The notes beneath the pieces are model-generated. The model was not told where the DNA came from. It searched no databases and saw only the letters and a program-made list of their open reading frames with translations. Source: Peristeroidobacter soli (GTDB taxonomy: Bacteria > Pseudomonadota > Gammaproteobacteria > Steroidobacterales > Steroidobacteraceae). From it: DNA of 64,000 bases. The stretch spans positions 124,001-188,000 of the forward strand of contig NZ_ML142848.1 of assembly GCF_004138485.1 (NCBI RefSeq), in the 5' to 3' direction. Numbering within the stretch: the first letter of the stretch is position 1; each line of letters begins with the position of its first letter. Shown here piece after piece: positions 1-64,000 of this stretch. A program made the translations under genes and the position numbers.

Positions 1-2
1 AA

Positions 3-515
3 ATCGACACCAACCTGAGCGAGAGCATCCGCAATCGACAGTTGGCCAGCTGCATCTGCCTGAGTCCGTTTCACTTCGCCCGCGCCTTCCGTCAGAGCAC
101 GGGCATGTCACCGCAGCGTTACGTCACCCGCCGTCGCATCGAGCGCGCTCAGCAGCTCATGCTGTCGACCGATGCGACCTTGAGCGAGATTTCATTTGAA
201 TGCGGATTCGCGGACCAATCGCACCTCAATCGACGATTCGTCGCGGCAGTGGGAGTGACCCCTCGGGCGTGGCGCAGGGCTGCTGCGTCCACGCCCGTCG
301 AGAGCTCATTGCGCGCGCCAGCGGTAGCGATACTCGATTCCATACATCCGCTCGTTGCCCACCGACTGGCCGATCGCTCCCGGAGCAAAAGCGCTGCTGC
401 CGAAGCCCCGCACGATCGCGTAGTCCTTATCCAGCAGGTTACGAGCCCAAAGCGTGAGCGACGAACCGCCCGAAGCTTCCTCGACCCCGAGCCGCAGATT
501 CACCAGCCCGTATGA
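3..515 (+). CDS. AraC-family transcriptional regulator, C-terminal part (5' truncated)
   Basis: The reading frame is open from base 3, so the gene begins upstream of the window. The visible part is an AraC/XylS DNA-binding domain with two helix-turn-helix motifs. The first includes SPFHFARAFRQSTGMSPQRY; the second includes LSEISFECGFADQSHLNRRF, followed by the usual closing GVTPRAWRR. After this domain, which ends near base 290, the frame continues about 70 codons with no family resemblance. Those codons lie antisense to the end of the TonB receptor gene starting at base 306. The tail may be a read-through after loss of the normal stop. The regulated target is unknown. The neighbouring receptor is convergent, so it is not obviously the target. 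Confidence 0.8.
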   Translation: MDTNLSESIRNRQLASCICLSPFHFARAFRQSTGMSPQRYVTRRRIERAQQLMLSTDATLSEISFECGFADQSHLNRRFVAAVGVTPRAWRRAAASTPVESSLRAPAVAILDSIHPLVAHRLADRSRSKSAAAEAPHDRVVLIQQVTSPKRERRTARSFLDPEPQIHQPV

Positions 516-2552
516 GTCGCCCATGATCTGCGGCGAGTTGGCGGCGTCCGAGTAGCGCTCGCTGCGATACGTGTATTCGGCCCGGCCCAGGAAATTCCAG
601 CGCTCGGACAGCGGCTGCAGATACTGAGTCGTGGCGCTGAACGAATGTTTCGGCGACTGCGGCAGCGTGTGACCGGAGAAGTCGGCACCTGCCGGCGTGG
701 CACCTCGGAACGAATCGTACGAAGCGTCGGTGTAGCCGTAACCCAAGGTGACATCGAGATCCGCCGCGAGCCGCGCCACGATCTCCAGCTCACCGCCCTT
801 GCTGATCGCCTTGGCCGCGTTCGACGTCTGATAGTTGATGATGCCCTGCGCGTTCTGGATGAGCTGATTGACCTGCAGGTCCTGATAGTCCATGTAGAAC
901 ACGTCGGCGTTGAGGCGCAGCCGGCCGTCCAAAAGCGTGGTCTTGACGCCGACTTCGTAGTTGTCGACGTACTCCGGATCGAACTCCGCCAGCGATCCGT
1001 CCGCTTGCAGCAGCGAGAACGAGAACGCGTTGTAGCCGCCGGATTTGAAGCCGTGCGAGTAAGTCACATAGCCGAGGACATCGTCGGAAAACGACCAGGT
1101 GGCCGAGGTGAGCCAGGTGGCTTCTTCATCGGTGCGTGAGTCGGTGACGCGCGGAGTGTTCGGTACGAACTGGCCCGTTGGATCGGCGAACAACTGATGA
1201 TTGATGCTCTTCTCCTCGGAGGTGTAGCGCAGGCCGGCGATGAGCTTCAATCGATCGGTGGCGCGGATCTCCAATTGTCCGAAGCCCGCATAGCTTTCCG
1301 ATTCGAGGCCGATGTCGATGTAGCCAACGCCCGGCGTTGGATTGGATCCCAGCGGCAACCCGAATACCGCGAACACGTCCCTGCCAACCCGCGCCCACGC
1401 TTCGGCGTCCATGTCCTGCTGGTCGTAATAGACACCGAGCAGATAGCCGAGACGGTCGCCGGCGTTGCCCGCGAAGCGCAGTTCCTGGCTGAGCTGGCTC
1501 TGGTCTTCCTTGATGCCGGTGCCAAAGATGTCGAACGCCGACTTGTTCGAACTCTGGAAATTGTTCCAGTCGAAGGCGCGATAGGCCGTGATGGAAGTGA
1601 ACGTGCCGCCGGCCACGCGCCAGTTGGCCTCGGCCGAGATGCCCCACAGATCGCGATCCTGAAATGCCGAGGGCGCATCGTTGATGACCCGGTCCCACGG
1701 ATTCACATCCTGAGGCGAATTGAAGGGCGCGCGGGCATAGAGCGGCGAAGGCACGAGGATTTCGTTTGCACCGTCGTGTGTCCGGTCGCGTGCCGCATCG
1801 GCACGAAAGATGATGCTCAGCGTGTCGTTGACATCGTACAGAGCGGCAATGCGCGCATTGATATTGTTGACGTCGTTGTTGTCCGGCCCCGCCAGGTTCT
1901 CGAGCAAGCCATCGCGTTGCTGGTATTGCACGGCGCCGCGAATCGCCAGGCTGTCGCCGAGCTTCGGTGTGTTGCCGATCAACGTGACCGTCGCGGCGTT
2001 GAAGTTGCCGTAGTCGAGGCCGAGTGAGAATTCCGCCTGATCGGTCGGCAGCTTGCTGACGAAGCTCAGCGCACCACCGATGGTGTTCTTGCCGAAGATC
2101 GTGCCCTGCGGCCCGCGCAATACTTCGACGCGCTCCAGGTCGTACATCGCGGTGTTCACCGTCGTCGGACGCGCCATGTAGACCCCGTCGACGTACACGC
2201 CCACGGAAGGATCGATACCGACGCTGTTGGGATCCGAAAGAATGCCACGCACCGAAATCGCCGTGGCGCGGATCGAATCGTTGAAGTTGATATAGACGTT
2301 CGGAGCCTGCGCGATGAAGTCATCGAGACGGCTCACGCCACTGGCTTCCAGCGCATCCGCGCCGAACACGCTGATGGAGATGGGCACCTCCTGCGCGTTC
2401 TCCGATTTTTTCTGCGCCGTGACCACCACGGTCTCCAGCGCCAAAGTGCTCTGTCCGGCCGATTGCTGAGCCTGCGCGACCGACCAGCCCATGCCGGTCG
2501 CCGCCGTACCCAGTGCAATCGCCACCGCCGCCGCACTGCCTGTTTTGTTCAT
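306..2552 (-). CDS. TonB-dependent receptor (no STN domain)
   Basis: This outer-membrane receptor imports a ligand using TonB energy. ATG at 2552 is preferred over an upstream in-frame start because it is preceded by GGGGAG and opens a signal peptide (MNKTGSAAAVAIALG...AQAQ). The plug domain follows (LETVVVTAQKK TonB-box region, then VEVLRGPQGTIFGKNTIGG), then the 22-strand barrel ending in an aromatic strand (GIEYRYRW). The length of about 748 residues is normal. Two operator-like repeats (2633-2647 and 2652-2666) sit upstream and match sites elsewhere in the cluster. It lies just downstream of the S58 peptidase gene on the same strand, so it may use its own promoter. The ligand is unknown; context suggests an acylated or D-amino-acid peptide. 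Confidence 0.92.
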   Translation of the reverse strand: MNKTGSAAAVAIALGTAATGMGWSVAQAQQSAGQSTLALETVVVTAQKKSENAQEVPISISVFGADALEASGVSRLDDFIAQAPNVYINFNDSIRATAISVRGILSDPNSVGIDPSVGVYVDGVYMARPTTVNTAMYDLERVEVLRGPQGTIFGKNTIGGALSFVSKLPTDQAEFSLGLDYGNFNAATVTLIGNTPKLGDSLAIRGAVQYQQRDGLLENLAGPDNNDVNNINARIAALYDVNDTLSIIFRADAARDRTHDGANEILVPSPLYARAPFNSPQDVNPWDRVINDAPSAFQDRDLWGISAEANWRVAGGTFTSITAYRAFDWNNFQSSNKSAFDIFGTGIKEDQSQLSQELRFAGNAGDRLGYLLGVYYDQQDMDAEAWARVGRDVFAVFGLPLGSNPTPGVGYIDIGLESESYAGFGQLEIRATDRLKLIAGLRYTSEEKSINHQLFADPTGQFVPNTPRVTDSRTDEEATWLTSATWSFSDDVLGYVTYSHGFKSGGYNAFSFSLLQADGSLAEFDPEYVDNYEVGVKTTLLDGRLRLNADVFYMDYQDLQVNQLIQNAQGIINYQTSNAAKAISKGGELEIVARLAADLDVTLGYGYTDASYDSFRGATPAGADFSGHTLPQSPKHSFSATTQYLQPLSERWNFLGRAEYTYRSERYSDAANSPQIMGDSYGLVNLRLGVEEASGGSSLTLWARNLLDKDYAIVRGFGSSAFAPGAIGQSVGNERMYGIEYRYRWRAQ

Positions 2553-2632
2553 CACCGCTCGCTCCCCAGTTATCCGATGCCGCCAGATCGCACACGTACC
2601 ATCGTTTGATGTTTTGACTTGTATCACGATTT

Positions 2633-2647
2633 TAATCCGATGGTCAA
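2633..2647 (-). promoter_or_regulatory. Operator-like element B upstream of the TonB receptor
   Basis: On the minus strand this reads TTGACCATCGGATTA. It shares the core GACC-R-N-Y-R-G with three other sites at 2652-2666, 3926-3940 and 11486-11500, all in promoter regions of this cluster. It lies about 80 bp upstream of the receptor ATG. The likely binder is the TetR protein encoded at 5752-6396 (inference). Confidence 0.45.
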
Positions 2648-2651
2648 AATT

Positions 2652-2666
2652 AGATCTGACGGTCTA
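2652..2666 (-). promoter_or_regulatory. Operator-like element D, direct repeat of element B
   Basis: The minus strand reads TAGACCGTCAGATCT, a weaker copy of the element at 2633-2647. The two copies start 19 bp apart, close to two helical turns, and this one overlaps the stop codon of the S58 peptidase gene. The pair looks like a double operator for the receptor promoter. Confidence 0.35.
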
Positions 2667-3872
2667 CTGGCATCCCTCCGGGGCTGTGATTTTCGGCACC
2701 GGATTGAGGCGTCCGTACTTGCGCAATGCCTGTTGTAAGCGCTCGGCGGGCAATCCTTGAACGGTATTGCCATCGATGCCGGTCATGGTACGACCGGCCA
2801 CGATGGCATTGACGATGGCCTCTTCGGTGGCGAGCACGGCGGCTTCGAAGATGGGATTCATCGCGAACGGATCGATGTATTGCGCCGTGATCAAGTTGCC
2901 GGCGGGCGCGCCCGGCTCGGCGGTGGAGAACGCGAGAAAGATATCGCCCGAGGTCGTGCCTGACATGCCGCCGACACGCGCCATTCCATGGGTCGCGCGC
3001 AACGCGACGCGCCGCAATTGATCGGGTAGCACCGGCGCATCGGTCGCAATGACCACGAGCAACGAACCGTCCTTGCGCTGTCCTTTCGACGGCATCAAAT
3101 CCTGAATCTCGCGCCCGACCGGCACGCCGCTGATCGTGAGCTGCGCACGGCTGCCGTAATTCGCCTGCACGATCGCACCCACCATATAGCCACCGGCGCG
3201 CTGCGAGAGCCGGCGCGAGGACGTGCCGATGCCGCCCTTGAAATCGTGCGCGATCATGCCGGTGCCGCCACCGACGGCTCCCTCCTGGACTCGTCCACCA
3301 CGAGCGGCGTCCATCGCGGCAAACACATCGCTCTGACGCACGTGCTGACCGAATGAATCGTTGAGGAAGCCGTCGTAGGTCTCGCCGACGGTCGGCAACA
3401 GATGAACGAAGAGCTTCTGCGGATCGGGCCCGAGTTGCCGGCGGTACCAGCTCATGACCGAATCGCGCACGACGCCCACGCTGCCGGTTCCGGTGAACAT
3501 GACCGGCCCGCTGAGCAAGCCTGTTTCATCGATCATGGCGCGACCGGTCAACTCGCCGGTGCCGTTGGCAACGAACACACCCGCGCGTACGAAGCCCGAG
3601 TGGCTCCGGCCCTTCGGGAAAATCGCCGTCACCCCGGTGCGAACCGGCCCCTGCCCCATCTGCAGCGGCCCATCGCCGGAGATCAGCGTCGCGTGGCCGA
3701 CTTCCACGCCGGCGACATCCGTGATGGCGTTGCAGGCGCCCGGCGTTCCCTCGAACGGAACGCCCAGATCGCGGGCTCGCAACGGTGCATCCGCCGCTTG
3801 CACCACGGGCATCAAGGCCAGCGCGGCAAGCAACACCGCGGATCGAATGCTTCGCTCGATAAGACTCGTCAT
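2664..3872 (-). CDS. Secreted S58 (P1/DmpA-type) aminopeptidase
   Basis: This is an Ntn-hydrolase of the DmpA/BapA family, whose members release N-terminal residues from D-, beta- or amidated peptides and self-cleave into two chains. The sequence has the family motifs GGGTGMIAHDFKGGIGTSSR (residues 201-220) and NYGSR (238-242). In DmpA the cleavage and nucleophile are a Gly-Ser pair in this second motif, corresponding to G240/S241 here. ATG at 3872 is chosen because it follows a GGGGG ribosome site and begins a signal peptide (ending near VQAADAP). That makes a protein of about 402 residues acting in the periplasm. It is divergent from the D-aminoacylase gene, with an operator-like dyad between them. 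Confidence 0.9.
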   Translation of the reverse strand: MTSLIERSIRSAVLLAALALMPVVQAADAPLRARDLGVPFEGTPGACNAITDVAGVEVGHATLISGDGPLQMGQGPVRTGVTAIFPKGRSHSGFVRAGVFVANGTGELTGRAMIDETGLLSGPVMFTGTGSVGVVRDSVMSWYRRQLGPDPQKLFVHLLPTVGETYDGFLNDSFGQHVRQSDVFAAMDAARGGRVQEGAVGGGTGMIAHDFKGGIGTSSRRLSQRAGGYMVGAIVQANYGSRAQLTISGVPVGREIQDLMPSKGQRKDGSLLVVIATDAPVLPDQLRRVALRATHGMARVGGMSGTTSGDIFLAFSTAEPGAPAGNLITAQYIDPFAMNPIFEAAVLATEEAIVNAIVAGRTMTGIDGNTVQGLPAERLQQALRKYGRLNPVPKITAPEGCQ

Positions 3873-3925
3873 TTCAACCCCCGCCGCTGCCGGCGAATCC
3901 CATGGAAAAACCACTGTACTAATAT

Positions 3926-3940
3926 TTGACCGACGGCCAA
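3926..3940. promoter_or_regulatory. Operator-like dyad A between S58 peptidase and D-aminoacylase genes
   Basis: TTGACCGACGGCCAA is a near-perfect 15-bp inverted repeat (6 of 7 base pairs match around a central A). It is the most symmetric of four related sites in this cluster. It sits in the 140-bp divergent promoter region, where one bound repressor could control both genes. Confidence 0.5.
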
Positions 3941-4012
3941 TGCGTGCCTAGTATTCCCAACTGCCCTGGCGGATGCCAGCGAAACTTTTACGGAACGACT
4001 CAGGACCCGCTC

Positions 4013-5716
4013 ATGACCCGCCCGTCACGGTTGCGAAGCGCTCTGTTCTTAGTGCTGATCGCATTCGCTCTCGCCCCACCCTCGGTCGCGCAAGTCGGAG
4101 CACCCGCTTACGACACCCTGCTGGTGGGCGGCTCGATCATCGACGGCACGGGAGCGCCCGCACGACGCGCCGACGTGGCCATCAGTAACGGGCGCATAGC
4201 AGCCATCGGCGACCTGCGCACCGCCACGGCTCAACGTCGCCTGGATGTCACGGGATTGACCGTGACGCCTGGATTCATCGACGTGCACAGTCATGCGGAT
4301 GAAGATTTGATATTGCCTGAGTTCCGGGCTGCGCCGGCGATGATCAGGCAAGGCGTCACGACCGCTGTGTTTGGCATAGATGGTGGCTACAGTCTCGGCG
4401 AGATGCGTCAGCTGCGCGAACGCATGCAGGCTGATGGCACCGGCGTCAACTATCTGTTCTTCGCCGGACACAATGGCATCCGCAAGGACGTGATGGGCAT
4501 GGCCAACCGCGCGCCAACACCCGAGGAATTGCAGCGCATGCAGGAGCAAGTGCGGGTGTCGATGCAGGAAGGCGCGATCGGCCTGTCGACCGGCTTGATG
4601 TATCTGCCGGGCCAATATGCCTCGACCCAGGAAGTCATCGAGCTTGCGCGCGTCGCCGCGCCCTTTCAGGGAATCTATGATTCTCACGACCGCGATCCGG
4701 GCTTCCAGCTGCTGTCCTCGGTTGGCGAGTGCCTCGAGATCGGCGAGCGCGCGGGGGTCGAAACTCACGTCGCTCATCTCAAAGCCGTCGGCTTGCGTAA
4801 CGCCGGGCTCACGCCTCAGCTCATTGCGATGATCGAGAAGTCGCGGGCACGCAAGGAAGTCGTGACGGCCGACGTTTATCCATACGATGGCGCCACCGCA
4901 CGGCTCGCCATCGAGGTTCTGGTGCCACCCGCCGGCAGTTCACTGGCGAAGAATCAAGCGCTGATCGCAGATGTCACGACCGCCGATGACGCGCGGACCA
5001 CGGCTGTGCGAGATCTCGTGTCGGAGTGGCGTTCGGTGTTACGCGATCCTGCACAACGCGCGAACATCAAGCAGCTCACGGAAAACCCGGCAGCAGACAG
5101 CTATTCATGGGTCCGTGCTGTGGGCTACGACTCATTCCGCATCGTCAGCAGCCGCGATGCCAGGCTGGTCAACCGGATGATTTCCGACCTGGCGCGCGAA
5201 CGCTCAGTCACGCAGTTCGACGTGCTCGCAGGCCTCATCGAGGACGAAGGCGCGAGTGCCCGGCTCACCATGGGCTCCATTCGCGAGGAAGAAGTGCGTC
5301 AGTTGTTACGTCAGCCGTGGGTGATGATTTCGAGCGATGGCCGGGAAGGTGGCATCGCGGGCGGCCGCGGGCACCCTCGTTATCGGGGCAGCTTCGCGCG
5401 GGTGCTCGCCTACTACGTCCGCGAGCATGGCGTGTTGACGCTTGCCGACGCGGTCCATCGAATGAGCGGCCTGCCCGCCGGCTACCTGAAATTGACCGAC
5501 CGGGGCGTGCTGCGCGCCGGCGCCTGGGCGGACATCGCCGTCTTCGATCCGCGCGCCGTGCAGGATCATTCGACATGGGACGATCCCGCCGCCTACGCCA
5601 CCGGCGTGCAATTCGTTTTCGTCAACGGCGAGCCGGCGCTGACCCGAGGCCAGCCGACCGCGCGGCTCGACGGGCGTTATCTGCCTTTCCGCGCCAAACC
5701 GGTGACGACGCGTTAA
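4013..5716 (+). CDS. Exported N-acyl-D-amino-acid deacylase (D-aminoacylase family amidohydrolase)
   Basis: Members of this amidohydrolase family cleave the amide bond of N-acyl-D-amino acids, giving the free D-amino acid and a carboxylic acid. The N-terminal beta-sandwich (YDTLLVGGSIIDGTG) is followed by the metal motif PGFIDVHSHAD (H92, H94), then STGLMYLPGQYAS and a C-terminal FVNGEPAL segment. ATG at 4013 follows an AGGA site and opens a signal peptide (MTRPSRLRSALFLVL...SVAQ). The 567-residue length is somewhat longer than the classic roughly 480-residue D-aminoacylases. It precedes the TetR gene by 35 bp and is probably cotranscribed with it. Alternatives within the family include D-glutamate or D-aspartate deacylases, which the sequence alone does not separate. 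Confidence 0.88.
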   Translation: MTRPSRLRSALFLVLIAFALAPPSVAQVGAPAYDTLLVGGSIIDGTGAPARRADVAISNGRIAAIGDLRTATAQRRLDVTGLTVTPGFIDVHSHADEDLILPEFRAAPAMIRQGVTTAVFGIDGGYSLGEMRQLRERMQADGTGVNYLFFAGHNGIRKDVMGMANRAPTPEELQRMQEQVRVSMQEGAIGLSTGLMYLPGQYASTQEVIELARVAAPFQGIYDSHDRDPGFQLLSSVGECLEIGERAGVETHVAHLKAVGLRNAGLTPQLIAMIEKSRARKEVVTADVYPYDGATARLAIEVLVPPAGSSLAKNQALIADVTTADDARTTAVRDLVSEWRSVLRDPAQRANIKQLTENPAADSYSWVRAVGYDSFRIVSSRDARLVNRMISDLARERSVTQFDVLAGLIEDEGASARLTMGSIREEEVRQLLRQPWVMISSDGREGGIAGGRGHPRYRGSFARVLAYYVREHGVLTLADAVHRMSGLPAGYLKLTDRGVLRAGAWADIAVFDPRAVQDHSTWDDPAAYATGVQFVFVNGEPALTRGQPTARLDGRYLPFRAKPVTTR

Positions 5717-5751
5717 ACTGCAAGATGAATCCGCAGGGGAGCGAACGCTTC

Positions 5752-6396
5752 ATGGCAAAACAAACCAACGTCCGCGCACGTGAGCAAATGACATTCATCG
5801 AGGAAGCCCGGCGCAAGCAGATCCTCGAGGCGGCTCTGAAACTGTTCGCGGAACGGGGCTACGACCAGACCTCGCTCTCCGACATCGCAGCGGCCTGCAG
5901 CGTCAGCAAGGGCGTGGTTTCCTACCACTTCGAAGGCAAGGCGCAGATCGGCGCCGAGGCGTTGCGGTACATCCTGCGCGGTTATGCGGATTTCGTCCGG
6001 CAGCGTCTGGAGACCAAAACGTCCTATCGCGAAAAGCTGCTCGAATTGCCCGCGGCCTGCATCGACTACATGCAACAGAGTCCGGCGGACTACGTGACCT
6101 ACCTCGACACGCTAGGGAGCTTCGGTAATGCGACCGAACGGCGCCAGTTCCTCGCCAAGGGCTATGCAGGCATGCGCAGTCTGGTGGTCGATCTGATCGT
6201 GCAGGGTCAGAAGCGCAAGGAAGTGGCCGCGTTCCCCGCCCAACCGGTGGCCGACATCCTGCAAGCCGCGATCGATGGACTCACCGAGCAGGCCGCTGCC
6301 GCGCCTCGTGAAGTCGACCTGGAAGCCTCGAAACGAGCGCTACAGAAAATTGTCGCCGCGATCGTCGACGGCGATCTGCCACTGCCGCGCAAATAA
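5752..6396 (+). CDS. TetR/AcrR-family regulator of the acyl-peptide cluster
   Basis: The N-terminal helix-turn-helix is clear: RKQILEAALKLFAERGYDQT, then LSDIAAACSVSKGVVSYHFEGK. A roughly 150-residue helical ligand domain follows, which is typical of a TetR repressor (214 residues in total). ATG at 5752 is chosen because GGGGAG lies 9 bases before it. An in-frame ATG at 5725 would add nine residues. It is downstream of the D-aminoacylase gene in the same direction and abuts the convergent acyl-CoA ligase with no spacer. The four operator-like elements of this region are the natural candidates for its binding sites. Its ligand could be an acyl-CoA made by the ligase next door (inference). Confidence 0.9.
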   Translation: MAKQTNVRAREQMTFIEEARRKQILEAALKLFAERGYDQTSLSDIAAACSVSKGVVSYHFEGKAQIGAEALRYILRGYADFVRQRLETKTSYREKLLELPAACIDYMQQSPADYVTYLDTLGSFGNATERRQFLAKGYAGMRSLVVDLIVQGQKRKEVAAFPAQPVADILQAAIDGLTEQAAAAPREVDLEASKRALQKIVAAIVDGDLPLPRK

Positions 6397-7980
6397 TCAC
6401 ATCGACTGCTCGGCCAGCGCCAGCTCACGCAGCCGTCGCTTGTCGATCTTGCCGATCGGCAGCATCGGTGGATCGCGCAGGACCGTGAATCGCTTGGGTA
6501 CTTTGTAGTTTGCCAGCAGTCGCCGGCAGTGTGCCTGCAGTTCCTCGCTGCTGGGCTCGGAGCCGGTGGCGACGACGAACGCGTGCCCTACTTCGCCATA
6601 GATGGGATCTGGCACGGCCACCACCGCCGCGAGCGCCACGCTCGCATGCAGCTCGAGCGCCTGTTCGATCTCGCGCGGATAGATGTTGTAGCCGCCAGAC
6701 TTGAAGATCTCCTTGAGCCTGCCGACCAGCCGCAACCGTCCATCGGCGCGACGAACCGCGAGATCGCCGGTGTGCAGCCAGCCCTCGCGATCGATGGCAT
6801 CGGCGGTCGCATCCGGGCGGCGCCAGTAGCCGCACATGATGAAATCGCCGCGCACCTGGATTTCACCCGGCGTATCGCGCGCTGTGACCTCACCGTTTGC
6901 ATCCGCCAGCCGGACTTCATAGGCCGCCGGTGCCGAACCGATGGTCTCCGCCAACTCCTCGCGGGAGGCGTCGGCACTGGTGAATGTGACGGACCCGACC
7001 GTCTCGGTCAGACCATAGGAAGTCGCCAGCCGCACGCCCATCGCCGCCAGCCGATCGACCAGCTCCACCGATGCCGCCGCCCCGCTCCAGAATATGAATT
7101 GCAGCGACGACAGATCGGTGCTCGCGAACGCAGGATCCGCCATCGACAGCAGAAACGTCGTCGGCACGCCGCCCCAGAACGTGACCCGCTGCGACTCGAT
7201 CCGTTCCAGCACCGCAGCCGGATCGAACTTCTCCAGAAATACGATGCAGCCACCGGCCACCAGCGTGTAGCAACTGACATCGCCGACACAACCGATGTGA
7301 TTGATGGGGAAAAAATTGAGTGTGCGCAGCGGCGCCGGGTGCCATTGCGAATATTGAACCAGAGAACAGCGAACCAGCCCTCGATGCGGCAGTAACGCCC
7401 CCTTGGGCTGGCCTGTGCTGCCCGAGGTATAGACGATCAGCGCCGGGTCCTCCGGCGCAACCTGCGTCCGTGCCTGCTCCACATGCGCGGGCGCGATCTC
7501 ATTGCCTCGATTCAAAAACACCGGCAGCGTCGTCAGCTCGCCGCCCGCTGGCATCTCGTCCAACGCAATCCAATGCTCGATCTGCGGCAGAGAACGACGT
7601 AACGCATGCAGCTCGGGCAAATAGTCGCGCCCGGCGATGCGAGTCCGCGTCAACACGATCTTCGGCTCACTATCGCTCAATACATACAGCAGCTCCTGCC
7701 GCTGATAGCGCGGATTCAAGCCGACCCAGATTGCGCCCAACGACGCCGTCGCCAGGAATACAACCAGATACTCCGGATGCGGCGTGGTCAGCGTTGCGAC
7801 CCGATCGCCTCGCTGGACACCGGCTGCGAGCAGCGCCCGGCTCAGTTCGTCGACCTGTCGGGCCAGCTCCCGATACGAGGTGCAATGCTCATCGATCACC
7901 ATGGCCGGCGCGTCCGGCGTGGCCGCGGCGTACCACGCAACGTAATCGCTGATCCGGCGCAGGAAAGGCGGTTCGATCAT
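6397..7980 (-). CDS. AMP-forming acyl-CoA ligase (class I adenylate-forming enzyme)
   Basis: This cytoplasmic enzyme activates a carboxylic acid to acyl-AMP and then acyl-CoA. It has the ATP-loop motif YTSGSTGQPKG, the YGLTET motif, the WLHTGDLA motif with its aspartate, and the C-terminal catalytic lysine region IGKIDKRRLREL. The length of 527 residues fits the FadD/medium-chain ligase group, and no signal peptide is seen. It is the last gene of a four-gene minus-strand operon starting at 11474 (crotonase, serine hydrolase, MFS, ligase), 10 bp after the MFS gene. The acid specificity is unknown. Context suggests it takes the acid freed by the D-aminoacylase. Confidence 0.92.
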   Translation of the reverse strand: MIEPPFLRRISDYVAWYAAATPDAPAMVIDEHCTSYRELARQVDELSRALLAAGVQRGDRVATLTTPHPEYLVVFLATASLGAIWVGLNPRYQRQELLYVLSDSEPKIVLTRTRIAGRDYLPELHALRRSLPQIEHWIALDEMPAGGELTTLPVFLNRGNEIAPAHVEQARTQVAPEDPALIVYTSGSTGQPKGALLPHRGLVRCSLVQYSQWHPAPLRTLNFFPINHIGCVGDVSCYTLVAGGCIVFLEKFDPAAVLERIESQRVTFWGGVPTTFLLSMADPAFASTDLSSLQFIFWSGAAASVELVDRLAAMGVRLATSYGLTETVGSVTFTSADASREELAETIGSAPAAYEVRLADANGEVTARDTPGEIQVRGDFIMCGYWRRPDATADAIDREGWLHTGDLAVRRADGRLRLVGRLKEIFKSGGYNIYPREIEQALELHASVALAAVVAVPDPIYGEVGHAFVVATGSEPSSEELQAHCRRLLANYKVPKRFTVLRDPPMLPIGKIDKRRLRELALAEQSM

Positions 7981-7990
7981 TCGCTACGAC

Positions 7991-9301
7991 TCAGTTCAAA
8001 CGATAACGGCGTAATAGCGCGAGGCTCATCGGCACCAACAGGGCGGGCGCAATCGCGAAGGCGATACGAATGCCTTCGAGCGCCTGTGCCGTCTGCGGAT
8101 ACTCGTCACGGCTCACGCCCCCGATGAAGCCACTCATCTGCAAGATCATGCCCGCGACCAGCGGCCCCATCGCAAGGCCGAGCTTCTCGGCGGCGACCCA
8201 CACGCCACAGATAAAACCCTCGCGACGCAACCCCGTCGTGTCCGTATCGTAGCGAATCACGTCGGTGAGCATGGCGAATGGCAGCACCTGCTGAGCCCCG
8301 AACCCCACACCAACCAAGCCGAGAAACGCCAGCAACGACACCACGGATTGCGCACTGCCGGTCAGCAGTCCGAGCGCGCCGCAAGCCAGCAGCAACATCG
8401 CGATGAAGTAAGTGTCGCGCTTGCCGAAGCGACGCGACAGGTAATTCCACAGCGGCAGACTGAGCACGGCCGCTCCCATCAACACCAATAGCATCTGCCC
8501 CACCAGCGTCTCGTCCGCACCCATGATATGAGCGGAAAAATACGGCGCGGACGCGATGAGAGTGGCGATGGCCACGATCTGAACCATATACGACGCCGCC
8601 AGCGTCACGAACGGACGATTGCGAAAGATCAATGAGAACTGCTCACGCATCGATGTAGTGTCCACGGGCGGCTCGGCCAGACGCAAACCGCGAGTCGCAC
8701 AATAGGCCCAGAACATCGCGACCGCAGTCGCGCCGCCGACGATCCACGACATCGCGGCATAGCCGGACCGCCCGCCACCAAAGCTTCCCACGAGCAGCGG
8801 CGCCACCGCCGAGCCGATCACTGCACCGATCAATGCGAAGCCCATGCGCCAGGAGACGATGCGAACACGCTCGGCCGGGTCGTCGCTCATCTCCGCCGGC
8901 ATGGCAACGTAGGGAATCGAGAACAGACTATAAGAGAACGAGCTCAGCGCGAACATGCCGGCCACGTACCAGAACGCCCCTGACGACGACACGGACGCGG
9001 GCACGTTGAACAGAAAGACATAGGTAAAGAACATCAGCAGCGCCCCTGCCAGCAAGTACGGACGCCGGCGACCGTAGCGACTGCGCGTGCGATCGGAAAC
9101 GAGACCGACAAACGGATCGGCGATCACATCGAGCGCCTTCGGCAGGAACACCGCGATCCCGGCCAGCGCCGCGGGCACGGCAAGCGTGTCCGTCAAGAAA
9201 TACAGAAGCAGCACGCCCGGCGTGGTCGAGAAGATCCCGGTGCCGAGCGAGCCGATTCCGTAGCCGATCAAAGTACGCGTCGGCAGTCGGGAGAGCGTCA
9301 T
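7991..9301 (-). CDS. MFS transporter of the GPH (MelB-like) symporter family
   Basis: The protein has about 12 hydrophobic segments over 436 residues. Its sequence resembles the glycoside-pentoside-hexuronide:cation symporters: LLYFLTDTLAVP near the start, KALDVIADPFVGLVSDRTRSRYGRRRPYLLAG in the first loop, and IPYVAMPAEMS. These place it in the inner membrane as a cation-coupled symporter. Its ATG overlaps the stop codon of the serine hydrolase gene (ATGA), indicating translational coupling. In this locus the substrate is more likely a peptide or acyl-amino-acid fragment than a sugar. The direction and substrate cannot be read from the sequence. Confidence 0.88.
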   Translation of the reverse strand: MTLSRLPTRTLIGYGIGSLGTGIFSTTPGVLLLYFLTDTLAVPAALAGIAVFLPKALDVIADPFVGLVSDRTRSRYGRRRPYLLAGALLMFFTYVFLFNVPASVSSSGAFWYVAGMFALSSFSYSLFSIPYVAMPAEMSDDPAERVRIVSWRMGFALIGAVIGSAVAPLLVGSFGGGRSGYAAMSWIVGGATAVAMFWAYCATRGLRLAEPPVDTTSMREQFSLIFRNRPFVTLAASYMVQIVAIATLIASAPYFSAHIMGADETLVGQMLLVLMGAAVLSLPLWNYLSRRFGKRDTYFIAMLLLACGALGLLTGSAQSVVSLLAFLGLVGVGFGAQQVLPFAMLTDVIRYDTDTTGLRREGFICGVWVAAEKLGLAMGPLVAGMILQMSGFIGGVSRDEYPQTAQALEGIRIAFAIAPALLVPMSLALLRRYRLN

Positions 9302-10734
9302 GGACGCGACGAGTCCACATGCTGTGCCGGCATTGAACTATTGAGCGAGTTCATGAAGACGCGCCTGGCGTGAGCACCGTTGCGCGCGTCCTCGAATACG
9401 AACTCCGACTCATCGTCGTTGCCAAACAGGAACCGGCCACCGCCCTGATGCAGCAGCGGCTGAAGATTCGTCGCTGCTGCTCCGTAGCCAAACATCAAAC
9501 GTCCGTCGCGGGCTTGAAACGTGACGGTGTCCACGCCGATACGATACGGCGCGAATCGATATTCGCCGGCATAGCGACTCAACTCCTTCGACGTCAGCTT
9601 TTCGTCGCGCACCGGCCGGGCCGGCAGACCGAGGACGATGCGTGCCACCTTGCGCTCCAGGCTCACCGCCGTCGGCTGTCCCTTGTTGTTCGTGAGGATG
9701 ACCACGGTCACGTCCTGCTGCGGGTAGTAGGCATGCGCGGCCGAATAGCCCCAGATCTCACCCGAATGCGCATACTTCGTCATGCCGTCGAAGTCGGAAC
9801 GGATCAGCGCTCCGAGCAGATATTGATTGGCACTGCCGTCGGCAAACGGCACGCCGCTCGTCATCAGCTCCCGCACCTTCGGACTCATCGCAGCCGACTT
9901 GAATGTGGCACGCCGGTAGTGAGCAACTTCCTCCGCCGTGGACAGCAGCGAGCCCGCCGAGAAAGGCACGAGGTAATACCACGGCGTGGCATGGATGAAT
10001 CCTTCGGGGCGCTTCTCATAGCCGATGGCGCGACGAGCAATCACCTGCCGATCGTCACCCGTATAGATTTGCTTGATGCCCAGCGGCGCGAGCACCGATT
10101 CACGCAGATAGTCGTAGTAGTCGCGGCCGCTCGCCGCCTCCACCAGCAGGCCGAGCAGGTAATAGCCCGAGTTCGAATAGCTCCATTGGGTACCCGGCGC
10201 GAACGCCAGCGGCCGGCTCTCGAACACCTTTCGCACCTCCGGGCGCTGCATTTCCGAACGCCGCAACTGTGGCGCGATGCCCGGAATTTCGTTCACATAG
10301 TTGGGAATGCCGGAGGTGTGGACCAGCAGCTGTCGCACCGTCGCGGCGCCCCCCGGGCCCTGATAGTCGGTCAGGTACTGACGAATCGGCGCATCCAGAT
10401 CCACCTTACCCTCGGCCACGAGCTGCAGGACTGCATGTGCCGTGAACGATTTCGTGATCGAACCGATCGCATAGACCGAATCAGCACGCGCAGCCACATC
10501 GTGTTCGAGATCGGTGACGCCGAAGCCCGCGGCATACGAAGTCGCGCCGCCTCTATCGACATAGATGCTGACCGCCGCCGTCCCCGAACGCGTCATGAAG
10601 TCTGCAGCCGCCGACGCAACTGCCGCGCGCTGCTCGGCGCTGAGCGAAACATCGCCAGGACCGTCCGCGTACAGAGGCCGCGCAACGAGCAACACCAGCA
10701 GCCAGCAGGCGCCGGCCAGAAAACGTTCAAACAT
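9298..10734 (-). CDS. Exported serine hydrolase of the class C beta-lactamase/DD-peptidase family
   Basis: The three active-site motifs of the fold are present: SITK (residues 92-95), YSN (186-188) and HSG (323-325). ATG at 10734 is chosen because it starts a signal peptide (MFERFLAGACWLLVLLVARPLYAD). It shares an A with the crotonase stop codon (TGATG). The C-terminal 120 residues form an extra beta domain (SRYAGEYRFAPYRIG...). The same architecture is found in the serine hydrolase at 61378-62757, so the two are paralogues. Family members act as D-aminopeptidases, esterases or DD-peptidases. In this locus a D-peptidase or esterase role on the imported acyl-peptide is the best guess. True beta-lactamase activity is not implied. 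Confidence 0.9.
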   Translation of the reverse strand: MFERFLAGACWLLVLLVARPLYADGPGDVSLSAEQRAAVASAAADFMTRSGTAAVSIYVDRGGATSYAAGFGVTDLEHDVAARADSVYAIGSITKSFTAHAVLQLVAEGKVDLDAPIRQYLTDYQGPGGAATVRQLLVHTSGIPNYVNEIPGIAPQLRRSEMQRPEVRKVFESRPLAFAPGTQWSYSNSGYYLLGLLVEAASGRDYYDYLRESVLAPLGIKQIYTGDDRQVIARRAIGYEKRPEGFIHATPWYYLVPFSAGSLLSTAEEVAHYRRATFKSAAMSPKVRELMTSGVPFADGSANQYLLGALIRSDFDGMTKYAHSGEIWGYSAAHAYYPQQDVTVVILTNNKGQPTAVSLERKVARIVLGLPARPVRDEKLTSKELSRYAGEYRFAPYRIGVDTVTFQARDGRLMFGYGAAATNLQPLLHQGGGRFLFGNDDESEFVFEDARNGAHARRVFMNSLNSSMPAQHVDSSRP

Positions 10735-11474
10735 CAGAATTCCCCCGAGACTGAGTCCGCCCGACGCATCAATTGCAGGCACGCTTGTATTTCGAATGAC
10801 ATCGCCGCTTCGAGCGCATCGTTCTGCCCGAGTCGCAATCCAGCCAGTGTCAAACGCACCGATTCCGCGTCGAGCTGCGACAGCTGCCGCGCCAACTTCA
10901 ACGCGACTTCCAGCAACTCCTCGTCCGGCACGATGCGAGCGATCAGACCTGCTTCGCGCCCTGCTTCGGCGGACCAGCGCTCACCGGTCAGCAATAGATG
11001 AGTCGCTCGCGAGAACCCGATCAGCCTGGGCAGCAGCATGAGCGACCCGTTGGTGAAGAACAGGCCCCGTTGCAGCTCCGGAAACATGAAGTACGCCCCG
11101 GGCGCGGCCAGGCGGATATCGCAGCTCAGGGTGAGCTCGGCCCCGAAGCCCACGGCGGGCCCATTGATCGCGGCGACGATCGGCTTGTTGATCGACTGCA
11201 TCCGGCGCGTGATCCGCTGCAGCTGGCCGAGCTTCTCGGTCAGCTCGCGGACGTTACTGCGATCGATGCTGTCCACGTCGTTGAGGTCCTGACCGGCGCT
11301 GAAGGCACGCCCGGCCCCCGTCAGGACCAGCACCCGCTGCGAATCGTCGTCGCCGAAGCGCGCGATGCACTCTTCGAGCTCGCCATACATGGATCGAGAA
11401 AAGGCGTTCAGACACTGCGGCCGGTTGAAGCGCAGCAGCGTGACGCCTTCGGTCCGTTCGGGTGTGATATCCAT
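10734..11474 (-). CDS. Enoyl-CoA hydratase/isomerase (crotonase) family protein
   Basis: The 246-residue protein has the crotonase fold: NRPQCLNAFSR at the start, the oxyanion segments AFSAGQDL and INGPAVGFGAEL, and a PEL motif (FMFPELQRGLFF) retaining the first catalytic glutamate. The position of the second catalytic glutamate of classical hydratases appears to be His (RATHLLLTG). It may therefore be an isomerase or other crotonase rather than a simple hydratase. ATG at 11474 is preferred over an upstream TTG. It is the first gene of the four-gene operon and lies behind an operator-like dyad at 11486-11500, divergent from the S41 peptidase. Confidence 0.88.
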   Translation of the reverse strand: MDITPERTEGVTLLRFNRPQCLNAFSRSMYGELEECIARFGDDDSQRVLVLTGAGRAFSAGQDLNDVDSIDRSNVRELTEKLGQLQRITRRMQSINKPIVAAINGPAVGFGAELTLSCDIRLAAPGAYFMFPELQRGLFFTNGSLMLLPRLIGFSRATHLLLTGERWSAEAGREAGLIARIVPDEELLEVALKLARQLSQLDAESVRLTLAGLRLGQNDALEAAMSFEIQACLQLMRRADSVSGEF

Positions 11475-11485
11475 CGGCTTCAATA

Positions 11486-11500
11486 TTGACTACTGGTCAG
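11486..11500. promoter_or_regulatory. Operator-like dyad C between crotonase operon and S41 peptidase gene
   Basis: TTGACTACTGGTCAG contains the 13-bp inverted repeat TGACTACTGGTCA (5 of 6 arms match). Read on the minus strand it matches the same GACC-R-N-Y-R-G core as the sites near 2640, 2660 and 3933. It lies 12 bp before the crotonase ATG in the divergent promoter region. Confidence 0.42.
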
Positions 11501-11559
11501 TTTTTATACCACTATCACAATCTCAATGGAAGCACACCGATAACGAAGCCGAGGACCCC

Positions 11560-12963
11560 ATGCAGAATCGATTCATCCGTATCGCCGCCGCGGTCTCACT
11601 CGCCGGTATGCACGGTGCCGCGTTTGGCGCCACGCCCGATTGCGCGGACGGATTGCTGAGCAAGGCTGAAGCTCACGAGGCCATCGCATTCGTCGGGGAC
11701 CGCGTGTCCAGCGCGCACGCCGGTTCGCTCGATGGCATGCGAGCGTCTGTGCGCGACGGACTGAAGCAATTGAAAGGGTCGGTGTCGAAGTCGATACCCG
11801 CCTCGGAGCTCGGGCTGGCGATCAATCGCGTGCTCGCCGGAGCGGAAGATGCTCATCTGCGCCTGAAGCTGTCGCCCACGGTCGAGGTGAAGTGCGCGCA
11901 GCTGCCGCTGCCCCTGACCTGGTCGGAGAATGGACTGCTGGTGCGCGGCGGCTCGAAAATCCCCGCTGGATCGCGTGTCCTCGCCATCGGTAAACATTCG
12001 CTCGAGGAACTCGACGACCTCGCCGCCGCCGTGATTCCGCACGAGAATCGCTATTGGGCTCGGAGTGAGTTCGTACGCCTGCTACCGCGAGCCGATACCC
12101 TGCGCGCTCTGCATCTGCTCGATGGCAATGATTCGCTGGAGATCACCTACCAACCGCCGGGCGGCGCGCCGGCCAGACAGCGGTTGCAATTGAATCCGGC
12201 AACCGCTGCGCCACGCCCCTGGATCGGTTACGAAACCTGGCCGCAGCAGTCGACCGGCCTGTTGTGGCTGGACCGATGCGAGGTGAATGAAGAATTCAAC
12301 CGCACGCTGGAACGTTTCGTCGCTGAAGTACGCCAGCTGAAGCTACGTAAGGTAGCAATCGATCTGCGCGGCAATCCAGGCGGCGACTCCTCGGTCGCGC
12401 TCGCCATTCTTCGTGCCTTCGGTCACCCACCCTCCAGCGCATTCTCGGTGGATATTCGCGTGTCGCCGGAACTGAGCCAGGCCCAACCGGCCTTCGATCC
12501 CGCCAATATGTCACCTGTCTTCGAGAAACTCGGCCTGCAGCCGCTCGCGCCGGACACACGTCACTACACTCTCGCCGGCAACCTGGTCCTGGCGCAGCTC
12601 GCGCAGCGACTGCCGCCCGAGCCGGCCGGCCTCGTGAAGCCGGACGTGGATTTGTATCTGCTGGTCGACGGCGGCACATTCTCGAGTGCCGCCCTGTTCG
12701 CGGGACTGGTACGAGACAACAATCTCGGCCTGCTGGTTGGCGAACCCATCGGCAACTCGGCTTCCTTCAATGCCAGCGAGATTCATCTCGACGTGCCGCA
12801 TCTCCCCTATTTCCTCAACCTGTCGACGGCGCGACTGCTGCGAGCGGATGTGAACGCAGGACCGGCGCAAACCTTGCTGCCCGATGTGCTGGCGCCAGCC
12901 ACTCCGGCATCGTTGGCCGCTCAAAAGGATGTCGCGTTGGAGTTCGTTCGCGCGCGACAGTGA
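11560..12963 (+). CDS. Exported S41-family (tail-specific protease-like) peptidase
   Basis: The C-terminal half carries S41 motifs: KVAIDLRGNPGGDSS (residues 264-278) and VDGGTFSSAALFAGL (369-383), which contains the nucleophile serine (S375/S376). ATG at 11560 follows GAGGA and begins a signal peptide (MQNRFIRIAAAVSLAGMHGAAFG). A clear PDZ domain is not obvious. The middle region (GSRVLAIGKHSLEELDDL) resembles the PDZ-like segment of non-CtpA members. It is divergent from the crotonase operon and shares its operator region, so it is probably part of the same regulon, acting on a peptide in the periplasm. Confidence 0.87.
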   Translation: MQNRFIRIAAAVSLAGMHGAAFGATPDCADGLLSKAEAHEAIAFVGDRVSSAHAGSLDGMRASVRDGLKQLKGSVSKSIPASELGLAINRVLAGAEDAHLRLKLSPTVEVKCAQLPLPLTWSENGLLVRGGSKIPAGSRVLAIGKHSLEELDDLAAAVIPHENRYWARSEFVRLLPRADTLRALHLLDGNDSLEITYQPPGGAPARQRLQLNPATAAPRPWIGYETWPQQSTGLLWLDRCEVNEEFNRTLERFVAEVRQLKLRKVAIDLRGNPGGDSSVALAILRAFGHPPSSAFSVDIRVSPELSQAQPAFDPANMSPVFEKLGLQPLAPDTRHYTLAGNLVLAQLAQRLPPEPAGLVKPDVDLYLLVDGGTFSSAALFAGLVRDNNLGLLVGEPIGNSASFNASEIHLDVPHLPYFLNLSTARLLRADVNAGPAQTLLPDVLAPATPASLAAQKDVALEFVRARQ

Positions 12964-13277
12964 AAATGCGCGTTTGATTCAGGTCGAGGCCATGCCCGCG
13001 GCTGGGCGCTGTAATGGCGCCCCGAAACTGTGCAACGAGTGTTCGATGCAATTCCTCTGACGGCGCCGCCCGATCTCAGCAACGCCCGCCGGGTGATTCT
13101 CCGGCATACCATAATGAATCCGTTGCTGCGGGATGCCGGGAATCAGCAGTTGCATCGATCGCTACTTCGAATTCCTGTCACGTCGGATTCGTCCCTAGCG
13201 GCTAAGGACTACCTCAGGCTCAACTCTGGCTGGTTGCTGCCGACAACGGGAATTCGAGTTCCAGAGAAGACTGAAAG
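12964..13277. other. Intergenic region before the chemoreceptor gene
   Basis: This 314-bp stretch has no convincing gene. It holds one short hairpin, GGGCGC (13004-13009) pairing with GCGCCC (13017-13022), which could end the S41 peptidase transcript, although no T-run follows. An 83-codon open frame at 13030-13281 has no family resemblance and no ribosome site. It is probably chance. Confidence 0.5.
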
Positions 13278-14918
13278 ATGAGAGACAATGGACCCGTGAC
13301 CCAGACCGAGTACGTGCTGCCCGATGATGAAGTCATCATCACGCACACGGACCGCTCCAGCCGGATCACGTACGCCAACCCGGCATTCCTCGCCAGCAGC
13401 CAGTTCTCGCTCGAAGAATGCATGGGACAACCGCAGAACATCGTGCGTCATCCCGACATGCCCAAGGAAGCATTCGCGGATCTGTGGGCCACCATCGGCT
13501 CCGGGCAAAGTTGGTGCGGCATCGTGAAGAATCGTCGCAAGGACGGCGGCTTCTACTGGGTTCGCGCCAACGTCACTCCCATGGTGGAAGAAGGCGGGCG
13601 CATCGCCGGCTACATGTCGGTCCGCACCAAGCCCACACGAGCGGAGATTGCCCGGGCCGAGCACGTGTATGCCGACATCCGCAACGGACGGGCTCACAAT
13701 TTTCAGATCGATCGCGGTCGGCTTCGCGACATGTCGCTGATGAGCCGGCTCGGCCGGCTGGTCACGCACCTGTCGCTGGAACGCGGCTCCTGGCTCGTGC
13801 TGGGCACGCTCATGGCGCTGCTCTCCGCCATCCTGTTCACGAGCACGCGCACGGCCGGCATGGGCATCACCGGCTGGCTGAGCCTGGCAGCCATCGGCCT
13901 GGTCTGCGCCAATCTTTACTACGTATTGCGATATGTGGCGACACCGGTGCGAGAGCTGCAGGCTGCGGCATCGAAACTGCTGAGCGGCGACACGCAGACA
14001 CGCATCTCGAGCGATGCCGTTCAGTCCATCGACGCGCTCGCTGAGGGATTCGAGCAACTGCGCGTGAAGCTGCATGGCGTGCTCAAGGACAATCATCAGG
14101 CCGCGACGGAAGTTCACGGCGGTGTCTCTCACGTCGTGAACTCCAGCAGCGACATCTCCAATCGCACCCAGGAGCATGCCGCGAGCCTCGAAGAGACCGC
14201 TGCATCGATCGAGCAGATTACCGCGACCGTGGAACGCAATACCGAGGGTGCACGACAGGCCGCCAACCTGGCGAACGAGTCGTTCGAGCTCACGGCGCGC
14301 GGTCGACGCATCGTCAGCGACATGCATGCGACGATGGGCTCGATTCTCGATTCCTCCCGTCGCATCGGCGATATCGTCGGCATCATCGACGGCATCGCCT
14401 TCCAGACCAATCTGCTGGCATTGAATGCCGCGGTGGAAGCCGCCCGCGCCGGCGAACAAGGCAAGGGCTTCGCCGTGGTCGCTCAAGAAGTTCGCAGCCT
14501 CGCGCAACGATCGGCGTCGGCCGCCAAAGAGATCAAAGATCTGATCAGCGTGTCGAGCGCCACTGTGGCCCGCGGCAGCGAGCTCGCCAGCGAAGCGGAA
14601 ACTTCGATGGGTCTGGTGGTCGACTCGGTGCAACGGGTCAGCCAGATGATTCGGGATATCGAGGGCGCCAGCCGCGAACAGGCCGCCGGTGTCGAGCAGA
14701 TCAGCCAGGCCGTCACGCAGATGGATACAATCACCCAGCGCGACGCGCACGCAGCCCAGAAGCTGCTCGAAACGGCGACCGAGCTGCAAAGCCAGTCGCA
14801 ATATATGTTTGCGGCAATTTCTGCGTTCGCAATGCATACGGCCGAAGTGCCGGCCGTCGTTACCACGCACCCGCTGGCTCACAGCGACGAAATCGAGCAC
14901 TCACTTCGAGCGGCCTGA
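13278..14918 (+). CDS. Aer-like methyl-accepting chemotaxis protein with N-terminal PAS domain
   Basis: Residues about 10-115 form a PAS domain ([34 protein letters not shown] begins it), as in Aer and similar redox/energy sensors. Two membrane segments follow (about 170-185 and 192-210), then a HAMP-like region and the long coiled-coil signalling domain. Its hairpin tip includes [21 protein letters not shown] and [19 protein letters not shown]. The C-terminus lacks the NWETF-type pentapeptide for CheR/CheB docking. No che genes lie nearby, so it acts with a chemotaxis system encoded elsewhere. It is upstream of the amine-oxidase operon but separated by a hairpin, so a functional link is only a possibility. 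Confidence 0.93.
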
Positions 14919-14948
14919 CCTGCCGCGAACCGTTACAGTGCAGCCGAT

Positions 14949-14979
14949 GCTTGCGTGGAAATAACAAAGTCACGCAAGC
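14949..14979 (+). terminator. Stem-loop after the chemoreceptor gene (terminator-like)
   Basis: GCTTGCGTG and CACGCAAGC form a perfect 9-bp stem with a 13-base loop, 30 bp after the chemoreceptor stop. A TTTTGTT stretch follows at 14986-14992. A second overlapping dyad, TAACAAA (14962-14968) and TTTGTTA (14987-14993), is also present, so a regulatory role is possible too. Confidence 0.45.
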
Positions 14980-15062
14980 TCGCGGTTTTGTTACTTCCCT
15001 GAAACTGGCACAGCCCTTGAATGCTTGCATGAGCGATCTCATCAGCAGGGTTGCCAGCCGCT

Positions 15063-16643
15063 ATGAACCAGGGAATGTCGCGCCGTGGCTTTCTGCATAT
15101 GGTCGGTGCCGTCGGCGGCACCACGGCCATATATCAAGCTGCACTCGGAATGGGCTTGTTGCCCGCCGTCACTCACGCAGCCCGTCCCGACATTGCCCCG
15201 CTGACAGGCAAGCGCCGTAAGAAGATCGCCATCCTCGGTGCCGGCATCGCCGGACTGACGGCGGCCTATGAGTTGCGGCAAAAAGGTTACGACGTTCAGA
15301 TCATCGAGGCCTCCCATCGCGCCGGCGGCCGCAATCTCACCTTGCGCGGTGGCGATCTGATCGATGAGTGCGGCTATCCGCAGACGTGCGGCTTCGATCG
15401 CGATCCCGATCTGTATTTCAACGCCGGGCCCGCCCGCATTCCCGGCCATCACTCCGCCCTGCTCGGCTATTGCAAGGAACTCGGCGTATCGTTGGCGCCG
15501 TTCATCAATGACAACCGCAGCGCCTTGGTACAGGACGATGCGATGTTCAATGGCCGGCCGATCCGCAATCGCGAATACATCACCGATACGCGCGGCTTCA
15601 TCGCCGAGCTGCTCGCCAAATCACTGAAGCCGGAACAATTGAGCGCGCCCTTCACCGGCGCCGATTACAGCCATCTGCTCGAGTACGTGCGTCAGTTCGG
15701 CGAGCTCGACGGACGCTTCACTTATGCAGGCTCTCCCCGGGCGGGATTCGCCAGGCACGACTACACCGGCCCGGAGGCGCTCAAACAGCCGTTGCCCATT
15801 GCGGAGCTGATGCGTTCGCGATTCATGTATGTCATGAGCTTCGGCGAGCTGGACGATCAGTCCGCGATGATGATGGAGCCGGTCGGCGGCATGGACCGCA
15901 TCGTCGCCGGCTTCATGGCCAAGGTCGGCGACTGCGTCCGCCTGCACTCCCAGGTCGAAAGCGTGCGCTCCACCGATACCGGCGTCGATGTCGTCTACCG
16001 ACACAAGGGCCAACGCACGCTGCTCCAGGCCGACTATTGCCTGAACAGCATTCCGATGCCGCTATTGGCCGGCATCGATCACAACTTTCCGCCGGAATAC
16101 GCCGACGGCTTCACGGCGGTACAACGCGGCAAGCTGTTCAAGATCGGACTGCAGATGAAAGAACGCTTCTGGGAACGTGAGGGCATCTATGGAGGCATCT
16201 CGTGGACCATGCAGGACATCGTGCAGCTGTGGTATCCCGCGCACGGCATCCATCGACAGAAAGGCGTGATGCTCGGCGCCTACACATTCGATGATCAGAC
16301 CGGCGAGAAATTCGCGCGCCTGACGCCGGCGCAACGCATCGAGCTGGCCATTCAGCAAGGCGAGAAACTGCATCCGGGTTACGGCGGCTATGTCGAAAGC
16401 GCCGTGAGCATCCCCTGGCATCGGATGAATCACATGCTCGGATGCTCCACGCGATGGGATGATTCGGTTCGCACGCAATGGTTCAAGCGCCTGCAGGCTC
16501 CACTCGGCAGCCACTACCTGATCGGCGATCAACTGAGTTATCACTCGGGCTGGCAGGAGGGCGCGATTCATTCAGCCTTTCATGCCATTGCCGATATCGA
16601 TCGACGGGTGCGCGAGCAAGCGACGCAAGTGGTGGCGGCATGA
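15063..16643 (+). CDS. Tat-exported flavin amine oxidase/dehydrogenase
   Basis: The protein is an FAD-dependent amine oxidase (monoamine/L-amino-acid oxidase family). The N-terminus has a twin-arginine signal (SRRGFLHMVGAVGG), then the dinucleotide-binding motif KKIAILGAGIAGLTAAYEL (GxGxxG at residues 59-64) and an AGGRN loop. The C-terminal FAD contact region (LIGDQLSYHSGWQEGAIHSA) is intact. ATG at 15063 is chosen; a TTG four codons earlier is possible. Its stop overlaps the start of a cytochrome c gene (ATGA), which is followed by an exported RidA gene. Nicotine oxidoreductase NicA2 is a known relative that passes electrons to cytochrome c rather than oxygen. The same may hold here. The amine substrate is unknown. 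Confidence 0.9.
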   Translation: MNQGMSRRGFLHMVGAVGGTTAIYQAALGMGLLPAVTHAARPDIAPLTGKRRKKIAILGAGIAGLTAAYELRQKGYDVQIIEASHRAGGRNLTLRGGDLIDECGYPQTCGFDRDPDLYFNAGPARIPGHHSALLGYCKELGVSLAPFINDNRSALVQDDAMFNGRPIRNREYITDTRGFIAELLAKSLKPEQLSAPFTGADYSHLLEYVRQFGELDGRFTYAGSPRAGFARHDYTGPEALKQPLPIAELMRSRFMYVMSFGELDDQSAMMMEPVGGMDRIVAGFMAKVGDCVRLHSQVESVRSTDTGVDVVYRHKGQRTLLQADYCLNSIPMPLLAGIDHNFPPEYADGFTAVQRGKLFKIGLQMKERFWEREGIYGGISWTMQDIVQLWYPAHGIHRQKGVMLGAYTFDDQTGEKFARLTPAQRIELAIQQGEKLHPGYGGYVESAVSIPWHRMNHMLGCSTRWDDSVRTQWFKRLQAPLGSHYLIGDQLSYHSGWQEGAIHSAFHAIADIDRRVREQATQVVAA

Positions 16644-17251
16644 AGGCCTGGCTGCCATTGATCGCGACCACTGTGCTCTCCACCACAGCGATTGCTGCCG
16701 ACAACTCCGATCTCTCCTACTGCACCGTGTGTCACGGCGCGCACGGCAACGGCAATCCTGCCATTCGCGCGCCAAAAATATCGGCGATGGAACCCTGGTA
16801 CATCCGCCGTCAACTCGAAGCCTTTCGCGACGGCGTCCGCGGCACGCATCCGGACGATGCCGCCGGTCATGAGATGCAGCCCGTCGGCGTCCGCTTGCGC
16901 GATGGAGCCGCGATGGATGCGGCGATCGAATATGTCTCGACCTTCAAACCGAAAGCCCCGCCGATCACCGTAACAGGCGACGCTGCCCGCGGCCGCGAGC
17001 TGTACGTGACATGCGCGTCCTGCCATGGCTCGAACGGCGAAGGCAATCAAACAGTGGGCGCGCCGGCACTCGCCGATCGAACGGACTGGTATCTCGTCAC
17101 TCAGCTGCGGAACTACAAAGCGGGCTTACGCGGCAGCGATCAGCGCGATACCAATGGCGCTCAGATGCGCGCGCTCGCGCAGACGCTGCCGGATACACAA
17201 GCCATCGACGACGTGGTCACGTATATTAATACGCTGCGCGCACGTCGCTGA
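16640..17251 (+). CDS. Periplasmic diheme c-type cytochrome (c4-like)
   Basis: After a signal peptide (MKAWLPLIATTVLSTTAIAA), two heme-binding motifs are visible: CTVCH (C28, C31, H32) and CASCH (C125, C128, H129). Each sits in its own roughly 90-residue cytochrome domain, and a methionine near 176 (NGAQMRALA) is a candidate axial ligand. The 203-residue length is typical of diheme cytochrome c4-type proteins. Its ATG overlaps the amine oxidase stop codon, so the two are translationally coupled. The simplest role is to accept electrons from the flavin enzyme and deliver them to the respiratory chain. Confidence 0.92.
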   Translation: MKAWLPLIATTVLSTTAIAADNSDLSYCTVCHGAHGNGNPAIRAPKISAMEPWYIRRQLEAFRDGVRGTHPDDAAGHEMQPVGVRLRDGAAMDAAIEYVSTFKPKAPPITVTGDAARGRELYVTCASCHGSNGEGNQTVGAPALADRTDWYLVTQLRNYKAGLRGSDQRDTNGAQMRALAQTLPDTQAIDDVVTYINTLRARR

Positions 17252-17282
17252 CTGTTGTCATCTCGCCAAGAAGGAATCAGAT

Positions 17283-17780
17283 ATGTCAGGCATCCGCCTC
17301 GCTACCGCGATCGCCGCCTCGCTGGTGCTCATGTCCAGCGCGAACGCCGCCGATGTAGTGCGCCACGCACTCACCGGCGGTTCGAAATTCCCAATCGCAC
17401 GGGCCGTCGAAGTGCCGGCCGGCAAGACCATCCTCTTTCACAGCGGCATCACCCCGACCCCGGCCAATCCCAAAGCCACCGAAGGCTCGCCGGAATACTG
17501 GGGCGACACTCAGACCCAGGCCATGAGCGCGTTCGGCAGAATCAAGGAATCGCTGGATCTGCTCGGCCTCGGATTCAAGGACGTGGTCGCCATGACCGTG
17601 TATCTGGTGGGCGATCCCGCCAAGGCGGGCCGCATGGATTTCGCCGGGTTCATGGCGGCGTACTCGCAGTTCTTCGGCACCAGGGAACAACCCAACCTGC
17701 CCGCCCGCTCGACCGTGCAAGTGGCGGGGCTGGTCGCACCGGGCATGCTGGTGGAGATCGAAGTGCAGCTCGCGAAATGA
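17283..17780 (+). CDS. Exported RidA (YjgF/YER057c/UK114) family protein
   Basis: RidA proteins hydrolyse reactive enamine/imine intermediates to ketones or keto acids and ammonia. This one keeps the active-site arginine (ARST, R142) and the C-terminal glutamate (VEIEVQL, E160) of the family. Unlike the usual cytoplasmic RidA of about 128 residues, it has a cleavable signal peptide (MSGIRLATAIAASLVLMSSANAAD), giving 165 residues. It is 31 bp after the cytochrome gene, in the same direction, and most likely in the same operon as the amine oxidase. Periplasmic placement beside an imine-producing flavin enzyme suggests it clears the oxidase product. Confidence 0.9.
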   Translation: MSGIRLATAIAASLVLMSSANAADVVRHALTGGSKFPIARAVEVPAGKTILFHSGITPTPANPKATEGSPEYWGDTQTQAMSAFGRIKESLDLLGLGFKDVVAMTVYLVGDPAKAGRMDFAGFMAAYSQFFGTREQPNLPARSTVQVAGLVAPGMLVEIEVQLAK

Positions 17781-17789
17781 ATCCGACCG

Positions 17790-17815
17790 GCGGGTGAGCC
17801 CATGCCCACCCGCCT
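17790..17815. terminator. Hairpin between convergent ridA-type and TonB receptor genes
   Basis: GGCGGGTG (17790-17797) and CACCCGCC (17808-17815) form a perfect 8-bp GC-rich stem with a 10-base loop. It sits in the 41-bp gap between two converging genes, as expected for a shared terminator. There is only a weak T-tract on either side. Confidence 0.55.
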
Positions 17816-17821
17816 TCGACC

Positions 17822-20395
17822 TCAGAACTTGTACGAGACCCTGCCGTAGTAATAACCGCCGTTGATGCCGAACGGCGAGAACGACGGGTATTGCGAAACC
17901 GCACCGTTGTCGCCATCACGGAACTGCACGGCGCGATAGGCATCGTTACGTTTCTCAGGCATCTCATCGAACAGATTGACCGCGCCCAGAGTCAACGTGA
18001 GGCCCGCCATCGCTTCCAGCGAGACCTCCAGATTGGTGATCGGCGTGACCCCGATGGTGGTTTCATAGAACATGATCTGACCGTTGGTGGCACCGCCGTC
18101 GTTTTCGAATTGCGACGACTCGCCGTAGATCACCTCACGCAGACTCACGGTCAGCCGCTCCCATCGGAACGTGCCGCCCAGATTCAGCACATATTCCGGG
18201 ACGGTATCCTGCAGGTCCGACAGCGCCACCTTGTCGAACAACGCCTGCGAGGTGCCCAGCTGCGGCGGCGTTGCCCGAATGGAAGTCACGTCCGTCTTGT
18301 TGTAAGTCGCGGTGGCGTTCCAATCGACCTGCATCGGGCCGTACTCCGTCCGATAGTCGAACACGAGGTCCGCGCCGCGCGTTCGCGTGGTCACGCCGTT
18401 GGTGAACAGGTTGATGCCGGTGTCGCCGCTGGCCGTGACTTCGGGGTCGAGAATGTTGCCGTTGGCGATGATGGCGTCGACGATGGCCTGCGAGAACAGC
18501 TCGCCGTCGATCGTGCCGTAGAAAGTACTGGTGGCGGCGATACGGTTGCGCACCTCCACCTCATAAACATCGAAGGTCAGCGACATACTGTCCATCGGCC
18601 GCATGACGAAGCCGAAGGAATAGTTGGTCGATTTCTCCGGCTGCAGCCCCGCCCCGAGACCGAGCAGCGCCGTCGCCGGCGAGTTCGGCGGCATCTGCAC
18701 GAACGCCGTCGTCGGTCCGACGTTGGTCGCGGAGTAGTACGACTCCGCCAGTGTCGGAGCACGAAAGCCGGTGCTGAACGTGCTGCGCAATGCGAACGAA
18801 GGCGCGAAGTCATAACGCACCGTCGCCTTGCCGACCGAGGTGTCGCCGAAGTCACTGTAATCTTCGTAGCGCCCGGCGATTCCGACCCGCAATCCCTCCA
18901 TCGGCTGGAGCGAGAAATCGACATAGCCGGCGACGTTGTCGCGATCGTAACTGCCCGCATCCGACAGACCGATGCCGGGGAAGGATTGACCGCCCTCGAG
19001 ATAGCGCGAAGCCGCATCGCCGGGCGATGCCTCCCAGGTTTCCTTGCGATACTCCGCGCCAAACGCGAAGTTCAACGGCCCGGCCATGCCGAGATCGAAG
19101 GTCTTGACCATGTCGAGGCTCGTCGTCCACTGGGACGCCGTGTAAGTGCCGTCATAGAAATCGGTCGGCGTGGCGCCCGTGGCGGCGAAGAGAGAAGCAT
19201 TGGCGCTGTCTCGTGTGAACATGTCGATCTCGTCCTTGCCATAGGTGGACGCGAGATCCCAGCGCCATTCACCGACGCCGCCCTGAATGCCCGCCGTGAT
19301 CTGATAGTCCGTCTCCTCGATTTCTTCCCGCGGATCGAAGCCATAGGGATACAGGTAGGTCACTTCACCCGTGTCGGGATCCGTGTGTGAAACGCGACTC
19401 GGCAGCCGGTAGTTTTCATAGGAGCCCGCGTTCTTCTCTCCCCAGGTACCGAAGGCATAAACCTCCGTGCTCTCGCCCACCATGATCCCGCTGTTGAACG
19501 ACGCCAGCTTCATGTCGTATTCGGCATCGCCGAATATGTTGTTCAGGTACGGGTAACCCTTGGCAAACGGCATGTTGGTGTTCGGAAACGTGCCACCGCT
19601 CGCGGGGTCCACGTTCGCCGGATTCACGACACGCGGATCGATCCCGCCGCGATCGGTATGCGCATGCTGCCGCGTTTCGCCCGAGATATTCAGAAACGAA
19701 TCGTCCGTGGGCGCCAGTCCGATGCTCCCTGAAATCGAATCGGTATCGCCATCGCCGGCGTAGTAGCCGCCATGCGTATAGCTGATGCCGCTGCCCGAAT
19801 CGTCCTTCTTGAGCTTGATATTGATCACGCCCGCGATGGCATCGGTACCGTACTGGGCCGCCGCCCCTTCGGTCAGCACCTCCAGATGATCGATCGACTC
19901 CACCGGAATGAAATTCAGATCGACGCCGGCGCCGCCCTGGTAGGGTCCGCCGAGAACCGCCAGGCTTGCGGTGGTGTGGCGGCGCTTGCCGTTTACCAGC
20001 ACCAGCACGTGATTCGGACTCAAGCCACGCAGCTTGGCCTGCAATGTCTGATTGGCCATGTCGCCGCCAAACGCCTGCGCAGTGAACGATGGCACTGTAT
20101 TGGCGAGAGCATTCATCAGATCCGGCTTGCCGGCGGATTCCAGTGCCGCCGCGTCCAGAACCTGCACCGGCGAAGAGCTTTCGACGGCCTTCATTCCCGA
20201 GACGCGCGATCCTGTGACGACGATTTCTTCTACTTTGTGCTTCTCGTCCGCGGCACCATCCGCGAGCGCCTGTGACACAGCGAGGGACAGGAGGGTACCG
20301 GTCAGTGCGACCGTTTTCGAATTGATCTTGTTGGAAACAGAGCTATCTGGCCAGCGGTGCGCGGCGTTGCGCCCCTTCGAGTGATTCATGTTCAT
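17822..20395 (-). CDS. TonB-dependent receptor (no STN domain)
   Basis: The 857-residue outer-membrane receptor has an extended N-terminus with signal peptide (LTGTLLSLAVSQALA), a TonB box (VEEIVVTGSRVSG), a plug domain (LRGLSPNHVLVLVNGKRRH; VLTEGAAAQYGTDAIAGVINI) and a beta-barrel ending FGINGGYYYGRVSYKF. The start at 20395 is supported by a perfect GGAGGT ribosome site at 20402-20407. It converges on the amine oxidase/cytochrome/RidA unit and could import the substrate that unit oxidises (inference from adjacency only). The receptor type is common in polymer- and peptide-scavenging Proteobacteria, and the ligand is not predictable. Confidence 0.92.
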   Translation of the reverse strand: MNMNHSKGRNAAHRWPDSSVSNKINSKTVALTGTLLSLAVSQALADGAADEKHKVEEIVVTGSRVSGMKAVESSSPVQVLDAAALESAGKPDLMNALANTVPSFTAQAFGGDMANQTLQAKLRGLSPNHVLVLVNGKRRHTTASLAVLGGPYQGGAGVDLNFIPVESIDHLEVLTEGAAAQYGTDAIAGVINIKLKKDDSGSGISYTHGGYYAGDGDTDSISGSIGLAPTDDSFLNISGETRQHAHTDRGGIDPRVVNPANVDPASGGTFPNTNMPFAKGYPYLNNIFGDAEYDMKLASFNSGIMVGESTEVYAFGTWGEKNAGSYENYRLPSRVSHTDPDTGEVTYLYPYGFDPREEIEETDYQITAGIQGGVGEWRWDLASTYGKDEIDMFTRDSANASLFAATGATPTDFYDGTYTASQWTTSLDMVKTFDLGMAGPLNFAFGAEYRKETWEASPGDAASRYLEGGQSFPGIGLSDAGSYDRDNVAGYVDFSLQPMEGLRVGIAGRYEDYSDFGDTSVGKATVRYDFAPSFALRSTFSTGFRAPTLAESYYSATNVGPTTAFVQMPPNSPATALLGLGAGLQPEKSTNYSFGFVMRPMDSMSLTFDVYEVEVRNRIAATSTFYGTIDGELFSQAIVDAIIANGNILDPEVTASGDTGINLFTNGVTTRTRGADLVFDYRTEYGPMQVDWNATATYNKTDVTSIRATPPQLGTSQALFDKVALSDLQDTVPEYVLNLGGTFRWERLTVSLREVIYGESSQFENDGGATNGQIMFYETTIGVTPITNLEVSLEAMAGLTLTLGAVNLFDEMPEKRNDAYRAVQFRDGDNGAVSQYPSFSPFGINGGYYYGRVSYKF

Positions 20396-20780
20396 GGCAT
20401 GACCTCCGAACAGGGGTGTTGAAAGCTGCTGTTGTTGCTCACGACCGCACGCCCGCCGTTCCTACCTTGGAACAGCTCATTCAGCATGCCCGCATCAACA
20501 GCGCACGGGAAAGGTTGCAATAAGCCGGCCAGAGGGCTGACCGGCCGTCGTCACATGACGATCCGAGCCGCATCGACATCCGGCGCCGCGGCTCGACGTC
20601 GCAAATGTTTCATGAACTTACATTTGATCGTCGCTTGAAAAATCGTGACATCGGCAAGCGTCACGACCGATATGCGCAGGCGACCGGTGTGGTGCAGAGC
20701 CCTTGTTTGGTGCTCTGGCGTGAGTCGATCGGCCGCGCGCCTGCCCGATCCTGGCGCGCGGCCGTTTATTCATAATCCTG
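20396..20780. other. Intergenic region upstream of TonB receptor and after the S9 peptidase operon
   Basis: This 385-bp stretch has no gene I can support. It contains the receptor promoter region, a small stem CGTGAC/GTCACG (about 20644-20665) and the strong hairpin at 20730-20764. A 56-codon plus-strand open frame (20605-20775) was considered and not accepted. No lasso-type precursor peptide was recognised in it. Confidence 0.5.
20730..20764. terminator. Strong GC-rich hairpin at the end of the S9 peptidase operon
   Basis: CGGCCGCGCGCC (20730-20741) and GGCGCGCGGCCG (20753-20764) form a perfect 12-bp stem with an 11-base loop. It begins 16 bp after the stop codon of the minus-strand peptidase gene, so it likely ends that operon. 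The only T-rich tail (TTTATT, 20765-20770) is on the plus strand, where no gene precedes it. Confidence 0.6.
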
Positions 20781-22847
20781 CTATCGGGCCGAGCTCAGCT
20801 GCTGCTGACGCAAGGCACGCCAGCGCTGATATTGATCGGCCTTGTCCTTTGCCGAATCTTCCTTATCGTTGAGCCAGAAGTTGAACCAGTCGATGGTGCG
20901 TTCGGCCACGGCCAGCTTGTGTTGCGGCTGCCATTTGATGTGATACTCGCCTGGAAACACATAGGTCTCGACCGGCTTGTTGGCATCCTTCAATGCCACA
21001 TAAGTCGGCAGCCCCATCAGCAGTTCGCTGTCCGCCACCTGAATCAGCACGGGCGCACGAACCTTGTCCGCGTTGAAGGCCAGCGACATGGGCTGCCAAC
21101 GTTCCATCAGCTGCTGGGGACTGGTCGCCTGTAACATCGAGTACAGGAACTCTCGCATCCAGGAATTCACGGACAGCTGATAGACATACGGCGACCAGCT
21201 GCCGCTGTGCGCCACGGCGGCGAAACGATTCGAGTTGAACAACGCGAACTCGACGGTTTCCGCGCCGTCGCTCAGGCCGGTGAGACCGACACGTGACGCA
21301 TCGATGATGCCGCGCTCGGACAGTTTGTCGATGACGATCTCCAAGGCCGTCAGCGCGGTCTTGCGCTCACGCGCATCCTCCCATTCCCTGGCCTCGGACT
21401 GACCGACCTTTTTCGGTTCGAATTTCTTCATCGCCCCCCAGTCTTCCGGCCGGTCGAAGCTGAGCACGGCGAATCCCGCGGCAGCCAGCGGATAAATGGG
21501 ATATTCCTCGCCTACTCCACCGCGCAGAAAGCCCTTCGATCGATACTGCACGATCACCAGCGGCAGACGCTTGCCCTGCGGATGATTCGGCGGCAACACC
21601 AGGTGACCGAAGGTCGGGTTGCCGTAGGCGTCGTGCCATTCGATTTTTTCGACGCTGCCGAGCTCGAATGCAGCCAATCCCGGGTTCGGATCGAACACCG
21701 TTTGCAGTTTTCCATCGCGCAACGAGATCGATACGAGCTTGCGTGGCGTCGTCGCCGTCTCGTGCAGACAAACGGCACGACCGCTTCTCACATCGCAGGC
21801 GTCGATGACGCCGTCGAGGTGATAGATCCGTCGCACTTTGCTCGCACCCGGGCGCCATGCCGACAACGTCAGTTCACTGTACGCGTGCCCTTCACGATTC
21901 AGCAGGATGATTTCGTCGCCGTGCCACCAGAACGCCTTCAGCTGCCCATGACATTCCGGCGCACCACAACGCTTGCCATCGGCGAACAGGGTCAGCTCGG
22001 CCGCGAAGCCCGGGCTTTCGACCGGAGTCTCGTTCTCGAACCAGGCGAAACGCTTGCCCGATGCATCCGGTGTCACCTTCTGAATGACCCGCTCGGACGC
22101 CACGCCAGGAGGACGGATCGCCGGCTGCTTTGAGGTTGCGGTATCGAGGCGCTCTTGCTTGCTGGCAACATCGACGACCCACGCCGTCGGCGTGCACTTC
22201 TGCGATGCCGGCTGTGGGACGTCCCAGCCATCTTCAGTACACGCAAACCACAATGGCACATTACTGTTGTCGGGCACCCAGCGATCGTCGAGCAGGATGC
22301 CGCGATCGCCTTCCTCCTGCTCGGTGCGAGCCATCATGGAGCGATCGCGCCCCACCTTGAACTCGATGGCCTGGCCGTCCGCGCTCCAGTTGAAGTCGAG
22401 CACATCGGCTGGGTTGTGCGTGACCTGCTCCTGCAGAGACCCATCCGCGCGACTGCGCCACACTTGCACGTGACTATTGTCCTTGCGCAGATACGCGACC
22501 CACTGACCATCGGGAGACCACTTCCCCACAGGCGTTGCGCGCGAGCCGTTGATGCGACCGAGCGGGCTCGGATTCAACATCACCTCACCCCCCGCGCCGA
22601 TATGCACCGGCGCGGCGCCGTTGACGGCCGCTACGTACCAATCGAGCTTATAAGTCCGCGCGGCGAAGTCTGCCTGCTGAATTTGAATCGCGACCGACTG
22701 CCCATCCGGCGACAGCGCCAGCGCTCCGTTGTAACCCCCGATCTGCTTCATCGACAGCAAGTCGGCCGAGGTGAATGGCTGTTTCGCCGCCGCCGCATGA
22801 CTGGCAACGATGGCCACCCACAGAATCGAACACTTCATCGAACGCAT
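20781..22847 (-). CDS. S9 peptidase, lasso-peptide-isopeptidase-like (Atxe2-type)
   Basis: This is a prolyl-oligopeptidase-family enzyme: signal peptide, a beta-propeller over about residues 25-400 (repeated SPDGQ motifs), then a C-terminal alpha/beta hydrolase domain. The nucleophile serine is in TGLSDGAE (S526), with E608 (VADSELLMG) and H636 (GEYHIKWQP) as the likely partners. The C-terminal signature DWFNFWLNDKED...DQYQRW is what I associate with Atxe2-type lasso-peptide isopeptidases, which open the isopeptide ring of threaded peptides. It is the last gene of the FecI-FecR-TonB operon, 3 bp after a second related S9 gene. No lasso biosynthesis genes are present. A general oligopeptidase role remains possible. 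Confidence 0.78.
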   Translation of the reverse strand: MRSMKCSILWVAIVASHAAAAKQPFTSADLLSMKQIGGYNGALALSPDGQSVAIQIQQADFAARTYKLDWYVAAVNGAAPVHIGAGGEVMLNPSPLGRINGSRATPVGKWSPDGQWVAYLRKDNSHVQVWRSRADGSLQEQVTHNPADVLDFNWSADGQAIEFKVGRDRSMMARTEQEEGDRGILLDDRWVPDNSNVPLWFACTEDGWDVPQPASQKCTPTAWVVDVASKQERLDTATSKQPAIRPPGVASERVIQKVTPDASGKRFAWFENETPVESPGFAAELTLFADGKRCGAPECHGQLKAFWWHGDEIILLNREGHAYSELTLSAWRPGASKVRRIYHLDGVIDACDVRSGRAVCLHETATTPRKLVSISLRDGKLQTVFDPNPGLAAFELGSVEKIEWHDAYGNPTFGHLVLPPNHPQGKRLPLVIVQYRSKGFLRGGVGEEYPIYPLAAAGFAVLSFDRPEDWGAMKKFEPKKVGQSEAREWEDARERKTALTALEIVIDKLSERGIIDASRVGLTGLSDGAETVEFALFNSNRFAAVAHSGSWSPYVYQLSVNSWMREFLYSMLQATSPQQLMERWQPMSLAFNADKVRAPVLIQVADSELLMGLPTYVALKDANKPVETYVFPGEYHIKWQPQHKLAVAERTIDWFNFWLNDKEDSAKDKADQYQRWRALRQQQLSSAR

Positions 22848-22850
22848 GCC

Positions 22851-25067
22851 TCAGCTCCCGGAATTCTGATTCTTGGCGCGCCACTCGCGGGCCATTGCAT
22901 CCCACCGTGCGTATTGATCGCTCTTGTCCGGCGACGCATCGCGCTTGCCGATCAGCCAATAGTTGAACCAGTCGAAGCTGCGATTCATGGCCGCCGCGCG
23001 CCGCTGCGGGTGCCAGAAGATGTGCGACTCGTCGGGAAAGAACACGAACTCGTTCGGGACCTTTGCCAGACGCAGCATCATGTGCAGCTCCAGCCCGAAC
23101 ATCGACGAGCGCGCCGCCGACTGCTGCAGCATGGCGCCGGAGAATTGATCGACACGAAACACCGCCGAATGTTTACGGTAGTTCTCGACCGCGCGCGGGT
23201 CGTATGGCGAGCCGCCAAACATGCCCTGATACAAACCCACATAGTTGTCGGTGCCGCCCGCCCAGTAGCCGGAAGGCATCCAACCGCCCGCGTCGCCGTT
23301 GGCGCCCGCTTTGAACAGCTTCGAGTGGCTCATTGCGTACTCGACCACTTCGCAGCCGCGGCTGTAGCCCGCGATGCCTGCCTGATTCGCATCGACGATG
23401 CCCGCATCGGCTGCCCACTGCACCGCTGCCTCGATACCCTCCAACGGCTCGACGTTCTTATAGAACTGCATCGCTTCGACGTTGGCATCGCCGCCATCGG
23501 TGTGCAGGAACTTGTCGCGGGACTGGCGTGTACGGGCGTTGCTGATTGGATCGTTCACCGAGAGCACGACATAACCCGACTCCGCGAACACTTGCACCGG
23601 CGCCTCCGCCTGGAAGCCGTAGTAAGCGAAGCGATTGCGCGCATCGCCGCCATGGGTGACGACCATGACGGGATATTTCTTGCCACTCACAAAGTTGCGA
23701 GGATAGGTGACGTAGCCGTCGCTCACGCCACCGGACTTGCCCGTCCATTCACGACGCTCGCTCTTCAGCGGCTCGATCTCTTCGAGCGCGGCGTTGGGCT
23801 TCGCGATGGTTTTGACTTCGCCTCGGCTCGGCGACACCGCGACCAGCTGTTGTGGCTCAGTGAGCGATTCGCGAACGCATGCGCCGTATTCGAGATTCTG
23901 GCTGAACACGCAGTTGGAGAAATGATCCCGCCGCTGCGACCACTTCGAATTCGCCGCCACGTTGGGAAACAGCACCAGGCCATCGTGATCTCGATAAGTC
24001 ACGCCGAGCACGGCGCGGTCGCCAGCGGCATTCCACGAGGAACCTACGCGGCTGCTGAGCCGCGAGTAGTCCACCGGTCCATGATCCTTCAACACCTTGC
24101 CGGACACGTCCAGATGAACGAGCCGCTTGCCGTTCGCCTCGTCTCTGACCGTGACGAAGCTTTGCCCATTCGGCAGCGGCGAGGCATACAGCGCTTCCAA
24201 CGCCGCGGCATTCGGAACGCGCTCCACCTTGCCGCTGGCAAGATCGATTGCCATGCGAACGAAGTCGCGCCGGCCGCCATTGGTGCTCTCCGAATCGGAG
24301 TACTGCAAACGCTTGCCATCGCTGGACCAGGCCACCGAATCGCGGGAGAAGCGCAGGAAATCGTCCATGGCGCTGGCAGGCACATGGGCCAGCAAGCGAT
24401 CTTCCGTCGGCCGCCACAATCGCAGCTCGGTGCCGTCCATCGCGCTCATGTCCTTGCCGAACGCCAGGCTCGTCATGGTCGCGGAGTTGTAGACCACGCC
24501 GGCGTTGGTGACGGCCTGCTGCTCGGCGGGCGATCTGAGTCGCAGCTTCGCATACCACAGCGCCGAGCCATCGGGCGACCAGGCATAGGAAACGACGCCG
24601 GTCTGACGCGACTCGTCATGCGCGCTTTGTAACATTCCGCCGAAGCCACCGACGGGCGCGGTTCGCTCGGTCACGATGAGCGGTCGGGTCCCGCCCCGGT
24701 CATCGATCTCATAGAGCTGGACGCCTTGGCCCAGATCCGCGCGAACCGTCCACCGATCGGTGCCGGGGCGTGGCGAAACATCGTCCATGTAGGCCGTGTC
24801 CAGAATCTTTCGCGCGGCCGAGCTGCCATCGGCCGGCACGACGTAGAGACTGAAACGAGTGTCGCCCCGCTCCACCGAGCTTTGTCTGAACACGAACGCC
24901 ACCCGCCGCCGTTGCTCGTCCAGCGTGGTGCTCGTGATCTGACCGGTCTCGACGATGTCACGGATCGTCCAGCTCCTCGTGCCGCCCGCAGGGCCTGCCG
25001 CGTGGCCGGAACCGACGACAAAAACCGAGCACAGCGCCACCATCCAGGCGCAGCGATTTGCTTGCAT
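22851..25067 (-). CDS. S9 peptidase, second lasso-isopeptidase-like paralogue
   Basis: This is a diverged paralogue of the downstream gene, with signal peptide (MQANRCAWMVALCSVFVVGSGHA), beta-propeller and hydrolase domain. The nucleophile motif is AGYSRGCE (S569). H682 lies in PDESHIFWHP, and an acidic residue in SMFGLELHMM (E660) is the likely third member. The C-terminus FDWFNYWLIGKRD...DQYARWDAM repeats the isopeptidase-type ending. It is 738 residues against 688 for its neighbour. A GAGGA ribosome site precedes ATG 25067, which lies 28 bp after the TonB receptor stop. Two tandem enzymes with different nucleophile contexts suggest different substrates or successive steps. Confidence 0.76.
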   Translation of the reverse strand: MQANRCAWMVALCSVFVVGSGHAAGPAGGTRSWTIRDIVETGQITSTTLDEQRRRVAFVFRQSSVERGDTRFSLYVVPADGSSAARKILDTAYMDDVSPRPGTDRWTVRADLGQGVQLYEIDDRGGTRPLIVTERTAPVGGFGGMLQSAHDESRQTGVVSYAWSPDGSALWYAKLRLRSPAEQQAVTNAGVVYNSATMTSLAFGKDMSAMDGTELRLWRPTEDRLLAHVPASAMDDFLRFSRDSVAWSSDGKRLQYSDSESTNGGRRDFVRMAIDLASGKVERVPNAAALEALYASPLPNGQSFVTVRDEANGKRLVHLDVSGKVLKDHGPVDYSRLSSRVGSSWNAAGDRAVLGVTYRDHDGLVLFPNVAANSKWSQRRDHFSNCVFSQNLEYGACVRESLTEPQQLVAVSPSRGEVKTIAKPNAALEEIEPLKSERREWTGKSGGVSDGYVTYPRNFVSGKKYPVMVVTHGGDARNRFAYYGFQAEAPVQVFAESGYVVLSVNDPISNARTRQSRDKFLHTDGGDANVEAMQFYKNVEPLEGIEAAVQWAADAGIVDANQAGIAGYSRGCEVVEYAMSHSKLFKAGANGDAGGWMPSGYWAGGTDNYVGLYQGMFGGSPYDPRAVENYRKHSAVFRVDQFSGAMLQQSAARSSMFGLELHMMLRLAKVPNEFVFFPDESHIFWHPQRRAAAMNRSFDWFNYWLIGKRDASPDKSDQYARWDAMAREWRAKNQNSGS

Positions 25068-25095
25068 GGGAAAGTCCTCGAAGAAGAGCGGCCGG

Positions 25096-28000
25096 TTAGA
25101 GCTTCAGCCCGGCCTGGAGATAGATGAATCGACCGCGGATGTCGTACTGCGTCGGGTCGTAACCCACCGAGCCACGGTTATAGGAATAGTCGGGCAGACG
25201 GTTGAACAGGTTCACCGCGCCGACCGTCACGTAGGCCTGCTCCATGACGGAACCGGACCAGCCCAGCGCCTTGCCCACTTGCAGCTTGGCGTTGATATCG
25301 AACACGGCGAAGTCGCCGAGCTTGCGCTTGGACGGATCGTAATCCTCGTACTCACCGACGTAGCGAGCCACCAGCGTCGCCTGCAGCAGCGACGTGTTCC
25401 AGCCAAGCGATGCCGAACCTTTCCAGTTGGGCGCAAAGAAGCTGGCGGTCGCTTTACCCGCCCGATTCTGCACCGGCACGCCGGGCACCAGCCCGGTGTC
25501 GTACTTATATATGTAGGACGCGGACACGCTGGGCACGAACTCGCCCAGGCGCGTACGCACACGCCAGCTTGCCCCAGTATCCACACCCGCCAGATCGAAC
25601 GTGCCGAAGTTCAGATAGATGTTGCGGAACTCCGTGATGCGACCGGGGTAGCCGTTGGCAATGTCCTGCGGCGTCGGCTGTGAGCGTACGACATAGCCGG
25701 GGAACAGTTCTTCATTGGCAATGACCACGCTCTGGTTGAGCAGGTTCGCGTAGTTCTCGATCTTGGTGGTCCAATGCGTCGCCAGCAGCTCGAATCCCGG
25801 TAACGCCGCCGGCGTGAATACGAAGCCCGCGCTGGTGGAGTAACCGGTCATCGCGTCCAGATCGGGATTGCCGCCCGTGTAGTACCTCGCGGCGTAAGCT
25901 TCGTTGCCGCGACGGCTGTCAGTCAGTGTCGATTGGGTCGAGACCGTCGGCGAGAACAGCTGATACAACCGCGGCGGCTTGTACGCCTCGCTATACGCCG
26001 CTCGCAACAGCAGCGACTCGTGGGGCCGCACTTCGACACCGAATTGCGTCGACAGCTCACTGCCGAAGTCGCTGTAGTCGTCGAAGCGAACCGCGCCGGT
26101 CAATGCGAGCCGGGCCGCGTTGCCGCCTTCGCCCGGTCCGATCAACGGCACGCGCACTTCGCTGAACAGCGCATAGTTGTCGCGGTCACCGCCGAAGGTG
26201 GTGATGTAGTAGTTGTAGAACAGCTTGCTACGCTCGACCTCCGCGCCGAACGACGCTTGAACCGCACCGGCACCGAAGTCGAACAACGGCCCGCTGATGA
26301 ATCCCGTGACCGAAGTGAGATCCGAGGTCAGCTCGTTGACCAGCGTCATCAAGCCATACGGCTTCAGTTCATCCAGGGTCCAGTGACGATCGGAGAAAAC
26401 ATTCAGCGCGGTGGCCGGATTGGAATCGGCCAGCGCCTCCGCGAAGCGCGGCTCCGCGTTGGGGTCGAACACCGGGCCTTCATCGGTCGTGTCCTTGCCC
26501 TTGGTATAGGTCCCCGCCACTTCCCAGCGCCATGCGCCGATGTCGCCACGCAGGCCCAGCGCCGCGCGACCGTACTCCTGCTTCAAGCAGTAGCAAAAGC
26601 CCTCGTCGGTACGAAACACGTGATCGACGCCGATATCCACGCCGAACGGATTGAAGGCGTTCGAGGCCGGCACCCGATAGGCTTGATGCATGAAGATCGG
26701 ATAGTCCATTTCCTCCGACTCGTAGCGGGAATACATCGCCTCGCCGAACAGCTCCACGTTGGGTGTCACGTCGAATGTTCCATACAGCATCGCGCTGGTC
26801 GACTCCGTGGCGGGAATCACCGAGGAGTAGCGATAGAAGCCCATGTCCCGCTGCAACGTTCCCGCGGTGGCGGCGAAATCGGCCGGCGTCAAGCCAATGC
26901 CATCGGTGCCCACCGGAATCGCGGCAAAGCGCGAGTTCAGGCCCGGCAGATTGGAGCCGTCGCGTGAATAAACATTGCCCGGCATGCCATAGGTCACGGC
27001 ATAAACGTGACCGCCATAGCGCGAGTAATCCGTGTCCGCTGTGATCGCGCGCTCCGAGCCCCACAATACGGAGTTCTTGGAATACGACCCCATGAATGAC
27101 AGCGAGCCGCGTGAGAATGTCTTGCCCATCGCGAAGCTGAATCGCTGCTCATCGTAGCCATCGGCACTGCCATAGCGCGCATCGACTTCGGCGCCATCGA
27201 AATCTGTCTTGAGAATGATGTTGACGACGCCTGCGAGCGCATCGCCGCCGTAGATCGCGGACGATCCCGAAGGCAACAGCTCGATACGCTCCACCGCGGA
27301 CAGCGGCAGAACGTTGAGATTGGTGATGCCGCTGCTCGCTTGAAACGGCGTGCCGGCCAAGCGGCGACCATTCAGCAACACCAGCGCCGTTCCGGACGGC
27401 AAGCCACGCAGTTGCACGGTCTGGCTGCCGCGTCCAGATTGAAACGGCGCCGTGGTCGATTGCACCGACACCTCGGGCATTTGATTGAGCGCCTGCGCCA
27501 CACTCGTCGCGCCGCTGCTGTCGATCTCCGCACGACTCATGATTTTCACGGGCACCGGTTGTTGCTGACGTGTCGTCGACAGACGCGAACCGGTAACGAC
27601 CAGCTCTTCCACTTCGCTGTAGCGCGGACTGTTCGTCTCCTGCTTACCGCTGGCGCTCTGCCTGGCCTCGGAGGAGAACTCCGCCTGTGCAATCCGCAGA
27701 CGCTGCCAGACCGTCGGCGACTCGACCGGCGCATCCTCGGGCGCGCTCAGCGACAGGAAGGAGATCTGATCGGGCAGCATGCCCGTGCTCGGCAACTCGA
27801 TCTGCGTCGGGGCCGGCACGATGGTGATGGTCTTGTCATCGACCTTGCGATGAACCAGCCCGGTGCCCCGTAACAACTCGGTCAGCGCTTCTTCAGGCGT
27901 CAGATCGCCGGCGATGCCCGACGTGTTCAAGCCACGCACGAACTCGGGACGATAGACGATCTGAAAATCGCGCTGCTTGGCGAGGGTCTGCAACGCCGGC

Positions 28001-28113
28001 CCCAATCCCTGCGCTGGAATGTGAGTCGACTTGCGAATCGCCGCCTCGACGTCCGAGGCCAGCGACAAACCCACCGAGGAAACACAGATCGCCGCAACAA
28101 TGGCTGCACGCAT
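25096..28113 (-). CDS. TonB-dependent receptor with N-terminal STN (signal-transducing) domain
   Basis: After a signal peptide (MRAAIVAAICVSSVGLSLA), residues about 25-100 form a secretin/TonB N-terminal (STN) domain (IPAQGLGPALQTLAKQRDFQIVY), which touches the FecR anti-sigma when the ligand binds. Plug (VEELVVTGSRLSTTRQQQPVPVKI) and barrel follow, ending FIYLQAGLKL. ATG at 28113 is chosen over starts at 28242 and 28179 because it follows GGGGAG and opens the signal peptide. That leaves a 121-bp gap after fecR, which carries its own promoter element (28188-28218). The cotranscribed S9 peptidases suggest that the ligand is a peptide, perhaps a lasso peptide. Confidence 0.92.
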   Translation of the reverse strand: MRAAIVAAICVSSVGLSLASDVEAAIRKSTHIPAQGLGPALQTLAKQRDFQIVYRPEFVRGLNTSGIAGDLTPEEALTELLRGTGLVHRKVDDKTITIVPAPTQIELPSTGMLPDQISFLSLSAPEDAPVESPTVWQRLRIAQAEFSSEARQSASGKQETNSPRYSEVEELVVTGSRLSTTRQQQPVPVKIMSRAEIDSSGATSVAQALNQMPEVSVQSTTAPFQSGRGSQTVQLRGLPSGTALVLLNGRRLAGTPFQASSGITNLNVLPLSAVERIELLPSGSSAIYGGDALAGVVNIILKTDFDGAEVDARYGSADGYDEQRFSFAMGKTFSRGSLSFMGSYSKNSVLWGSERAITADTDYSRYGGHVYAVTYGMPGNVYSRDGSNLPGLNSRFAAIPVGTDGIGLTPADFAATAGTLQRDMGFYRYSSVIPATESTSAMLYGTFDVTPNVELFGEAMYSRYESEEMDYPIFMHQAYRVPASNAFNPFGVDIGVDHVFRTDEGFCYCLKQEYGRAALGLRGDIGAWRWEVAGTYTKGKDTTDEGPVFDPNAEPRFAEALADSNPATALNVFSDRHWTLDELKPYGLMTLVNELTSDLTSVTGFISGPLFDFGAGAVQASFGAEVERSKLFYNYYITTFGGDRDNYALFSEVRVPLIGPGEGGNAARLALTGAVRFDDYSDFGSELSTQFGVEVRPHESLLLRAAYSEAYKPPRLYQLFSPTVSTQSTLTDSRRGNEAYAARYYTGGNPDLDAMTGYSTSAGFVFTPAALPGFELLATHWTTKIENYANLLNQSVVIANEELFPGYVVRSQPTPQDIANGYPGRITEFRNIYLNFGTFDLAGVDTGASWRVRTRLGEFVPSVSASYIYKYDTGLVPGVPVQNRAGKATASFFAPNWKGSASLGWNTSLLQATLVARYVGEYEDYDPSKRKLGDFAVFDINAKLQVGKALGWSGSVMEQAYVTVGAVNLFNRLPDYSYNRGSVGYDPTQYDIRGRFIYLQAGLKL

Positions 28114-28187
28114 GAACACTACTCCCCTGCCTCTGTGGAGGCTTGTTGTGACTGCCGTCGCAGTCGACGACAGTTTCATGGCGCCCT

Positions 28188-28218
28188 TAGAACGGACGCA
28201 GGGGAAAAGTGGATACCT
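28188..28218 (-). promoter_or_regulatory. Predicted ECF-sigma promoter of the TonB receptor / S9 peptidase genes
   Basis: On the minus strand the -35-like block is AGGTATCCACTTTTC and the -10-like block is CGTTCTA, spanning 31 bp. A nearly identical element with the same spacing precedes the sigma gene (29846-29876). Such a pair is the expected signature of an autoregulated FecI-type system. The ATG lies about 75 bp downstream. Confidence 0.7.
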
Positions 28219-28234
28219 GAATTTTCGCTCGCGC

Positions 28235-29263
28235 TCATTCACGGCGCGAGATGCGGATCTCCGTATCCGTTTCCTGCACTTGGAAGTCCGGCTGTTGCCG
28301 CAGGAAGCTCAGCAACGAGGCGGGTTCCGTGGAAGAAAACACGCCGCTGATCAGAAATCCTTTCAATGCAGCGTCGCGAATGACCAGTTGTCGCAAGTTA
28401 TATCGATTGAATTCGTCGGCCACCTCGGCGAGAGTCGCGGCATCGAATACGAGTTGACGCTGCGTCCACGCCGTGGCGGCGGCAACGTTCGTGCCCTCGG
28501 GATGATTGATTCGATCGGCCACCACGATGACCTGCTCGCCCGCGCCGAGCGAGCTGACCGAATCGACGCTGCGTTCCACGGCGCCAGCGGAGCCGGCTCG
28601 CACTTCCACCTTGCCTTCGAGCACAGTGACCAGGGTGCCACTGGAGCGACGATACACATCGAACTGGGTCCCGACGGCGCGAACGCGCGTGTGACCGCTA
28701 TGGACGATGAACGGTCGCAGCGGATTCTTCGCCACTTGGAACATTCCTTGACCTTCCAGCAGCTCGACCAGGCGCTCCTGCTCGGAGAAGCGCACGCGAA
28801 TGCGAGAGCGTGCGTTCAATTCGACGCGCGAGCCATCGCTCAGAGTCAGCAAGCGCTGTTCGCCGATGCCCGTCGTATAAGTCAGCGCCTGCGTGCCCTG
28901 CCACCAAACGATGGCGACGGAGATGCAGACAATGGCAACGCAAGCAGCGAGACGTTGAGGCCAACCGATTCGTCGAGCCTGGGGCTTGCTTGGAACGCTC
29001 GGCGCGGCGGGGGTCCCCGCCAGCGTCACCACATTGCTCGATAGCTCAGCGGACGCGATCAAAGCGTCGATGTCGACGCGTCGTTGCGCATCCAAGGCGG
29101 CGGCATCGGTCCATACAGTGGACAGCTCGAGGTACGCGCGCACGTGCGCGGGAGACTTGGCGATCCATGCCGCGAACTCCGCCCGCTCCTCCGCATCGCC
29201 GCCACCATCGCGCAGGGTCACGAGCCACTCGGCCGCCTCCTCCTGGATTCGTGAGTCGCTCAT
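28235..29263 (-). CDS. FecR-family anti-sigma factor/sensor
   Basis: The N-terminal cytoplasmic region (EEAAEWLVTLRDGGGDAEERAEFAAWIAKSPAHVRAYLE) is the FecR DUF4880-type domain that binds the sigma factor. A membrane segment follows near residues 100-118 (LAACVAIVCISVAIVWW), then the periplasmic FecR domain (GEQRLLTLSDGSRVELNARSR) and a C-terminal STN-like segment. ATG at 29263 overlaps the sigma-factor stop (ATGA), so the two are coupled. It transmits ligand occupancy of the adjacent receptor to the sigma factor. Confidence 0.92.
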   Translation of the reverse strand: MSDSRIQEEAAEWLVTLRDGGGDAEERAEFAAWIAKSPAHVRAYLELSTVWTDAAALDAQRRVDIDALIASAELSSNVVTLAGTPAAPSVPSKPQARRIGWPQRLAACVAIVCISVAIVWWQGTQALTYTTGIGEQRLLTLSDGSRVELNARSRIRVRFSEQERLVELLEGQGMFQVAKNPLRPFIVHSGHTRVRAVGTQFDVYRRSSGTLVTVLEGKVEVRAGSAGAVERSVDSVSSLGAGEQVIVVADRINHPEGTNVAAATAWTQRQLVFDAATLAEVADEFNRYNLRQLVIRDAALKGFLISGVFSSTEPASLLSFLRQQPDFQVQETDTEIRISRRE

Positions 29264-29799
29264 TGATTCGCCTGCTCCCGTTCCCGCGCCCGTTCGAGGC
29301 GGCGCTGGCAATGGACCAGCGCGCGCGCGAGATACTTCTTGGCCATGGCGCGGGAAACGCCCAGCCGCTCGGCGACTTCTTCCAACGTGTAACCGTCCCG
29401 TCGATGCAACAACAACGCCGCCTGGGCCTTGGCGGGCAGCTTCTCCATCGCCTGCTCCAGATCCTGGACCCGTTGCTGACGCTCGACCTGTTCGGCCGGA
29501 TCGTGCTCGGCGACGGTACGCAGCTCGGTGAAGATCTCGCCGAGATCGACGATCACCGGCGCGGCCGTCTGCCGCAGGGTGTGCTCGTTCAAGAGGTGGC
29601 TCGCGACCGTGAACATGTACGCTTCCGGATTACGGATCAGCTCGTGCTTGTCGACCCGAAGCAGCCGCAAGTACACCTCCTGTGCCAGATCCGGTGCATC
29701 GCCGGCATTGCGCAGCCGGGCCGCCAGAAAGCGCTGCAGCCGCCGGCCGTACTGGACGGCAACGTCGGCCACGAACGATTTCCTGCGGTCGCTATTGTG
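29260..29799 (-). CDS. ECF RNA polymerase sigma factor, FecI type
   Basis: The protein has region 2 (YGRRLQRFLAARLRNAGDAPDLAQEVYLRLL) and region 4 (LEQAMEKLPAKAQAALLLHRRDGYTLEEVAERLGVS) of ECF sigma factors, about 180 residues. A TTG start at 29799 is preferred because GGTGGGG precedes it and because the predicted promoter at 29846-29876 would leave only about 14 bases before the alternative GTG at 29826. It heads the operon sigma-FecR-TonB-S9-S9 and probably transcribes both its own gene and the receptor gene. Confidence 0.88.
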   Translation of the reverse strand, partial: HNSDRRKSFVADVAVQYGRRLQRFLAARLRNAGDAPDLAQEVYLRLLRVDKHELIRNPEAYMFTVASHLLNEHTLRQTAAPVIVDLGEIFTELRTVAEHDPAEQVERQQRVQDLEQAMEKLPAKAQAALLLHRRDGYTLEEVAERLGVSRAMAKKYLARALVHCQRRLERAREREQANQ

Positions 29800-29845
29800 C
29801 AAACCCCACCCCGCCTGCGACCGCACGAAGGACGGTCCGGGGCTA

Positions 29846-29876
29846 TAGAACAGGGAACGGCGAAAAGTGGCTACCT
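29846..29876 (-). promoter_or_regulatory. Predicted autoregulated ECF-sigma promoter of the sigma gene
   Basis: On the minus strand AGGTAGCCACTTTTC (the -35 side) and TGTTCTA (the -10 side) span 31 bp, matching the receptor promoter element at 28188-28218 in both blocks and exact spacing. The match covers 15 near-identical bases on the -35 side, which is unlikely by chance in unrelated intergenic DNA. Confidence 0.7.
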
Positions 29877-29957
29877 TTATTTTGCAGGCCGGGCTGGGCC
29901 CCTATAGACTCTCACTACGGTTACCACCTACTAAAAACTAGAAGTCCCAGCCCAGTC

Positions 29958-31061
29958 GTGACCGACCGTGATTTGACGGAATCCGCGCCCGAGGCGCAGC
30001 AGTTGCGTGTCCTGATGTTTCCCAAACACGGGGACAATCCGTACCTGCGCAGCCTGTCGGAAAATCTCGAACGTCAGGGCGTGCGGGTCGACGATTTCAG
30101 CTTCATGCAGGCGCTGAAGAACCGTTATGACGTTCTACACCTGCATTGGCCCGACCTGCATCTGCACGCCCGTTCCTCATTACGCACCATTGTGAAGCAC
30201 GCCCGACTCGCGCTGCTCTTTGCGTGGTTGCGCTGGCGCAAGACTCGCATCGTCTGGACGATGCACAACCTGAAACCGCACGAGCGTCACTTGCCGCTGG
30301 GCGAACGACTGTTCTCGCTGTGGTTTCCGCGCCTGTGCACTCACGTCATCGCCCTCACTCAACACGGCTTGGCCTCGGCGCTGACTACTTATCCGGCGCT
30401 CCGTAACAAATCCGCAGCCGTGATTCCTCATGGCCACTATCGGGATGCTTATCCACCTGCGCAGTCCCGATCGAGTTGCCGGGATCAGTTGGGCCTCGCC
30501 CGACGCTTCACATTCCTGTTCCTCGGCCACATCCGCCCGTACAAGAATCTGCCCGCGCTGATCGACGCCTTTCGCAAGCTGCCGCACGCCGACGTGCAAC
30601 TCGTGATCGCGGGGCAGCTCGGCCACACGATGCGTGCCGACGAGCTTCAGCAACTGGTCGCCGATGACTCACGCATCCGGCTGTCGTTGCAGTTTGTTCC
30701 GGAAGAACAGGTGCCGCTGTACGTCGGCGCGGCCGATGTCATGGTCCTGCCCTTTCAAAACATCCTGAATTCCGGCAGCGTCTTTCTGGCGCTGTCTTTC
30801 AATCGCGCGGTACTCGCACCCGATCTCGGCTCACTCCCCGAGATTCAAAGTCACGTCGGCAAGCGCTGGCTCACGCTCTACAGCGGTCGGTTGCAGACGG
30901 AACATCTGTTGCAAGCGATGGGATCGGCGACGATCGGCGAGGATGAAACAGTCGATCTCAGCGCGTACGACTGGCGGGAGATCGGCCGGCGCACCCGGGA
31001 CTTCTATCTGAAGGGCCGGCGGCTGGTGTCGAACTTGCGGGTTCGAGCCGACGGCGTGTGA
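29958..31061 (+). CDS. Family 4-type (GT-B) glycosyltransferase
   Basis: This cytoplasmic or membrane-associated glycosyltransferase transfers a sugar from a nucleotide donor. The C-terminal half has the GT4 pattern: FTFLFLGHIRPYKNLPALIDAFRKL, then VQLVIAGQLG, then a donor-binding segment FQNILNSGSVFLALSFNRAVLAPDLGSLPE with the E-x7-E-like region altered. The N-terminal half has YDVLHLHWPDLHLH. The GTG at 29958 is the likely start; ATG at 30015 is an alternative. It stands alone, diverging from the sigma-factor operon and converging with the AsmA gene 6 bp away. The acceptor is unknown; a cell-surface polysaccharide is the usual role. Confidence 0.85.
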   Translation: MTDRDLTESAPEAQQLRVLMFPKHGDNPYLRSLSENLERQGVRVDDFSFMQALKNRYDVLHLHWPDLHLHARSSLRTIVKHARLALLFAWLRWRKTRIVWTMHNLKPHERHLPLGERLFSLWFPRLCTHVIALTQHGLASALTTYPALRNKSAAVIPHGHYRDAYPPAQSRSSCRDQLGLARRFTFLFLGHIRPYKNLPALIDAFRKLPHADVQLVIAGQLGHTMRADELQQLVADDSRIRLSLQFVPEEQVPLYVGAADVMVLPFQNILNSGSVFLALSFNRAVLAPDLGSLPEIQSHVGKRWLTLYSGRLQTEHLLQAMGSATIGEDETVDLSAYDWREIGRRTRDFYLKGRRLVSNLRVRADGV

Positions 31062-31067
31062 ATCGCC

Positions 31068-33038
31068 TCAAGACCCCGACTCGGCGTTATCCAGCAGCGC
31101 CGCGCAATTCTCGTCCTTCGCCAGACCCGGATCGATAAATGCAACGACCGCGGCGATCGGCGTGATCACGGCGCCGATGGCCGCCGCCACCGCACCCTGC
31201 GTCGCCACCTTCCCCACATCCACGCCGATGCTGGGATCGAGCAGATGCCCGTTGACCTCTACCGGCGTGCGCAACCGTGCGAGGCGCAGCTTCTTCGGCT
31301 CCCCCTTGATGGAAAGATCGAGCTCTTCGGGTCCCAGGCGAATCTCGCCGCGACCTTGGATGCGCACATCCTTCGTGTCGAAGACGACATTGTCGGCGCG
31401 CATCTTGCCGTCCTTCACCTCGAACTGAGCCACGCCACAGCGAATCGGCGCCTGGTCATCGCTTCCCTTCAACAACAGCCCCAAACCGCGAGCGACATTG
31501 ATACCGGTGAGCTCGGCAAGCGCTGCGTTGACCTGTCCACTCGGCAGAATGAACGACACACGGCCATCCGCGTCCGCCATCAAGTCATGCACCGAATCTC
31601 CCTGCCCCTCGATCACGGCTCGCCCCTGGATCACACCGGCGAGCGGCGGCTGCGCGTCCGGTTTCTTGCCTTTCAACTGATCGAGCTGAAGGTCCTTCAC
31701 CCGGATATCCAGCCTGGTTTGTGGAATCTTGCCGGTGGCATCGATTCGAGCCGTGCCACTCAACTGACCTTGCGGCAATTCGAGCGCGAACGGTGACACC
31801 GCCAGCACGCCGTCATCCAGCTTCACGTGAAATGCAACCTTCTTCATCGGCACTGAACCCGCGTCAATGGCGCGTGCCTCGAAGCGTACGTCCGCGTCCA
31901 TGGCTCGAACGCGATCGACCTGCAGATGCGACGTTGGAAACAAACGCGCGTTGGGATTCTTCGCTGGCGGTTTCGATGGCTGACTCTTACCCTGCAGCGA
32001 CCCTGCAGTCTCAGGCTCGGAACCCAGCGACGCCGCGAGATCTTTCAGGCGCAACTGTCGAGAGTGCAAATCTCCCGTAACAGCGGGACGTTTGCGCGAC
32101 GCATCGACCGTGAGCGCACCGCCGATGTCGCTCTGTCCAATCTTGCCCGCCAGCTTCGTCACCTTGATCACCTTCACGTCCCGCTCGACATGCGCGGACA
32201 CATCGAACGGTGGCGTATTCGGCAAAGCGAGCTGCGTCAGATAGTAGAGATCGGCCAGGTCGCCGCCCCTGGCGTGAACGTTGAGCGCCAGCTTGCCGAG
32301 ATCGAAAGGTTTCTTCACCGTGCCATCGGACTCGACGCGGATGTCTCCGGCGCGCACTTGTAACTTGAAGGGATACGGCTCGTCCGGATCGAGATTGACC
32401 AGCGGGCCGCCGCCCACGCTCATATTGAAGGGCTGCTCGTTGATGGTGCCCTTACCCTTGATGTTGAAAGCGAACTTTTCCTTCTCGGCAATGGACTCAT
32501 GCGCCTGCACGGTGCCATCGACTTTGAGCTTGAGCAGTTCGTCCCGTACGGTCAGTTGACCGTCGTCGATCAGAAAATCGCGGATCACCGGCAGTTTGGG
32601 CGGCTTACCCGCCGGGGCATTGCTGGGCTTGGTGTTCTCGAACGTCCAGTTCGCGCGCCCCTGAGCGTCACGATGCAAATAGACCTCGGGCTCAACCAGC
32701 TCGACTCGCGGCAGGATGATGTCGCCGATGAACAGAGGGAGCAGCTTTATCTGGACGTTGAGCCGATCGATGCGCGCCATGGGGCGGTCGGCTTCCCAGG
32801 GCGGGTTGCCGATGACCAGTCCTTCAATGCTGGCCCGTGGGGTCAGCGACCAGAGGTGCACGTCGAGTGGCCCGTCGATCTTCACAGTGCGACCGGACTT
32901 TGCGCTCGCCACCCGCTCCACCGGGCCTTTGAGCCGGTTCCAGTCGGCAAAGGCCAATACCAGCAGTATCAGAACGAACAGGCCGGCAATGCCCAGGGCG
33001 ATCCACTTCAGCGCGGCTCGCCAGGTCGGTAGTCTCAT
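31068..33038 (-). CDS. AsmA-family protein
   Basis: A single N-terminal membrane anchor (ALKWIALGIAGLFVLILLVLAFADWN, about residues 9-32) is followed by a long periplasmic region of AsmA type. Blocks include GRTVKIDGPLDVHLW near the start and GVIQGRAVIEGQGDSVHDLMADADGRVSF plus LDLSIKGEPK near the end. AsmA-like proteins are proposed lipid-transfer bridges between inner and outer membrane that affect envelope assembly. The 656-residue length is normal. It has its own promoter region facing the LOG-family gene and converges with the glycosyltransferase. Confidence 0.9.
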   Translation of the reverse strand: MRLPTWRAALKWIALGIAGLFVLILLVLAFADWNRLKGPVERVASAKSGRTVKIDGPLDVHLWSLTPRASIEGLVIGNPPWEADRPMARIDRLNVQIKLLPLFIGDIILPRVELVEPEVYLHRDAQGRANWTFENTKPSNAPAGKPPKLPVIRDFLIDDGQLTVRDELLKLKVDGTVQAHESIAEKEKFAFNIKGKGTINEQPFNMSVGGGPLVNLDPDEPYPFKLQVRAGDIRVESDGTVKKPFDLGKLALNVHARGGDLADLYYLTQLALPNTPPFDVSAHVERDVKVIKVTKLAGKIGQSDIGGALTVDASRKRPAVTGDLHSRQLRLKDLAASLGSEPETAGSLQGKSQPSKPPAKNPNARLFPTSHLQVDRVRAMDADVRFEARAIDAGSVPMKKVAFHVKLDDGVLAVSPFALELPQGQLSGTARIDATGKIPQTRLDIRVKDLQLDQLKGKKPDAQPPLAGVIQGRAVIEGQGDSVHDLMADADGRVSFILPSGQVNAALAELTGINVARGLGLLLKGSDDQAPIRCGVAQFEVKDGKMRADNVVFDTKDVRIQGRGEIRLGPEELDLSIKGEPKKLRLARLRTPVEVNGHLLDPSIGVDVGKVATQGAVAAAIGAVITPIAAVVAFIDPGLAKDENCAALLDNAESGS

Positions 33039-33170
33039 CTCCTGCGGCTCATGTAACCCGTGCAGCTCGATGACCTAACGATTGGCCGGCCCCGGCCGTT
33101 CCTCGTTGCGCCGACCGCCGCCATCTTTCAAAATCGGGCTCGAAATTCCCGACTCAGGCACCTATCGACC

Positions 33171-33986
33171 ATGTCCAGCCCGCTCCCCGAGGTCAGCGAT
33201 CAGCTCAACTCCCCCAGCTTCCTGCTCCCGGTGGAAGACACGAACTTCCTGCTACGAGACGAGATGCGAGCCGCGCGTTTCGCCCTGGAGTACTCCAAGG
33301 CGGACCTGTTGCTGCGGGATTGGGGCGTGCGTTCGACCATCATCGTCTTCGGTAGCGCGCGCGTGCCCTCGCCGGAGCGAATGGAATCCTGGAAACAGGC
33401 GGCGGTCCAGCCCAGCGAAGCGGAAACCCAGAAGATGGAGCGTCAGCTGGCCTGGTACGAGGCCGCGCGTGAATTCGGTCGCATCGCAAGCGAGCGCGGT
33501 GGTGCGAAGGCGCCTCGGGATCGATGGCGAGACAACGTGATCGCGACGGGCGGCGGCCCGGGCATCATGGAAGCGGCGAACCGCGGTGCCTACGAGGCCC
33601 ACGCGCCGACCATCGGTTTCAACATCACTTTGCCGCACGAACAACTGCCGAATCGCTACACCACGCCGGAGCTGACGTTTCGCTTCCACTACTTCGCGAT
33701 GCGTAAGATGCACCTGGCCATGCGCGCGCATGCGCTGGTGGTCTTTCCGGGCGGCTTCGGCACCATGGATGAATTGTTCGAAGTGCTGACGTTGCGCCAG
33801 ACCGGCAAGGCGCCGAGCATTCCCATCGTGATGTACGACCGCCGTTACTGGCAGCGCCTGTTGAATCTGGACGCGTTGCTGGAGGAGTCGATGATCAGCC
33901 CGGACGATCTGGCGCTGTTCGACTACGCCGACTCGGCCGAAGACATCTGGCGCATTCTGATCGAGCGCGGCTTGCGTACTTCCTAG
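33171..33986 (+). CDS. LOG-family protein (cytokinin riboside 5'-monophosphate phosphoribohydrolase-like)
   Basis: The signature VFPGGFGTMDELFE (PGGxGTxxE at residues 193-201) and the nucleotide-binding ATGGGPGIMEAANRGA identify the LOG/lysine-decarboxylase-like family, a Rossmann-fold enzyme acting on nucleoside monophosphates. The protein is about 271 residues from ATG 33171, which is longer than the roughly 190-residue minimal LOG. It has an N-terminal extension (residues 1-55) and an insertion before the GGGPG motif, like the large bacterial LOG group. In-frame codons upstream to 33060 are not needed. It is followed 8 bp later by cti in the same direction, suggesting cotranscription. Confidence 0.88.
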   Translation: MSSPLPEVSDQLNSPSFLLPVEDTNFLLRDEMRAARFALEYSKADLLLRDWGVRSTIIVFGSARVPSPERMESWKQAAVQPSEAETQKMERQLAWYEAAREFGRIASERGGAKAPRDRWRDNVIATGGGPGIMEAANRGAYEAHAPTIGFNITLPHEQLPNRYTTPELTFRFHYFAMRKMHLAMRAHALVVFPGGFGTMDELFEVLTLRQTGKAPSIPIVMYDRRYWQRLLNLDALLEESMISPDDLALFDYADSAEDIWRILIERGLRTS

Positions 33987-33994
33987 AGGCATCC

Positions 33995-36349
33995 GTGAAC
34001 ATTCGAGCCCGTCCCTTGCGCTGGCCGCTGGTCGCCGCCCTGCTCATGCTCGCGACCGGCTGTGCCGTCCTCGCCGCGCGTCAGCTCGATACGGAATATG
34101 GCACGACCTCCGCCAAGGAGTTCACGCCGGCAAGCTCGGCGCCGGTGTCCTACGAAAAAGACATTCGGCCGTTGATGGAGAATCGCTGCCTCGTCTGCCA
34201 CGGTTGCTACGACGCTCCGTGCCAGCTCAAGCTCGACTCCTACGAAGGCATCCTGCGCGGCGGTAGCAAAGATCGGGTCTATCACTCCGCTCGTCTGACA
34301 CCGGCCGCGACTTCACGACTGTTCGAAGACGCACAGACCACGGCGCAGTGGCGCGAACGCGGCTTTCATCCTGTGCTCAACGAGCGTCGCGACGAGAGCA
34401 CTGCCAACGTACAGGCCGGGCTGCTGGCTCGGATGCTCGAGCTCAAACAATTGCATCCGCTGCCCGAAGGCAAGATCCTGCCGGAGAGCTTCGACTTCTC
34501 GCTGGGCCGCGCCGAGCAATGCCCGAAGATCGAAGAGTTCGAAGGCTTCGCCGACAAATATCCGTTGTGGGGCATGCCCTATGGCCTGCCGCCGCTCAGC
34601 GACCAGGAGCACGGCAAACTCATCGGCTGGCTGGCGGCAGGCGCGCCGGCCACCGGGCCCGCAGCGCTCAGCGAGCGCCTGACCAGGGAGCTGAATTACT
34701 GGGAAACCCTGTTCAACGGCGACAGCTTGAAACATCAGCTGGCCGCGCGTTACTTGTACGAGCATTTGTATCTCGCCCACATCTACTTCGAGGACAAGGG
34801 CGCCGATACCGTGTTCTTCAAGGTGGTCCGCTCGCGCACGCCGCCCGGGCAACCGCTCGATCTCATCAGCACTCGCCGTCCTTACGACGATCCCGGTGTG
34901 GCGCGCGTGTACTATCGGCTGTGGCGCGATCCCGCGAGCGTCGTCGCAAAGACCCACCTGCCGTATCTGTTGACCCCGGCCCGCCGCGATCTGTGGCGCA
35001 AGTGGTTCATCGACGCCGACTACACCGTCGCAGCGCTCCCCGGTTATGACGCGCATACCGCGTCCAACCCGTTCTATACCTATCAGCGCATTCCTTATCG
35101 CTCGCGCTACAGCTTCCTGCTCGATGAAGCGGAGTTCACCATCATGAACTTCATCAAGGGGCCGGTGTGCCGGGGCAATATCGCGCTGGACGTCATTCAA
35201 GACCGCTTCTGGGTGTTCTTCACCGCGCCGGAGTCGGCGGTCGGTCCGGAGTTCTCCCAGTTCCTGGCGAATCAGGACGAGAATCTGAAACTGCCCGCCG
35301 GCGTCGACAGCGGACTGTGGTCGGTGACTCATTGGCTCAGCTACGCCGGCGCGCAGCGTCGCTACCTCGAAGCCAAGGGAAATTTCATTCGCAAGAACGC
35401 CGATGCATTACGCGCCGCCGGACTGAATACATTCTGGAACGGCGAAGGCCACAATCGAAACGCCGCCCTCACCGTGTTCCGCCACTACGACAGCGCCACC
35501 GTCGTGCAGGGGATGGTCGGCACCCCGCCGCAAACCGCGTGGCTGATCGACTATCCCATCCTGGAGCGCATCCACTACCTGCTGGTCGCGGGCTTCGATG
35601 TGTATGGCACAGCTTCGCATCAGGCGATGACGCGCATGTACATGGACTTCCTGCGGATGGAATCGGAGATGAACTTCGTCGGCTTCCTGCCGCCGGATCG
35701 TCGCAAGGCCGAGATCGATCAGTGGTATCGCGGCGCCGAGAAGGACGTGCGCGAATATCTGAATGCCTATTTCGAGCGCGAGGCCCTGCTGCCGCCGTTC
35801 GAGGCGACCACGGATGATCCCAAGGCCGAGCTGTTCGCCGCGCTCCGCAAACGGATGGCGCCGATCCTCAACCAAAGCAACGATCTGTCGCACTCCGGCT
35901 TGTCGGCCCGCAGCGTCGCGACCCTCGCACAGCTGGACAACCTGCGCGGCGTGCCGGCGTCCATCGTGCCGCAGGTGACATTCATCAACGTCAGGGATCA
36001 CGGCTTGCTCACTCTGTTGAGCAACAGCGCCTACACCAACATCGCCTCCATGTTCGGCGAAGCCAATCGCCGTCTGGTGGCGGAAGACAGTGTGACCCTG
36101 GCCAATGGCGTCATCGGCGCCTATCCCAACGTCTTCCTCGATGTGAGCGAAGCGGACCTGCCCGAGCTGGTGAGCCGGATCCAGCAACTGCGCAACGAAG
36201 CGGATTACGCGGCGCTGCTAGACCGTTTCGGTGTCCGCCGTACCGACCCTCGCTTCTGGTCGCTGAGCGACCAGTTGCTGAGCAAGTATCGTCGCGCGGA
36301 GCCGCTGACCTCCGGCGTGCTCGATTACAGTCGTTACGACAATCGCTGA
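33995..36349 (+). CDS. cti: Fatty acid cis/trans isomerase (Cti)
   Basis: Cti is a periplasmic heme enzyme that turns cis-unsaturated fatty acids in membrane phospholipids into the trans form, giving a fast response to solvent or heat stress. The sequence has a signal/lipoprotein-like N-terminus (LLMLATGC, cysteine at residue 23), then the single heme motif CLVCH (C65, C68, H69) inside the Cti N-terminal segment YEKDIRPLMENRCLVCHGCY. The remaining 784 residues match the full family length (RTPPGQPLDLISTRRPYDDPG, FIKGPVCRGNIALDVIQDRFW). The start codon is GTG 33995. It sits directly after the LOG gene and converges with the aldehyde dehydrogenase. Confidence 0.95.
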   Translation: MNIRARPLRWPLVAALLMLATGCAVLAARQLDTEYGTTSAKEFTPASSAPVSYEKDIRPLMENRCLVCHGCYDAPCQLKLDSYEGILRGGSKDRVYHSARLTPAATSRLFEDAQTTAQWRERGFHPVLNERRDESTANVQAGLLARMLELKQLHPLPEGKILPESFDFSLGRAEQCPKIEEFEGFADKYPLWGMPYGLPPLSDQEHGKLIGWLAAGAPATGPAALSERLTRELNYWETLFNGDSLKHQLAARYLYEHLYLAHIYFEDKGADTVFFKVVRSRTPPGQPLDLISTRRPYDDPGVARVYYRLWRDPASVVAKTHLPYLLTPARRDLWRKWFIDADYTVAALPGYDAHTASNPFYTYQRIPYRSRYSFLLDEAEFTIMNFIKGPVCRGNIALDVIQDRFWVFFTAPESAVGPEFSQFLANQDENLKLPAGVDSGLWSVTHWLSYAGAQRRYLEAKGNFIRKNADALRAAGLNTFWNGEGHNRNAALTVFRHYDSATVVQGMVGTPPQTAWLIDYPILERIHYLLVAGFDVYGTASHQAMTRMYMDFLRMESEMNFVGFLPPDRRKAEIDQWYRGAEKDVREYLNAYFEREALLPPFEATTDDPKAELFAALRKRMAPILNQSNDLSHSGLSARSVATLAQLDNLRGVPASIVPQVTFINVRDHGLLTLLSNSAYTNIASMFGEANRRLVAEDSVTLANGVIGAYPNVFLDVSEADLPELVSRIQQLRNEADYAALLDRFGVRRTDPRFWSLSDQLLSKYRRAEPLTSGVLDYSRYDNR

Positions 36350-36358
36350 GCCCGATCG

Positions 36359-37735
36359 CTAGGCGCTGCGTCGGACCACATACAGTTTCTTTTCCGACAT
36401 GGCTTCGATGGCATCGGCCACCCCTTCCCGGCCGAGCCCGGCGGCGCCGCCACCGCCGAAGGGCATCGCGTCGATGCGAAAGTCGGTGCTGTCGTTGACG
36501 ATCACCGCGGCCGCATTCGCCACGCTGTAGGCGCGCAACGATGTGTCAATGGAGCTGGTGAAGATCGCGGCGTGAATGGCGTCACTGGCAGTCGCCAGGC
36601 GATGCAGGAGATCGGCGGTGTCCGTGGCAATCTCCAACGTCGCGACCGGTCCGAATATTTCCTCACTCAACAGCGGATGATCCGCGGCGAGCCCTTCGAT
36701 CCAGGTGGCGGCAACTCGATTGCCAGCCTCCCAACCACCGCTGAGCACTTCCGCCCCAGCGCTGCGAGCCTGATCGATTTTGAACATAACCCGGCGCGCC
36801 GACGTTTGATCGACCAGTGGGCCCAGCTCCGTCGCTTCATCGCGTTTCGGCCCCATCCGCATGGCGCCCGCCAGCGAGCACAGACGCTCACGCAGCGCAG
36901 GCGCGATCTTCGCCTCGACGATGACCCGTTGCGCATGCACGCAGTTCTGCCCCGCCGCCCAAAATGCACCCGAGTGAATGGATTGCGCCGCCGCTTCGAT
37001 ATCGGCGTCCGCTGCCACAGCCACTACACCGACGCCGCCCAGTTCCGCGAGCAGACGTTTGAGCCCGATCCGTGCGGCAATGGCAGCCCCCGCAGTTCGG
37101 CCGCCCGTGAAAGAAACAACTCTGGGTCGACGATCGGCAACCAGCATCGCGCCCAGCTCGGCACCGCCGAACGCAATCTGCACCGAGCCTTCCGGCGCGT
37201 TTGATTCGCGAAAATGCTCCACCAGCTTGAGCGCCGAGAACGGCGTCTGCGGATGCGGCTTGATCACCACCGGCGCGCCCAACGCAAAAGCCGGCCCGAG
37301 CTTGTGAGCCACCAGGTTCAATGGATCGTTATAGGGCGTGATCGCGGCAACCACGCCGGCCGGCTGCAACTGCCACCAGCCCATCCGATCGACGCCGCCG
37401 CGAGCCTGATCGAAAGGAACGACTGCGCCGCCAATGCGCTTCGCTTCTTCGGCGGACAACCGCAATGTTTCTACACAGCGCGCAACTTCGCGGCGCGCCT
37501 CGCGCAGCGTCTTGATGCCTTCCGTCGCAATCAGCTGCGCATGATCCTCAGCTTGTGCCTCGACCCTGCCGGCGACCGCCGTCAATATCTTCGACCGCTC
37601 GTAAGCGGCCAGACGTGGAGCGCGCAACGCGTCCGTGGCTCGGGTAAGAATGCGATCGAGCTCAACCGCACTGGTCGTTTCGACCTCCCCGACGACGCTG
37701 CCATCATCGGGGTCGCGCACGACGATCGTCGACAT
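36359..37735 (-). CDS. NAD(P)-dependent aldehyde dehydrogenase (PhnY-like group)
   Basis: This is an aldehyde dehydrogenase with catalytic cysteine C265 (AAGQNCVHAQR) and general-base region LLAELGGVGVV (E231), where most relatives have ELGGNAP. It also has the cofactor-binding ITPYNDPLNLVAHKLGPA and SFTGGRTAG, and a C-terminal FGGGGAAGLGREG. The 458 residues resemble the phosphonoacetaldehyde/sulfoacetaldehyde dehydrogenase group. It overlaps the upstream aminotransferase gene by one base (TAATG), so the two act together: the aminotransferase likely makes an aldehyde that this enzyme oxidises to the acid. A polyamine, omega-amino acid or 2-aminoethylphosphonate are candidate inputs. Confidence 0.87.
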   Translation of the reverse strand: MSTIVVRDPDDGSVVGEVETTSAVELDRILTRATDALRAPRLAAYERSKILTAVAGRVEAQAEDHAQLIATEGIKTLREARREVARCVETLRLSAEEAKRIGGAVVPFDQARGGVDRMGWWQLQPAGVVAAITPYNDPLNLVAHKLGPAFALGAPVVIKPHPQTPFSALKLVEHFRESNAPEGSVQIAFGGAELGAMLVADRRPRVVSFTGGRTAGAAIAARIGLKRLLAELGGVGVVAVAADADIEAAAQSIHSGAFWAAGQNCVHAQRVIVEAKIAPALRERLCSLAGAMRMGPKRDEATELGPLVDQTSARRVMFKIDQARSAGAEVLSGGWEAGNRVAATWIEGLAADHPLLSEEIFGPVATLEIATDTADLLHRLATASDAIHAAIFTSSIDTSLRAYSVANAAAVIVNDSTDFRIDAMPFGGGGAAGLGREGVADAIEAMSEKKLYVVRRSA

Positions 37736-39129
37736 TACACAGCCCGTTCGCGTTTGAGCTGTTCCGTCACTTCGACCACGGCATCGCGCGTGATCTCCGC
37801 AATGATTCCGGCATCCGCCTGCGTCAGCACCAACGGAGGCGCAAATCCCAGGATGTCGCCGTGAGGCATGGCACGCGTGATCAGCCCTCGCTTGCGAGCG
37901 GCGGCGGACAACCTCGCTCCCACTTTCTGCGCGGCATCGAAACGTCGTCGAGTGGTCCGGTCGGCAACGAACTCGATAGCTGCCAGCATGCCAACGCCAC
38001 GAATCTCGGCAACGAACTCATTCGAGCCGAGCGCATCGCTCAATTGTTTGCGCAAATAGGTGCCGACGCGCTCGGCGTTGTCGGCCAGCTTCTCCCGCTC
38101 CAGGATGTCCAGGCACACATTCGCGGCCGCCGCTCCCAGCGGGTGACCGCTGTAGGTGTAACCGTGCGAGAAAGCACCGACCTGATCGGCAGCATCGCGT
38201 ACCACATTCCAGATGCGCTCGCCGATGATGGAGGCGGACATCGGCACATAAGCGCTGGTCAAGCCTTTGGCCGCCGTGATGAGGTCGGGCTTCATACCAT
38301 AGCGATCGCTGCCGAACGGCGTGCCGATGCGACCGAAACCGCACACCACTTCGTCCGCGATCAACAGCACATCGTAGCGATTCAACACCGCCTGGATCTG
38401 GTCCCAATAACCCTCGGGCGGTGGAATCAAACCACCCGTGCCGAGCACGGGCTCGGCGATGAACGCGCCCACGGTCTCCGGCCCTTCCTGCAGGATCAAC
38501 GCTTCCAGTTCAGCCGCGCGACGCTTCGAGAACTGCTGTTCGGTTTCGCCCGCCTGAGCGCCCCAATAGTGATGAGGCACACCTGCGTGCCGCACGATGG
38601 GCAGCGGCAGATCCATGTGCTGGTGATAGAACGACAGGCCGGTCATCGACCCTGAAATCACCGAGCAACCGTGATAGCCGCGCTCGCGCGAGATGATCTT
38701 CTTCTTGCGCGGCTGGCCACGCAGGTTGTTGTAGTACCAGACCAGCTTGGCGTTGGTCTCGTTGGCGTCGGAGCCGGACAAGCCATAGAACACCTTGCTC
38801 ATGCCGGCCGGCGCCATCTCGATCAGGCGAGCCGACAGTCGTGCCAATGCTTCGGTCGTGTGGCCGGCGTACGAGTGATAGTAGGCAAGCTTGCGAGCCT
38901 GCCCGGCGATGGCTTCGGCAATTTCCGGGCGCCCGTAGCCGACGTTCACACAATACAGCCCGCCGAATGCATCGATGAGCTCGGTGCCGTCCGCTCCTTT
39001 GATACGAACCCCCGAACCGGACTCCACCACGAAGCAGTCCGCCGCCCCGGACGCATAGTCCTTGGCCTGGGTGAAGGGGTGCAGGACCGACGCACGGTCC
39101 ATGGACTTGAGCTGTTCGAGCGAGGTCAT
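37735..39129 (-). CDS. Class III (omega) pyridoxal-phosphate aminotransferase
   Basis: The 464-residue enzyme has the class III layout: LHPFTQ start, YGLSGSDANETNAKLV phosphate-binding region, YHGCSVISGSMTGL, LLIADEVVCGFGRIG with cofactor-binding D259, and the PLP lysine K288 in TAAKGLTSAYVP. It resembles polyamine/omega-amino acid:pyruvate aminotransferases. ATG at 39129 is chosen because AAGGAG precedes it by the usual distance; the upstream TTG is less likely. It forms a two-gene operon with the aldehyde dehydrogenase and diverges from an Lrp-type regulator that probably controls it. Confidence 0.92.
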   Translation of the reverse strand: MTSLEQLKSMDRASVLHPFTQAKDYASGAADCFVVESGSGVRIKGADGTELIDAFGGLYCVNVGYGRPEIAEAIAGQARKLAYYHSYAGHTTEALARLSARLIEMAPAGMSKVFYGLSGSDANETNAKLVWYYNNLRGQPRKKKIISRERGYHGCSVISGSMTGLSFYHQHMDLPLPIVRHAGVPHHYWGAQAGETEQQFSKRRAAELEALILQEGPETVGAFIAEPVLGTGGLIPPPEGYWDQIQAVLNRYDVLLIADEVVCGFGRIGTPFGSDRYGMKPDLITAAKGLTSAYVPMSASIIGERIWNVVRDAADQVGAFSHGYTYSGHPLGAAAANVCLDILEREKLADNAERVGTYLRKQLSDALGSNEFVAEIRGVGMLAAIEFVADRTTRRRFDAAQKVGARLSAAARKRGLITRAMPHGDILGFAPPLVLTQADAGIIAEITRDAVVEVTEQLKRERAV

Positions 39130-39204
39130 GGGCAAATTCTCCTTGGGAGTCGATAAAATCTACCTAACGGCCCTGCGATAAGTTCGCAAGATTGATTCGG
39201 GAAT

Positions 39205-39217
39205 GATAAAAGTTATC
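39205..39217. promoter_or_regulatory. Palindrome GATAA-N3-TTATC before the Lrp-type gene
   Basis: GATAAAAGTTATC is a perfect 5-bp inverted repeat ending 2 bp before the regulator ATG. More GATAA copies lie at 39152-39156 and 39177-39181 in the same 90-bp divergent region. The array fits Lrp-type proteins, which bind several spaced AT-rich sites and wrap DNA. Confidence 0.45.
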
Positions 39218-39219
39218 GC

Positions 39220-39696
39220 ATGGAGACCGAACTCGACGCCGCCGACTACCGCTTGCTGGAGCTGTTGCAGGCCGACGCCCGCACGCCGATCGCGGCGCTG
39301 GCGGAGATCGTCGGCCTGTCCGAACCCGCCTGCTATCGGCGCATTCAGCGCTTGAAGCGCGAAAAAGTCATCGAGCGGGAAGTCGCTGTGGTGTCACCGC
39401 GCACCATGGGATGGCCGCTCACGATGATCGTGCTGGTGACGCTCGAGCGCGAGCGCACGGCCATTCTCGACCAGTTCATTCGTAAGCTGCAGGGCGTGCC
39501 GGAGATCGTCGAGGCCTGGTATGTCACTGGCGATTACGATTTCGCCTTGCGCGTCGTCGCCCAGAGCATGGAGAGCTTCGAGACGCTGACGCGCGACGTT
39601 CTGTATGCGGACAACTTCGTCAAGAACTTCAAGACGCTGGTGACCATGCGCACCGTGAAGACGCAAAGTCCGCTCAAAGCGGCCGTCATCGAGTAA
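39220..39696 (+). CDS. Lrp/AsnC-family transcriptional regulator
   Basis: The N-terminal helix-turn-helix (LLELLQADARTPIAALAEIVGLSEPACYRRIQRLKREKVIE) is followed by an AsnC-type ligand/oligomerisation domain (MTMIVLVTLERERTAILDQFIRKLQGVPEIVEAWYVTGDYDF begins it). The 158-residue length is standard. It diverges from the aminotransferase/aldehyde dehydrogenase operon, the usual arrangement for a local amino-acid-responsive regulator. GATAA repeats fill the shared promoter region. The amino acid it senses is probably the substrate or product of the aminotransferase. Confidence 0.92.
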   Translation: METELDAADYRLLELLQADARTPIAALAEIVGLSEPACYRRIQRLKREKVIEREVAVVSPRTMGWPLTMIVLVTLERERTAILDQFIRKLQGVPEIVEAWYVTGDYDFALRVVAQSMESFETLTRDVLYADNFVKNFKTLVTMRTVKTQSPLKAAVIE

Positions 39697-39741
39697 TCGA
39701 CTCAGCGCCCACTCAAAGCGGTCATCGCGGAGCGATCGAGC

Positions 39742-41334
39742 TCAGCGACGGGAATCGCCCGTCATGGATGGCCGTTCCCAGAACCGCCGGATCTCTCCGC
39801 GAGGATCGTCGTCCACCGCCAGCTGCTCATCGAACACGGCGACCTTGCGCCTGGTCGTCTCGAACGGCAGCCAACTGAGCCCTCCCGGCAGCTGCGGCTT
39901 GCCACTACGTGCGAACTCGATACACGCGGATGCGAGCTGATGACACAACCGGCGGCCCACGGCCGATCCGCCACCCACGATGGCGTCGCGAGCATTGTTG
40001 AAAGTTGCCGGCACGTCGACGAAATGAACCGCGCCGAACTTGCCGTCATACGCGGGCGACGGCCAACGCCATAGATAGGAATACACCGGCGCTCCGCCCC
40101 GCCGCACCCGAAGCTCGGCTTGCGTGAGCAGCGGCTTGCGATAGTTGAGATCCGAGAGCATCTGCGCCTGGATCAGAAACGGCGTCTTCCGCGGTGCCTG
40201 GTCTCGATACAGCGCAAGGATCTCACGCGCTTGATCTGGATACCGGGACTGGATGACCTCGAGTAGCCCCGCCTCGTCCAGATCGAAGTTGGTGTTGAAC
40301 ATCGCCGCATCTTCCAGCGTCGAGGCCATCATCAGCGGCACATCGTCGCTCGGCGCCGGTTGCTCGGAATCGAAATAGTGCCGGGGCAGCGCCTCGATAC
40401 CGACGACCGGCGCGAAATCCGTCATTCCCAGCTGCCACTGCGCCTCAATGAGTCGCTGCCACGGCACGCGTTGCAAAGCTCGAATATTCGAAGCACGCAA
40501 GCCCAGCGTCGATAACAGCTTCTCGGTATTCGCGGTCGCGGCTTCGCGTGAAGCCAACCGCAATCTACCGCCACTTTGAATGATGGCGCGGTGGAACAGC
40601 CCGCGGGCTGCCGGCATCGCCAGCAACGTCGCGACCTTCGCGCCGCCCCCAGACTGCCCGACGATGGTCACGCGGCTCGGATCGCCACCGAATTCTCGAA
40701 TGTTGTCGCGAACCCAGGCCAGCGCCGCCACCATGTCCAACGCACCGACCGCACCGGCCGAGGCGAACTCCTCGGGCACACCGAGATCCGCCAGGTGCAA
40801 ATACCCCAGCGAGGCCAGTCGATGATTGACGGTAACCACCACGACATCACCGAGCAATGCGAGGTTCTTGCCATCGTAGCCCGGCGAGTTGGCCGTACCA
40901 CGATCGAAGTTGCCGCCGTGAAAAGAAACAAACACCGGTCGTGGCGTGCCGTCGCGCAGACCGGGCGTCCACACGTTCAGGTTCAAACAATCTTCACTCA
41001 TCACGCCGGCCGACTGATCCCAGCCGATCAGCTGGAAATACTCGGAGCGAAAATCCATTGCTCGCAGCCCCGCCTGCGGACAAAGAGTGGTGAAGCCAAG
41101 GCACTCGCGCACACCCGCCCACGGCTGCGGCTTGAGTGGCGGCATGAAACGATTGGCGCCGCCGGTGGGCGCGCCGTAGGGAATGCCCCGGAACTGAGCT
41201 ATCGGCCCGTCCATCACACCCATCACCTTGCCGAAGCGGGTCTCGGCGATGGGCAGCACCGGCTCGGCCGACCAAAGGGGCTGCGCAATGGCAGCCCCCG
41301 CGACACCGAGCAGCATCGATCGACGGGTCAACAT
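39742..41334 (-). CDS. Type-B carboxylesterase with Tat-type signal
   Basis: This alpha/beta hydrolase belongs to the carboxylesterase/para-nitrobenzyl esterase family: FRGIPYGAPTGGANRF, SEDCLNLNVWTP, and the nucleophile motif GQSGGGAK (S228), where the family usually has GESAGG. The oxyanion motif is HGGNF instead of HGGGF. The N-terminus MLTRRSMLLGVAGAAIA has twin arginines, suggesting Tat export; the protein is 530 residues. ATG at 41334 is 5 bp after the TonB receptor stop, so it is coupled to the receptor. It probably cleaves an ester in the ligand imported by that receptor. Confidence 0.88.
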   Translation of the reverse strand: MLTRRSMLLGVAGAAIAQPLWSAEPVLPIAETRFGKVMGVMDGPIAQFRGIPYGAPTGGANRFMPPLKPQPWAGVRECLGFTTLCPQAGLRAMDFRSEYFQLIGWDQSAGVMSEDCLNLNVWTPGLRDGTPRPVFVSFHGGNFDRGTANSPGYDGKNLALLGDVVVVTVNHRLASLGYLHLADLGVPEEFASAGAVGALDMVAALAWVRDNIREFGGDPSRVTIVGQSGGGAKVATLLAMPAARGLFHRAIIQSGGRLRLASREAATANTEKLLSTLGLRASNIRALQRVPWQRLIEAQWQLGMTDFAPVVGIEALPRHYFDSEQPAPSDDVPLMMASTLEDAAMFNTNFDLDEAGLLEVIQSRYPDQAREILALYRDQAPRKTPFLIQAQMLSDLNYRKPLLTQAELRVRRGGAPVYSYLWRWPSPAYDGKFGAVHFVDVPATFNNARDAIVGGGSAVGRRLCHQLASACIEFARSGKPQLPGGLSWLPFETTRRKVAVFDEQLAVDDDPRGEIRRFWERPSMTGDSRR

Positions 41335-41339
41335 GGACA

Positions 41340-44324
41340 CTAGAACTTGGTGCTCATACGCACCGAATAATAGCGCCCGGTCGGATCGTACGAGTTCAAC
41401 GGATAGTTGCCGTAGATGGAGGTATCCATGGGCGGCTCGCGGCCGAACACGTTGTCCACCGCCGTCGTCACCCCGACGCGATCGAACTGATAGCTCAACG
41501 ACAGATCGGTGGAAACATACGCGCCGAGACGACGCTTCACCGTGCTGCCTGGATTGTTCACCGAGCTGAAGCCGTTCGTGCCGAGCGATGCGCTCCAGCG
41601 ATCCAGCGACCACTGCACGTTGGCGCTCGCCTTGAGCTTCGGATATACCGCCATGAAATCGCGGACCGTGCCGAGATAGCTCACCGGATCGCTGCCCGGC
41701 ATATCCACCTCTTCGAACGTGAGATAGCGCGAGCCATTGAGGCCCACCGTGAACGTGCCGATATCGAACTCGGGCAGCCGGTACTGGACCGAGAAGTCGA
41801 TGCCGTCGACGGTGCGCTCGGCGAGGTTGAACGGTCCGCGAGTCACTTGAAGAATGCGGTTGGCCGCGCTGTCGAATTGCACCCGATCGGCGAACTCAGC
41901 CCCCGCGTTGCCCGGACCGCCGGTCGCGAAATAGCGATCGATGATGTACTGCACGCTCAGATCGCGCACGATGTCCTGCTGTTCGATCCGGAAGTAGCCG
42001 GTCGAAACCATCAGACCGGGCACGCTGTCCGGCCGGAAAGTCACATCGAGGTTATAGATGTCGCTGCTCTCCGGCTTCAGCTGCCGATTGCCGATGGAAT
42101 AGATATCCAGCGCGAAGGACTGGCCGCTACGCGGATCGCGAAACGACTGTTGCGGCGTGGTAAAACCGTTGCTGGCAAGATCCGTCACGCCGGGCGCCAC
42201 GAAGCCCTGACTATAAGAGCCGCGCACCAGCAGCGAGTCGATCGGCCGCCAACGCAACGATACCGAGCCGACCGTGGTATCGAACATATCCTGATAATCT
42301 TCGGCGCGCCCTGCGAGGTCCAGCGTCAAGCTGTCGAACAACGGCACGTTGACTTCGGCGAAGTAACCCGTGATGTCATAGAGGAAGTCATACGGGAACG
42401 ACCCGCGGAAATCGTAGGTCGCCTGGCCCAGTGGCCGATCGACGTAGCTACGACGACGCTCGACGCCAACGGCGCCGGTCATCCTGCCCGCCGGCAACTC
42501 GACGATCGGTCCACGCACCGAGGCAATCACCGACTGCTCGTACGAGTTCTCATCGAACGGCAACGTCACACGCAGCTCATCGATCACCGTGGCGCTGTTC
42601 GGGCCGAAAGGATTGAAGGCATCCGGCGTGGTCCGAGCCAGTGCGCGCTCCAGCGCCGCGAGGTTGATCTGATTGGCCTGCGATTCATCGCGATTGAACT
42701 CGGAACGATTGAAAGCCACCTGCCAGTCGTAGTCCGCACCGATCCGACCGCGCAGGCCGGCGACGATCCGGTACTCGTCGCGCTTGAGCGTGCGCTCCGT
42801 GTAGCCGAGTTCCGCGAAGCGCAGGTCCCAGTTCAGAATGTCCACCGCATTGCCACCGAACAGCTGCTGGTTGTAATAGTTGGTGGCGGGAATGCGCAGA
42901 TTGAAGATGCGAGGCGGACCATCGTTGATGGTGGCGACCGAACGCGCGCCATTGGAGACCGTCAGCGCCGCCGCATAGTAACGATCGCTGGTGTCGGTCT
43001 TGGTGTAGCTGAAATCGGAGAAGAACGTCAGTGTGTCCTCGATCAGCTCATATTCCAGGCTGCCGAACAGCGAGGTCTGCTGCAGCGGGAACGTCACGTA
43101 GAAGCCCTGATTGGTCGCGGTATTCCAGGTGTCGGTCGCAGTGTTGCGCAACCGGAAATCGCCGGTGCCGGTGGGCTGCGTGACGCCATCGCGAATCGTG
43201 TAGCGCCCCGGCGTGCTGCCGGCGCCGAAGAATCCGGCGGGAAACGTGAACGAGCCCGGCACGCGCACCGAATTGACGTTGCGAGAGCCATTGAACAAAT
43301 CGCGCCGCTGCAGGGAAGTGATGCCCTTCTGATCCAGATACGACGCGCCCAGCATCAGGTTGCCTCGCCCATCGCCGATTGGCGTGCCCGCGAGGAACGA
43401 AGCCGAGACAGTCTCGCGGCCGCCACGCGAGGAATCGCCATAGAACGTATCGAAGGCGATGCCATCGAAATCTTTCTTCAGGATGTAGTTGATCACGCCG
43501 GCAACCGCGTCGGTGCCGTAGATGGCCGAGGCGCCACCGGTCAGCACTTCGACACGTTCGATGGCAGCGGCCGGAATGGAGTTCATGTTGGACGCGCCAT
43601 TGACGCCATCCTGCGCGATACGAAAGCCGTTGACGAGGAACAACGTATTCTTGGCTTCGAGACCGCGCATGCCGATGGCGGCCTCACCCTCGCCGTTGAA
43701 GCCCCAGGTGCCGCGGCCGTCCGCGGACAGGGCGACGGAAAGCTTCTGCAGAAAGTCGGCCGGCGTGGCCTGCGCGCCCTGTTTGAAATCTTCGATGTTG
43801 ATCGTGGTCACGGGCAGCGGACTGTCGTCCGCCTGGGCCAGACGCGAGCCGGTCACTGTGATCTCCGCGATCGCGCTGCCTTCGTTCGATTGCGATTGGG
43901 TTGACGGCGGCGTCGAGTCGCGCGGTGCCGGCACCGTCTCTTCAGCAGACGCCAATCGCAGGCTGGCCTGCGGCACGGAGCTGGTCTTCTCGGTAACCTT
44001 CCCTACGGTGATCGACGTATCGCCGACCACTTGGAAGCGCAGACCCGCCGGGTCGAGCAGCCGCAGGAGCGCCTGCTTGATCGGCAACGCGCCGTTGATG
44101 CCGGTGGTCGTCTGGCCGGTCAGATCTTCGCGAATGATGACTTGCAGGCGCGACTGCTGCGAGAACTGAATCAGCGCCGCCGACAGATCCTGCGCCGGGA
44201 TGTTGAACTCGATGCGCTTGTCCAGATCGGCGCCGAGCGCGCCCTGTGCCAACAAGCTCGCCAGCACCGCGAGCGCGACCCGACTGCCTCTCTTGCTGCC
44301 GCGCTGATGAATTGACTCGCTCAT
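41340..44324 (-). CDS. TonB-dependent receptor with STN domain
   Basis: After the signal peptide (VALAVLASLLAQGALGA), an STN domain (IEFNIPAQDLSAALIQFSQQSRLQVIIRE) identifies a transducing receptor that signals through the FecR encoded upstream. A Ser/Pro/Gln-rich linker (about residues 120-145) leads to the TonB box (EITVTGSRLAQADD), plug (LRGLEAKNTLF; LTGGASAIYGTDAVAGVINY read with MRGLEAKN) and barrel ending YYSVRMSTKF. The 994 residues are normal for STN receptors. The ribosome site GGGGAG precedes ATG 44324. A promoter-like 31-bp element lies at 44371-44401. The downstream esterase and upstream S9 peptidase point to an ester- or peptide-containing ligand. Confidence 0.92.
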   Translation of the reverse strand: MSESIHQRGSKRGSRVALAVLASLLAQGALGADLDKRIEFNIPAQDLSAALIQFSQQSRLQVIIREDLTGQTTTGINGALPIKQALLRLLDPAGLRFQVVGDTSITVGKVTEKTSSVPQASLRLASAEETVPAPRDSTPPSTQSQSNEGSAIAEITVTGSRLAQADDSPLPVTTINIEDFKQGAQATPADFLQKLSVALSADGRGTWGFNGEGEAAIGMRGLEAKNTLFLVNGFRIAQDGVNGASNMNSIPAAAIERVEVLTGGASAIYGTDAVAGVINYILKKDFDGIAFDTFYGDSSRGGRETVSASFLAGTPIGDGRGNLMLGASYLDQKGITSLQRRDLFNGSRNVNSVRVPGSFTFPAGFFGAGSTPGRYTIRDGVTQPTGTGDFRLRNTATDTWNTATNQGFYVTFPLQQTSLFGSLEYELIEDTLTFFSDFSYTKTDTSDRYYAAALTVSNGARSVATINDGPPRIFNLRIPATNYYNQQLFGGNAVDILNWDLRFAELGYTERTLKRDEYRIVAGLRGRIGADYDWQVAFNRSEFNRDESQANQINLAALERALARTTPDAFNPFGPNSATVIDELRVTLPFDENSYEQSVIASVRGPIVELPAGRMTGAVGVERRRSYVDRPLGQATYDFRGSFPYDFLYDITGYFAEVNVPLFDSLTLDLAGRAEDYQDMFDTTVGSVSLRWRPIDSLLVRGSYSQGFVAPGVTDLASNGFTTPQQSFRDPRSGQSFALDIYSIGNRQLKPESSDIYNLDVTFRPDSVPGLMVSTGYFRIEQQDIVRDLSVQYIIDRYFATGGPGNAGAEFADRVQFDSAANRILQVTRGPFNLAERTVDGIDFSVQYRLPEFDIGTFTVGLNGSRYLTFEEVDMPGSDPVSYLGTVRDFMAVYPKLKASANVQWSLDRWSASLGTNGFSSVNNPGSTVKRRLGAYVSTDLSLSYQFDRVGVTTAVDNVFGREPPMDTSIYGNYPLNSYDPTGRYYSVRMSTKF

Positions 44325-44370
44325 CCGTTCTCCCCTGCTGCTTTTTGTCCGGCGGATTTGCCAACGCAGC

Positions 44371-44401
44371 TATGACGAGCGACCGTCAGATTTTTGAACC
44401 T
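44371..44401 (-). promoter_or_regulatory. Candidate ECF-sigma promoter of the second STN receptor
   Basis: On the minus strand AGGTTC and CGTCATA are spaced exactly as AGGTAT and CGTTCTA are in the receptor promoter at 28188-28218 (31 bp overall). The interior differs, consistent with a related but distinct sigma factor (the one at 45353-45913). The match is weaker than between the two elements of the first system. Confidence 0.45.
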
Positions 44402-44420
44402 CGGTGCGGCAAAGAAAGTT

Positions 44421-45356
44421 CTAGCGCGAGCTGAGGACGATCTCGCCATCGTCGACACGCCGCACGCTGACCGGATAGGCGGCCTCGATACCCGCGAGCC
44501 AATCCTCCAGCGAGGCGGCGAACGCCGTGCCCGTGAACGGCAGTGACGCGATCTCGGGATCGTCGATCACGATCTTGTGCTCGGAGTAGCGGTTCAGATC
44601 CTCGATGACCGAACCCAGCGGCTCACGAACATACGCCAGCTCGCCACTGCGCCAGGCCAACGCCACCGCTGGATTCACTGTCGCAATGGACGCGGTCCGG
44701 CGTCGATTGGAATAACGCAGCTGATAGCCGGCGGCGGCGCGCCACGTTTCCCGATCGCCCGCCACTTCGACGATGCCTTCCTCGACGGTGACGACGATGT
44801 CATCGTCCTGGCGGCGCACGTCGAACGCCGTGCCGACCGCGGTCACGCTGACCGCACCCGCCTGCACGACGAACGGCCGCAGCCGATCGTGCTTCACCTT
44901 GAAATACGCTTCGCCCGAGGACAGATCGAGCTTGCGGGTCGGGCCGCTGAAATCGAGGTTCACCAGGCTTTGCGCGCCCAGAATCATCTTCGAGCCATCC
45001 GGCAAGGTGGCCGCACGGTTGCTCACGGCAGCCGTGACGACTGCAGATGATGGGGATTGCATCTGGACAATCGAGAATGTCAGCGCCACCGCCGCCACGC
45101 CCGCCGCCAAGGCCCACGCGACTCTCGAGCGACGCACCGGTTTGACGACCGGCAGCTGCTTGAGCGCGTCCAGATCCTGCCAGTCCCGCTGCAAAGCTTC
45201 GTAAGCCGCAAGATTCCGGTCGTCGGCATGACACCAGCGCAACCACTCCTCCACATCCGCTTCGGTGTGAGTGGCACTGTTGAGTCGAAGCAGCCAGTCG
45301 CCCGCTTCCTCCAACCGCCGCAGCTCATCGGGCTGTATCGTTTGCTGCGTGCTCAT
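44421..45356 (-). CDS. FecR-family anti-sigma factor/sensor
   Basis: The layout is FecR-like: an N-terminal sigma-binding region (EEAGDWLLRLNSATHTEADVEEWLRWCHADDRNLAAYE), a membrane segment near residues 82-98 (WALAAGVAAVALTFSIV), the periplasmic FecR domain (SNRAATLPDGSKMILGAQSLV) and a C-terminal segment resembling STN (GSVIEDLNRYSEHKIVID). At 311 residues it is of normal size. Its ATG overlaps the sigma gene stop. It should sense the STN receptor encoded 96 bp downstream. Confidence 0.92.
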   Translation of the reverse strand: MSTQQTIQPDELRRLEEAGDWLLRLNSATHTEADVEEWLRWCHADDRNLAAYEALQRDWQDLDALKQLPVVKPVRRSRVAWALAAGVAAVALTFSIVQMQSPSSAVVTAAVSNRAATLPDGSKMILGAQSLVNLDFSGPTRKLDLSSGEAYFKVKHDRLRPFVVQAGAVSVTAVGTAFDVRRQDDDIVVTVEEGIVEVAGDRETWRAAAGYQLRYSNRRRTASIATVNPAVALAWRSGELAYVREPLGSVIEDLNRYSEHKIVIDDPEIASLPFTGTAFAASLEDWLAGIEAAYPVSVRRVDDGEIVLSSR

Positions 45357-45913
45357 GCCTTGAGCAACTCCCTGGCCTGCGCGATCGAGTGGCCTTCCCG
45401 CCGCAACCGGATATAGATCAGCGCGCGCGTGATGAACTTACGCACCATGCGCTCGGAGATCCCCATGCGGATGGCGACCTCCTCCAGAGGCCGATCCTCG
45501 AGCTTGTGGAGCCGGAACGCTTCCCGACACCGGTCGGGCAATTCGTCAACCGCGTCACGAAGCAATTGCAACTCCTGCTGTGCGATCGCGGCTCGCTCGG
45601 CGCGCGGCTCTTCGCAGAAATCATCGAGCGAGCCCAGTCGATCCACGCGTGAACGCGAGCGCCGCTGGCGCAATCGATCGACCGCCAGGTTCTCCGCGAT
45701 CCGAAACAAATAGGCGCGCAGATAACTGACGGCCCCTTGCGCGGTATCCAGCTGCAACAGCTTGACGTACGCTTCCTGGGCGACTTCCTTCGCCTCCTGT
45801 TCGTTCTTCAGTCGGCCCACGAGCAGGCCGACCAGCATACGATTGTGCTCGCGAAACAAACGCGCCACATGGGAGCCGCGTTCGTCTTCGGTTGGCAACT
45901 CGTCGAGTTTCAT
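45353..45913 (-). CDS. ECF RNA polymerase sigma factor, FecI type
   Basis: Region 2 (LFREHNRMLVGLLVGRLKNEQEAKEVAQEAYVKLLQL) and region 4 (AVDELPDRCREAFRLHKLEDRPLEEVAIRMGIS) of ECF sigma factors are clear; the protein has 186 residues. It is unusual in that it is embedded in a longer run: its ATG overlaps the stop of an S9 peptidase gene upstream (4-bp overlap) and its stop overlaps the FecR start. It should direct transcription of the STN receptor, probably from the element at 44371-44401. Confidence 0.92.
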   Translation of the reverse strand: MKLDELPTEDERGSHVARLFREHNRMLVGLLVGRLKNEQEAKEVAQEAYVKLLQLDTAQGAVSYLRAYLFRIAENLAVDRLRQRRSRSRVDRLGSLDDFCEEPRAERAAIAQQELQLLRDAVDELPDRCREAFRLHKLEDRPLEEVAIRMGISERMVRKFITRALIYIRLRREGHSIAQARELLKA

Positions 45914-48069
45914 TCGCCCCGCAAGGTGCGTTCGAAGAAATCGAACACCTTGTCCATGGGCCGCGCTCGCGGTCCAACGTGTCCTGCTTCCGGCGCGATG
46001 GAGAATTCGACGTGCGTGCCCTGCTCCAGCAGGCGGTAGCCCAGATCGATGATGCCCTCCATGTGTCCCGAGCGGTCCAGCTCGCCCATGGTGATGAGCG
46101 TCGGCGCGCGCCAGGCTTCGATGTCGGCAACCGACGAGGAACGAAACGCCAGATCTTCGATCTGCACTCGCTCACTGAGCCTGATCAGATCGGGCGGCGC
46201 GCTGGGCCAGCCTTCGTCGCGCTGATCGAGCTTCATCTCGCCCACCCAGTCTCCGACTCCGCTCATGTGTGCGCCAGCCGCGAAATACTGCGGCAGGCGT
46301 GAGAGCGCCAATGAAACGATGAAGCCGCCGTACGAGCCGCCCATGATGCCAATGCGCTTCGCGTCCACGTCACTAAGACCTCGCAGGTACAACACCAGCG
46401 CTTCGATATCCTTGACCTCGCTGCCACCCGTCGCGCCGCGCCCCTCAGGCAATCGATATTCGATGCCATCACCTGTGCCGCCGCGATAATTCATCTCGAC
46501 AAACACATAGCCACGCGACGCCGCGTATTGGCCCAACGCGGTGTACACGCCATTACCCGGCGACACTCGCCCCTCGGGGCCGCCCTTGGATGAAATGATG
46601 ACGGGATAGCCGCTCTTGGGAGCGGGGCTGCGCGGCCAGAAAATCAGCTGTTGAGAAACGACGCCATCCGCGGCCTTCACCGGCACAACATCGGTATCAA
46701 CGAACTGCTCCCACACCTGCGCCGTACGAGTCGACACCTGAGAGTACGCACCGAGCGGACGAGCCTGCGCTTTCGTCGTCAGAAGCATATGTCGATTCGG
46801 TATGCGTCCCTTGTCATTGCTCAGGTACGCAACCACACCGCCCGCCAGCTCCATCGGGCTGTGCTCGACACCGCCCGAGGTGAGACGTTCCGCTTTACCG
46901 CCGTTCAACGGCGCACGCCACACGTGCAGGCGCGCTGAGTCGTCCACATTCGAAGCAAACAGGATGCTCCGGCCGTCGCCACTCACGACCGGCAGCGTCA
47001 CTTCGCCTTTACCAGTCATCAGCGGCTTCGGTGCGCCACCCTTCGCGCCGATGGCATAAGCCGACACCCATCCGGTTTTCTCCCAGGGGAAGACGATGGC
47101 GCCGGTCGAAGTCCAACGCAGCTGCGTCACCTCGGCGTTGGGTTCCATCCACGAGCCGATGCCGAACGGCTCAAACACGCTGCCGATACCAGCATCAGCC
47201 TGCCACAGCGTGCGAACGGCATCGCTGTCCGCCGCGGCAACGAGCAAACTCCACGGCGCACCTTGTTTCCTCGGCGAAAAGCGGTACTCGCGGCTCCAAT
47301 TGCCCGGCATGCGCACGAACGCCACCTCGCGGCCATCGGGCGACCAGACCGGCGATTGATCACGGAAGATGCCGGGTTGGAGATAGCGCGCCTTGCCGGT
47401 GGCCACGTCGAGAATGGCAACGTAGCTCTGCGCCGCCCGACGCCAACTGACGTACGCCAGCCGGCGACCGTCCGGCGAATAGGTCAAGCTCGTGAGCTTC
47501 TGGGCCGCGTAGTGCTCCGCGTTGTTCTCGAGCATCGGCCGCCGCGACAGCCGTGTGCCATCGACGCGATATTCATACACCATCGGTCCACGCACAGTAG
47601 CGAACGATCCCCCGTCGGGAGCGAACACCGGCGCCCCCTCGGGAACATCGCTGCCGGTGGCCAGGCGCTCACTGCGTCCATTGGTCACATCGACTCGCCA
47701 GAACTCCCTGGTGTCGTTCGCCTGATACGGACCGAACGCAGGCGTGGCAGACCCGCGCGTGTAGTAGAGAGTGACATTGTCGGGCGACGCATAGGCCGCG
47801 TTCAACGTGCCACCGTCCTGCGTCGCCAGCAATTCACGCGGACGAAAATCCGGCGCGAACGCAATCATCAACCTGCTGCCTTCGATCCATGCGGCATACC
47901 GGCCCGACGCCGGCACGACCAGATTGTTCGCCCTGAGCTGCAAGCTGGTGTGGGCTTCGAGGGATTCAGCCAGCGTGAACGACGACGCCGCATCTGCATG
48001 CAGCGCCGTCACCATCATCCCAACCGCCACCATCATGCCGCTTCGAATGCGGCGACTGAGTTTGTTCAT
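45910..48069 (-). CDS. S9 family peptidase (dipeptidyl-peptidase IV/acylaminoacyl-peptidase type)
   Basis: This is an exported prolyl-oligopeptidase-family enzyme. The N-terminal half is a beta-propeller with repeated YSPDGRRLAYVSW, WSPDGREVAFVR and SGDGRSILFAS blades. The C-terminal hydrolase domain carries the nucleophile motif GIMGGSYGGFI, a loop with the likely acid (TMGELDRSG) and a histidine in EAGHVGPRARP. ATG at 48069 is preferred (4 bp after the upstream stop), giving a signal peptide (MNKLSRRIRSGMMVAVGMMVTALHADA). Unlike the pair at 20781-25067 it lacks the isopeptidase-like C-terminus, so it is a more ordinary peptidase, coupled to the sigma gene that follows. Confidence 0.9.
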   Translation of the reverse strand: MNKLSRRIRSGMMVAVGMMVTALHADAASSFTLAESLEAHTSLQLRANNLVVPASGRYAAWIEGSRLMIAFAPDFRPRELLATQDGGTLNAAYASPDNVTLYYTRGSATPAFGPYQANDTREFWRVDVTNGRSERLATGSDVPEGAPVFAPDGGSFATVRGPMVYEYRVDGTRLSRRPMLENNAEHYAAQKLTSLTYSPDGRRLAYVSWRRAAQSYVAILDVATGKARYLQPGIFRDQSPVWSPDGREVAFVRMPGNWSREYRFSPRKQGAPWSLLVAAADSDAVRTLWQADAGIGSVFEPFGIGSWMEPNAEVTQLRWTSTGAIVFPWEKTGWVSAYAIGAKGGAPKPLMTGKGEVTLPVVSGDGRSILFASNVDDSARLHVWRAPLNGGKAERLTSGGVEHSPMELAGGVVAYLSNDKGRIPNRHMLLTTKAQARPLGAYSQVSTRTAQVWEQFVDTDVVPVKAADGVVSQQLIFWPRSPAPKSGYPVIISSKGGPEGRVSPGNGVYTALGQYAASRGYVFVEMNYRGGTGDGIEYRLPEGRGATGGSEVKDIEALVLYLRGLSDVDAKRIGIMGGSYGGFIVSLALSRLPQYFAAGAHMSGVGDWVGEMKLDQRDEGWPSAPPDLIRLSERVQIEDLAFRSSSVADIEAWRAPTLITMGELDRSGHMEGIIDLGYRLLEQGTHVEFSIAPEAGHVGPRARPMDKVFDFFERTLRGE

Positions 48070-48073
48070 CGGC

Positions 48074-49099
48074 TCACTCTGCCTGCCAGGCGCGCCAGCC
48101 CACGGCACGGTAGATGCCGTCGACTTCGTCGTAGTGCAATTCCAGATCGTTCAAATTCAGGTCGTCGGCGCGAAAGGTGCCGAACGATTGCAGCAGCGGG
48201 CTGGGGGCGACATCGCTGCGGACCGGATACTTGAACACGTTTTTCGACAGCAGCGCTTGTCCTTTAGGACTCAGCAAGAAGCGCACGAGCTTCATCGCAT
48301 CGTCCTTACGGGTCGTACCGGCGCGCACGCCGACACCGGTCACGTTCACATGTTGACCGGCGCCATCCTGATCGAGCCAGGCCACCCCCAGAGTGTCGGC
48401 GAGCTTCAAGCCATTCGTCTTTTCGCGTCCCTTCGCCATCTCGTAACAGATGTAGTACGTGTTCACGAAGCCGAGCGCGAACTCGCCTTTGGCGACTCGC
48501 CAGATATTGCCGGTGTCGCCGGAGTACTCGGGATACACACCTGCATTGTCGCGCACCGCCTTGGCCCAGGCCGCCGCGCTCTCGTAGCCATCGTGCACGA
48601 TCATCGATGCGAGCAACGAACGGTTGTACACGTTGGACGCCCCGCGCAAGGCGATCTTGCCCCGCCACTTCGGATCGGCCAGATCGCGATACGACTTGAT
48701 CTCGCCGGCCTTCACCTGCGCCTTGTTGTAGATCACCGCGCGGGCCCGCAACATCACGCCGTACCAGGCACCATCCCGGTCGCGCCAGCGAGCCGGCACG
48801 ATCGCGTCCAGATCCGGCGAGCGGATGCGCTCGAACGAATTGAGCTTCTTCGCTTCGGTGAGGCTCTTGTAGTCCGACACCAGAATGACGTCGGTGTCGA
48901 ACTTGTCGTAAGAGTCGGTGACTTTGACGGCGATGCCGCTGTCTTTGCTGAACTCATCGATGACGGGCTGAAGGAACTGCGCGCTGTGATACCAATTGAC
49001 GGTGAGCGGCTCCTTCTCCGCAGCACTCACCATCGGTGCCGCCCATGCGCAGGCTGCAACCAGGGCAGCACGAATCCACGTGACTCTGCAACGAAGCAT
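48074..49099 (-). CDS. Periplasmic iron-binding (FbpA-like) solute-binding protein
   Basis: After a signal peptide (ending near APMVSAAEK), the protein matches the family 1/FbpA-type binding proteins: LTVNWYHSAQFLQPVIDEFSKDSGIAVKV, WYGVMLRARAVIYNK, YRDLADPKWRGKIALRG, and GEFALGFVNTYYICYE, whose tandem tyrosines (Y215, Y216) are where FbpA holds ferric iron. The 341 residues are normal. The striking point is that no ABC permease or ATPase gene accompanies it. It sits between an erythromycin-esterase-like gene and an S9 peptidase gene in a TonB/FecIR operon, so it may relay iron to a permease encoded elsewhere. Confidence 0.87.
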   Translation of the reverse strand: MLRCRVTWIRAALVAACAWAAPMVSAAEKEPLTVNWYHSAQFLQPVIDEFSKDSGIAVKVTDSYDKFDTDVILVSDYKSLTEAKKLNSFERIRSPDLDAIVPARWRDRDGAWYGVMLRARAVIYNKAQVKAGEIKSYRDLADPKWRGKIALRGASNVYNRSLLASMIVHDGYESAAAWAKAVRDNAGVYPEYSGDTGNIWRVAKGEFALGFVNTYYICYEMAKGREKTNGLKLADTLGVAWLDQDGAGQHVNVTGVGVRAGTTRKDDAMKLVRFLLSPKGQALLSKNVFKYPVRSDVAPSPLLQSFGTFRADDLNLNDLELHYDEVDGIYRAVGWRAWQAE

Positions 49100-49132
49100 C
49101 AGACAGGCTCCTGAAAAAGATTGGGAGGCCGG

Positions 49133-50488
49133 CTATTTGCCGGTGAGATGCAAGGGTGAGATTGCGTCGATGTACAGCAGCGCGTCGAAAGCGGCCGCCG
49201 GTTTTATCTGGTTGTATTCTTCGCGCACATTGATGTTGCGCACCGGCCGCGGCTGCGCGAACCAATCGCGTACCGGGCCGGCATTCGGCAACGTGCGCAG
49301 ATCGAGTAGAAAGCTCGGCTTGCCGACGCGCGACATCACGCCGTTCAGGCTCTCAGGCTTGGACGGCGGCACGGCGCGCAGCTGATTGTCGAAACCAAAC
49401 ATTCCGAGCCAATCCCGCGTTTCGCCTCGGTGGTACAGCGAGGCGATCACCACCAGGTCGTTGCCGAGCAGAGGCTGAACGAACTCAGCCATCGTGCTGT
49501 GTAGCTCAGCATCGTCCGCCGGCAGCATGCGCCACTTGGCAACGTGCGAGTTGTGCGCGAACACGAACAACCGTCCCTTCGGCCCTTCCCGCTCCAACAC
49601 CCAACGCAGGTTCTCGGCGGCGGCGATGTCGCGCCCCTGGCCCTTCATGCGCGAATGCGCCACCAGCTGTCGCGCGGCGACGGCGTGTCGATAGGCGCGT
49701 TGATACGCGTCGAGTGAGCTCTTGGCCGCCCAGAGCACCTGGTAGCGTTCGAACAGGCTCACCAGCTCTTGGACGGCAATCACCAGTTGATCTTGTGTCG
49801 ATGGCTCGGTCTTAGGCCATTGCGTAACGTTGAAAGCCGGCAGCAACGGGGAGAAGCGGCTTTCGACGGCTTGCGCGCGTTTGGCGTCGACGGTGCGCAT
49901 GTAGTCGATCGCGGGTTGCACGAGCAGGCGGCCATCGGGGCGCGTTGTTCCGCTCATCTCCAGGCCGTAGAAATGGACCTTTCTCGATGTGGTCGGCCGT
50001 GCGTTGTAGGCCCGCATCCACTCGACCAGCGCGCGGTTCTCTTCGAACGACGCTGCGGTCCACGAGAAGACGCCGTGAGTGGCGGCATCGAGGTCTTTCG
50101 ACTTGCCGGTGACGTAGTCGTCGGTCATCCAGCCTTCGGAGAGGCTGGTTTCCGCCGCGATGGCCGTGAAGCCGAGTTGCTCGACGGCATAGGCAAACAT
50201 TCGATTGCGCAGGGTCCAGAGTTCACTGGCATTGTGCGTGCCTTCGCCGAATGCCAGCACCCGCGCGTCGCCGACCACTGCTTTGAGCGGAGTGAGGTCG
50301 TCGCCAAATGGGACGGCGTGCTGAGCGGACCATGCGACAACTCGCTCCGCGTCGTCTGCGGCCGTCGCCGCCATGAACGGCGTGATAGCAACGGCCGCTA
50401 ACAACCAAGCGGCGAACGTGCGGAAAGTCAGACCGCGCGGCTCAAAGCGACGGCGATGACCAAGCCGAACAAGTTGGCGGCAACTCAT
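49133..50488 (-). CDS. Erythromycin-esterase (EreA)-like hydrolase
   Basis: The family motifs are present: LAFGEGTHNASE (E82, H85) near the start and VFAHNSHVAKWRML (H312, H315) with the preceding GRDIAAAENLRWVLER. The predicted exported protein (hydrophobic segment at residues 24-44) has 451 residues, close to EreA (about 406-419) plus a signal. EreA-type enzymes open macrolide lactones, but most homologues have unknown substrates, so resistance should not be assumed. Its ATG overlaps the upstream serine hydrolase stop (ATGA). In this operon a macrocyclic ester, such as a lactone siderophore, is an attractive but untested substrate. Confidence 0.85.
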   Translation of the reverse strand: MSCRQLVRLGHRRRFEPRGLTFRTFAAWLLAAVAITPFMAATAADDAERVVAWSAQHAVPFGDDLTPLKAVVGDARVLAFGEGTHNASELWTLRNRMFAYAVEQLGFTAIAAETSLSEGWMTDDYVTGKSKDLDAATHGVFSWTAASFEENRALVEWMRAYNARPTTSRKVHFYGLEMSGTTRPDGRLLVQPAIDYMRTVDAKRAQAVESRFSPLLPAFNVTQWPKTEPSTQDQLVIAVQELVSLFERYQVLWAAKSSLDAYQRAYRHAVAARQLVAHSRMKGQGRDIAAAENLRWVLEREGPKGRLFVFAHNSHVAKWRMLPADDAELHSTMAEFVQPLLGNDLVVIASLYHRGETRDWLGMFGFDNQLRAVPPSKPESLNGVMSRVGKPSFLLDLRTLPNAGPVRDWFAQPRPVRNINVREEYNQIKPAAAFDALLYIDAISPLHLTGK

Positions 50489-52173
50489 TTCACACGCTCG
50501 AACGCCACATCTTTGATCCAGCCGAACTGGTTGGTCAGATCGAGGCCATTGATGAGACCGTCCCGGCCACGCTTGAAGCGCACGACCATTCGATTATCCA
50601 GGTCGTAGAACTCATCCTGCAGCAGCGGCTCGAAGCGCCACGCTTTGGCTTTATCGCCCTGCTCCACGATGCGCGCCGTGAGTTGCCCGCCCTGCACACT
50701 GAAGCGATACGTTGCACTCAGCTCAGCGCTGAGATAGTCCCCCGCGTAGCTCGCCATCTGCGCCGACGTAGGCGCCACCGGCTGGACTCGCGCAAACACG
50801 CCGGATCCATACTTCCTGCCCTCGACCTGACGCAGCGTACTGGCGGCAGCATCCACCGGCCCGCCGAACTCGATAATGATGTTCTCTTCATTACGGAAGC
50901 GCGCCGGTGCGAGCGGCAGGAAGTCATATCGTTTGGCGTCACCATCGACAATGAGCTTGTTGTCGCCCGCCTTCACCAGCATCGGGAGCCGCAGCTCCGG
51001 CTCGCGATACACACCCGCGAAACGATCGAGTTGAGCGCGAGTGAGTCGAATCGTCGACTCCCCTCCCGCCGCTTTGCCTTGTGGCGCCAGCCCCAGGAAA
51101 ATATCGGCGACCGCCATCACGACTTCCTGCGCATACACGCCGTTGTTACAGAAGCCGAACACACCGAGCTTGCGCTGCGGAAACATCATGGCGAGCGCCT
51201 TGTAGCCCTCGCCCGATCCGCTGTGCGCCACCTGTTCGATGCCGCGATAGGGATTGAGCCGTAGACCGAACCCATAGTCCAGGGCAGTCCCGTCGAGCAA
51301 GCGACCCGGAGTGCGCAGCAGTTTCGTGAGCGCCGTGCCACCGGCCAGACCACTTCGTTCTGCGAACAGGTTATTGGCCCACTTCGCGTAGTCATCGAGC
51401 GTCGTCATCAGTCCGCCCGATCCGAGATGCGCCGGTGCTTCCCCATCGGTATTGCGCCAACCGTTCTTGACGCGAGAGTACGGCAACGCGCGCCCCGCAG
51501 TACCGCGAGTGCCCGATCCGAAATACGTATGCGTCATACCGAGCGGTCGAAAGATATTCTCCTCGGCGTAAGCAGCAAGCGACTTGCGCGTCGTTCGCTG
51601 GATGATCTCAGCCAACAGCAGATAGCCGCCGTTACCGTAGAGATACTGCGTGCCCGGTTCGAAGTTCAGCGCGCGCTGGCGAGCGAGCAAGGCGACGCGA
51701 GCGGCCTGTGTCTCATATCGTTCCGGATTGCCGGTGAGGCTCACCAGCCTGCCATGATCGCGTATCCCGTCCGTGTGATAGACCAGCTCCGCAATGGTGA
51801 TCGGCCGTCCATAGTCGGGCATCTCCGGCAGATACTTGCGGATGTCGTCGTCCAGACTGAAATACTTCTGCTGGGCGGCAATCGCGACCGCCGCGGCGGT
51901 GAACTGCTTGGTGATCGAAGCGACGCCAAACACCAGCTCAGGGGTATTGCGCGCCTTCGATTCCATATCCGCGAGCCCGTAGGCGTCCTTGAAGGCCCAT
52001 TGCCCATCCTGAAGCACTCCGACCGCGCATCCCGGCTCGCCCGCTTTCTCCTGACTCGCGAGAAACGCCGCGGCCCGCGCCGCCGGCGTGCCCGACGCCG
52101 CCGCGTGCGTCATGCACGAGGCGAGCGCCAACACGAGCGGCAGCACCGATCGGACTGTCGTCATGACTTTCAC
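50485..52173 (-). CDS. Exported serine hydrolase of the beta-lactamase/D-aminopeptidase family
   Basis: The active-site motifs are SITK (residues 86-89), YGN (179-181, in place of YSN) and HSG (317-319). A signal peptide (LPLVLALASCMTHAAA) precedes them. The 562-residue length includes about 180 extra C-terminal residues forming beta-rich domains (RFAGVYREPELRLPMLV and MASYAGDYLSAELSATYRF), as in DmpB-like D-aminopeptidases. The start is GTG 52173, two bases after the siderophore-receptor stop; ATG 52164 is an alternative. It is coupled to the EreA-like gene and likely acts on the ligand of the receptor encoded upstream. Beta-lactamase activity is not implied. Confidence 0.87.
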   Translation of the reverse strand: MKVMTTVRSVLPLVLALASCMTHAAASGTPAARAAAFLASQEKAGEPGCAVGVLQDGQWAFKDAYGLADMESKARNTPELVFGVASITKQFTAAAVAIAAQQKYFSLDDDIRKYLPEMPDYGRPITIAELVYHTDGIRDHGRLVSLTGNPERYETQAARVALLARQRALNFEPGTQYLYGNGGYLLLAEIIQRTTRKSLAAYAEENIFRPLGMTHTYFGSGTRGTAGRALPYSRVKNGWRNTDGEAPAHLGSGGLMTTLDDYAKWANNLFAERSGLAGGTALTKLLRTPGRLLDGTALDYGFGLRLNPYRGIEQVAHSGSGEGYKALAMMFPQRKLGVFGFCNNGVYAQEVVMAVADIFLGLAPQGKAAGGESTIRLTRAQLDRFAGVYREPELRLPMLVKAGDNKLIVDGDAKRYDFLPLAPARFRNEENIIIEFGGPVDAAASTLRQVEGRKYGSGVFARVQPVAPTSAQMASYAGDYLSAELSATYRFSVQGGQLTARIVEQGDKAKAWRFEPLLQDEFYDLDNRMVVRFKRGRDGLINGLDLTNQFGWIKDVAFERVK

Positions 52174-52175
52174 GC

Positions 52176-54527
52176 TTACAGCTTGTAGCCGATACGCACC
52201 AGATAGTTTCGATAGGCGTCGTAAGAGATGCGGTTGGCCGAGATCGCCGAATACACGTCCTCATCCGTAACGTTGTTCACCAGCAGACTGATCTCGAAAT
52301 GCTGATTCAAGGGATAGTACGCACCGAGATCGACCCGAGTGTGGCCCGGCAGACGCAATGTGTTCTGATCGTCGGCAAAGCGCGCATTGACGTTCTGTAC
52401 CGCGATGGAGAACGCCAGACCGTCGAACCAGCCACCGACCAGGTCGTATCGAGACATGAGCGAGAACGTGTTCTTCGGGGCGTTGGCCAACTCGTTGCCG
52501 TCCAACACGCGATCGGTGCTGTTCACCTCCGTCTTCATGTGCGCGAAGGCGGCGTACAGCGTCCAGTTCGGCAGCGGCTGACCGTTCACCGACAGCTCCA
52601 CACCCTGCGACTTCACATCGCCGAGCGGCAACTGGAAGCCCGGATTGTTCGGATCCGGCGCGAGCACGTCGGGCTTCTCGACCTGGAACACCGCGAGGTT
52701 GCCGATCAACCCCGAGCGGCCGAGCGTGACCTTGGCGCCTGCCTCGATCTGATTGCCTTCTTCGGGCGGAAACGGCTTTGCACCAGCGGTCGTGCCACTG
52801 CGCGGCAGGAACGACTCGGAGCGATTCGCGAACAGCGAGATGTCCGGCGTGAGCTCGTACACCGCGCCGAACTGCGTCGGCCACGCGTCCTGCGACAGTT
52901 TGGTCGTGACCCGGTTGGTGGTGCCCGCCGCCTGGAAAACGTTTTCCGATTCGATCTTCGCGTAGCGCACGCCGAGAATGACGTGCAACCTCTCGGCGAA
53001 AGAGATGCGGTCTTGCAGGAACATGCCGGTGGTATCGGTCTTGATGCCCGAGCCATTGATCAGCAGCGGATTGGGAATCACCGAGTTGTAGACCGGCGCG
53101 TACAGATCGAGCGGCGTGGTCGCGATGTTGGCGCGTCCCTTGAAATTGTCCTGATCCTGCGACAGATAGTCGCCGCCGATCACGAAACGATGCCGCGCCG
53201 GACCGGTCTCGAACTCTCCGGCCAGATCCAGGCGCCCGGCGATGTCATCGCCGCGTGAATCGATGGCCAGGAAGCGCAACCGGCGCAGCGTGCGAAAGTC
53301 CGTGTTCAGAAAGCCGTTGGACACGATGTCCGCGGCGTCCTCCTGACCGTACGTGTAAGTGGTCACCAGCTGCGCAGTCAGCGTATCGGTGAAGGAATGT
53401 TTCAGTCGCGCTTCGATGCGTCGGGCATTGCGCGTCGTCCCCACCTCCTCCTCGTCCGGATTGGCGGGGAAGAACGAGCGGCGATAGTCGCCGTTGGGAT
53501 TCGGCGTGATCAATCCGGCCGCGGGTCCGCCGAGCCAGGTGCCCGCGCCCCATTCATTGCGCGAGTACAAGCCTTCCAGCGTCAGCAGCGTGCGATCCGA
53601 AAGATCGATCTCGACGACCGGCGCCACGACGATCTTGTTCAAGCTCCAGTAGTCCAGAAAGGATTCGCGATCGCGCCACTCGGCGTTCAAGCGCACGCGC
53701 ACGCTGTCGGACAGCGGACCGCCCACGTCGATGGAATAACGCTGATCGTTGTAGCTGCCGAAGCCCGCCTCGGCGCTGAGATGAAATGCATCCTTCGGCC
53801 GCTTGGTCACGACGTTCACGACCGCACCGGGCTGCATCGAGCCGTACAGGACCGACGCCGGCCCCATCAGCACTTCGACGCGCTCCGCGTTGACCAGGTC
53901 GGCACCGTGATTCATGGTGTCGAGCGTCACGCCGTTGATGGTGCGAACGGATTGAAAGCCACGGATCACCGTCTCGCCCGGATTGAAACCGAACTCCGAA
54001 TAGCGCGATGCGGAAGTCGGCACGAAACGCAGCACGTTGTACGTATCGACGGCGGCCACGCTCTCCAGAAACTCCGGATTGAACGCGGTGAGGGTTTGCG
54101 GAATGTCTTTCTGCGTGTACTGAGTTGCGCGACCGAATACCGTCACGGTATCGAGCACAACTTCCGACAGGGTGTCCGCGCTGGACTCTTCCTTCGTCGA
54201 CGCAGTTGCCTGACGGATCATCAACGCGCCCGATGACGAGCGAACCGCGACCAGACCGCTATCCTGCAGCAAGCGCTCGAGCGCGGCTTCGGCGGTGAAC
54301 TCGCCCTTCAACTCCGGCGCAGTGAGCTTTTCGACGAACTCGCTGCTGACGATGATCTGCTGTCCGGAGATCTGCCCGAAGCGCTGCAACGCCTGCGACA
54401 TCGGTTGCGCAGACAGATCGAAATGATAACTGGGCACTTCAGCGGCGACCGCGGCTCCCATCAACGCCGCCGCGACAGCAACTACCAGCGGCGAGGCCGC
54501 CTTCGAGAATGTTCGGACCATACGCAT
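52176..54527 (-). CDS. STN-containing TonB-dependent siderophore receptor (FpvA/FhuE type)
   Basis: The 783-residue receptor has a signal peptide, an STN domain (YHFDLSAQPMSQALQRFGQISGQQIIVSS), a TonB-box region (VVLDTVTVFGR), and a plug with siderophore-receptor wording (VRGFQSVRTINGVTLD altered as IRGFQSVRTINGV; VEVLMGPASVLYGSMQPGAVVNVVTKRP). The barrel ends YRNYLVRIGYKL. The STN domain links it to the FecR/sigma pair encoded upstream. It differs from the other four receptors of the window in resembling ferric-siderophore receptors, so ferric iron complexed to a siderophore is the best-supported ligand. The downstream serine hydrolase, EreA-like enzyme and iron-binding protein fit this. Confidence 0.92.
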   Translation of the reverse strand: MRMVRTFSKAASPLVVAVAAALMGAAVAAEVPSYHFDLSAQPMSQALQRFGQISGQQIIVSSEFVEKLTAPELKGEFTAEAALERLLQDSGLVAVRSSSGALMIRQATASTKEESSADTLSEVVLDTVTVFGRATQYTQKDIPQTLTAFNPEFLESVAAVDTYNVLRFVPTSASRYSEFGFNPGETVIRGFQSVRTINGVTLDTMNHGADLVNAERVEVLMGPASVLYGSMQPGAVVNVVTKRPKDAFHLSAEAGFGSYNDQRYSIDVGGPLSDSVRVRLNAEWRDRESFLDYWSLNKIVVAPVVEIDLSDRTLLTLEGLYSRNEWGAGTWLGGPAAGLITPNPNGDYRRSFFPANPDEEEVGTTRNARRIEARLKHSFTDTLTAQLVTTYTYGQEDAADIVSNGFLNTDFRTLRRLRFLAIDSRGDDIAGRLDLAGEFETGPARHRFVIGGDYLSQDQDNFKGRANIATTPLDLYAPVYNSVIPNPLLINGSGIKTDTTGMFLQDRISFAERLHVILGVRYAKIESENVFQAAGTTNRVTTKLSQDAWPTQFGAVYELTPDISLFANRSESFLPRSGTTAGAKPFPPEEGNQIEAGAKVTLGRSGLIGNLAVFQVEKPDVLAPDPNNPGFQLPLGDVKSQGVELSVNGQPLPNWTLYAAFAHMKTEVNSTDRVLDGNELANAPKNTFSLMSRYDLVGGWFDGLAFSIAVQNVNARFADDQNTLRLPGHTRVDLGAYYPLNQHFEISLLVNNVTDEDVYSAISANRISYDAYRNYLVRIGYKL

Positions 54528-54621
54528 GCCTTATAAGAATGTGGGCGCTGACCGTTTCGCGCTCCCCTGCAAGGACAGACGACGGTTTTCAGAAAACCCT
54601 CAAGGCAGACGGATGAATTTT

Positions 54622-55683
54622 TCAGCGATGATTGAGCGCGATGGCGCCGTCGGCGGTGGTGCTGGCGATCACCGGCAGATATTCGGTGACGGTGCTGATG
54701 AAGCCATCGGTGTCGCCGGCATTGAAGAAGCCGGTGATGCGCAAGTTGGCAATGCGCGGATCCGCAATCAGCAGGCGTTGCGATGAATAATGACTCATCC
54801 TTTCGATGACGGAAGCGAGCGACTCGTCGTCGAACACCAGATGCCCGCTCTCCCACGCACTCACGTGCGCGGCGCTGACAGGCCCCACCTCAGGCATCGT
54901 GCCCGATCGAAGCGCAAGCTGCTCGCCGGCAGTGAGCTGGACGAACGGTGCACTGCCGCTCGTGATGATGGTGCCGGAGTTGATGATCTGGTCGCGCAGC
55001 GTGGCCACATCGACTTCAGCGCTCTGTGGAGCGACGACCACTCGACCCTCGAGCAAGGTCACTCGCAATTCCGGCCCGAGCGTATCGATATTGAACGAGG
55101 TGCCCACGGCGATGACCTGCTGACCGCGCGCCTTCACGGAGAAAGGTCTCGACGTATCGTGCGCGACATCGAAGCGCGCCTGGCCGTGCGACAGAACGAG
55201 TATGCGACGCTCTTTCGAATAGCGCACCTGCACTTCACTGTTCGAATCCAAGGTGACGCGCGAGTCATCGCTCAGCGTCACGACCCGGCGCTCACCCATC
55301 GACGTGCTATAGGTCTCCGGACGCGTCAGGCCCCACGTGGTCAGAGCGCCGACCACCATGAGCACCATCGCGGCGGCGACGATGCGCCGACCGGAATCGA
55401 TCGATGACCACCACCGATGCTCTTTGGCCGCACGCGCAGCGGCGGCGTCCGCGAGCGCGAGACGACGCAGCTCCTCGCCCTCATCCGATGTTTCATGTTC
55501 GTCCAGCAAGCTCCAGGCGCCGCGCACCTGCTGCCAGGCGGCCGAATTGAGCGGACTTTCGCTGAGCCACGCGACGAACTCACTGCTGGTGTCGAGCCCC
55601 GACGACTCGAAATACACCTGCCACGCGGTCGCCTCCTCCAACGCGACGCTGCCCGGCTCGATCTCGACCGATGCGCGACTCAT
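54622..55683 (-). CDS. FecR-family anti-sigma factor/sensor
   Basis: The FecR layout is visible: an N-terminal sigma-binding region (ATAWQVYFESSGLDTSSEFVAWLSESPLNSAAWQQVRGAW begins it), a membrane segment near residues 104-120 (IVAAAMVLMVVGALTTWGL), and the periplasmic domain TSMGERRVVTLSDDSRVTLDSNSEVQVRYS. The C-terminus contains an STN-like part (ASVIERMSHYSSQRLLI). At 353 residues it is slightly long. It overlaps the sigma gene by 4 bp (ATGA) and precedes the siderophore receptor by 94 bp. It should signal siderophore binding to the sigma factor. Confidence 0.92.
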   Translation of the reverse strand: MSRASVEIEPGSVALEEATAWQVYFESSGLDTSSEFVAWLSESPLNSAAWQQVRGAWSLLDEHETSDEGEELRRLALADAAAARAAKEHRWWSSIDSGRRIVAAAMVLMVVGALTTWGLTRPETYSTSMGERRVVTLSDDSRVTLDSNSEVQVRYSKERRILVLSHGQARFDVAHDTSRPFSVKARGQQVIAVGTSFNIDTLGPELRVTLLEGRVVVAPQSAEVDVATLRDQIINSGTIITSGSAPFVQLTAGEQLALRSGTMPEVGPVSAAHVSAWESGHLVFDDESLASVIERMSHYSSQRLLIADPRIANLRITGFFNAGDTDGFISTVTEYLPVIASTTADGAIALNHR

Positions 55684-56231
55684 TGCTGGGTCACCTCGGG
55701 CTGTCGGCCATAGCGCGAGGCCAGATGCAACGACGCCCGCATCACGTGCTTCTCGACACTGCTGATGGAAATGCCATAACGCTCGGCGATGTCCTTGTGC
55801 TTCATTTTCTCGAGCCGGAACAGCACGAAGATGTTGCGCGTCCGCTCGCCCAGCTCATCGAGCGTACGTACCACATCTTCGAGCGACGAGCGGCTGCTCA
55901 GAATGCGCTCGGGCGAGAGCGTCTGGGCGAACTCACCCTCCAGCTCCGGGCCCGCGGTGTCGTCGAGCCGCACGAAGCCCGGCAGGCCGGCGCGCAACTG
56001 GCGGCGCCGCTGGTCGCGCAACAGATTGATCGCGACCTTGAAGACGAAGTTGGCGGCGTGCTCGATACGCCGGCGGTCCGTGCTCAGAACCCTCAGCAGC
56101 ACTTCCTGCGCCAGATCCTCCGCTTCGCGCCGGTCCTTGATGCGACGGGAAAAAAACGCGATGAGCGGCCCGCGAAATTGCGCGGACAGGTCACTTTGCA
56201 AGCTGGCGGCAGACGCTGGGTGATCGCTCAT
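55680..56231 (-). CDS. ECF RNA polymerase sigma factor, FecI type
   Basis: The protein of 183 residues has region 2 (FFSRRIKDRREAEDLAQEVLLRVLS) and region 4 (TLDELGERTRNIFVLFRLEKMKHKDIAERYGIS) of ECF sigma factors. ATG at 56231 (MSDHPASAA) is chosen because the longer in-frame extension back to 56612 runs into the neighbouring gene and lacks family similarity. It is the first gene of an 11-gene co-directional run ending at 39742. Its probable target is the siderophore receptor. A weak -10-like match (TGTCCTT on the minus strand) lies at 54571-54577. Confidence 0.9.
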   Translation of the reverse strand: MSDHPASAASLQSDLSAQFRGPLIAFFSRRIKDRREAEDLAQEVLLRVLSTDRRRIEHAANFVFKVAINLLRDQRRRQLRAGLPGFVRLDDTAGPELEGEFAQTLSPERILSSRSSLEDVVRTLDELGERTRNIFVLFRLEKMKHKDIAERYGISISSVEKHVMRASLHLASRYGRQPEVTQQ

Positions 56232-56359
56232 AAGCACCGACCATAGTGGTGTCGCGCTGGCGTCGTCGGCGGCGCTTACAGGACATATATAACACAGCCC
56301 GCCGGCACGGCTCACCAAAAGGACCGACCGCTTTGCATTCAGGGCCGGCCCCGCTGTGC

Positions 56360-57388
56360 TCAGTGCGACAACTCCGGCGCCAGGGCCAGCCGGAAGCCCA
56401 GATTGATCAAGCGGCCGCCCTCCGGCGTCACGCCGAAGCGCTGCGCCGAGCGGTTGTCGAACACGGGGTTGTTCCAGCCACCGCCGCGCACGACGCGACG
56501 GATGCCCGAGGTCGGGCCAAGCGGGTCGGTCACCGCGCCGCCAGGCAGAGGACGCTCGTACCAATCCATCGACCACTCCCACACATTGCCGATCATGTCG
56601 TAGAGGCCCCACGCATTCGGTTGCTTCAGACCGACGTGGCGCGGACCGGCAATGGTCGGCGTGGAGTACTGGCGCTCCGGCCGATAGGAAACATCGAAGC
56701 CGCGACCGCTATAACCGATCGCACTGTTGCCCGCGTACCAGGCCAGCGGATCGAGCGCGGGCGCATTGCTCTGACCTAGAATTTCGAGCGTGCCCTTGTA
56801 GATCGCTCCCGTCGTTCCTGCGCGGGCGGCATATTCCCATTCGGCATCGGTGGGCAATCGATAGACATACCCTTTGGGCAAGCGCCCCGCGGCATGCTCG
56901 CGCCGATTGAGCTTGTCGCAGAAGGCCATCGCATCGGTCCAGCTCACCAGATACATCGCCACCGCATCGCTGGTATCGCCGAGCAATGCGTCGGAGCTGG
57001 TGGCGTTGGCGATGGTGGCGCCGTGCATCTCGACAGTGCGCAGCTCGCGCTTGCCGTTGTTATAGACCTTCTTGTCGTTGAACACTTGATCCGCGGCCGC
57101 CTGCAGATCGGTCCCCATCACGGCACGCCATTGACCATGAGTCACTTCATAACGACCGATCCAGAAGGGCTTGCTGATCGTGACCTTGGTCAACGGCTCC
57201 TCGTCCGTTTCGCGCGCGGGCTCATCGGCGGGACTGCCCATCACGAACGAGCCCGCCGGTATCGGCATGAGCTCGAGCTCGATGTCCGGCACGGTGCGCG
57301 GTTCGAGAGGTTGCGACGCTTCGGCAAAGCACGCGACGAGCATGGTGGCGAAGAACATCGCGAATCGGTGAGGCTGCGGTCGGTACAT
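56360..57388 (-). CDS. Exported SUMF1/FGE-domain protein without the FGE cysteines
   Basis: The fold is that of formylglycine-generating enzyme and related proteins: PIPAGSFVMGS, PFWIGRYEVTHGQWRAVMG, YRLPTDAEWEYAARAGT, NAWGLYDMIGNVWEWSMDWY and RVVRGGGWNN. The paired cysteines that bind copper in aerobic FGE, expected near the C-terminal NRSAQRFG segment, are absent. It is therefore unlikely to activate sulfatases; it may be a C-type-lectin-like binding or accessory protein. ATG at 57388 follows AGGA and gives a signal peptide (MYRPQPHRFAMFFATMLVACFAEA). It lies downstream of the alpha/beta hydrolase gene in the same direction, separated by a hairpin. Confidence 0.85.
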   Translation of the reverse strand: MYRPQPHRFAMFFATMLVACFAEASQPLEPRTVPDIELELMPIPAGSFVMGSPADEPARETDEEPLTKVTISKPFWIGRYEVTHGQWRAVMGTDLQAAADQVFNDKKVYNNGKRELRTVEMHGATIANATSSDALLGDTSDAVAMYLVSWTDAMAFCDKLNRREHAAGRLPKGYVYRLPTDAEWEYAARAGTTGAIYKGTLEILGQSNAPALDPLAWYAGNSAIGYSGRGFDVSYRPERQYSTPTIAGPRHVGLKQPNAWGLYDMIGNVWEWSMDWYERPLPGGAVTDPLGPTSGIRRVVRGGGWNNPVFDNRSAQRFGVTPEGGRLINLGFRLALAPELSH

Positions 57389-57462
57389 GCGCTTTCCTGT
57401 AGTCAGGCACAACGGCACGCAAGCCTATACAGACGCGCAACCCCTGCTTAGCAATTGAGACG

Positions 57463-57490
57463 CCGGCCCGGTCCACACGGACCGAGCCGG
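57463..57490 (-). terminator. Hairpin between alpha/beta hydrolase and SUMF1-like genes
   Basis: CCGGCCCGGTCC (57463-57474) and GGACCGAGCCGG (57479-57490) form a 12-bp stem with one mismatch and a 4-base loop. It starts 16 bp after the hydrolase stop. There is no T-run on the minus strand, so termination may be partial. Confidence 0.45.
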
Positions 57491-57506
57491 AACGCAGCGA
57501 CGGGGC

Positions 57507-58397
57507 TCAAGGCAGATTCTTCTCCGCCTGATTGCTCCACGAAGTGTTGGTGTTGATCTCGGGCGTCGTGCCGACGAAGGCGCCACGCGCTGTGCTGTCG
57601 CCGCGCAGGGTGTACATCAACCACGCATTGATATAACCAAGGAAGCCACCGCCGCTGTTTTGAATCGTGTTGTGCCCCGCGCCCTTGAGCACGGCCTTCG
57701 CGGCGGCTCCGGGAACCTGATTGTAGAAGCCCGTCTGCGTGGACGCAGACGCGATGATGATGTCGGTGGAGCCGCTCAGGAACAACACCGGGACGGTGAG
57801 TTGGTCGACATAGTATTCGTCTCCCGCACTCACCCAGATCGTATTCGGCAGAGCGATCGTCACCGCCGTTTTGATCAGGCCATTCGAATGATTGGTGACG
57901 TTCACCGTGCCGCCCGCGCCCTGCGAATGACCGATGGCGCCGACTTTGCCGGTGTCGAGCTTCTGATAAAAGAGACTGGCGCTGTCGCTGTCTCTGGCCA
58001 CCATATATTGAGCGGCCGCCAACATCTCCGCGCCGGTGCCGGTGGTGGGATCGTCGACCGCCACGACCACGAATCCCCACGACGCCAGATGATTGAGCAA
58101 GCCGTAGTAGTTGCTCGGCGTCGCGTTACTGCCGTTGCCCCAGGTGATGATGGGATGGCGCATGCCACCCGCCCCGAGCGTGGTCGGATAGTACAAGTTG
58201 TAGACGAGCCCGGACGTGTCGGTGACCGTCGCGGTGCTGACAGAGAAGGTGCCCGCGGTTTTATATGTCGTCTCAATGGTGTTGGCCGCGGCGGCCGGAC
58301 GCACGACGCCGACCATCCCGATCGTCAACGCGCCCACCGCCCAGACGATGGCAGCCGCGGCGCTCAGTGAACGCATCATCCGTTCTGCGATTTTCAT
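57507..58397 (-). CDS. Exported alpha/beta hydrolase (dienelactone hydrolase/PET-hydrolase-like family)
   Basis: The predicted triad is S158 (GAIGHSQGAGG), D212 (SGSTDIII) and H242 (KGAGHNTI). The region ITWGNGSNATPSNYYGLLNHLASWGFVVVAVD resembles the cutinase/PETase-like and chlorophyllase-like hydrolases. A signal peptide is clear (LSAAAAIVWAVGALTIGMVGVVRPAAA). The 296-residue length fits. Substrate is likely an ester; polyester or lipid esters are possible, but the sequence does not decide. Promoter sequences are probably in the AT-rich 239-bp divergent region shared with the BlaI-type gene. Confidence 0.85.
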   Translation of the reverse strand: MKIAERMMRSLSAAAAIVWAVGALTIGMVGVVRPAAAANTIETTYKTAGTFSVSTATVTDTSGLVYNLYYPTTLGAGGMRHPIITWGNGSNATPSNYYGLLNHLASWGFVVVAVDDPTTGTGAEMLAAAQYMVARDSDSASLFYQKLDTGKVGAIGHSQGAGGTVNVTNHSNGLIKTAVTIALPNTIWVSAGDEYYVDQLTVPVLFLSGSTDIIIASASTQTGFYNQVPGAAAKAVLKGAGHNTIQNSGGGFLGYINAWLMYTLRGDSTARGAFVGTTPEINTNTSWSNQAEKNLP

Positions 58398-58609
58398 TCG
58401 TATCCCCCGACCGGAGCTGGCATGGGGGCCGCGGCGGTCTCCGGTGCCTGGCCCGCCGTGGCCCTCGATTTTTAATTGTTGGTTCTCTTCTGTTTCGACT
58501 AATTCTGCATTTTTATTCGTATCTGTCCATAGTTTTTGAATACTCGGTCCGGGCCGTATCGGAGCCAGACCGGAACGCTTGAATTCGGCTCGGGACGTCT
58601 GTTACCGTC

Positions 58610-58621
58610 TGTAGCACTACA
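58610..58621. promoter_or_regulatory. Operator-like dyad before the BlaI-type gene
   Basis: TGTAGCACTACA is a perfect 5-bp inverted repeat (TGTAG/CTACA) 15 bp before the ATG. Part of it recurs as GTAGCACT at 58626-58633, a direct repeat 15 bp apart. Half-sites resembling TGTAG/CTACA are typical of BlaI/MecI operators, so autorepression is likely. Confidence 0.55.
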
Positions 58622-58636
58622 AAAGGTAGCACTCGT

Positions 58637-59059
58637 ATGAAAGCAACCAAGGCCGAGCTCGGCGAGCTGGAACGCGCGGTGATGAACATCGTGTGGGCGA
58701 ACAGCTCGCTCAGTGCCGAAGCCATCCGGGAAAAACTGGACCGAGGACTCAAGGAGACCACCGTTCGCACGGTGCTGCGCAGGCTCGAGACCAAGGGCTT
58801 GGTGAGTCACAAAGTCGAGAACCGGACGTTCATGTATGAAGCCGCCGAGCCTCGACGCAAAGTCGCGGCTCGCGCCATCAAACGTATCGTCGACTGGTTT
58901 TGTGACGGCTCGGTCGACGAAGTGCTGGTGGGACTGGTCGACGCGAAGATGGTCGACCGAGCTCAGGTCGATCGGCTGCTGAACGCCATCGAACAGGCGG
59001 AAAAACAGCCCAAGGACGCTTCACCCCCGCCTCGTTCCAGGAAAGGAGCACGCTCATGA
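58637..59059 (+). CDS. BlaI/MecI/CopY-family repressor
   Basis: The winged-helix protein of 140 residues starts LGELERAVMNIVWANSSLSAEAIREKL and continues with KETTVRTVLRRLETKGLVSHK, the family signature. It represses its own operon until a BlaR1-type membrane protease destroys it. The next gene, overlapping by 4 bp, encodes an M56 (BlaR1) peptidase, which makes a complete two-part sensor. The operator-like dyad at 58610-58621 lies directly before it. The C-terminal tail (QPKDASPPPRSRKGARS) is longer than in classic members. Confidence 0.92.
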   Translation: MKATKAELGELERAVMNIVWANSSLSAEAIREKLDRGLKETTVRTVLRRLETKGLVSHKVENRTFMYEAAEPRRKVAARAIKRIVDWFCDGSVDEVLVGLVDAKMVDRAQVDRLLNAIEQAEKQPKDASPPPRSRKGARS

Positions 59060-60279
59060 TGGCGCTCGTCGCTGAATACACGGTCCGTTCCATTGCATTG
59101 GGATTGTTGGTGTTTCTGGCGGTGAAGGCATTGCATGTGCGGGACGCGCGCCTGGAGCGCACCGTCTGGCGGATCATTCTCGTGTCCGCGGTTTCGATGC
59201 CAGCGCTGCTGGAGCTGATTTCGCGCGCTCCCGTGCCGGCACCGGTCTTGAGTGCGAGCTATGCAGAGCTGGTGACTCTGACCGCTCCGAGTTCGATATC
59301 CATCTGGAGCACAGCCCTGCTCGCTCTGGTTGTCACGGTCTCTGGCGTGCTCATCGTTCGTCAGCTGACTGGTGTCATTCGGTGCTGGCTCATGCGCCAA
59401 CGCGCCACGCCGATGGCGATGTACGAACCCCTGGATGTCCGCATCAGCGACGACGTGAGCTCGCCGGCAACCGTCTTTTCGACCGTGCTCGTGCCGCGAG
59501 ACTTCAAGGAATGGGACGGCGAAGCGCGGCGACTGGCGATCGAGCATGAGCGATCGCATGTGGCCGGCAAAGATTTCCATGTGCAATGCCTGGCTCAGCT
59601 CTATCGAAGCGTGTTCTGGTTCAATCCCTTCGCGTGGTGGCTGGCCGGTCGTCTGGCATTGTTGAATGAACACGTCAGCGACGACGCCGCAGTCGCCAGT
59701 CGAACGGACGAGCGCACGACGTACGCCAGGATTCTTCTGAGTCTGGCGCAGCGCTCTGCGGTCAACGCGAACCTCGTCCCGATGATCCGCACTCACTTTC
59801 TCAGCCGTCGTATCGAGCGCATCCTGCGACACACCGGCGTGAGCCAGGCGAGCGCACTCAAGACTGCACTGATCGCCTGTTTGCTCGTGCCCATTCTCAC
59901 AGCTACCGCCGCGGTTCGATCACCCACGGAACCCGGGAGTTATACAAACGGTCTCGAGCTGTTCCACTCCCGGTTGAATTCGGCAGCGCTGGTGGTACTG
60001 CCGAAGAGCAATCCCAACAAGCCGCTCTCAGCGCCGAAATATCCTCCAGCATCGCGGCGCCTCGGAGAGACCGGCACAGTCGTGCTGAAGCTGCACGTGC
60101 TGGAAGACGGCTCCGTCGCGGATGCGGCGATCGCCAAGTCGAGCGGCTATCCCGATCTGGATTACTCCGCTTTCTACGAAGCATTTCAGTGGCGTCTCGA
60201 CCCCGGGACCATCGATGGCACGCCGTCGAGAATGTGGGGCAAGTTCGCCGTCACCTTCCAGTTGACCAAAGACCCATGA
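59056..60279 (+). CDS. M56 (BlaR1-type) membrane metallopeptidase fused to a TonB C-terminal domain
   Basis: Membrane segments flank the zinc peptidase motif HERSH (H164-H168) with the third ligand candidate E205 (NEHVSDDAA), as in BlaR1/MecR1. The C-terminal sensor is not a penicillin-binding domain. Residues about 325-404 are a TonB C-terminal domain (APKYPPASRRLGETGTVVLKLHV...SSGYPDLDYSAFYEAFQW) after a membrane segment (ALIACLLVPILTATAAV). The signal sensed may therefore be envelope- or receptor-related rather than a beta-lactam. It is translationally coupled to the BlaI-type repressor and to the following lipoprotein gene. Confidence 0.9.
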   Translation: MMALVAEYTVRSIALGLLVFLAVKALHVRDARLERTVWRIILVSAVSMPALLELISRAPVPAPVLSASYAELVTLTAPSSISIWSTALLALVVTVSGVLIVRQLTGVIRCWLMRQRATPMAMYEPLDVRISDDVSSPATVFSTVLVPRDFKEWDGEARRLAIEHERSHVAGKDFHVQCLAQLYRSVFWFNPFAWWLAGRLALLNEHVSDDAAVASRTDERTTYARILLSLAQRSAVNANLVPMIRTHFLSRRIERILRHTGVSQASALKTALIACLLVPILTATAAVRSPTEPGSYTNGLELFHSRLNSAALVVLPKSNPNKPLSAPKYPPASRRLGETGTVVLKLHVLEDGSVADAAIAKSSGYPDLDYSAFYEAFQWRLDPGTIDGTPSRMWGKFAVTFQLTKDP

Positions 60280-61295
60280 AACATCGCCTGCTGGTACTCG
60301 TGCTGCCCTGGATGGCACTCACCGGTTGCGGCACGCCTCCGCAACGCGCGGAGTTCACCAGTGGCTATCCGACATACAACTGCCCGGAGACGCTCGAAGG
60401 CCAGGTGACATTGCAGGCCGAGGTTCGGCCGCTGGATTCGCAAACGACGATCCTGCATCAACCGTCGATCGTCACCCGGGGAATGCTCGCCAGACGGTTG
60501 CTCATTTCGGTGACGCCGAGCGGCTTGCACGCAAAGGATCGAATCGTCTGGAGCACATTGAGTGTCGCCACCTTCGGCGGCACGTTTCTCGGCTGGGATC
60601 ACTTTGAACTTGCCGCGCCCGAGCAACGCACGCAGGAGACCTCGACGGTGGTCGCCTCTCCCGGCCAACTGAAGATCACTCGCGTTGCCAAGGGGCGCGC
60701 CGATCTCGCCGGCAGTCAGTCCATCGACCTCGTGATCATGCCCGGCGGCGTGGCTGTTGACGACACGGTCGTCCATTTCTCCGCGCTGTGGACCGACAAT
60801 GGCATGCCGCTGACGAGCGATCACGTCGCTCCGCAACTCATTCCCTTGCGCCACCCTCCGGGGCTCGACGTTGTCGAAGCTACGCTGGAGCTGAGCTTCG
60901 TCGTTCGCGTGGCAGACACCGGCGACGAATGGGTGTGCGGCAGCCAGGCACGGGTGACATTGATCGATCGCGATTCCTTGCGTCAGCCACTCTGGGATCT
61001 CGGCCTGGCCTCCGCGAACGCGATTCGCAACGAACGGCTGGCTCTATTCGATCCCACGCTGGGCGCCGTTCGACTGGTATTCGACAGCCCCGCCGGCGCG
61101 CATTCGTTTGCCAGCTGGATGCGCGCGACCGGCGCGACTCGAGTGGGCTCTTACGCCCTTTCGATCTTCGAGCAGACCGGTCCGTCGACCACGCGCCCGT
61201 TCGGCCCGGTCGATGAGAACGTCATGCGCACCCTGCGTCCCGTGACCATCGCGGACATCGGCGGCATCAAGGTGGGGCCCGCGGGCGAGCCTTGA
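60276..61295 (+). CDS. Predicted lipoprotein of unknown function
   Basis: ATG 60276 overlaps the M56 gene stop and opens a lipoprotein signal (LLVLVLPWMALTGC, lipobox LTGC, cysteine at residue 18 or so). The remaining 320 residues are not recognised. They look beta-rich and polar, with a central cysteine (WVCGSQARVTL) and no enzyme motif. Being the third gene of the BlaI/M56 unit, it may be the effector or an accessory sensor of that system. The stop codon lies inside the first of two tandem operator-like dyads that control the next gene. Confidence 0.7.
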   Translation: MKHRLLVLVLPWMALTGCGTPPQRAEFTSGYPTYNCPETLEGQVTLQAEVRPLDSQTTILHQPSIVTRGMLARRLLISVTPSGLHAKDRIVWSTLSVATFGGTFLGWDHFELAAPEQRTQETSTVVASPGQLKITRVAKGRADLAGSQSIDLVIMPGGVAVDDTVVHFSALWTDNGMPLTSDHVAPQLIPLRHPPGLDVVEATLELSFVVRVADTGDEWVCGSQARVTLIDRDSLRQPLWDLGLASANAIRNERLALFDPTLGAVRLVFDSPAGAHSFASWMRATGATRVGSYALSIFEQTGPSTTRPFGPVDENVMRTLRPVTIADIGGIKVGPAGEP

Positions 61296-61306
61296 GGCCG
61301 TCCTCA
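61293..61306. promoter_or_regulatory. Operator-like dyad 1 (TGAGG-N4-CCTCA)
   Basis: TGAGGCCGTCCTCA is a perfect 5-bp inverted repeat with a 4-base spacer. An identical-arm dyad lies 22 bp downstream (61315-61328), two helical turns away and on the same DNA face, as expected for cooperative binding of a dimeric regulator. Confidence 0.6.
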
Positions 61307-61313
61307 TTTATTT

Positions 61314-61341
61314 TTGAGGTTATCCTCAGTTTCGTTATACT
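61314..61341 (+). promoter_or_regulatory. Sigma-70-type promoter of the serine hydrolase gene
   Basis: TTGAGG (61314-61319) and TATACT (61336-61341), spaced 16 bp, form a good -35/-10 pair about 40 bp before the ATG at 61378. The second operator dyad overlaps the -35 box, which suggests repression. Confidence 0.65.
61315..61328. promoter_or_regulatory. Operator-like dyad 2 (TGAGG-N4-CCTCA) overlapping the -35 box
   Basis: TGAGGTTATCCTCA is a perfect inverted repeat with the same arms as the dyad at 61293-61306. It covers most of the -35 box and the start of the spacer, so a bound protein would block the polymerase. The BlaI-type or TetR-type neighbours are candidate binders; the TGAGG arms do not match the BlaI-type TGTAG arms. 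Confidence 0.6.
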
Positions 61342-61377
61342 GACCCGCGTCGCCGTAGTCGCGGCGGGAGGGTCGCT

Positions 61378-62757
61378 ATGTCGCGTCGGTTCGCTGCGTT
61401 ATTCGCCGTAGTACTAATGACAGTCACATCGGTCGCACTCGGCAGCGACCCGATGGAGCAACGCCTGGACCGACTCCTCACGCAAGCGACGTCCGGTGGC
61501 GACAAGCCCGGCATCGCGGTGGCCATCCAGCGAGGCACTCAGGTCATTTATTCCAAAGGCTTCGGCTATGCCGACGTCGAACATCGCATCCCGGTCACCC
61601 CTGACACCGTGTTCCCGATCGGCTCGATCACCAAGACCATGACGGGGCTTGCGATCACGCAGCTGGTCGCCGCGGGCAAGATCGATCTCGACGCCCCTGC
61701 TGGAAAATATGTGCCCGAATTGCCTGCGCCGGCACGCGATGCTCTGGTCCGTCACCTTTTGAACCACACCTCGGGACTGGTGAACTACACCGATCTGCCG
61801 GAGTTTCCTCGCGGCGCGGAGCGGCCGGTGACGCGTGCGGAAGTGCTGAGCTGGTTCGCCACCAAGCCGCTGCAGTTCGAGCCCGGCACGCGTTACAACT
61901 ACACGAACTCAGGAACATTCCTGCTCGGGCTCATCATCGAGCACGTGACCGGCCAAACCTATAATGACTATGTCGGGCAGCATGTGTTCGCGCCGTTCGG
62001 CATGCAGCACACGTCGATGTCGGACTGGCGCACGCTGGTGGATCACCGGGCGCACGGCTACCAACACAGCAAGACGGGATTGGTCAACGCGCCCCGCTAC
62101 GATCCGTTGGTCGCCTTCTCCGCCGGCGCCGTGATGTCGACCACGGGAGACATGCTCAAGTATCGAGCGGGAGTGTTCACAGGTAACGCGACTCCCGCTG
62201 CGATTCGCGAACGATTGCACCGGCTGGAGCGCCTGCGCGACGGCACGCTCGTTCCCTATTCGCTGGGCTGCCTGGTGCACGTGACGCTGGACGGACATCG
62301 CCGCATCATGCACTCGGGCGATATCTCCGGGTTCTCGGCGCACTATTCGTACTATCCGGACGACGATACGACCCTCGTCGTGCTGACCAACAGCGACAGC
62401 GGCGTTCCACCGGTATCGCTGGAAGCCAAGCTCGCTCGCGTCGTCCTGGGCATCGCCGAACCCCGCCGCGACGAAGTGCCATTGCCCGAATCGCTGGGGC
62501 AAAGCTATGCCGGCGAATACACCATGGGGCCGATCACCTTCGGGTTCACCCGCATGGGCTTCAAGTACCAGAACGGCGTGCTGTATGCCGTATTTGGCGG
62601 TGCCGACGGCCCTTCCCTGCCGCTGAAGCACCTCGGCAACGGGCGTTTCATCTCGACCATCGACGATGAGCACACTTTCCAGTTCGAGCGCGCCGGCAAG
62701 CAGCGACGACTCGTGACCCATTTCTATGGCGGAGAGTTCACGGCCAGCGCTCAGTGA
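61378..62757 (+). CDS. Exported serine hydrolase of the class C beta-lactamase family
   Basis: Active-site motifs are SITK (residues 83-86), YTN (175-177) and HSG (312-314). A signal peptide precedes (MSRRFAALFAVVLMTVTSVALGSD). The C-terminal beta domain (SYAGEYTMGPITFGFTRMGF...LPLKHLGNGRFISTIDDE) has the same layout as that of the serine hydrolase at 9298-10734, and the two are similar along their length (EAKLARVVLGIAEP against ERKVARIVLGLPAR). It is 459 residues long and lies behind the tandem-dyad promoter, downstream of the BlaI/M56 unit. The pairing of a BlaI-type sensor with a beta-lactamase-fold enzyme resembles bla loci, but the substrate is unknown. Confidence 0.9.
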   Translation: MSRRFAALFAVVLMTVTSVALGSDPMEQRLDRLLTQATSGGDKPGIAVAIQRGTQVIYSKGFGYADVEHRIPVTPDTVFPIGSITKTMTGLAITQLVAAGKIDLDAPAGKYVPELPAPARDALVRHLLNHTSGLVNYTDLPEFPRGAERPVTRAEVLSWFATKPLQFEPGTRYNYTNSGTFLLGLIIEHVTGQTYNDYVGQHVFAPFGMQHTSMSDWRTLVDHRAHGYQHSKTGLVNAPRYDPLVAFSAGAVMSTTGDMLKYRAGVFTGNATPAAIRERLHRLERLRDGTLVPYSLGCLVHVTLDGHRRIMHSGDISGFSAHYSYYPDDDTTLVVLTNSDSGVPPVSLEAKLARVVLGIAEPRRDEVPLPESLGQSYAGEYTMGPITFGFTRMGFKYQNGVLYAVFGGADGPSLPLKHLGNGRFISTIDDEHTFQFERAGKQRRLVTHFYGGEFTASAQ

Positions 62758-62808
62758 CCCGAACTCCACGTACAATGCACGGCGTCCGGTTCGCAACGTG
62801 GGTTTGAC

Positions 62809-63531
62809 ATGACGCTGTCCTACATCGAGCACCTCAAGCAGGGCCTGCGCGATTCGCCGCCCAAACAGAAAGGTCAGCGGACTCGGCAACGGCTGCGCAT
62901 CGCGACGGCGGAAGCTCTCGAACGCACCGGCTATCACGCCATGCGGGTGCTCGACATCACCACGGCGGCTGAAGTCGCCGAGGGCCTGTTCTACGTCTAC
63001 TTCAAGGACAAGACCGAAGCGACCTTGAGTGTGCTCAACGAAATGCTCGAGGATTTCCTCGGCTTCTCCACGCTCACGACCGAGGAACACGATTCCTTCA
63101 GTGCGATCCGCGCCGCCAATCGACGCTGGCTGGCGGTGTGTCGCGCCAACGCCGGCCTCATGCGCTGCCTGTTACAGGTCAGCGATGAAGAACCGGGCCT
63201 GACCGACCTTGCGCAACGGGCCAATCGACTCTGGTACGACATCGTGGCCCAGACGCACGTCAAACGTCGCGGCCAACCGGATGCCAAGCCCTCCGTGCTG
63301 TTCGCCACCTATCTGCTCGGCGGCATGATGGACGAGTTGGTCAGGAAGCTATTCATCTATCCCGACCCGGGACTGCAGAAGCTGCAGAAGAAACTAAAGG
63401 CCGACGACGATGCATTGGCGGACGCAGCCAGTGTGATCTGGTTGCGAGTGCTGAGCCCCGAGGCGAAACCGCCCGACGATTTGCCCAAAGCCGCCGCGGC
63501 GCTGGTCGATTGGATGAAGATGAAGCGCTGA
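62809..63531 (+). CDS. TetR/AcrR-family transcriptional regulator
   Basis: The HTH region (TRQRLRIATAEALERTGYHAMRVLDITTAAEVAEGLFYVYFKDKTEATLSVL starts there) is TetR-like, with the typical YVYFKDK end of the recognition helix. The remaining residues form a helical ligand domain, 240 residues in total. The N-terminal arm of about 24 residues is longer than usual. It follows the serine hydrolase by 51 bp in the same direction and converges directly on the acyl-CoA carboxyltransferase gene. Either could be its target. Other TetR proteins beside acyl-CoA carboxylases respond to acyl-CoA intermediates, which is a family-level hint only. Confidence 0.88.
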   Translation: MTLSYIEHLKQGLRDSPPKQKGQRTRQRLRIATAEALERTGYHAMRVLDITTAAEVAEGLFYVYFKDKTEATLSVLNEMLEDFLGFSTLTTEEHDSFSAIRAANRRWLAVCRANAGLMRCLLQVSDEEPGLTDLAQRANRLWYDIVAQTHVKRRGQPDAKPSVLFATYLLGGMMDELVRKLFIYPDPGLQKLQKKLKADDDALADAASVIWLRVLSPEAKPPDDLPKAAAALVDWMKMKR

Positions 63532-64000
63532 TCAGGGACGCAGCCCGAAACTGGCGCGCCCCGCCTGGCGCAGCGGCCCGACCAGATTCGCAAAGTCGCA
63601 GAGGAACGCGCGAGTCTGCCTCGGCGCAATGATGTCCTCCACCAGAAACTTCTCGGCCGTCAGCAGCGGCGAGCGTGCGCGATTGAGCCGTGCCTCGATT
63701 TCGCCGCGCTTCGCAGCTCGATCCGTGGCGGCAGCAAGCTCCGATTTATATGCAGCCTCGATGCCGCCTTCGATGGGCAGCGAGCCCCAGTCGCCCGAGG
63801 GCCACGCGCATCGATAACGGAACCGTCTGGGATTGCACATGCCGGCACCCGCCACGCCAAATGCCTTGCGAACGATGACGGTGCACCAAGGCACCGTCGC
63901 CTGATACACGCTCGCCAGCGCGCGCGCACCGTGTCGTAACGTGCCCGCACGCTCTGCCTGCATGCCCACCATGAATCCGGGAATGTCGACCAGGTGCACG
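63532..64000 (-). CDS. Acyl-CoA carboxylase carboxyltransferase (beta) subunit, C-terminal part
   Basis: The visible 156 codons are the C-terminal end of a biotin-dependent carboxyltransferase of the propionyl/methylcrotonyl/acetyl-CoA carboxylase group. They show LVDIPGFMVGMQAERAG, RHGARALASVYQATVPWCTVIVRKAFGVAGAGM and the C-terminal YKSELAAATDRAAKRGEIEARL followed by AEKFLVEDIIAPRQTRAFL. It forms the oxyanion for carboxyl transfer from biotin to the acyl-CoA. The gene starts beyond the window end, so operon partners such as a biotin carboxylase cannot be seen. It converges on the TetR gene with no spacer. Confidence 0.9.
   Translation of the reverse strand, partial: VHLVDIPGFMVGMQAERAGTLRHGARALASVYQATVPWCTVIVRKAFGVAGAGMCNPRRFRYRCAWPSGDWGSLPIEGGIEAAYKSELAAATDRAAKRGEIEARLNRARSPLLTAEKFLVEDIIAPRQTRAFLCDFANLVGPLRQAGRASFGLRP

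Follow-up and report, generated by a model that had tools for sequence, protein, structure and literature searches.

A FecI/FecR-type operon carrying two putative lasso-peptide isopeptidases, with no lasso biosynthesis genes detected alongside

The minus strand of the window (the whole stretch of 64,000 nucleotides that was analysed) carried a tight five-gene operon at 20781-29826, comprising FecI, FecR, an STN-TonB receptor and two S9 peptidases, in which adjoining genes overlapped or were spaced by 3-28 bp. On balance, this operon is probably a FecI/FecR-regulated receiver module that imports and linearises lasso peptides, most of them foreign; it is an interpretation through which we infer the ligand, the substrate, the signalling, the periplasmic location, the cleavage and the foreign origin of the peptides.

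Organisation of the operon and affinities of its peptidases

The first gene encoded a FecI-type ECF sigma factor (29260..29826, minus strand, start codon uncertain; Pfam Sigma70_r2/r4), for which the top NCBIfam models were PRK12527 and FecI NF041727, both scoring under the model cut-offs. It was followed on the same strand by a FecR-type anti-sigma factor or signal transducer (28235..29311; FecR PF04773 and DUF4880) and a TonB-dependent receptor with an N-terminal STN signalling domain (STN-TBDR, 25096..28242; Pfam STN, Plug and barrel), the latter being a probable outer-membrane receptor for lasso peptides. Judged by Pfam domains and gene overlaps, the FecI-FecR-STN set for cell-surface signalling was complete within one operon. 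The remaining genes, isoP2 (22851..25067) and isoP1 (20781..22847), also on the minus strand, both matched Pfam Peptidase_S9, had a Sec-like signal peptide read by eye, and ended in the C-terminal tail DWFN..W..QY.RW. The sequence-only reading had described these components, their order and the DWFN...QY.RW ending correctly; it placed them at 20781..29799, of which the layout stood, while the upper end had to be moved to about 29826. Another TonB receptor downstream (17822-20395) was rejected as part of the module, since it lay outside the conserved unit and on a long, distant branch.

By its sequence and predicted fold, isoP1 is an AtxE2-type isopeptidase, which would cleave the isopeptide bond of threaded lasso peptides. 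It scored 662 bits on NF033523, against a curated cut-off of 400; when 14 genomes were searched as a control, 11 gave matches and none exceeded the cut-off. AtxE2 (5txc) matched isoP1 in a PDB sequence search with E=1.5e-116, and the structure prediction that had been proposed as a check returned AtxE2 (5txc/5txe) as the best fold match by Foldseek and VIA, with 35-37% identity in the structural alignments. Phylogenetic analysis placed isoP1 in the AtxE2 clade (bootstrap 100). Residues Ser526, Glu608 and His636 aligned with AtxE2 and were invariant in all seven AtxE2-type members of the source genome; the serine aligned with Ser526 is the residue mutated in 5txe (S527A). The enzyme retained the AtxE2-type Glu where the usual S9 peptidase has Asp, the corresponding E610 being what we take to be the catalytic acid of AtxE2.

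The second enzyme, isoP2, had been read as another Atxe2-like peptidase; this description held for isoP1 but was rejected for isoP2, which scored 209.5 bits on NF033523, so that the profile search suggested earlier bore out only one of the pair, and fell in a different clade. Because two cluster-borne SpI-type enzymes (L122 and L123; 164.8 and 161.3 bits) likewise missed the cut-off of 400, this result bars isoP2 from the AtxE2 family only. The isopeptidase SpI-IsoP (5jrk) matched isoP2 in the PDB sequence search with E=1.3e-77; this value and that for isoP1 therefore exclude chance matches. The SpI-IsoP clade (bootstrap 100) consisted of six rows: isoP2, 5jrk, L122, L123, a further enzyme of the source genome (own_L021) and that of L040; isoP2 was the sister branch to the others, and the plasmid members adjoined lasso C and B genes. 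Identity to SpI-IsoP was only about 32%. Foldseek gave 5jrk and 5jrl as best matches to an isoP2 model that was itself poor (mean pLDDT 61.7). No acid occupied the usual S9 site in isoP2; an acidic residue, the Glu of GLEL, occurred about six residues later, as in SpI-type enzymes, and would form the predicted triad with Ser569 and His682. On sequence grounds, isoP2 is thus SpI-IsoP-type and a putative lasso isopeptidase. In trees and fold matches, both enzymes fell among characterised lasso isopeptidases rather than ordinary S9 peptidases, which upheld the original assignment; the two structurally known isopeptidase families therefore stood in tandem behind one receptor.

The surroundings of these enzymes bear on a different explanation, which we consider unlikely: that enzymes descended from isopeptidases now trim other peptides imported by the receptor, as other FecI-FecR-TBDR-S9 modules of the genome may do. 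FecI, FecR, TBDR and S9-like ORFs were present in 16 of 19 stretches examined, a non-random sample picked by S9 or lasso-gene matches, and at 41.3-48.1 kb of the window itself, FecR and an STN-TBDR lay beside an ordinary DPPIV-like S9 peptidase. The window receptor belonged to a Steroidobacter clade that held receptors of an isopeptidase-less lasso cluster and also one (own_L024) adjoining a non-isopeptidase S9 gene. Against such general scavenging stand the AtxE2-type Glu of isoP1, the SpI-type shifted acid of isoP2, and the fold matches and trees, which favour isopeptidases; moreover, AtxE2 requires the threaded lasso form as its substrate, according to a 2022 review (PMC9266682).

Lasso biosynthesis genes in the window and elsewhere in the genome

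Lasso B and C models (HMMs built from source-genome and fetched loci) were run on 27 loci, the window among them, translated from stop to stop in all six frames. Matches occurred only in clusters L025, L027, L124, L125 and L126, while the whole window produced none at E<=10; the B and C genes required of a lasso biosynthetic cluster were thus not found there, and a decayed cluster in its flanks was rejected on the same result. A first scan for precursors returned two matches in the window, inside or antisense to long ORFs. This motif demanded ET ahead of the cut site, so the precursor of genome G043, which has ELTK at this position (predicted core, GLSGNNYEGDEQQQ), would have escaped it, and the scan was therefore repeated with a looser rule. 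The looser rule had no match in the window; among 64 control clusters, it picked up a candidate near lasB in 45, and so misses about three in ten. Inspection by eye of small ORFs in the two gaps flanking the operon disclosed no precursor motif. The B/C search and the looser rule accordingly agree with the original observation that biosynthesis genes were missing from the locus.

The sequence-only reading had counted complete lasso genes beside a different isopeptidase as evidence against itself, and such genes were found at genome level. The search of the rest of the genome that it proposed showed that the source genome (Steroidobacter) has two lasso clusters away from the window, both B matches being on contig C2: L025 adjoined its own isopeptidase, and L027 had a receptor and no isopeptidase alongside. 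Six of the seven AtxE2-type isopeptidases in this genome were away from any lasso B gene, as probably were two SpI-type enzymes.

These clusters raise the question of whether the module could re-import and linearise the cell's own lasso peptides from distant clusters, above all L027. We regard this as improbable, despite some favourable evidence. Not only does the genome contain two clusters, one lacking an adjacent isopeptidase, but in Steroidobacter MAG-237, which shares the operon, two lasso B genes and two AtxE2-type isopeptidases were each on a different contig; furthermore, each of 10 distinct genomes tested, in which the sequence first examined around the isopeptidase had shown neither B nor C, contained a lasso B gene somewhere. 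However, L027-type clusters occurred in five Steroidobacter genomes, each without an isopeptidase alongside in the stretch examined, and in three of these (G106, G115 and G074) the L025-type enzyme was the sole AtxE2 enzyme, the isoP1 clade being unrepresented. L025 is already served by its own isopeptidase, and one isopeptidase-less cluster is too few to explain six unlinked AtxE2-type enzymes.

Conservation of the unit and linkage in other genomes

Comparison by blastn of the window with the locus of MAG-237 (L040), a second species, gave one long match spanning 9,121 columns with 79.4% identity (20809..29883, minus strand), which covered the five-gene unit and about 57 bp upstream of fecI. 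The remaining matches were of 69 and 61 columns only and lay elsewhere in the window, such that the flanks were not shared. Protein identity was 90% for FecI, 80% for FecR and 85% for the receptor. That the operon is what remains of a lasso cluster after decay of its other half, and no longer has a role, could be argued from the cluster-borne member of the isoP1 clade and from the lack of any B, C or A gene found in the window; yet all five genes were intact, dN/dS between the window and MAG-237 was 0.08-0.17, and the unit had been kept between non-matching flanks. This explanation is disfavoured and seems very improbable.

Among 80 AtxE2-type loci fetched from elsewhere, 67 were linked to clusters, six were unlinked in the sequence examined and seven were undecidable; only L040 had the tandem of two families. 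Of the six, four (L040, L041, L056 and L084) had no lasso B match on their contigs, with the unlinked status of L041 and L056 limited by a contig end about 9 kb downstream. The remaining two were rejected as orphan loci: L088, where lasC was about 10 kb downstream, and L053, where B and C were about 22 kb away on the same contig. Another member of the isoP1 clade belongs to a lasso cluster, which suggests that the halves for receiving and for producing have come apart. Co-inheritance of the receptor with isoP1 was unsupported, as the window receptor and the G043 cluster receptor fell in different clades; the low identity of the two receptors (27.5%) also weighs against the receiver-module interpretation.

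Proposed function and comparison with known systems

Under the receiver-module interpretation, an external lasso peptide would bind the STN-TonB receptor, which would signal through FecR to FecI and so induce the operon. The peptide would be drawn into the periplasm, where secreted isoP2 and isoP1 may hydrolyse the isopeptide bond of threaded peptides, leaving the linearised peptide, plus any cargo, accessible to ordinary peptidases. Most substrates probably come from other bacteria, because no maker is alongside and isopeptidases far outnumber lasso clusters in the genome. The same origin had been proposed from the sequence; the lack of local biosynthesis genes is consistent with it, but since the genome contains L025 and L027, it is one of two live readings. 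A bolder version, to which we give rather less than even weight, is lasso-peptide piracy. Each of the genome's receiver-only modules, with six AtxE2-type isopeptidases and probably two of SpI type among them, would be tuned to the lasso peptides of neighbours, and in the window operon a single receptor backed by isopeptidases of two families would serve two peptide classes at the same time. Should the substrates be foreign, bacteria would pirate lasso peptides as they do siderophores; if piracy is true, lasso peptides are shared or stolen community molecules, much like siderophores.

The 2022 review (PMC9266682) finds the biological role of isopeptidase-containing lasso peptides enigmatic and states that each isopeptidase characterised so far cleaves no peptide but that of its own cluster, which would leave a cluster-less isopeptidase without a predicted substrate. 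No description of an isopeptidase locus without biosynthesis genes was found in the passages of the literature that were covered, and absence from print is not claimed. A conserved receiver unit without a maker separates uptake and cutting from making. Being self-contained, its function is testable alone, in terms of inducer, substrate and benefit to the cell, and it offers a way to ask what lasso-cutting enzymes are for, while the tandem allows a natural side-by-side comparison between two ways of carrying out the same reaction.

AtxE2 of Asticcacaulis excentricus (PDB 5txc, 5txe) and the NF033523 family share with isoP1 the fold, the Ser-Glu-His positions, the clade and the C-terminal tail, and family members have the same FecI-FecR-TBDR neighbours; unlike them, isoP1 has no detected lasso A, B or C gene alongside, and a second isopeptidase family is inserted between it and the receptor. 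The sphingopyxin I isopeptidase SpI-IsoP (PDB 5jrk, 5jrl) is the best sequence match to isoP2 and the top fold match to its weak model, with clade and shifted acid in common; isoP2 differs in its low identity, its sister position and the lack of an adjacent cluster. Canonical Proteobacteria clusters (FecI-FecR-TBDR-isoP converging on C-B-A) have the receiver half in the same order as the window operon, which departs from them in lacking the producer half and in pairing two isopeptidase families. Xenosiderophore receptors with FecI/FecR-type cell-surface signalling are likewise receiver genes kept in several copies without matching biosynthesis. They offer an analogy only: for the window module the ligand would be of another class, a threaded peptide, and enzymes dedicated to cleavage form part of the unit.

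The operon and its two peptidases

Pfam assignments resolved the operon into five minus-strand genes: fecI (29260–29826), encoding an ECF sigma factor; fecR (28235–29311), with FecR and DUF4880 domains; an STN-TonB receptor gene (TBDR, 25096–28242), with STN, plug and barrel domains; isoP2 (22851–25067) and isoP1 (20781–22847), each encoding an S9 domain. Neighbouring genes either overlapped or were only 3 or 28 bp apart, which suggests that all five belong to a single transcript. Both peptidases carried a Sec-like signal peptide at the N-terminus, as read by eye. When the six-frame translation of the window was searched with models for the lasso maturation genes B and C, there was no match at E ≤ 10. 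The orphan isopeptidase locus proposed by the sequence-only reading is real. A first precursor motif matched the window twice, inside or antisense to long ORFs. A looser rule produced no matches in the window; the same rule found a candidate near lasB in just 45 of 64 control clusters, and a divergent precursor in the window is therefore still conceivable.

Both peptidases had been read as AtxE2-like, which was correct for isoP1 but not for isoP2. In a careful tree of 34 rows, with five ordinary S9 peptidases from the same genome as outgroup, isoP1 grouped with AtxE2 in a clade of 22 rows and isoP2 with SpI-IsoP in one of 6 rows, both at bootstrap 100; a quick tree of 64 rows returned the same placements. 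AtxE2-type enzymes had Glu at the position of the ordinary S9 Asp (E608 in isoP1). In isoP2 and the SpI-type enzymes there was no acid at the usual site and a Glu or Asp approximately six residues later, which may be the catalytic acid; Glu at this second position was also present in some AtxE2-type enzymes.

Elsewhere in the window, a FecR and STN-TonB receptor lay near an ordinary DPPIV-like S9 peptidase (41340–48108; Pfam Peptidase_S9, 101 bits), a similar layout in a non-isopeptidase version. Another such receptor pair adjoined a beta-lactamase-fold protein (PF00144; 50485–55683), and AT skew at 8001–10000 was 0.246, well above the remaining window.

Conservation and origin of the module

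An identical gene order, FecI-FecR-TBDR-isoP2-isoP1, was found in Steroidobacter MAG-237 (locus L040; its sequence is the same as G121). The sole long DNA match between this locus and the window spanned 9,121 columns at 79.4% identity (window 20809–29883), that is, the operon plus approximately 57 bp upstream; the flanks compared (approximately 3 kb and 10 kb) showed no DNA-level match. Pairwise dN/dS (NG86) was 0.13 for isoP1, 0.15 for isoP2, 0.13 for TBDR, 0.17 for FecR and 0.08 for FecI, with dS of 0.68–1.06 across the five genes. These low ratios, and a conserved unit within non-matching flanks, argue that the unit is kept by selection and that either it or its surroundings moved. It is unlikely that the operon is a dead remnant, given dN/dS values of 0.08–0.17.

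The comparison set comprised the best 80 of 357 AtxE2-type relatives from a genome-collection scan, with flanks of up to 10 kb. Lasso B or C occurred in the flanks of 67 of these 80 loci; six had neither, although each side extended for 6 kb or more, seven were undecidable, and only L040 had a tandem of both isopeptidase types. There was no B match on the contigs of L040, L041, L056 and L084, L041 and L056 being approximately 9 kb from a contig end. L088 and L053 were discarded as unlinked examples, since B and C lay further along the contig.

isoP1 belonged to a clade of five rows (bootstrap 100), with its L040 ortholog, a pair from L041 and own_L019 (a locus of the window's genome), and an enzyme from genome G043, 48% identical to isoP1. 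Two G043 contigs (L127 and L132) share an overlap of 197 identical bp that lies within the isopeptidase gene, and the enzyme therefore faces lasC and lasB. The ORF directly upstream of lasB terminated in MDSVKFFDMGAASELTK-GLSGNNYEGDEQQQ; it is a plausible candidate precursor, whose ring would comprise 8 residues (G1 to E8), and offers the best clue so far to what isoP1 might cut. Co-inheritance of the receptor with isoP1 was not supported: the window TBDR was 27.5% identical to the G043 receptor and belonged to a separate Steroidobacter clade (11 rows), with receptors of the L027-type lasso cluster described below. The receptor does not follow the relationship of isoP1 to G043; the module is a mosaic. 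At own_L018, by contrast, the affinities of enzyme and receptor were concordant, the enzyme grouping among sphingomonad and caulobacter cluster members and the receptor among sphingomonad receptors, as if this receiver half had been acquired whole.

Lasso clusters and isopeptidase numbers

The window's genome comprises 9.37 Mb on 17 contigs, with a listed completeness of 100% and contamination of 4%. Its two matches to lasso B lay on one contig, C2: L025, a canonical cluster that includes an isopeptidase, and L027, with FecI, FecR and TonB receptor genes and no adjoining isopeptidase. The bacterium is thus likely to be a lasso producer itself, a less clean picture than that of the sequence-only reading. 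Precursor candidates were seen at L025:14208–14300, with a very short leader, and L027:11880–12047; cleavage after ET(R/K) would leave Asp or Glu as the first residue of their cores, rather than the usual Gly.

The AtxE2-family model NF033523 had 113 matches in this genome, 7 of them over its curated cut-off of 400 bits. One of the seven adjoined a lasso cluster and six were unlinked, all six with FecI, FecR and TBDR genes in the examined stretch; isoP2 and own_L021 added two unlinked SpI-type enzymes. Only 5 of 120 sampled genomes of the same bacterial family had an AtxE2-type match, seven here and one in each of the others, where the enzyme adjoined a B gene in three cases and lay in a cluster split across two overlapping contigs in the fourth. 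Within the genus, 5 of 14 genomes had matches (7, 2, 1, 1 and 1). In one sphingomonad family, 6 of 79 sampled genomes held seven enzymes (at most two per genome), six with a B gene within 5 kb and the seventh 2.7 kb from a contig end. An excess is not unique to Steroidobacter, because a Kordiimonadaceae MAG held three, the highest count met outside this genome. These enzymes (MAG NORP235; L042, L045 and L049) were each on a separate contig, and a fourth contig carried the single lasso B gene; at L049 a precursor-like ORF was directly convergent with the isopeptidase, near the contig end. The two isopeptidase families, the genome-wide excess and the conserved unit all go beyond the sequence-only reading.

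It is possible that the operon acts in trans on the cell's own L027 peptide. In favour of this, a lasso B gene was present in 10 of 10 distinct genomes tested, each with an isopeptidase locus that lacked B and C in the stretch first examined. However, an isoP1-clade enzyme was missing from three of five genomes with an L027-type cluster, and a single cluster cannot account for six unlinked enzymes.

Clusters of the L027 type (L027, L129, L130, L133 and L135, from five Steroidobacter genomes) combined FecR and STN-TBDR without an adjoining isopeptidase, and their lasB genes were 82–94% identical. Their precursors shared, with variations, the pattern IE(L/V)LDLGDA..ET(K/R); the core after it contained YP or WP, FDS or YDS, and LLGE. 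Lasso clusters in other Steroidobacter genomes (L136, L137, L146 and L147) had S9 peptidases that fell outside both the AtxE2 and SpI types, in a third clade, and whose acidic residue was shifted as in the SpI type; these are possibly a third isopeptidase family.

Proposed working and comparison with known systems

The anatomy, families, residues and conservation of the operon are all that is established; its working is most likely as follows. A ligand would bind the STN-TonB receptor, which would signal through FecR to FecI; import would be driven by TonB, and the ligand would then be linearised by isoP1, isoP2 or both, before being broken down. FecI-FecR-TBDR-S9 modules abound in this genome, occurring in 16 of the 19 stretches that were chosen for such matches, which makes general scavenging, with enzymes that handle peptides at large, a possibility.

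No description of an isopeptidase locus without biosynthesis genes was found in the available portions of PMC9266682, PMC11006600, PMC13352647, PMC12670498 and PMC11613949. PMC12670498 describes the lasso peptide metanodin, whose cluster contains an isopeptidase gene and belongs to an uncultivated member of the Steroidobacterales. As far as the portion available of PMC9266682 describes, AtxE1, AtxE2 and SpI-IsoP cut, among the peptides tested, only that of their own cluster, and likewise a chimera with the matching loop; AtxE2 did not cleave unthreaded astexin-2, and the isopeptidase clusters then known were all nearly constant in architecture. Given this specificity and constancy, an isopeptidase without a cluster is unexpected.
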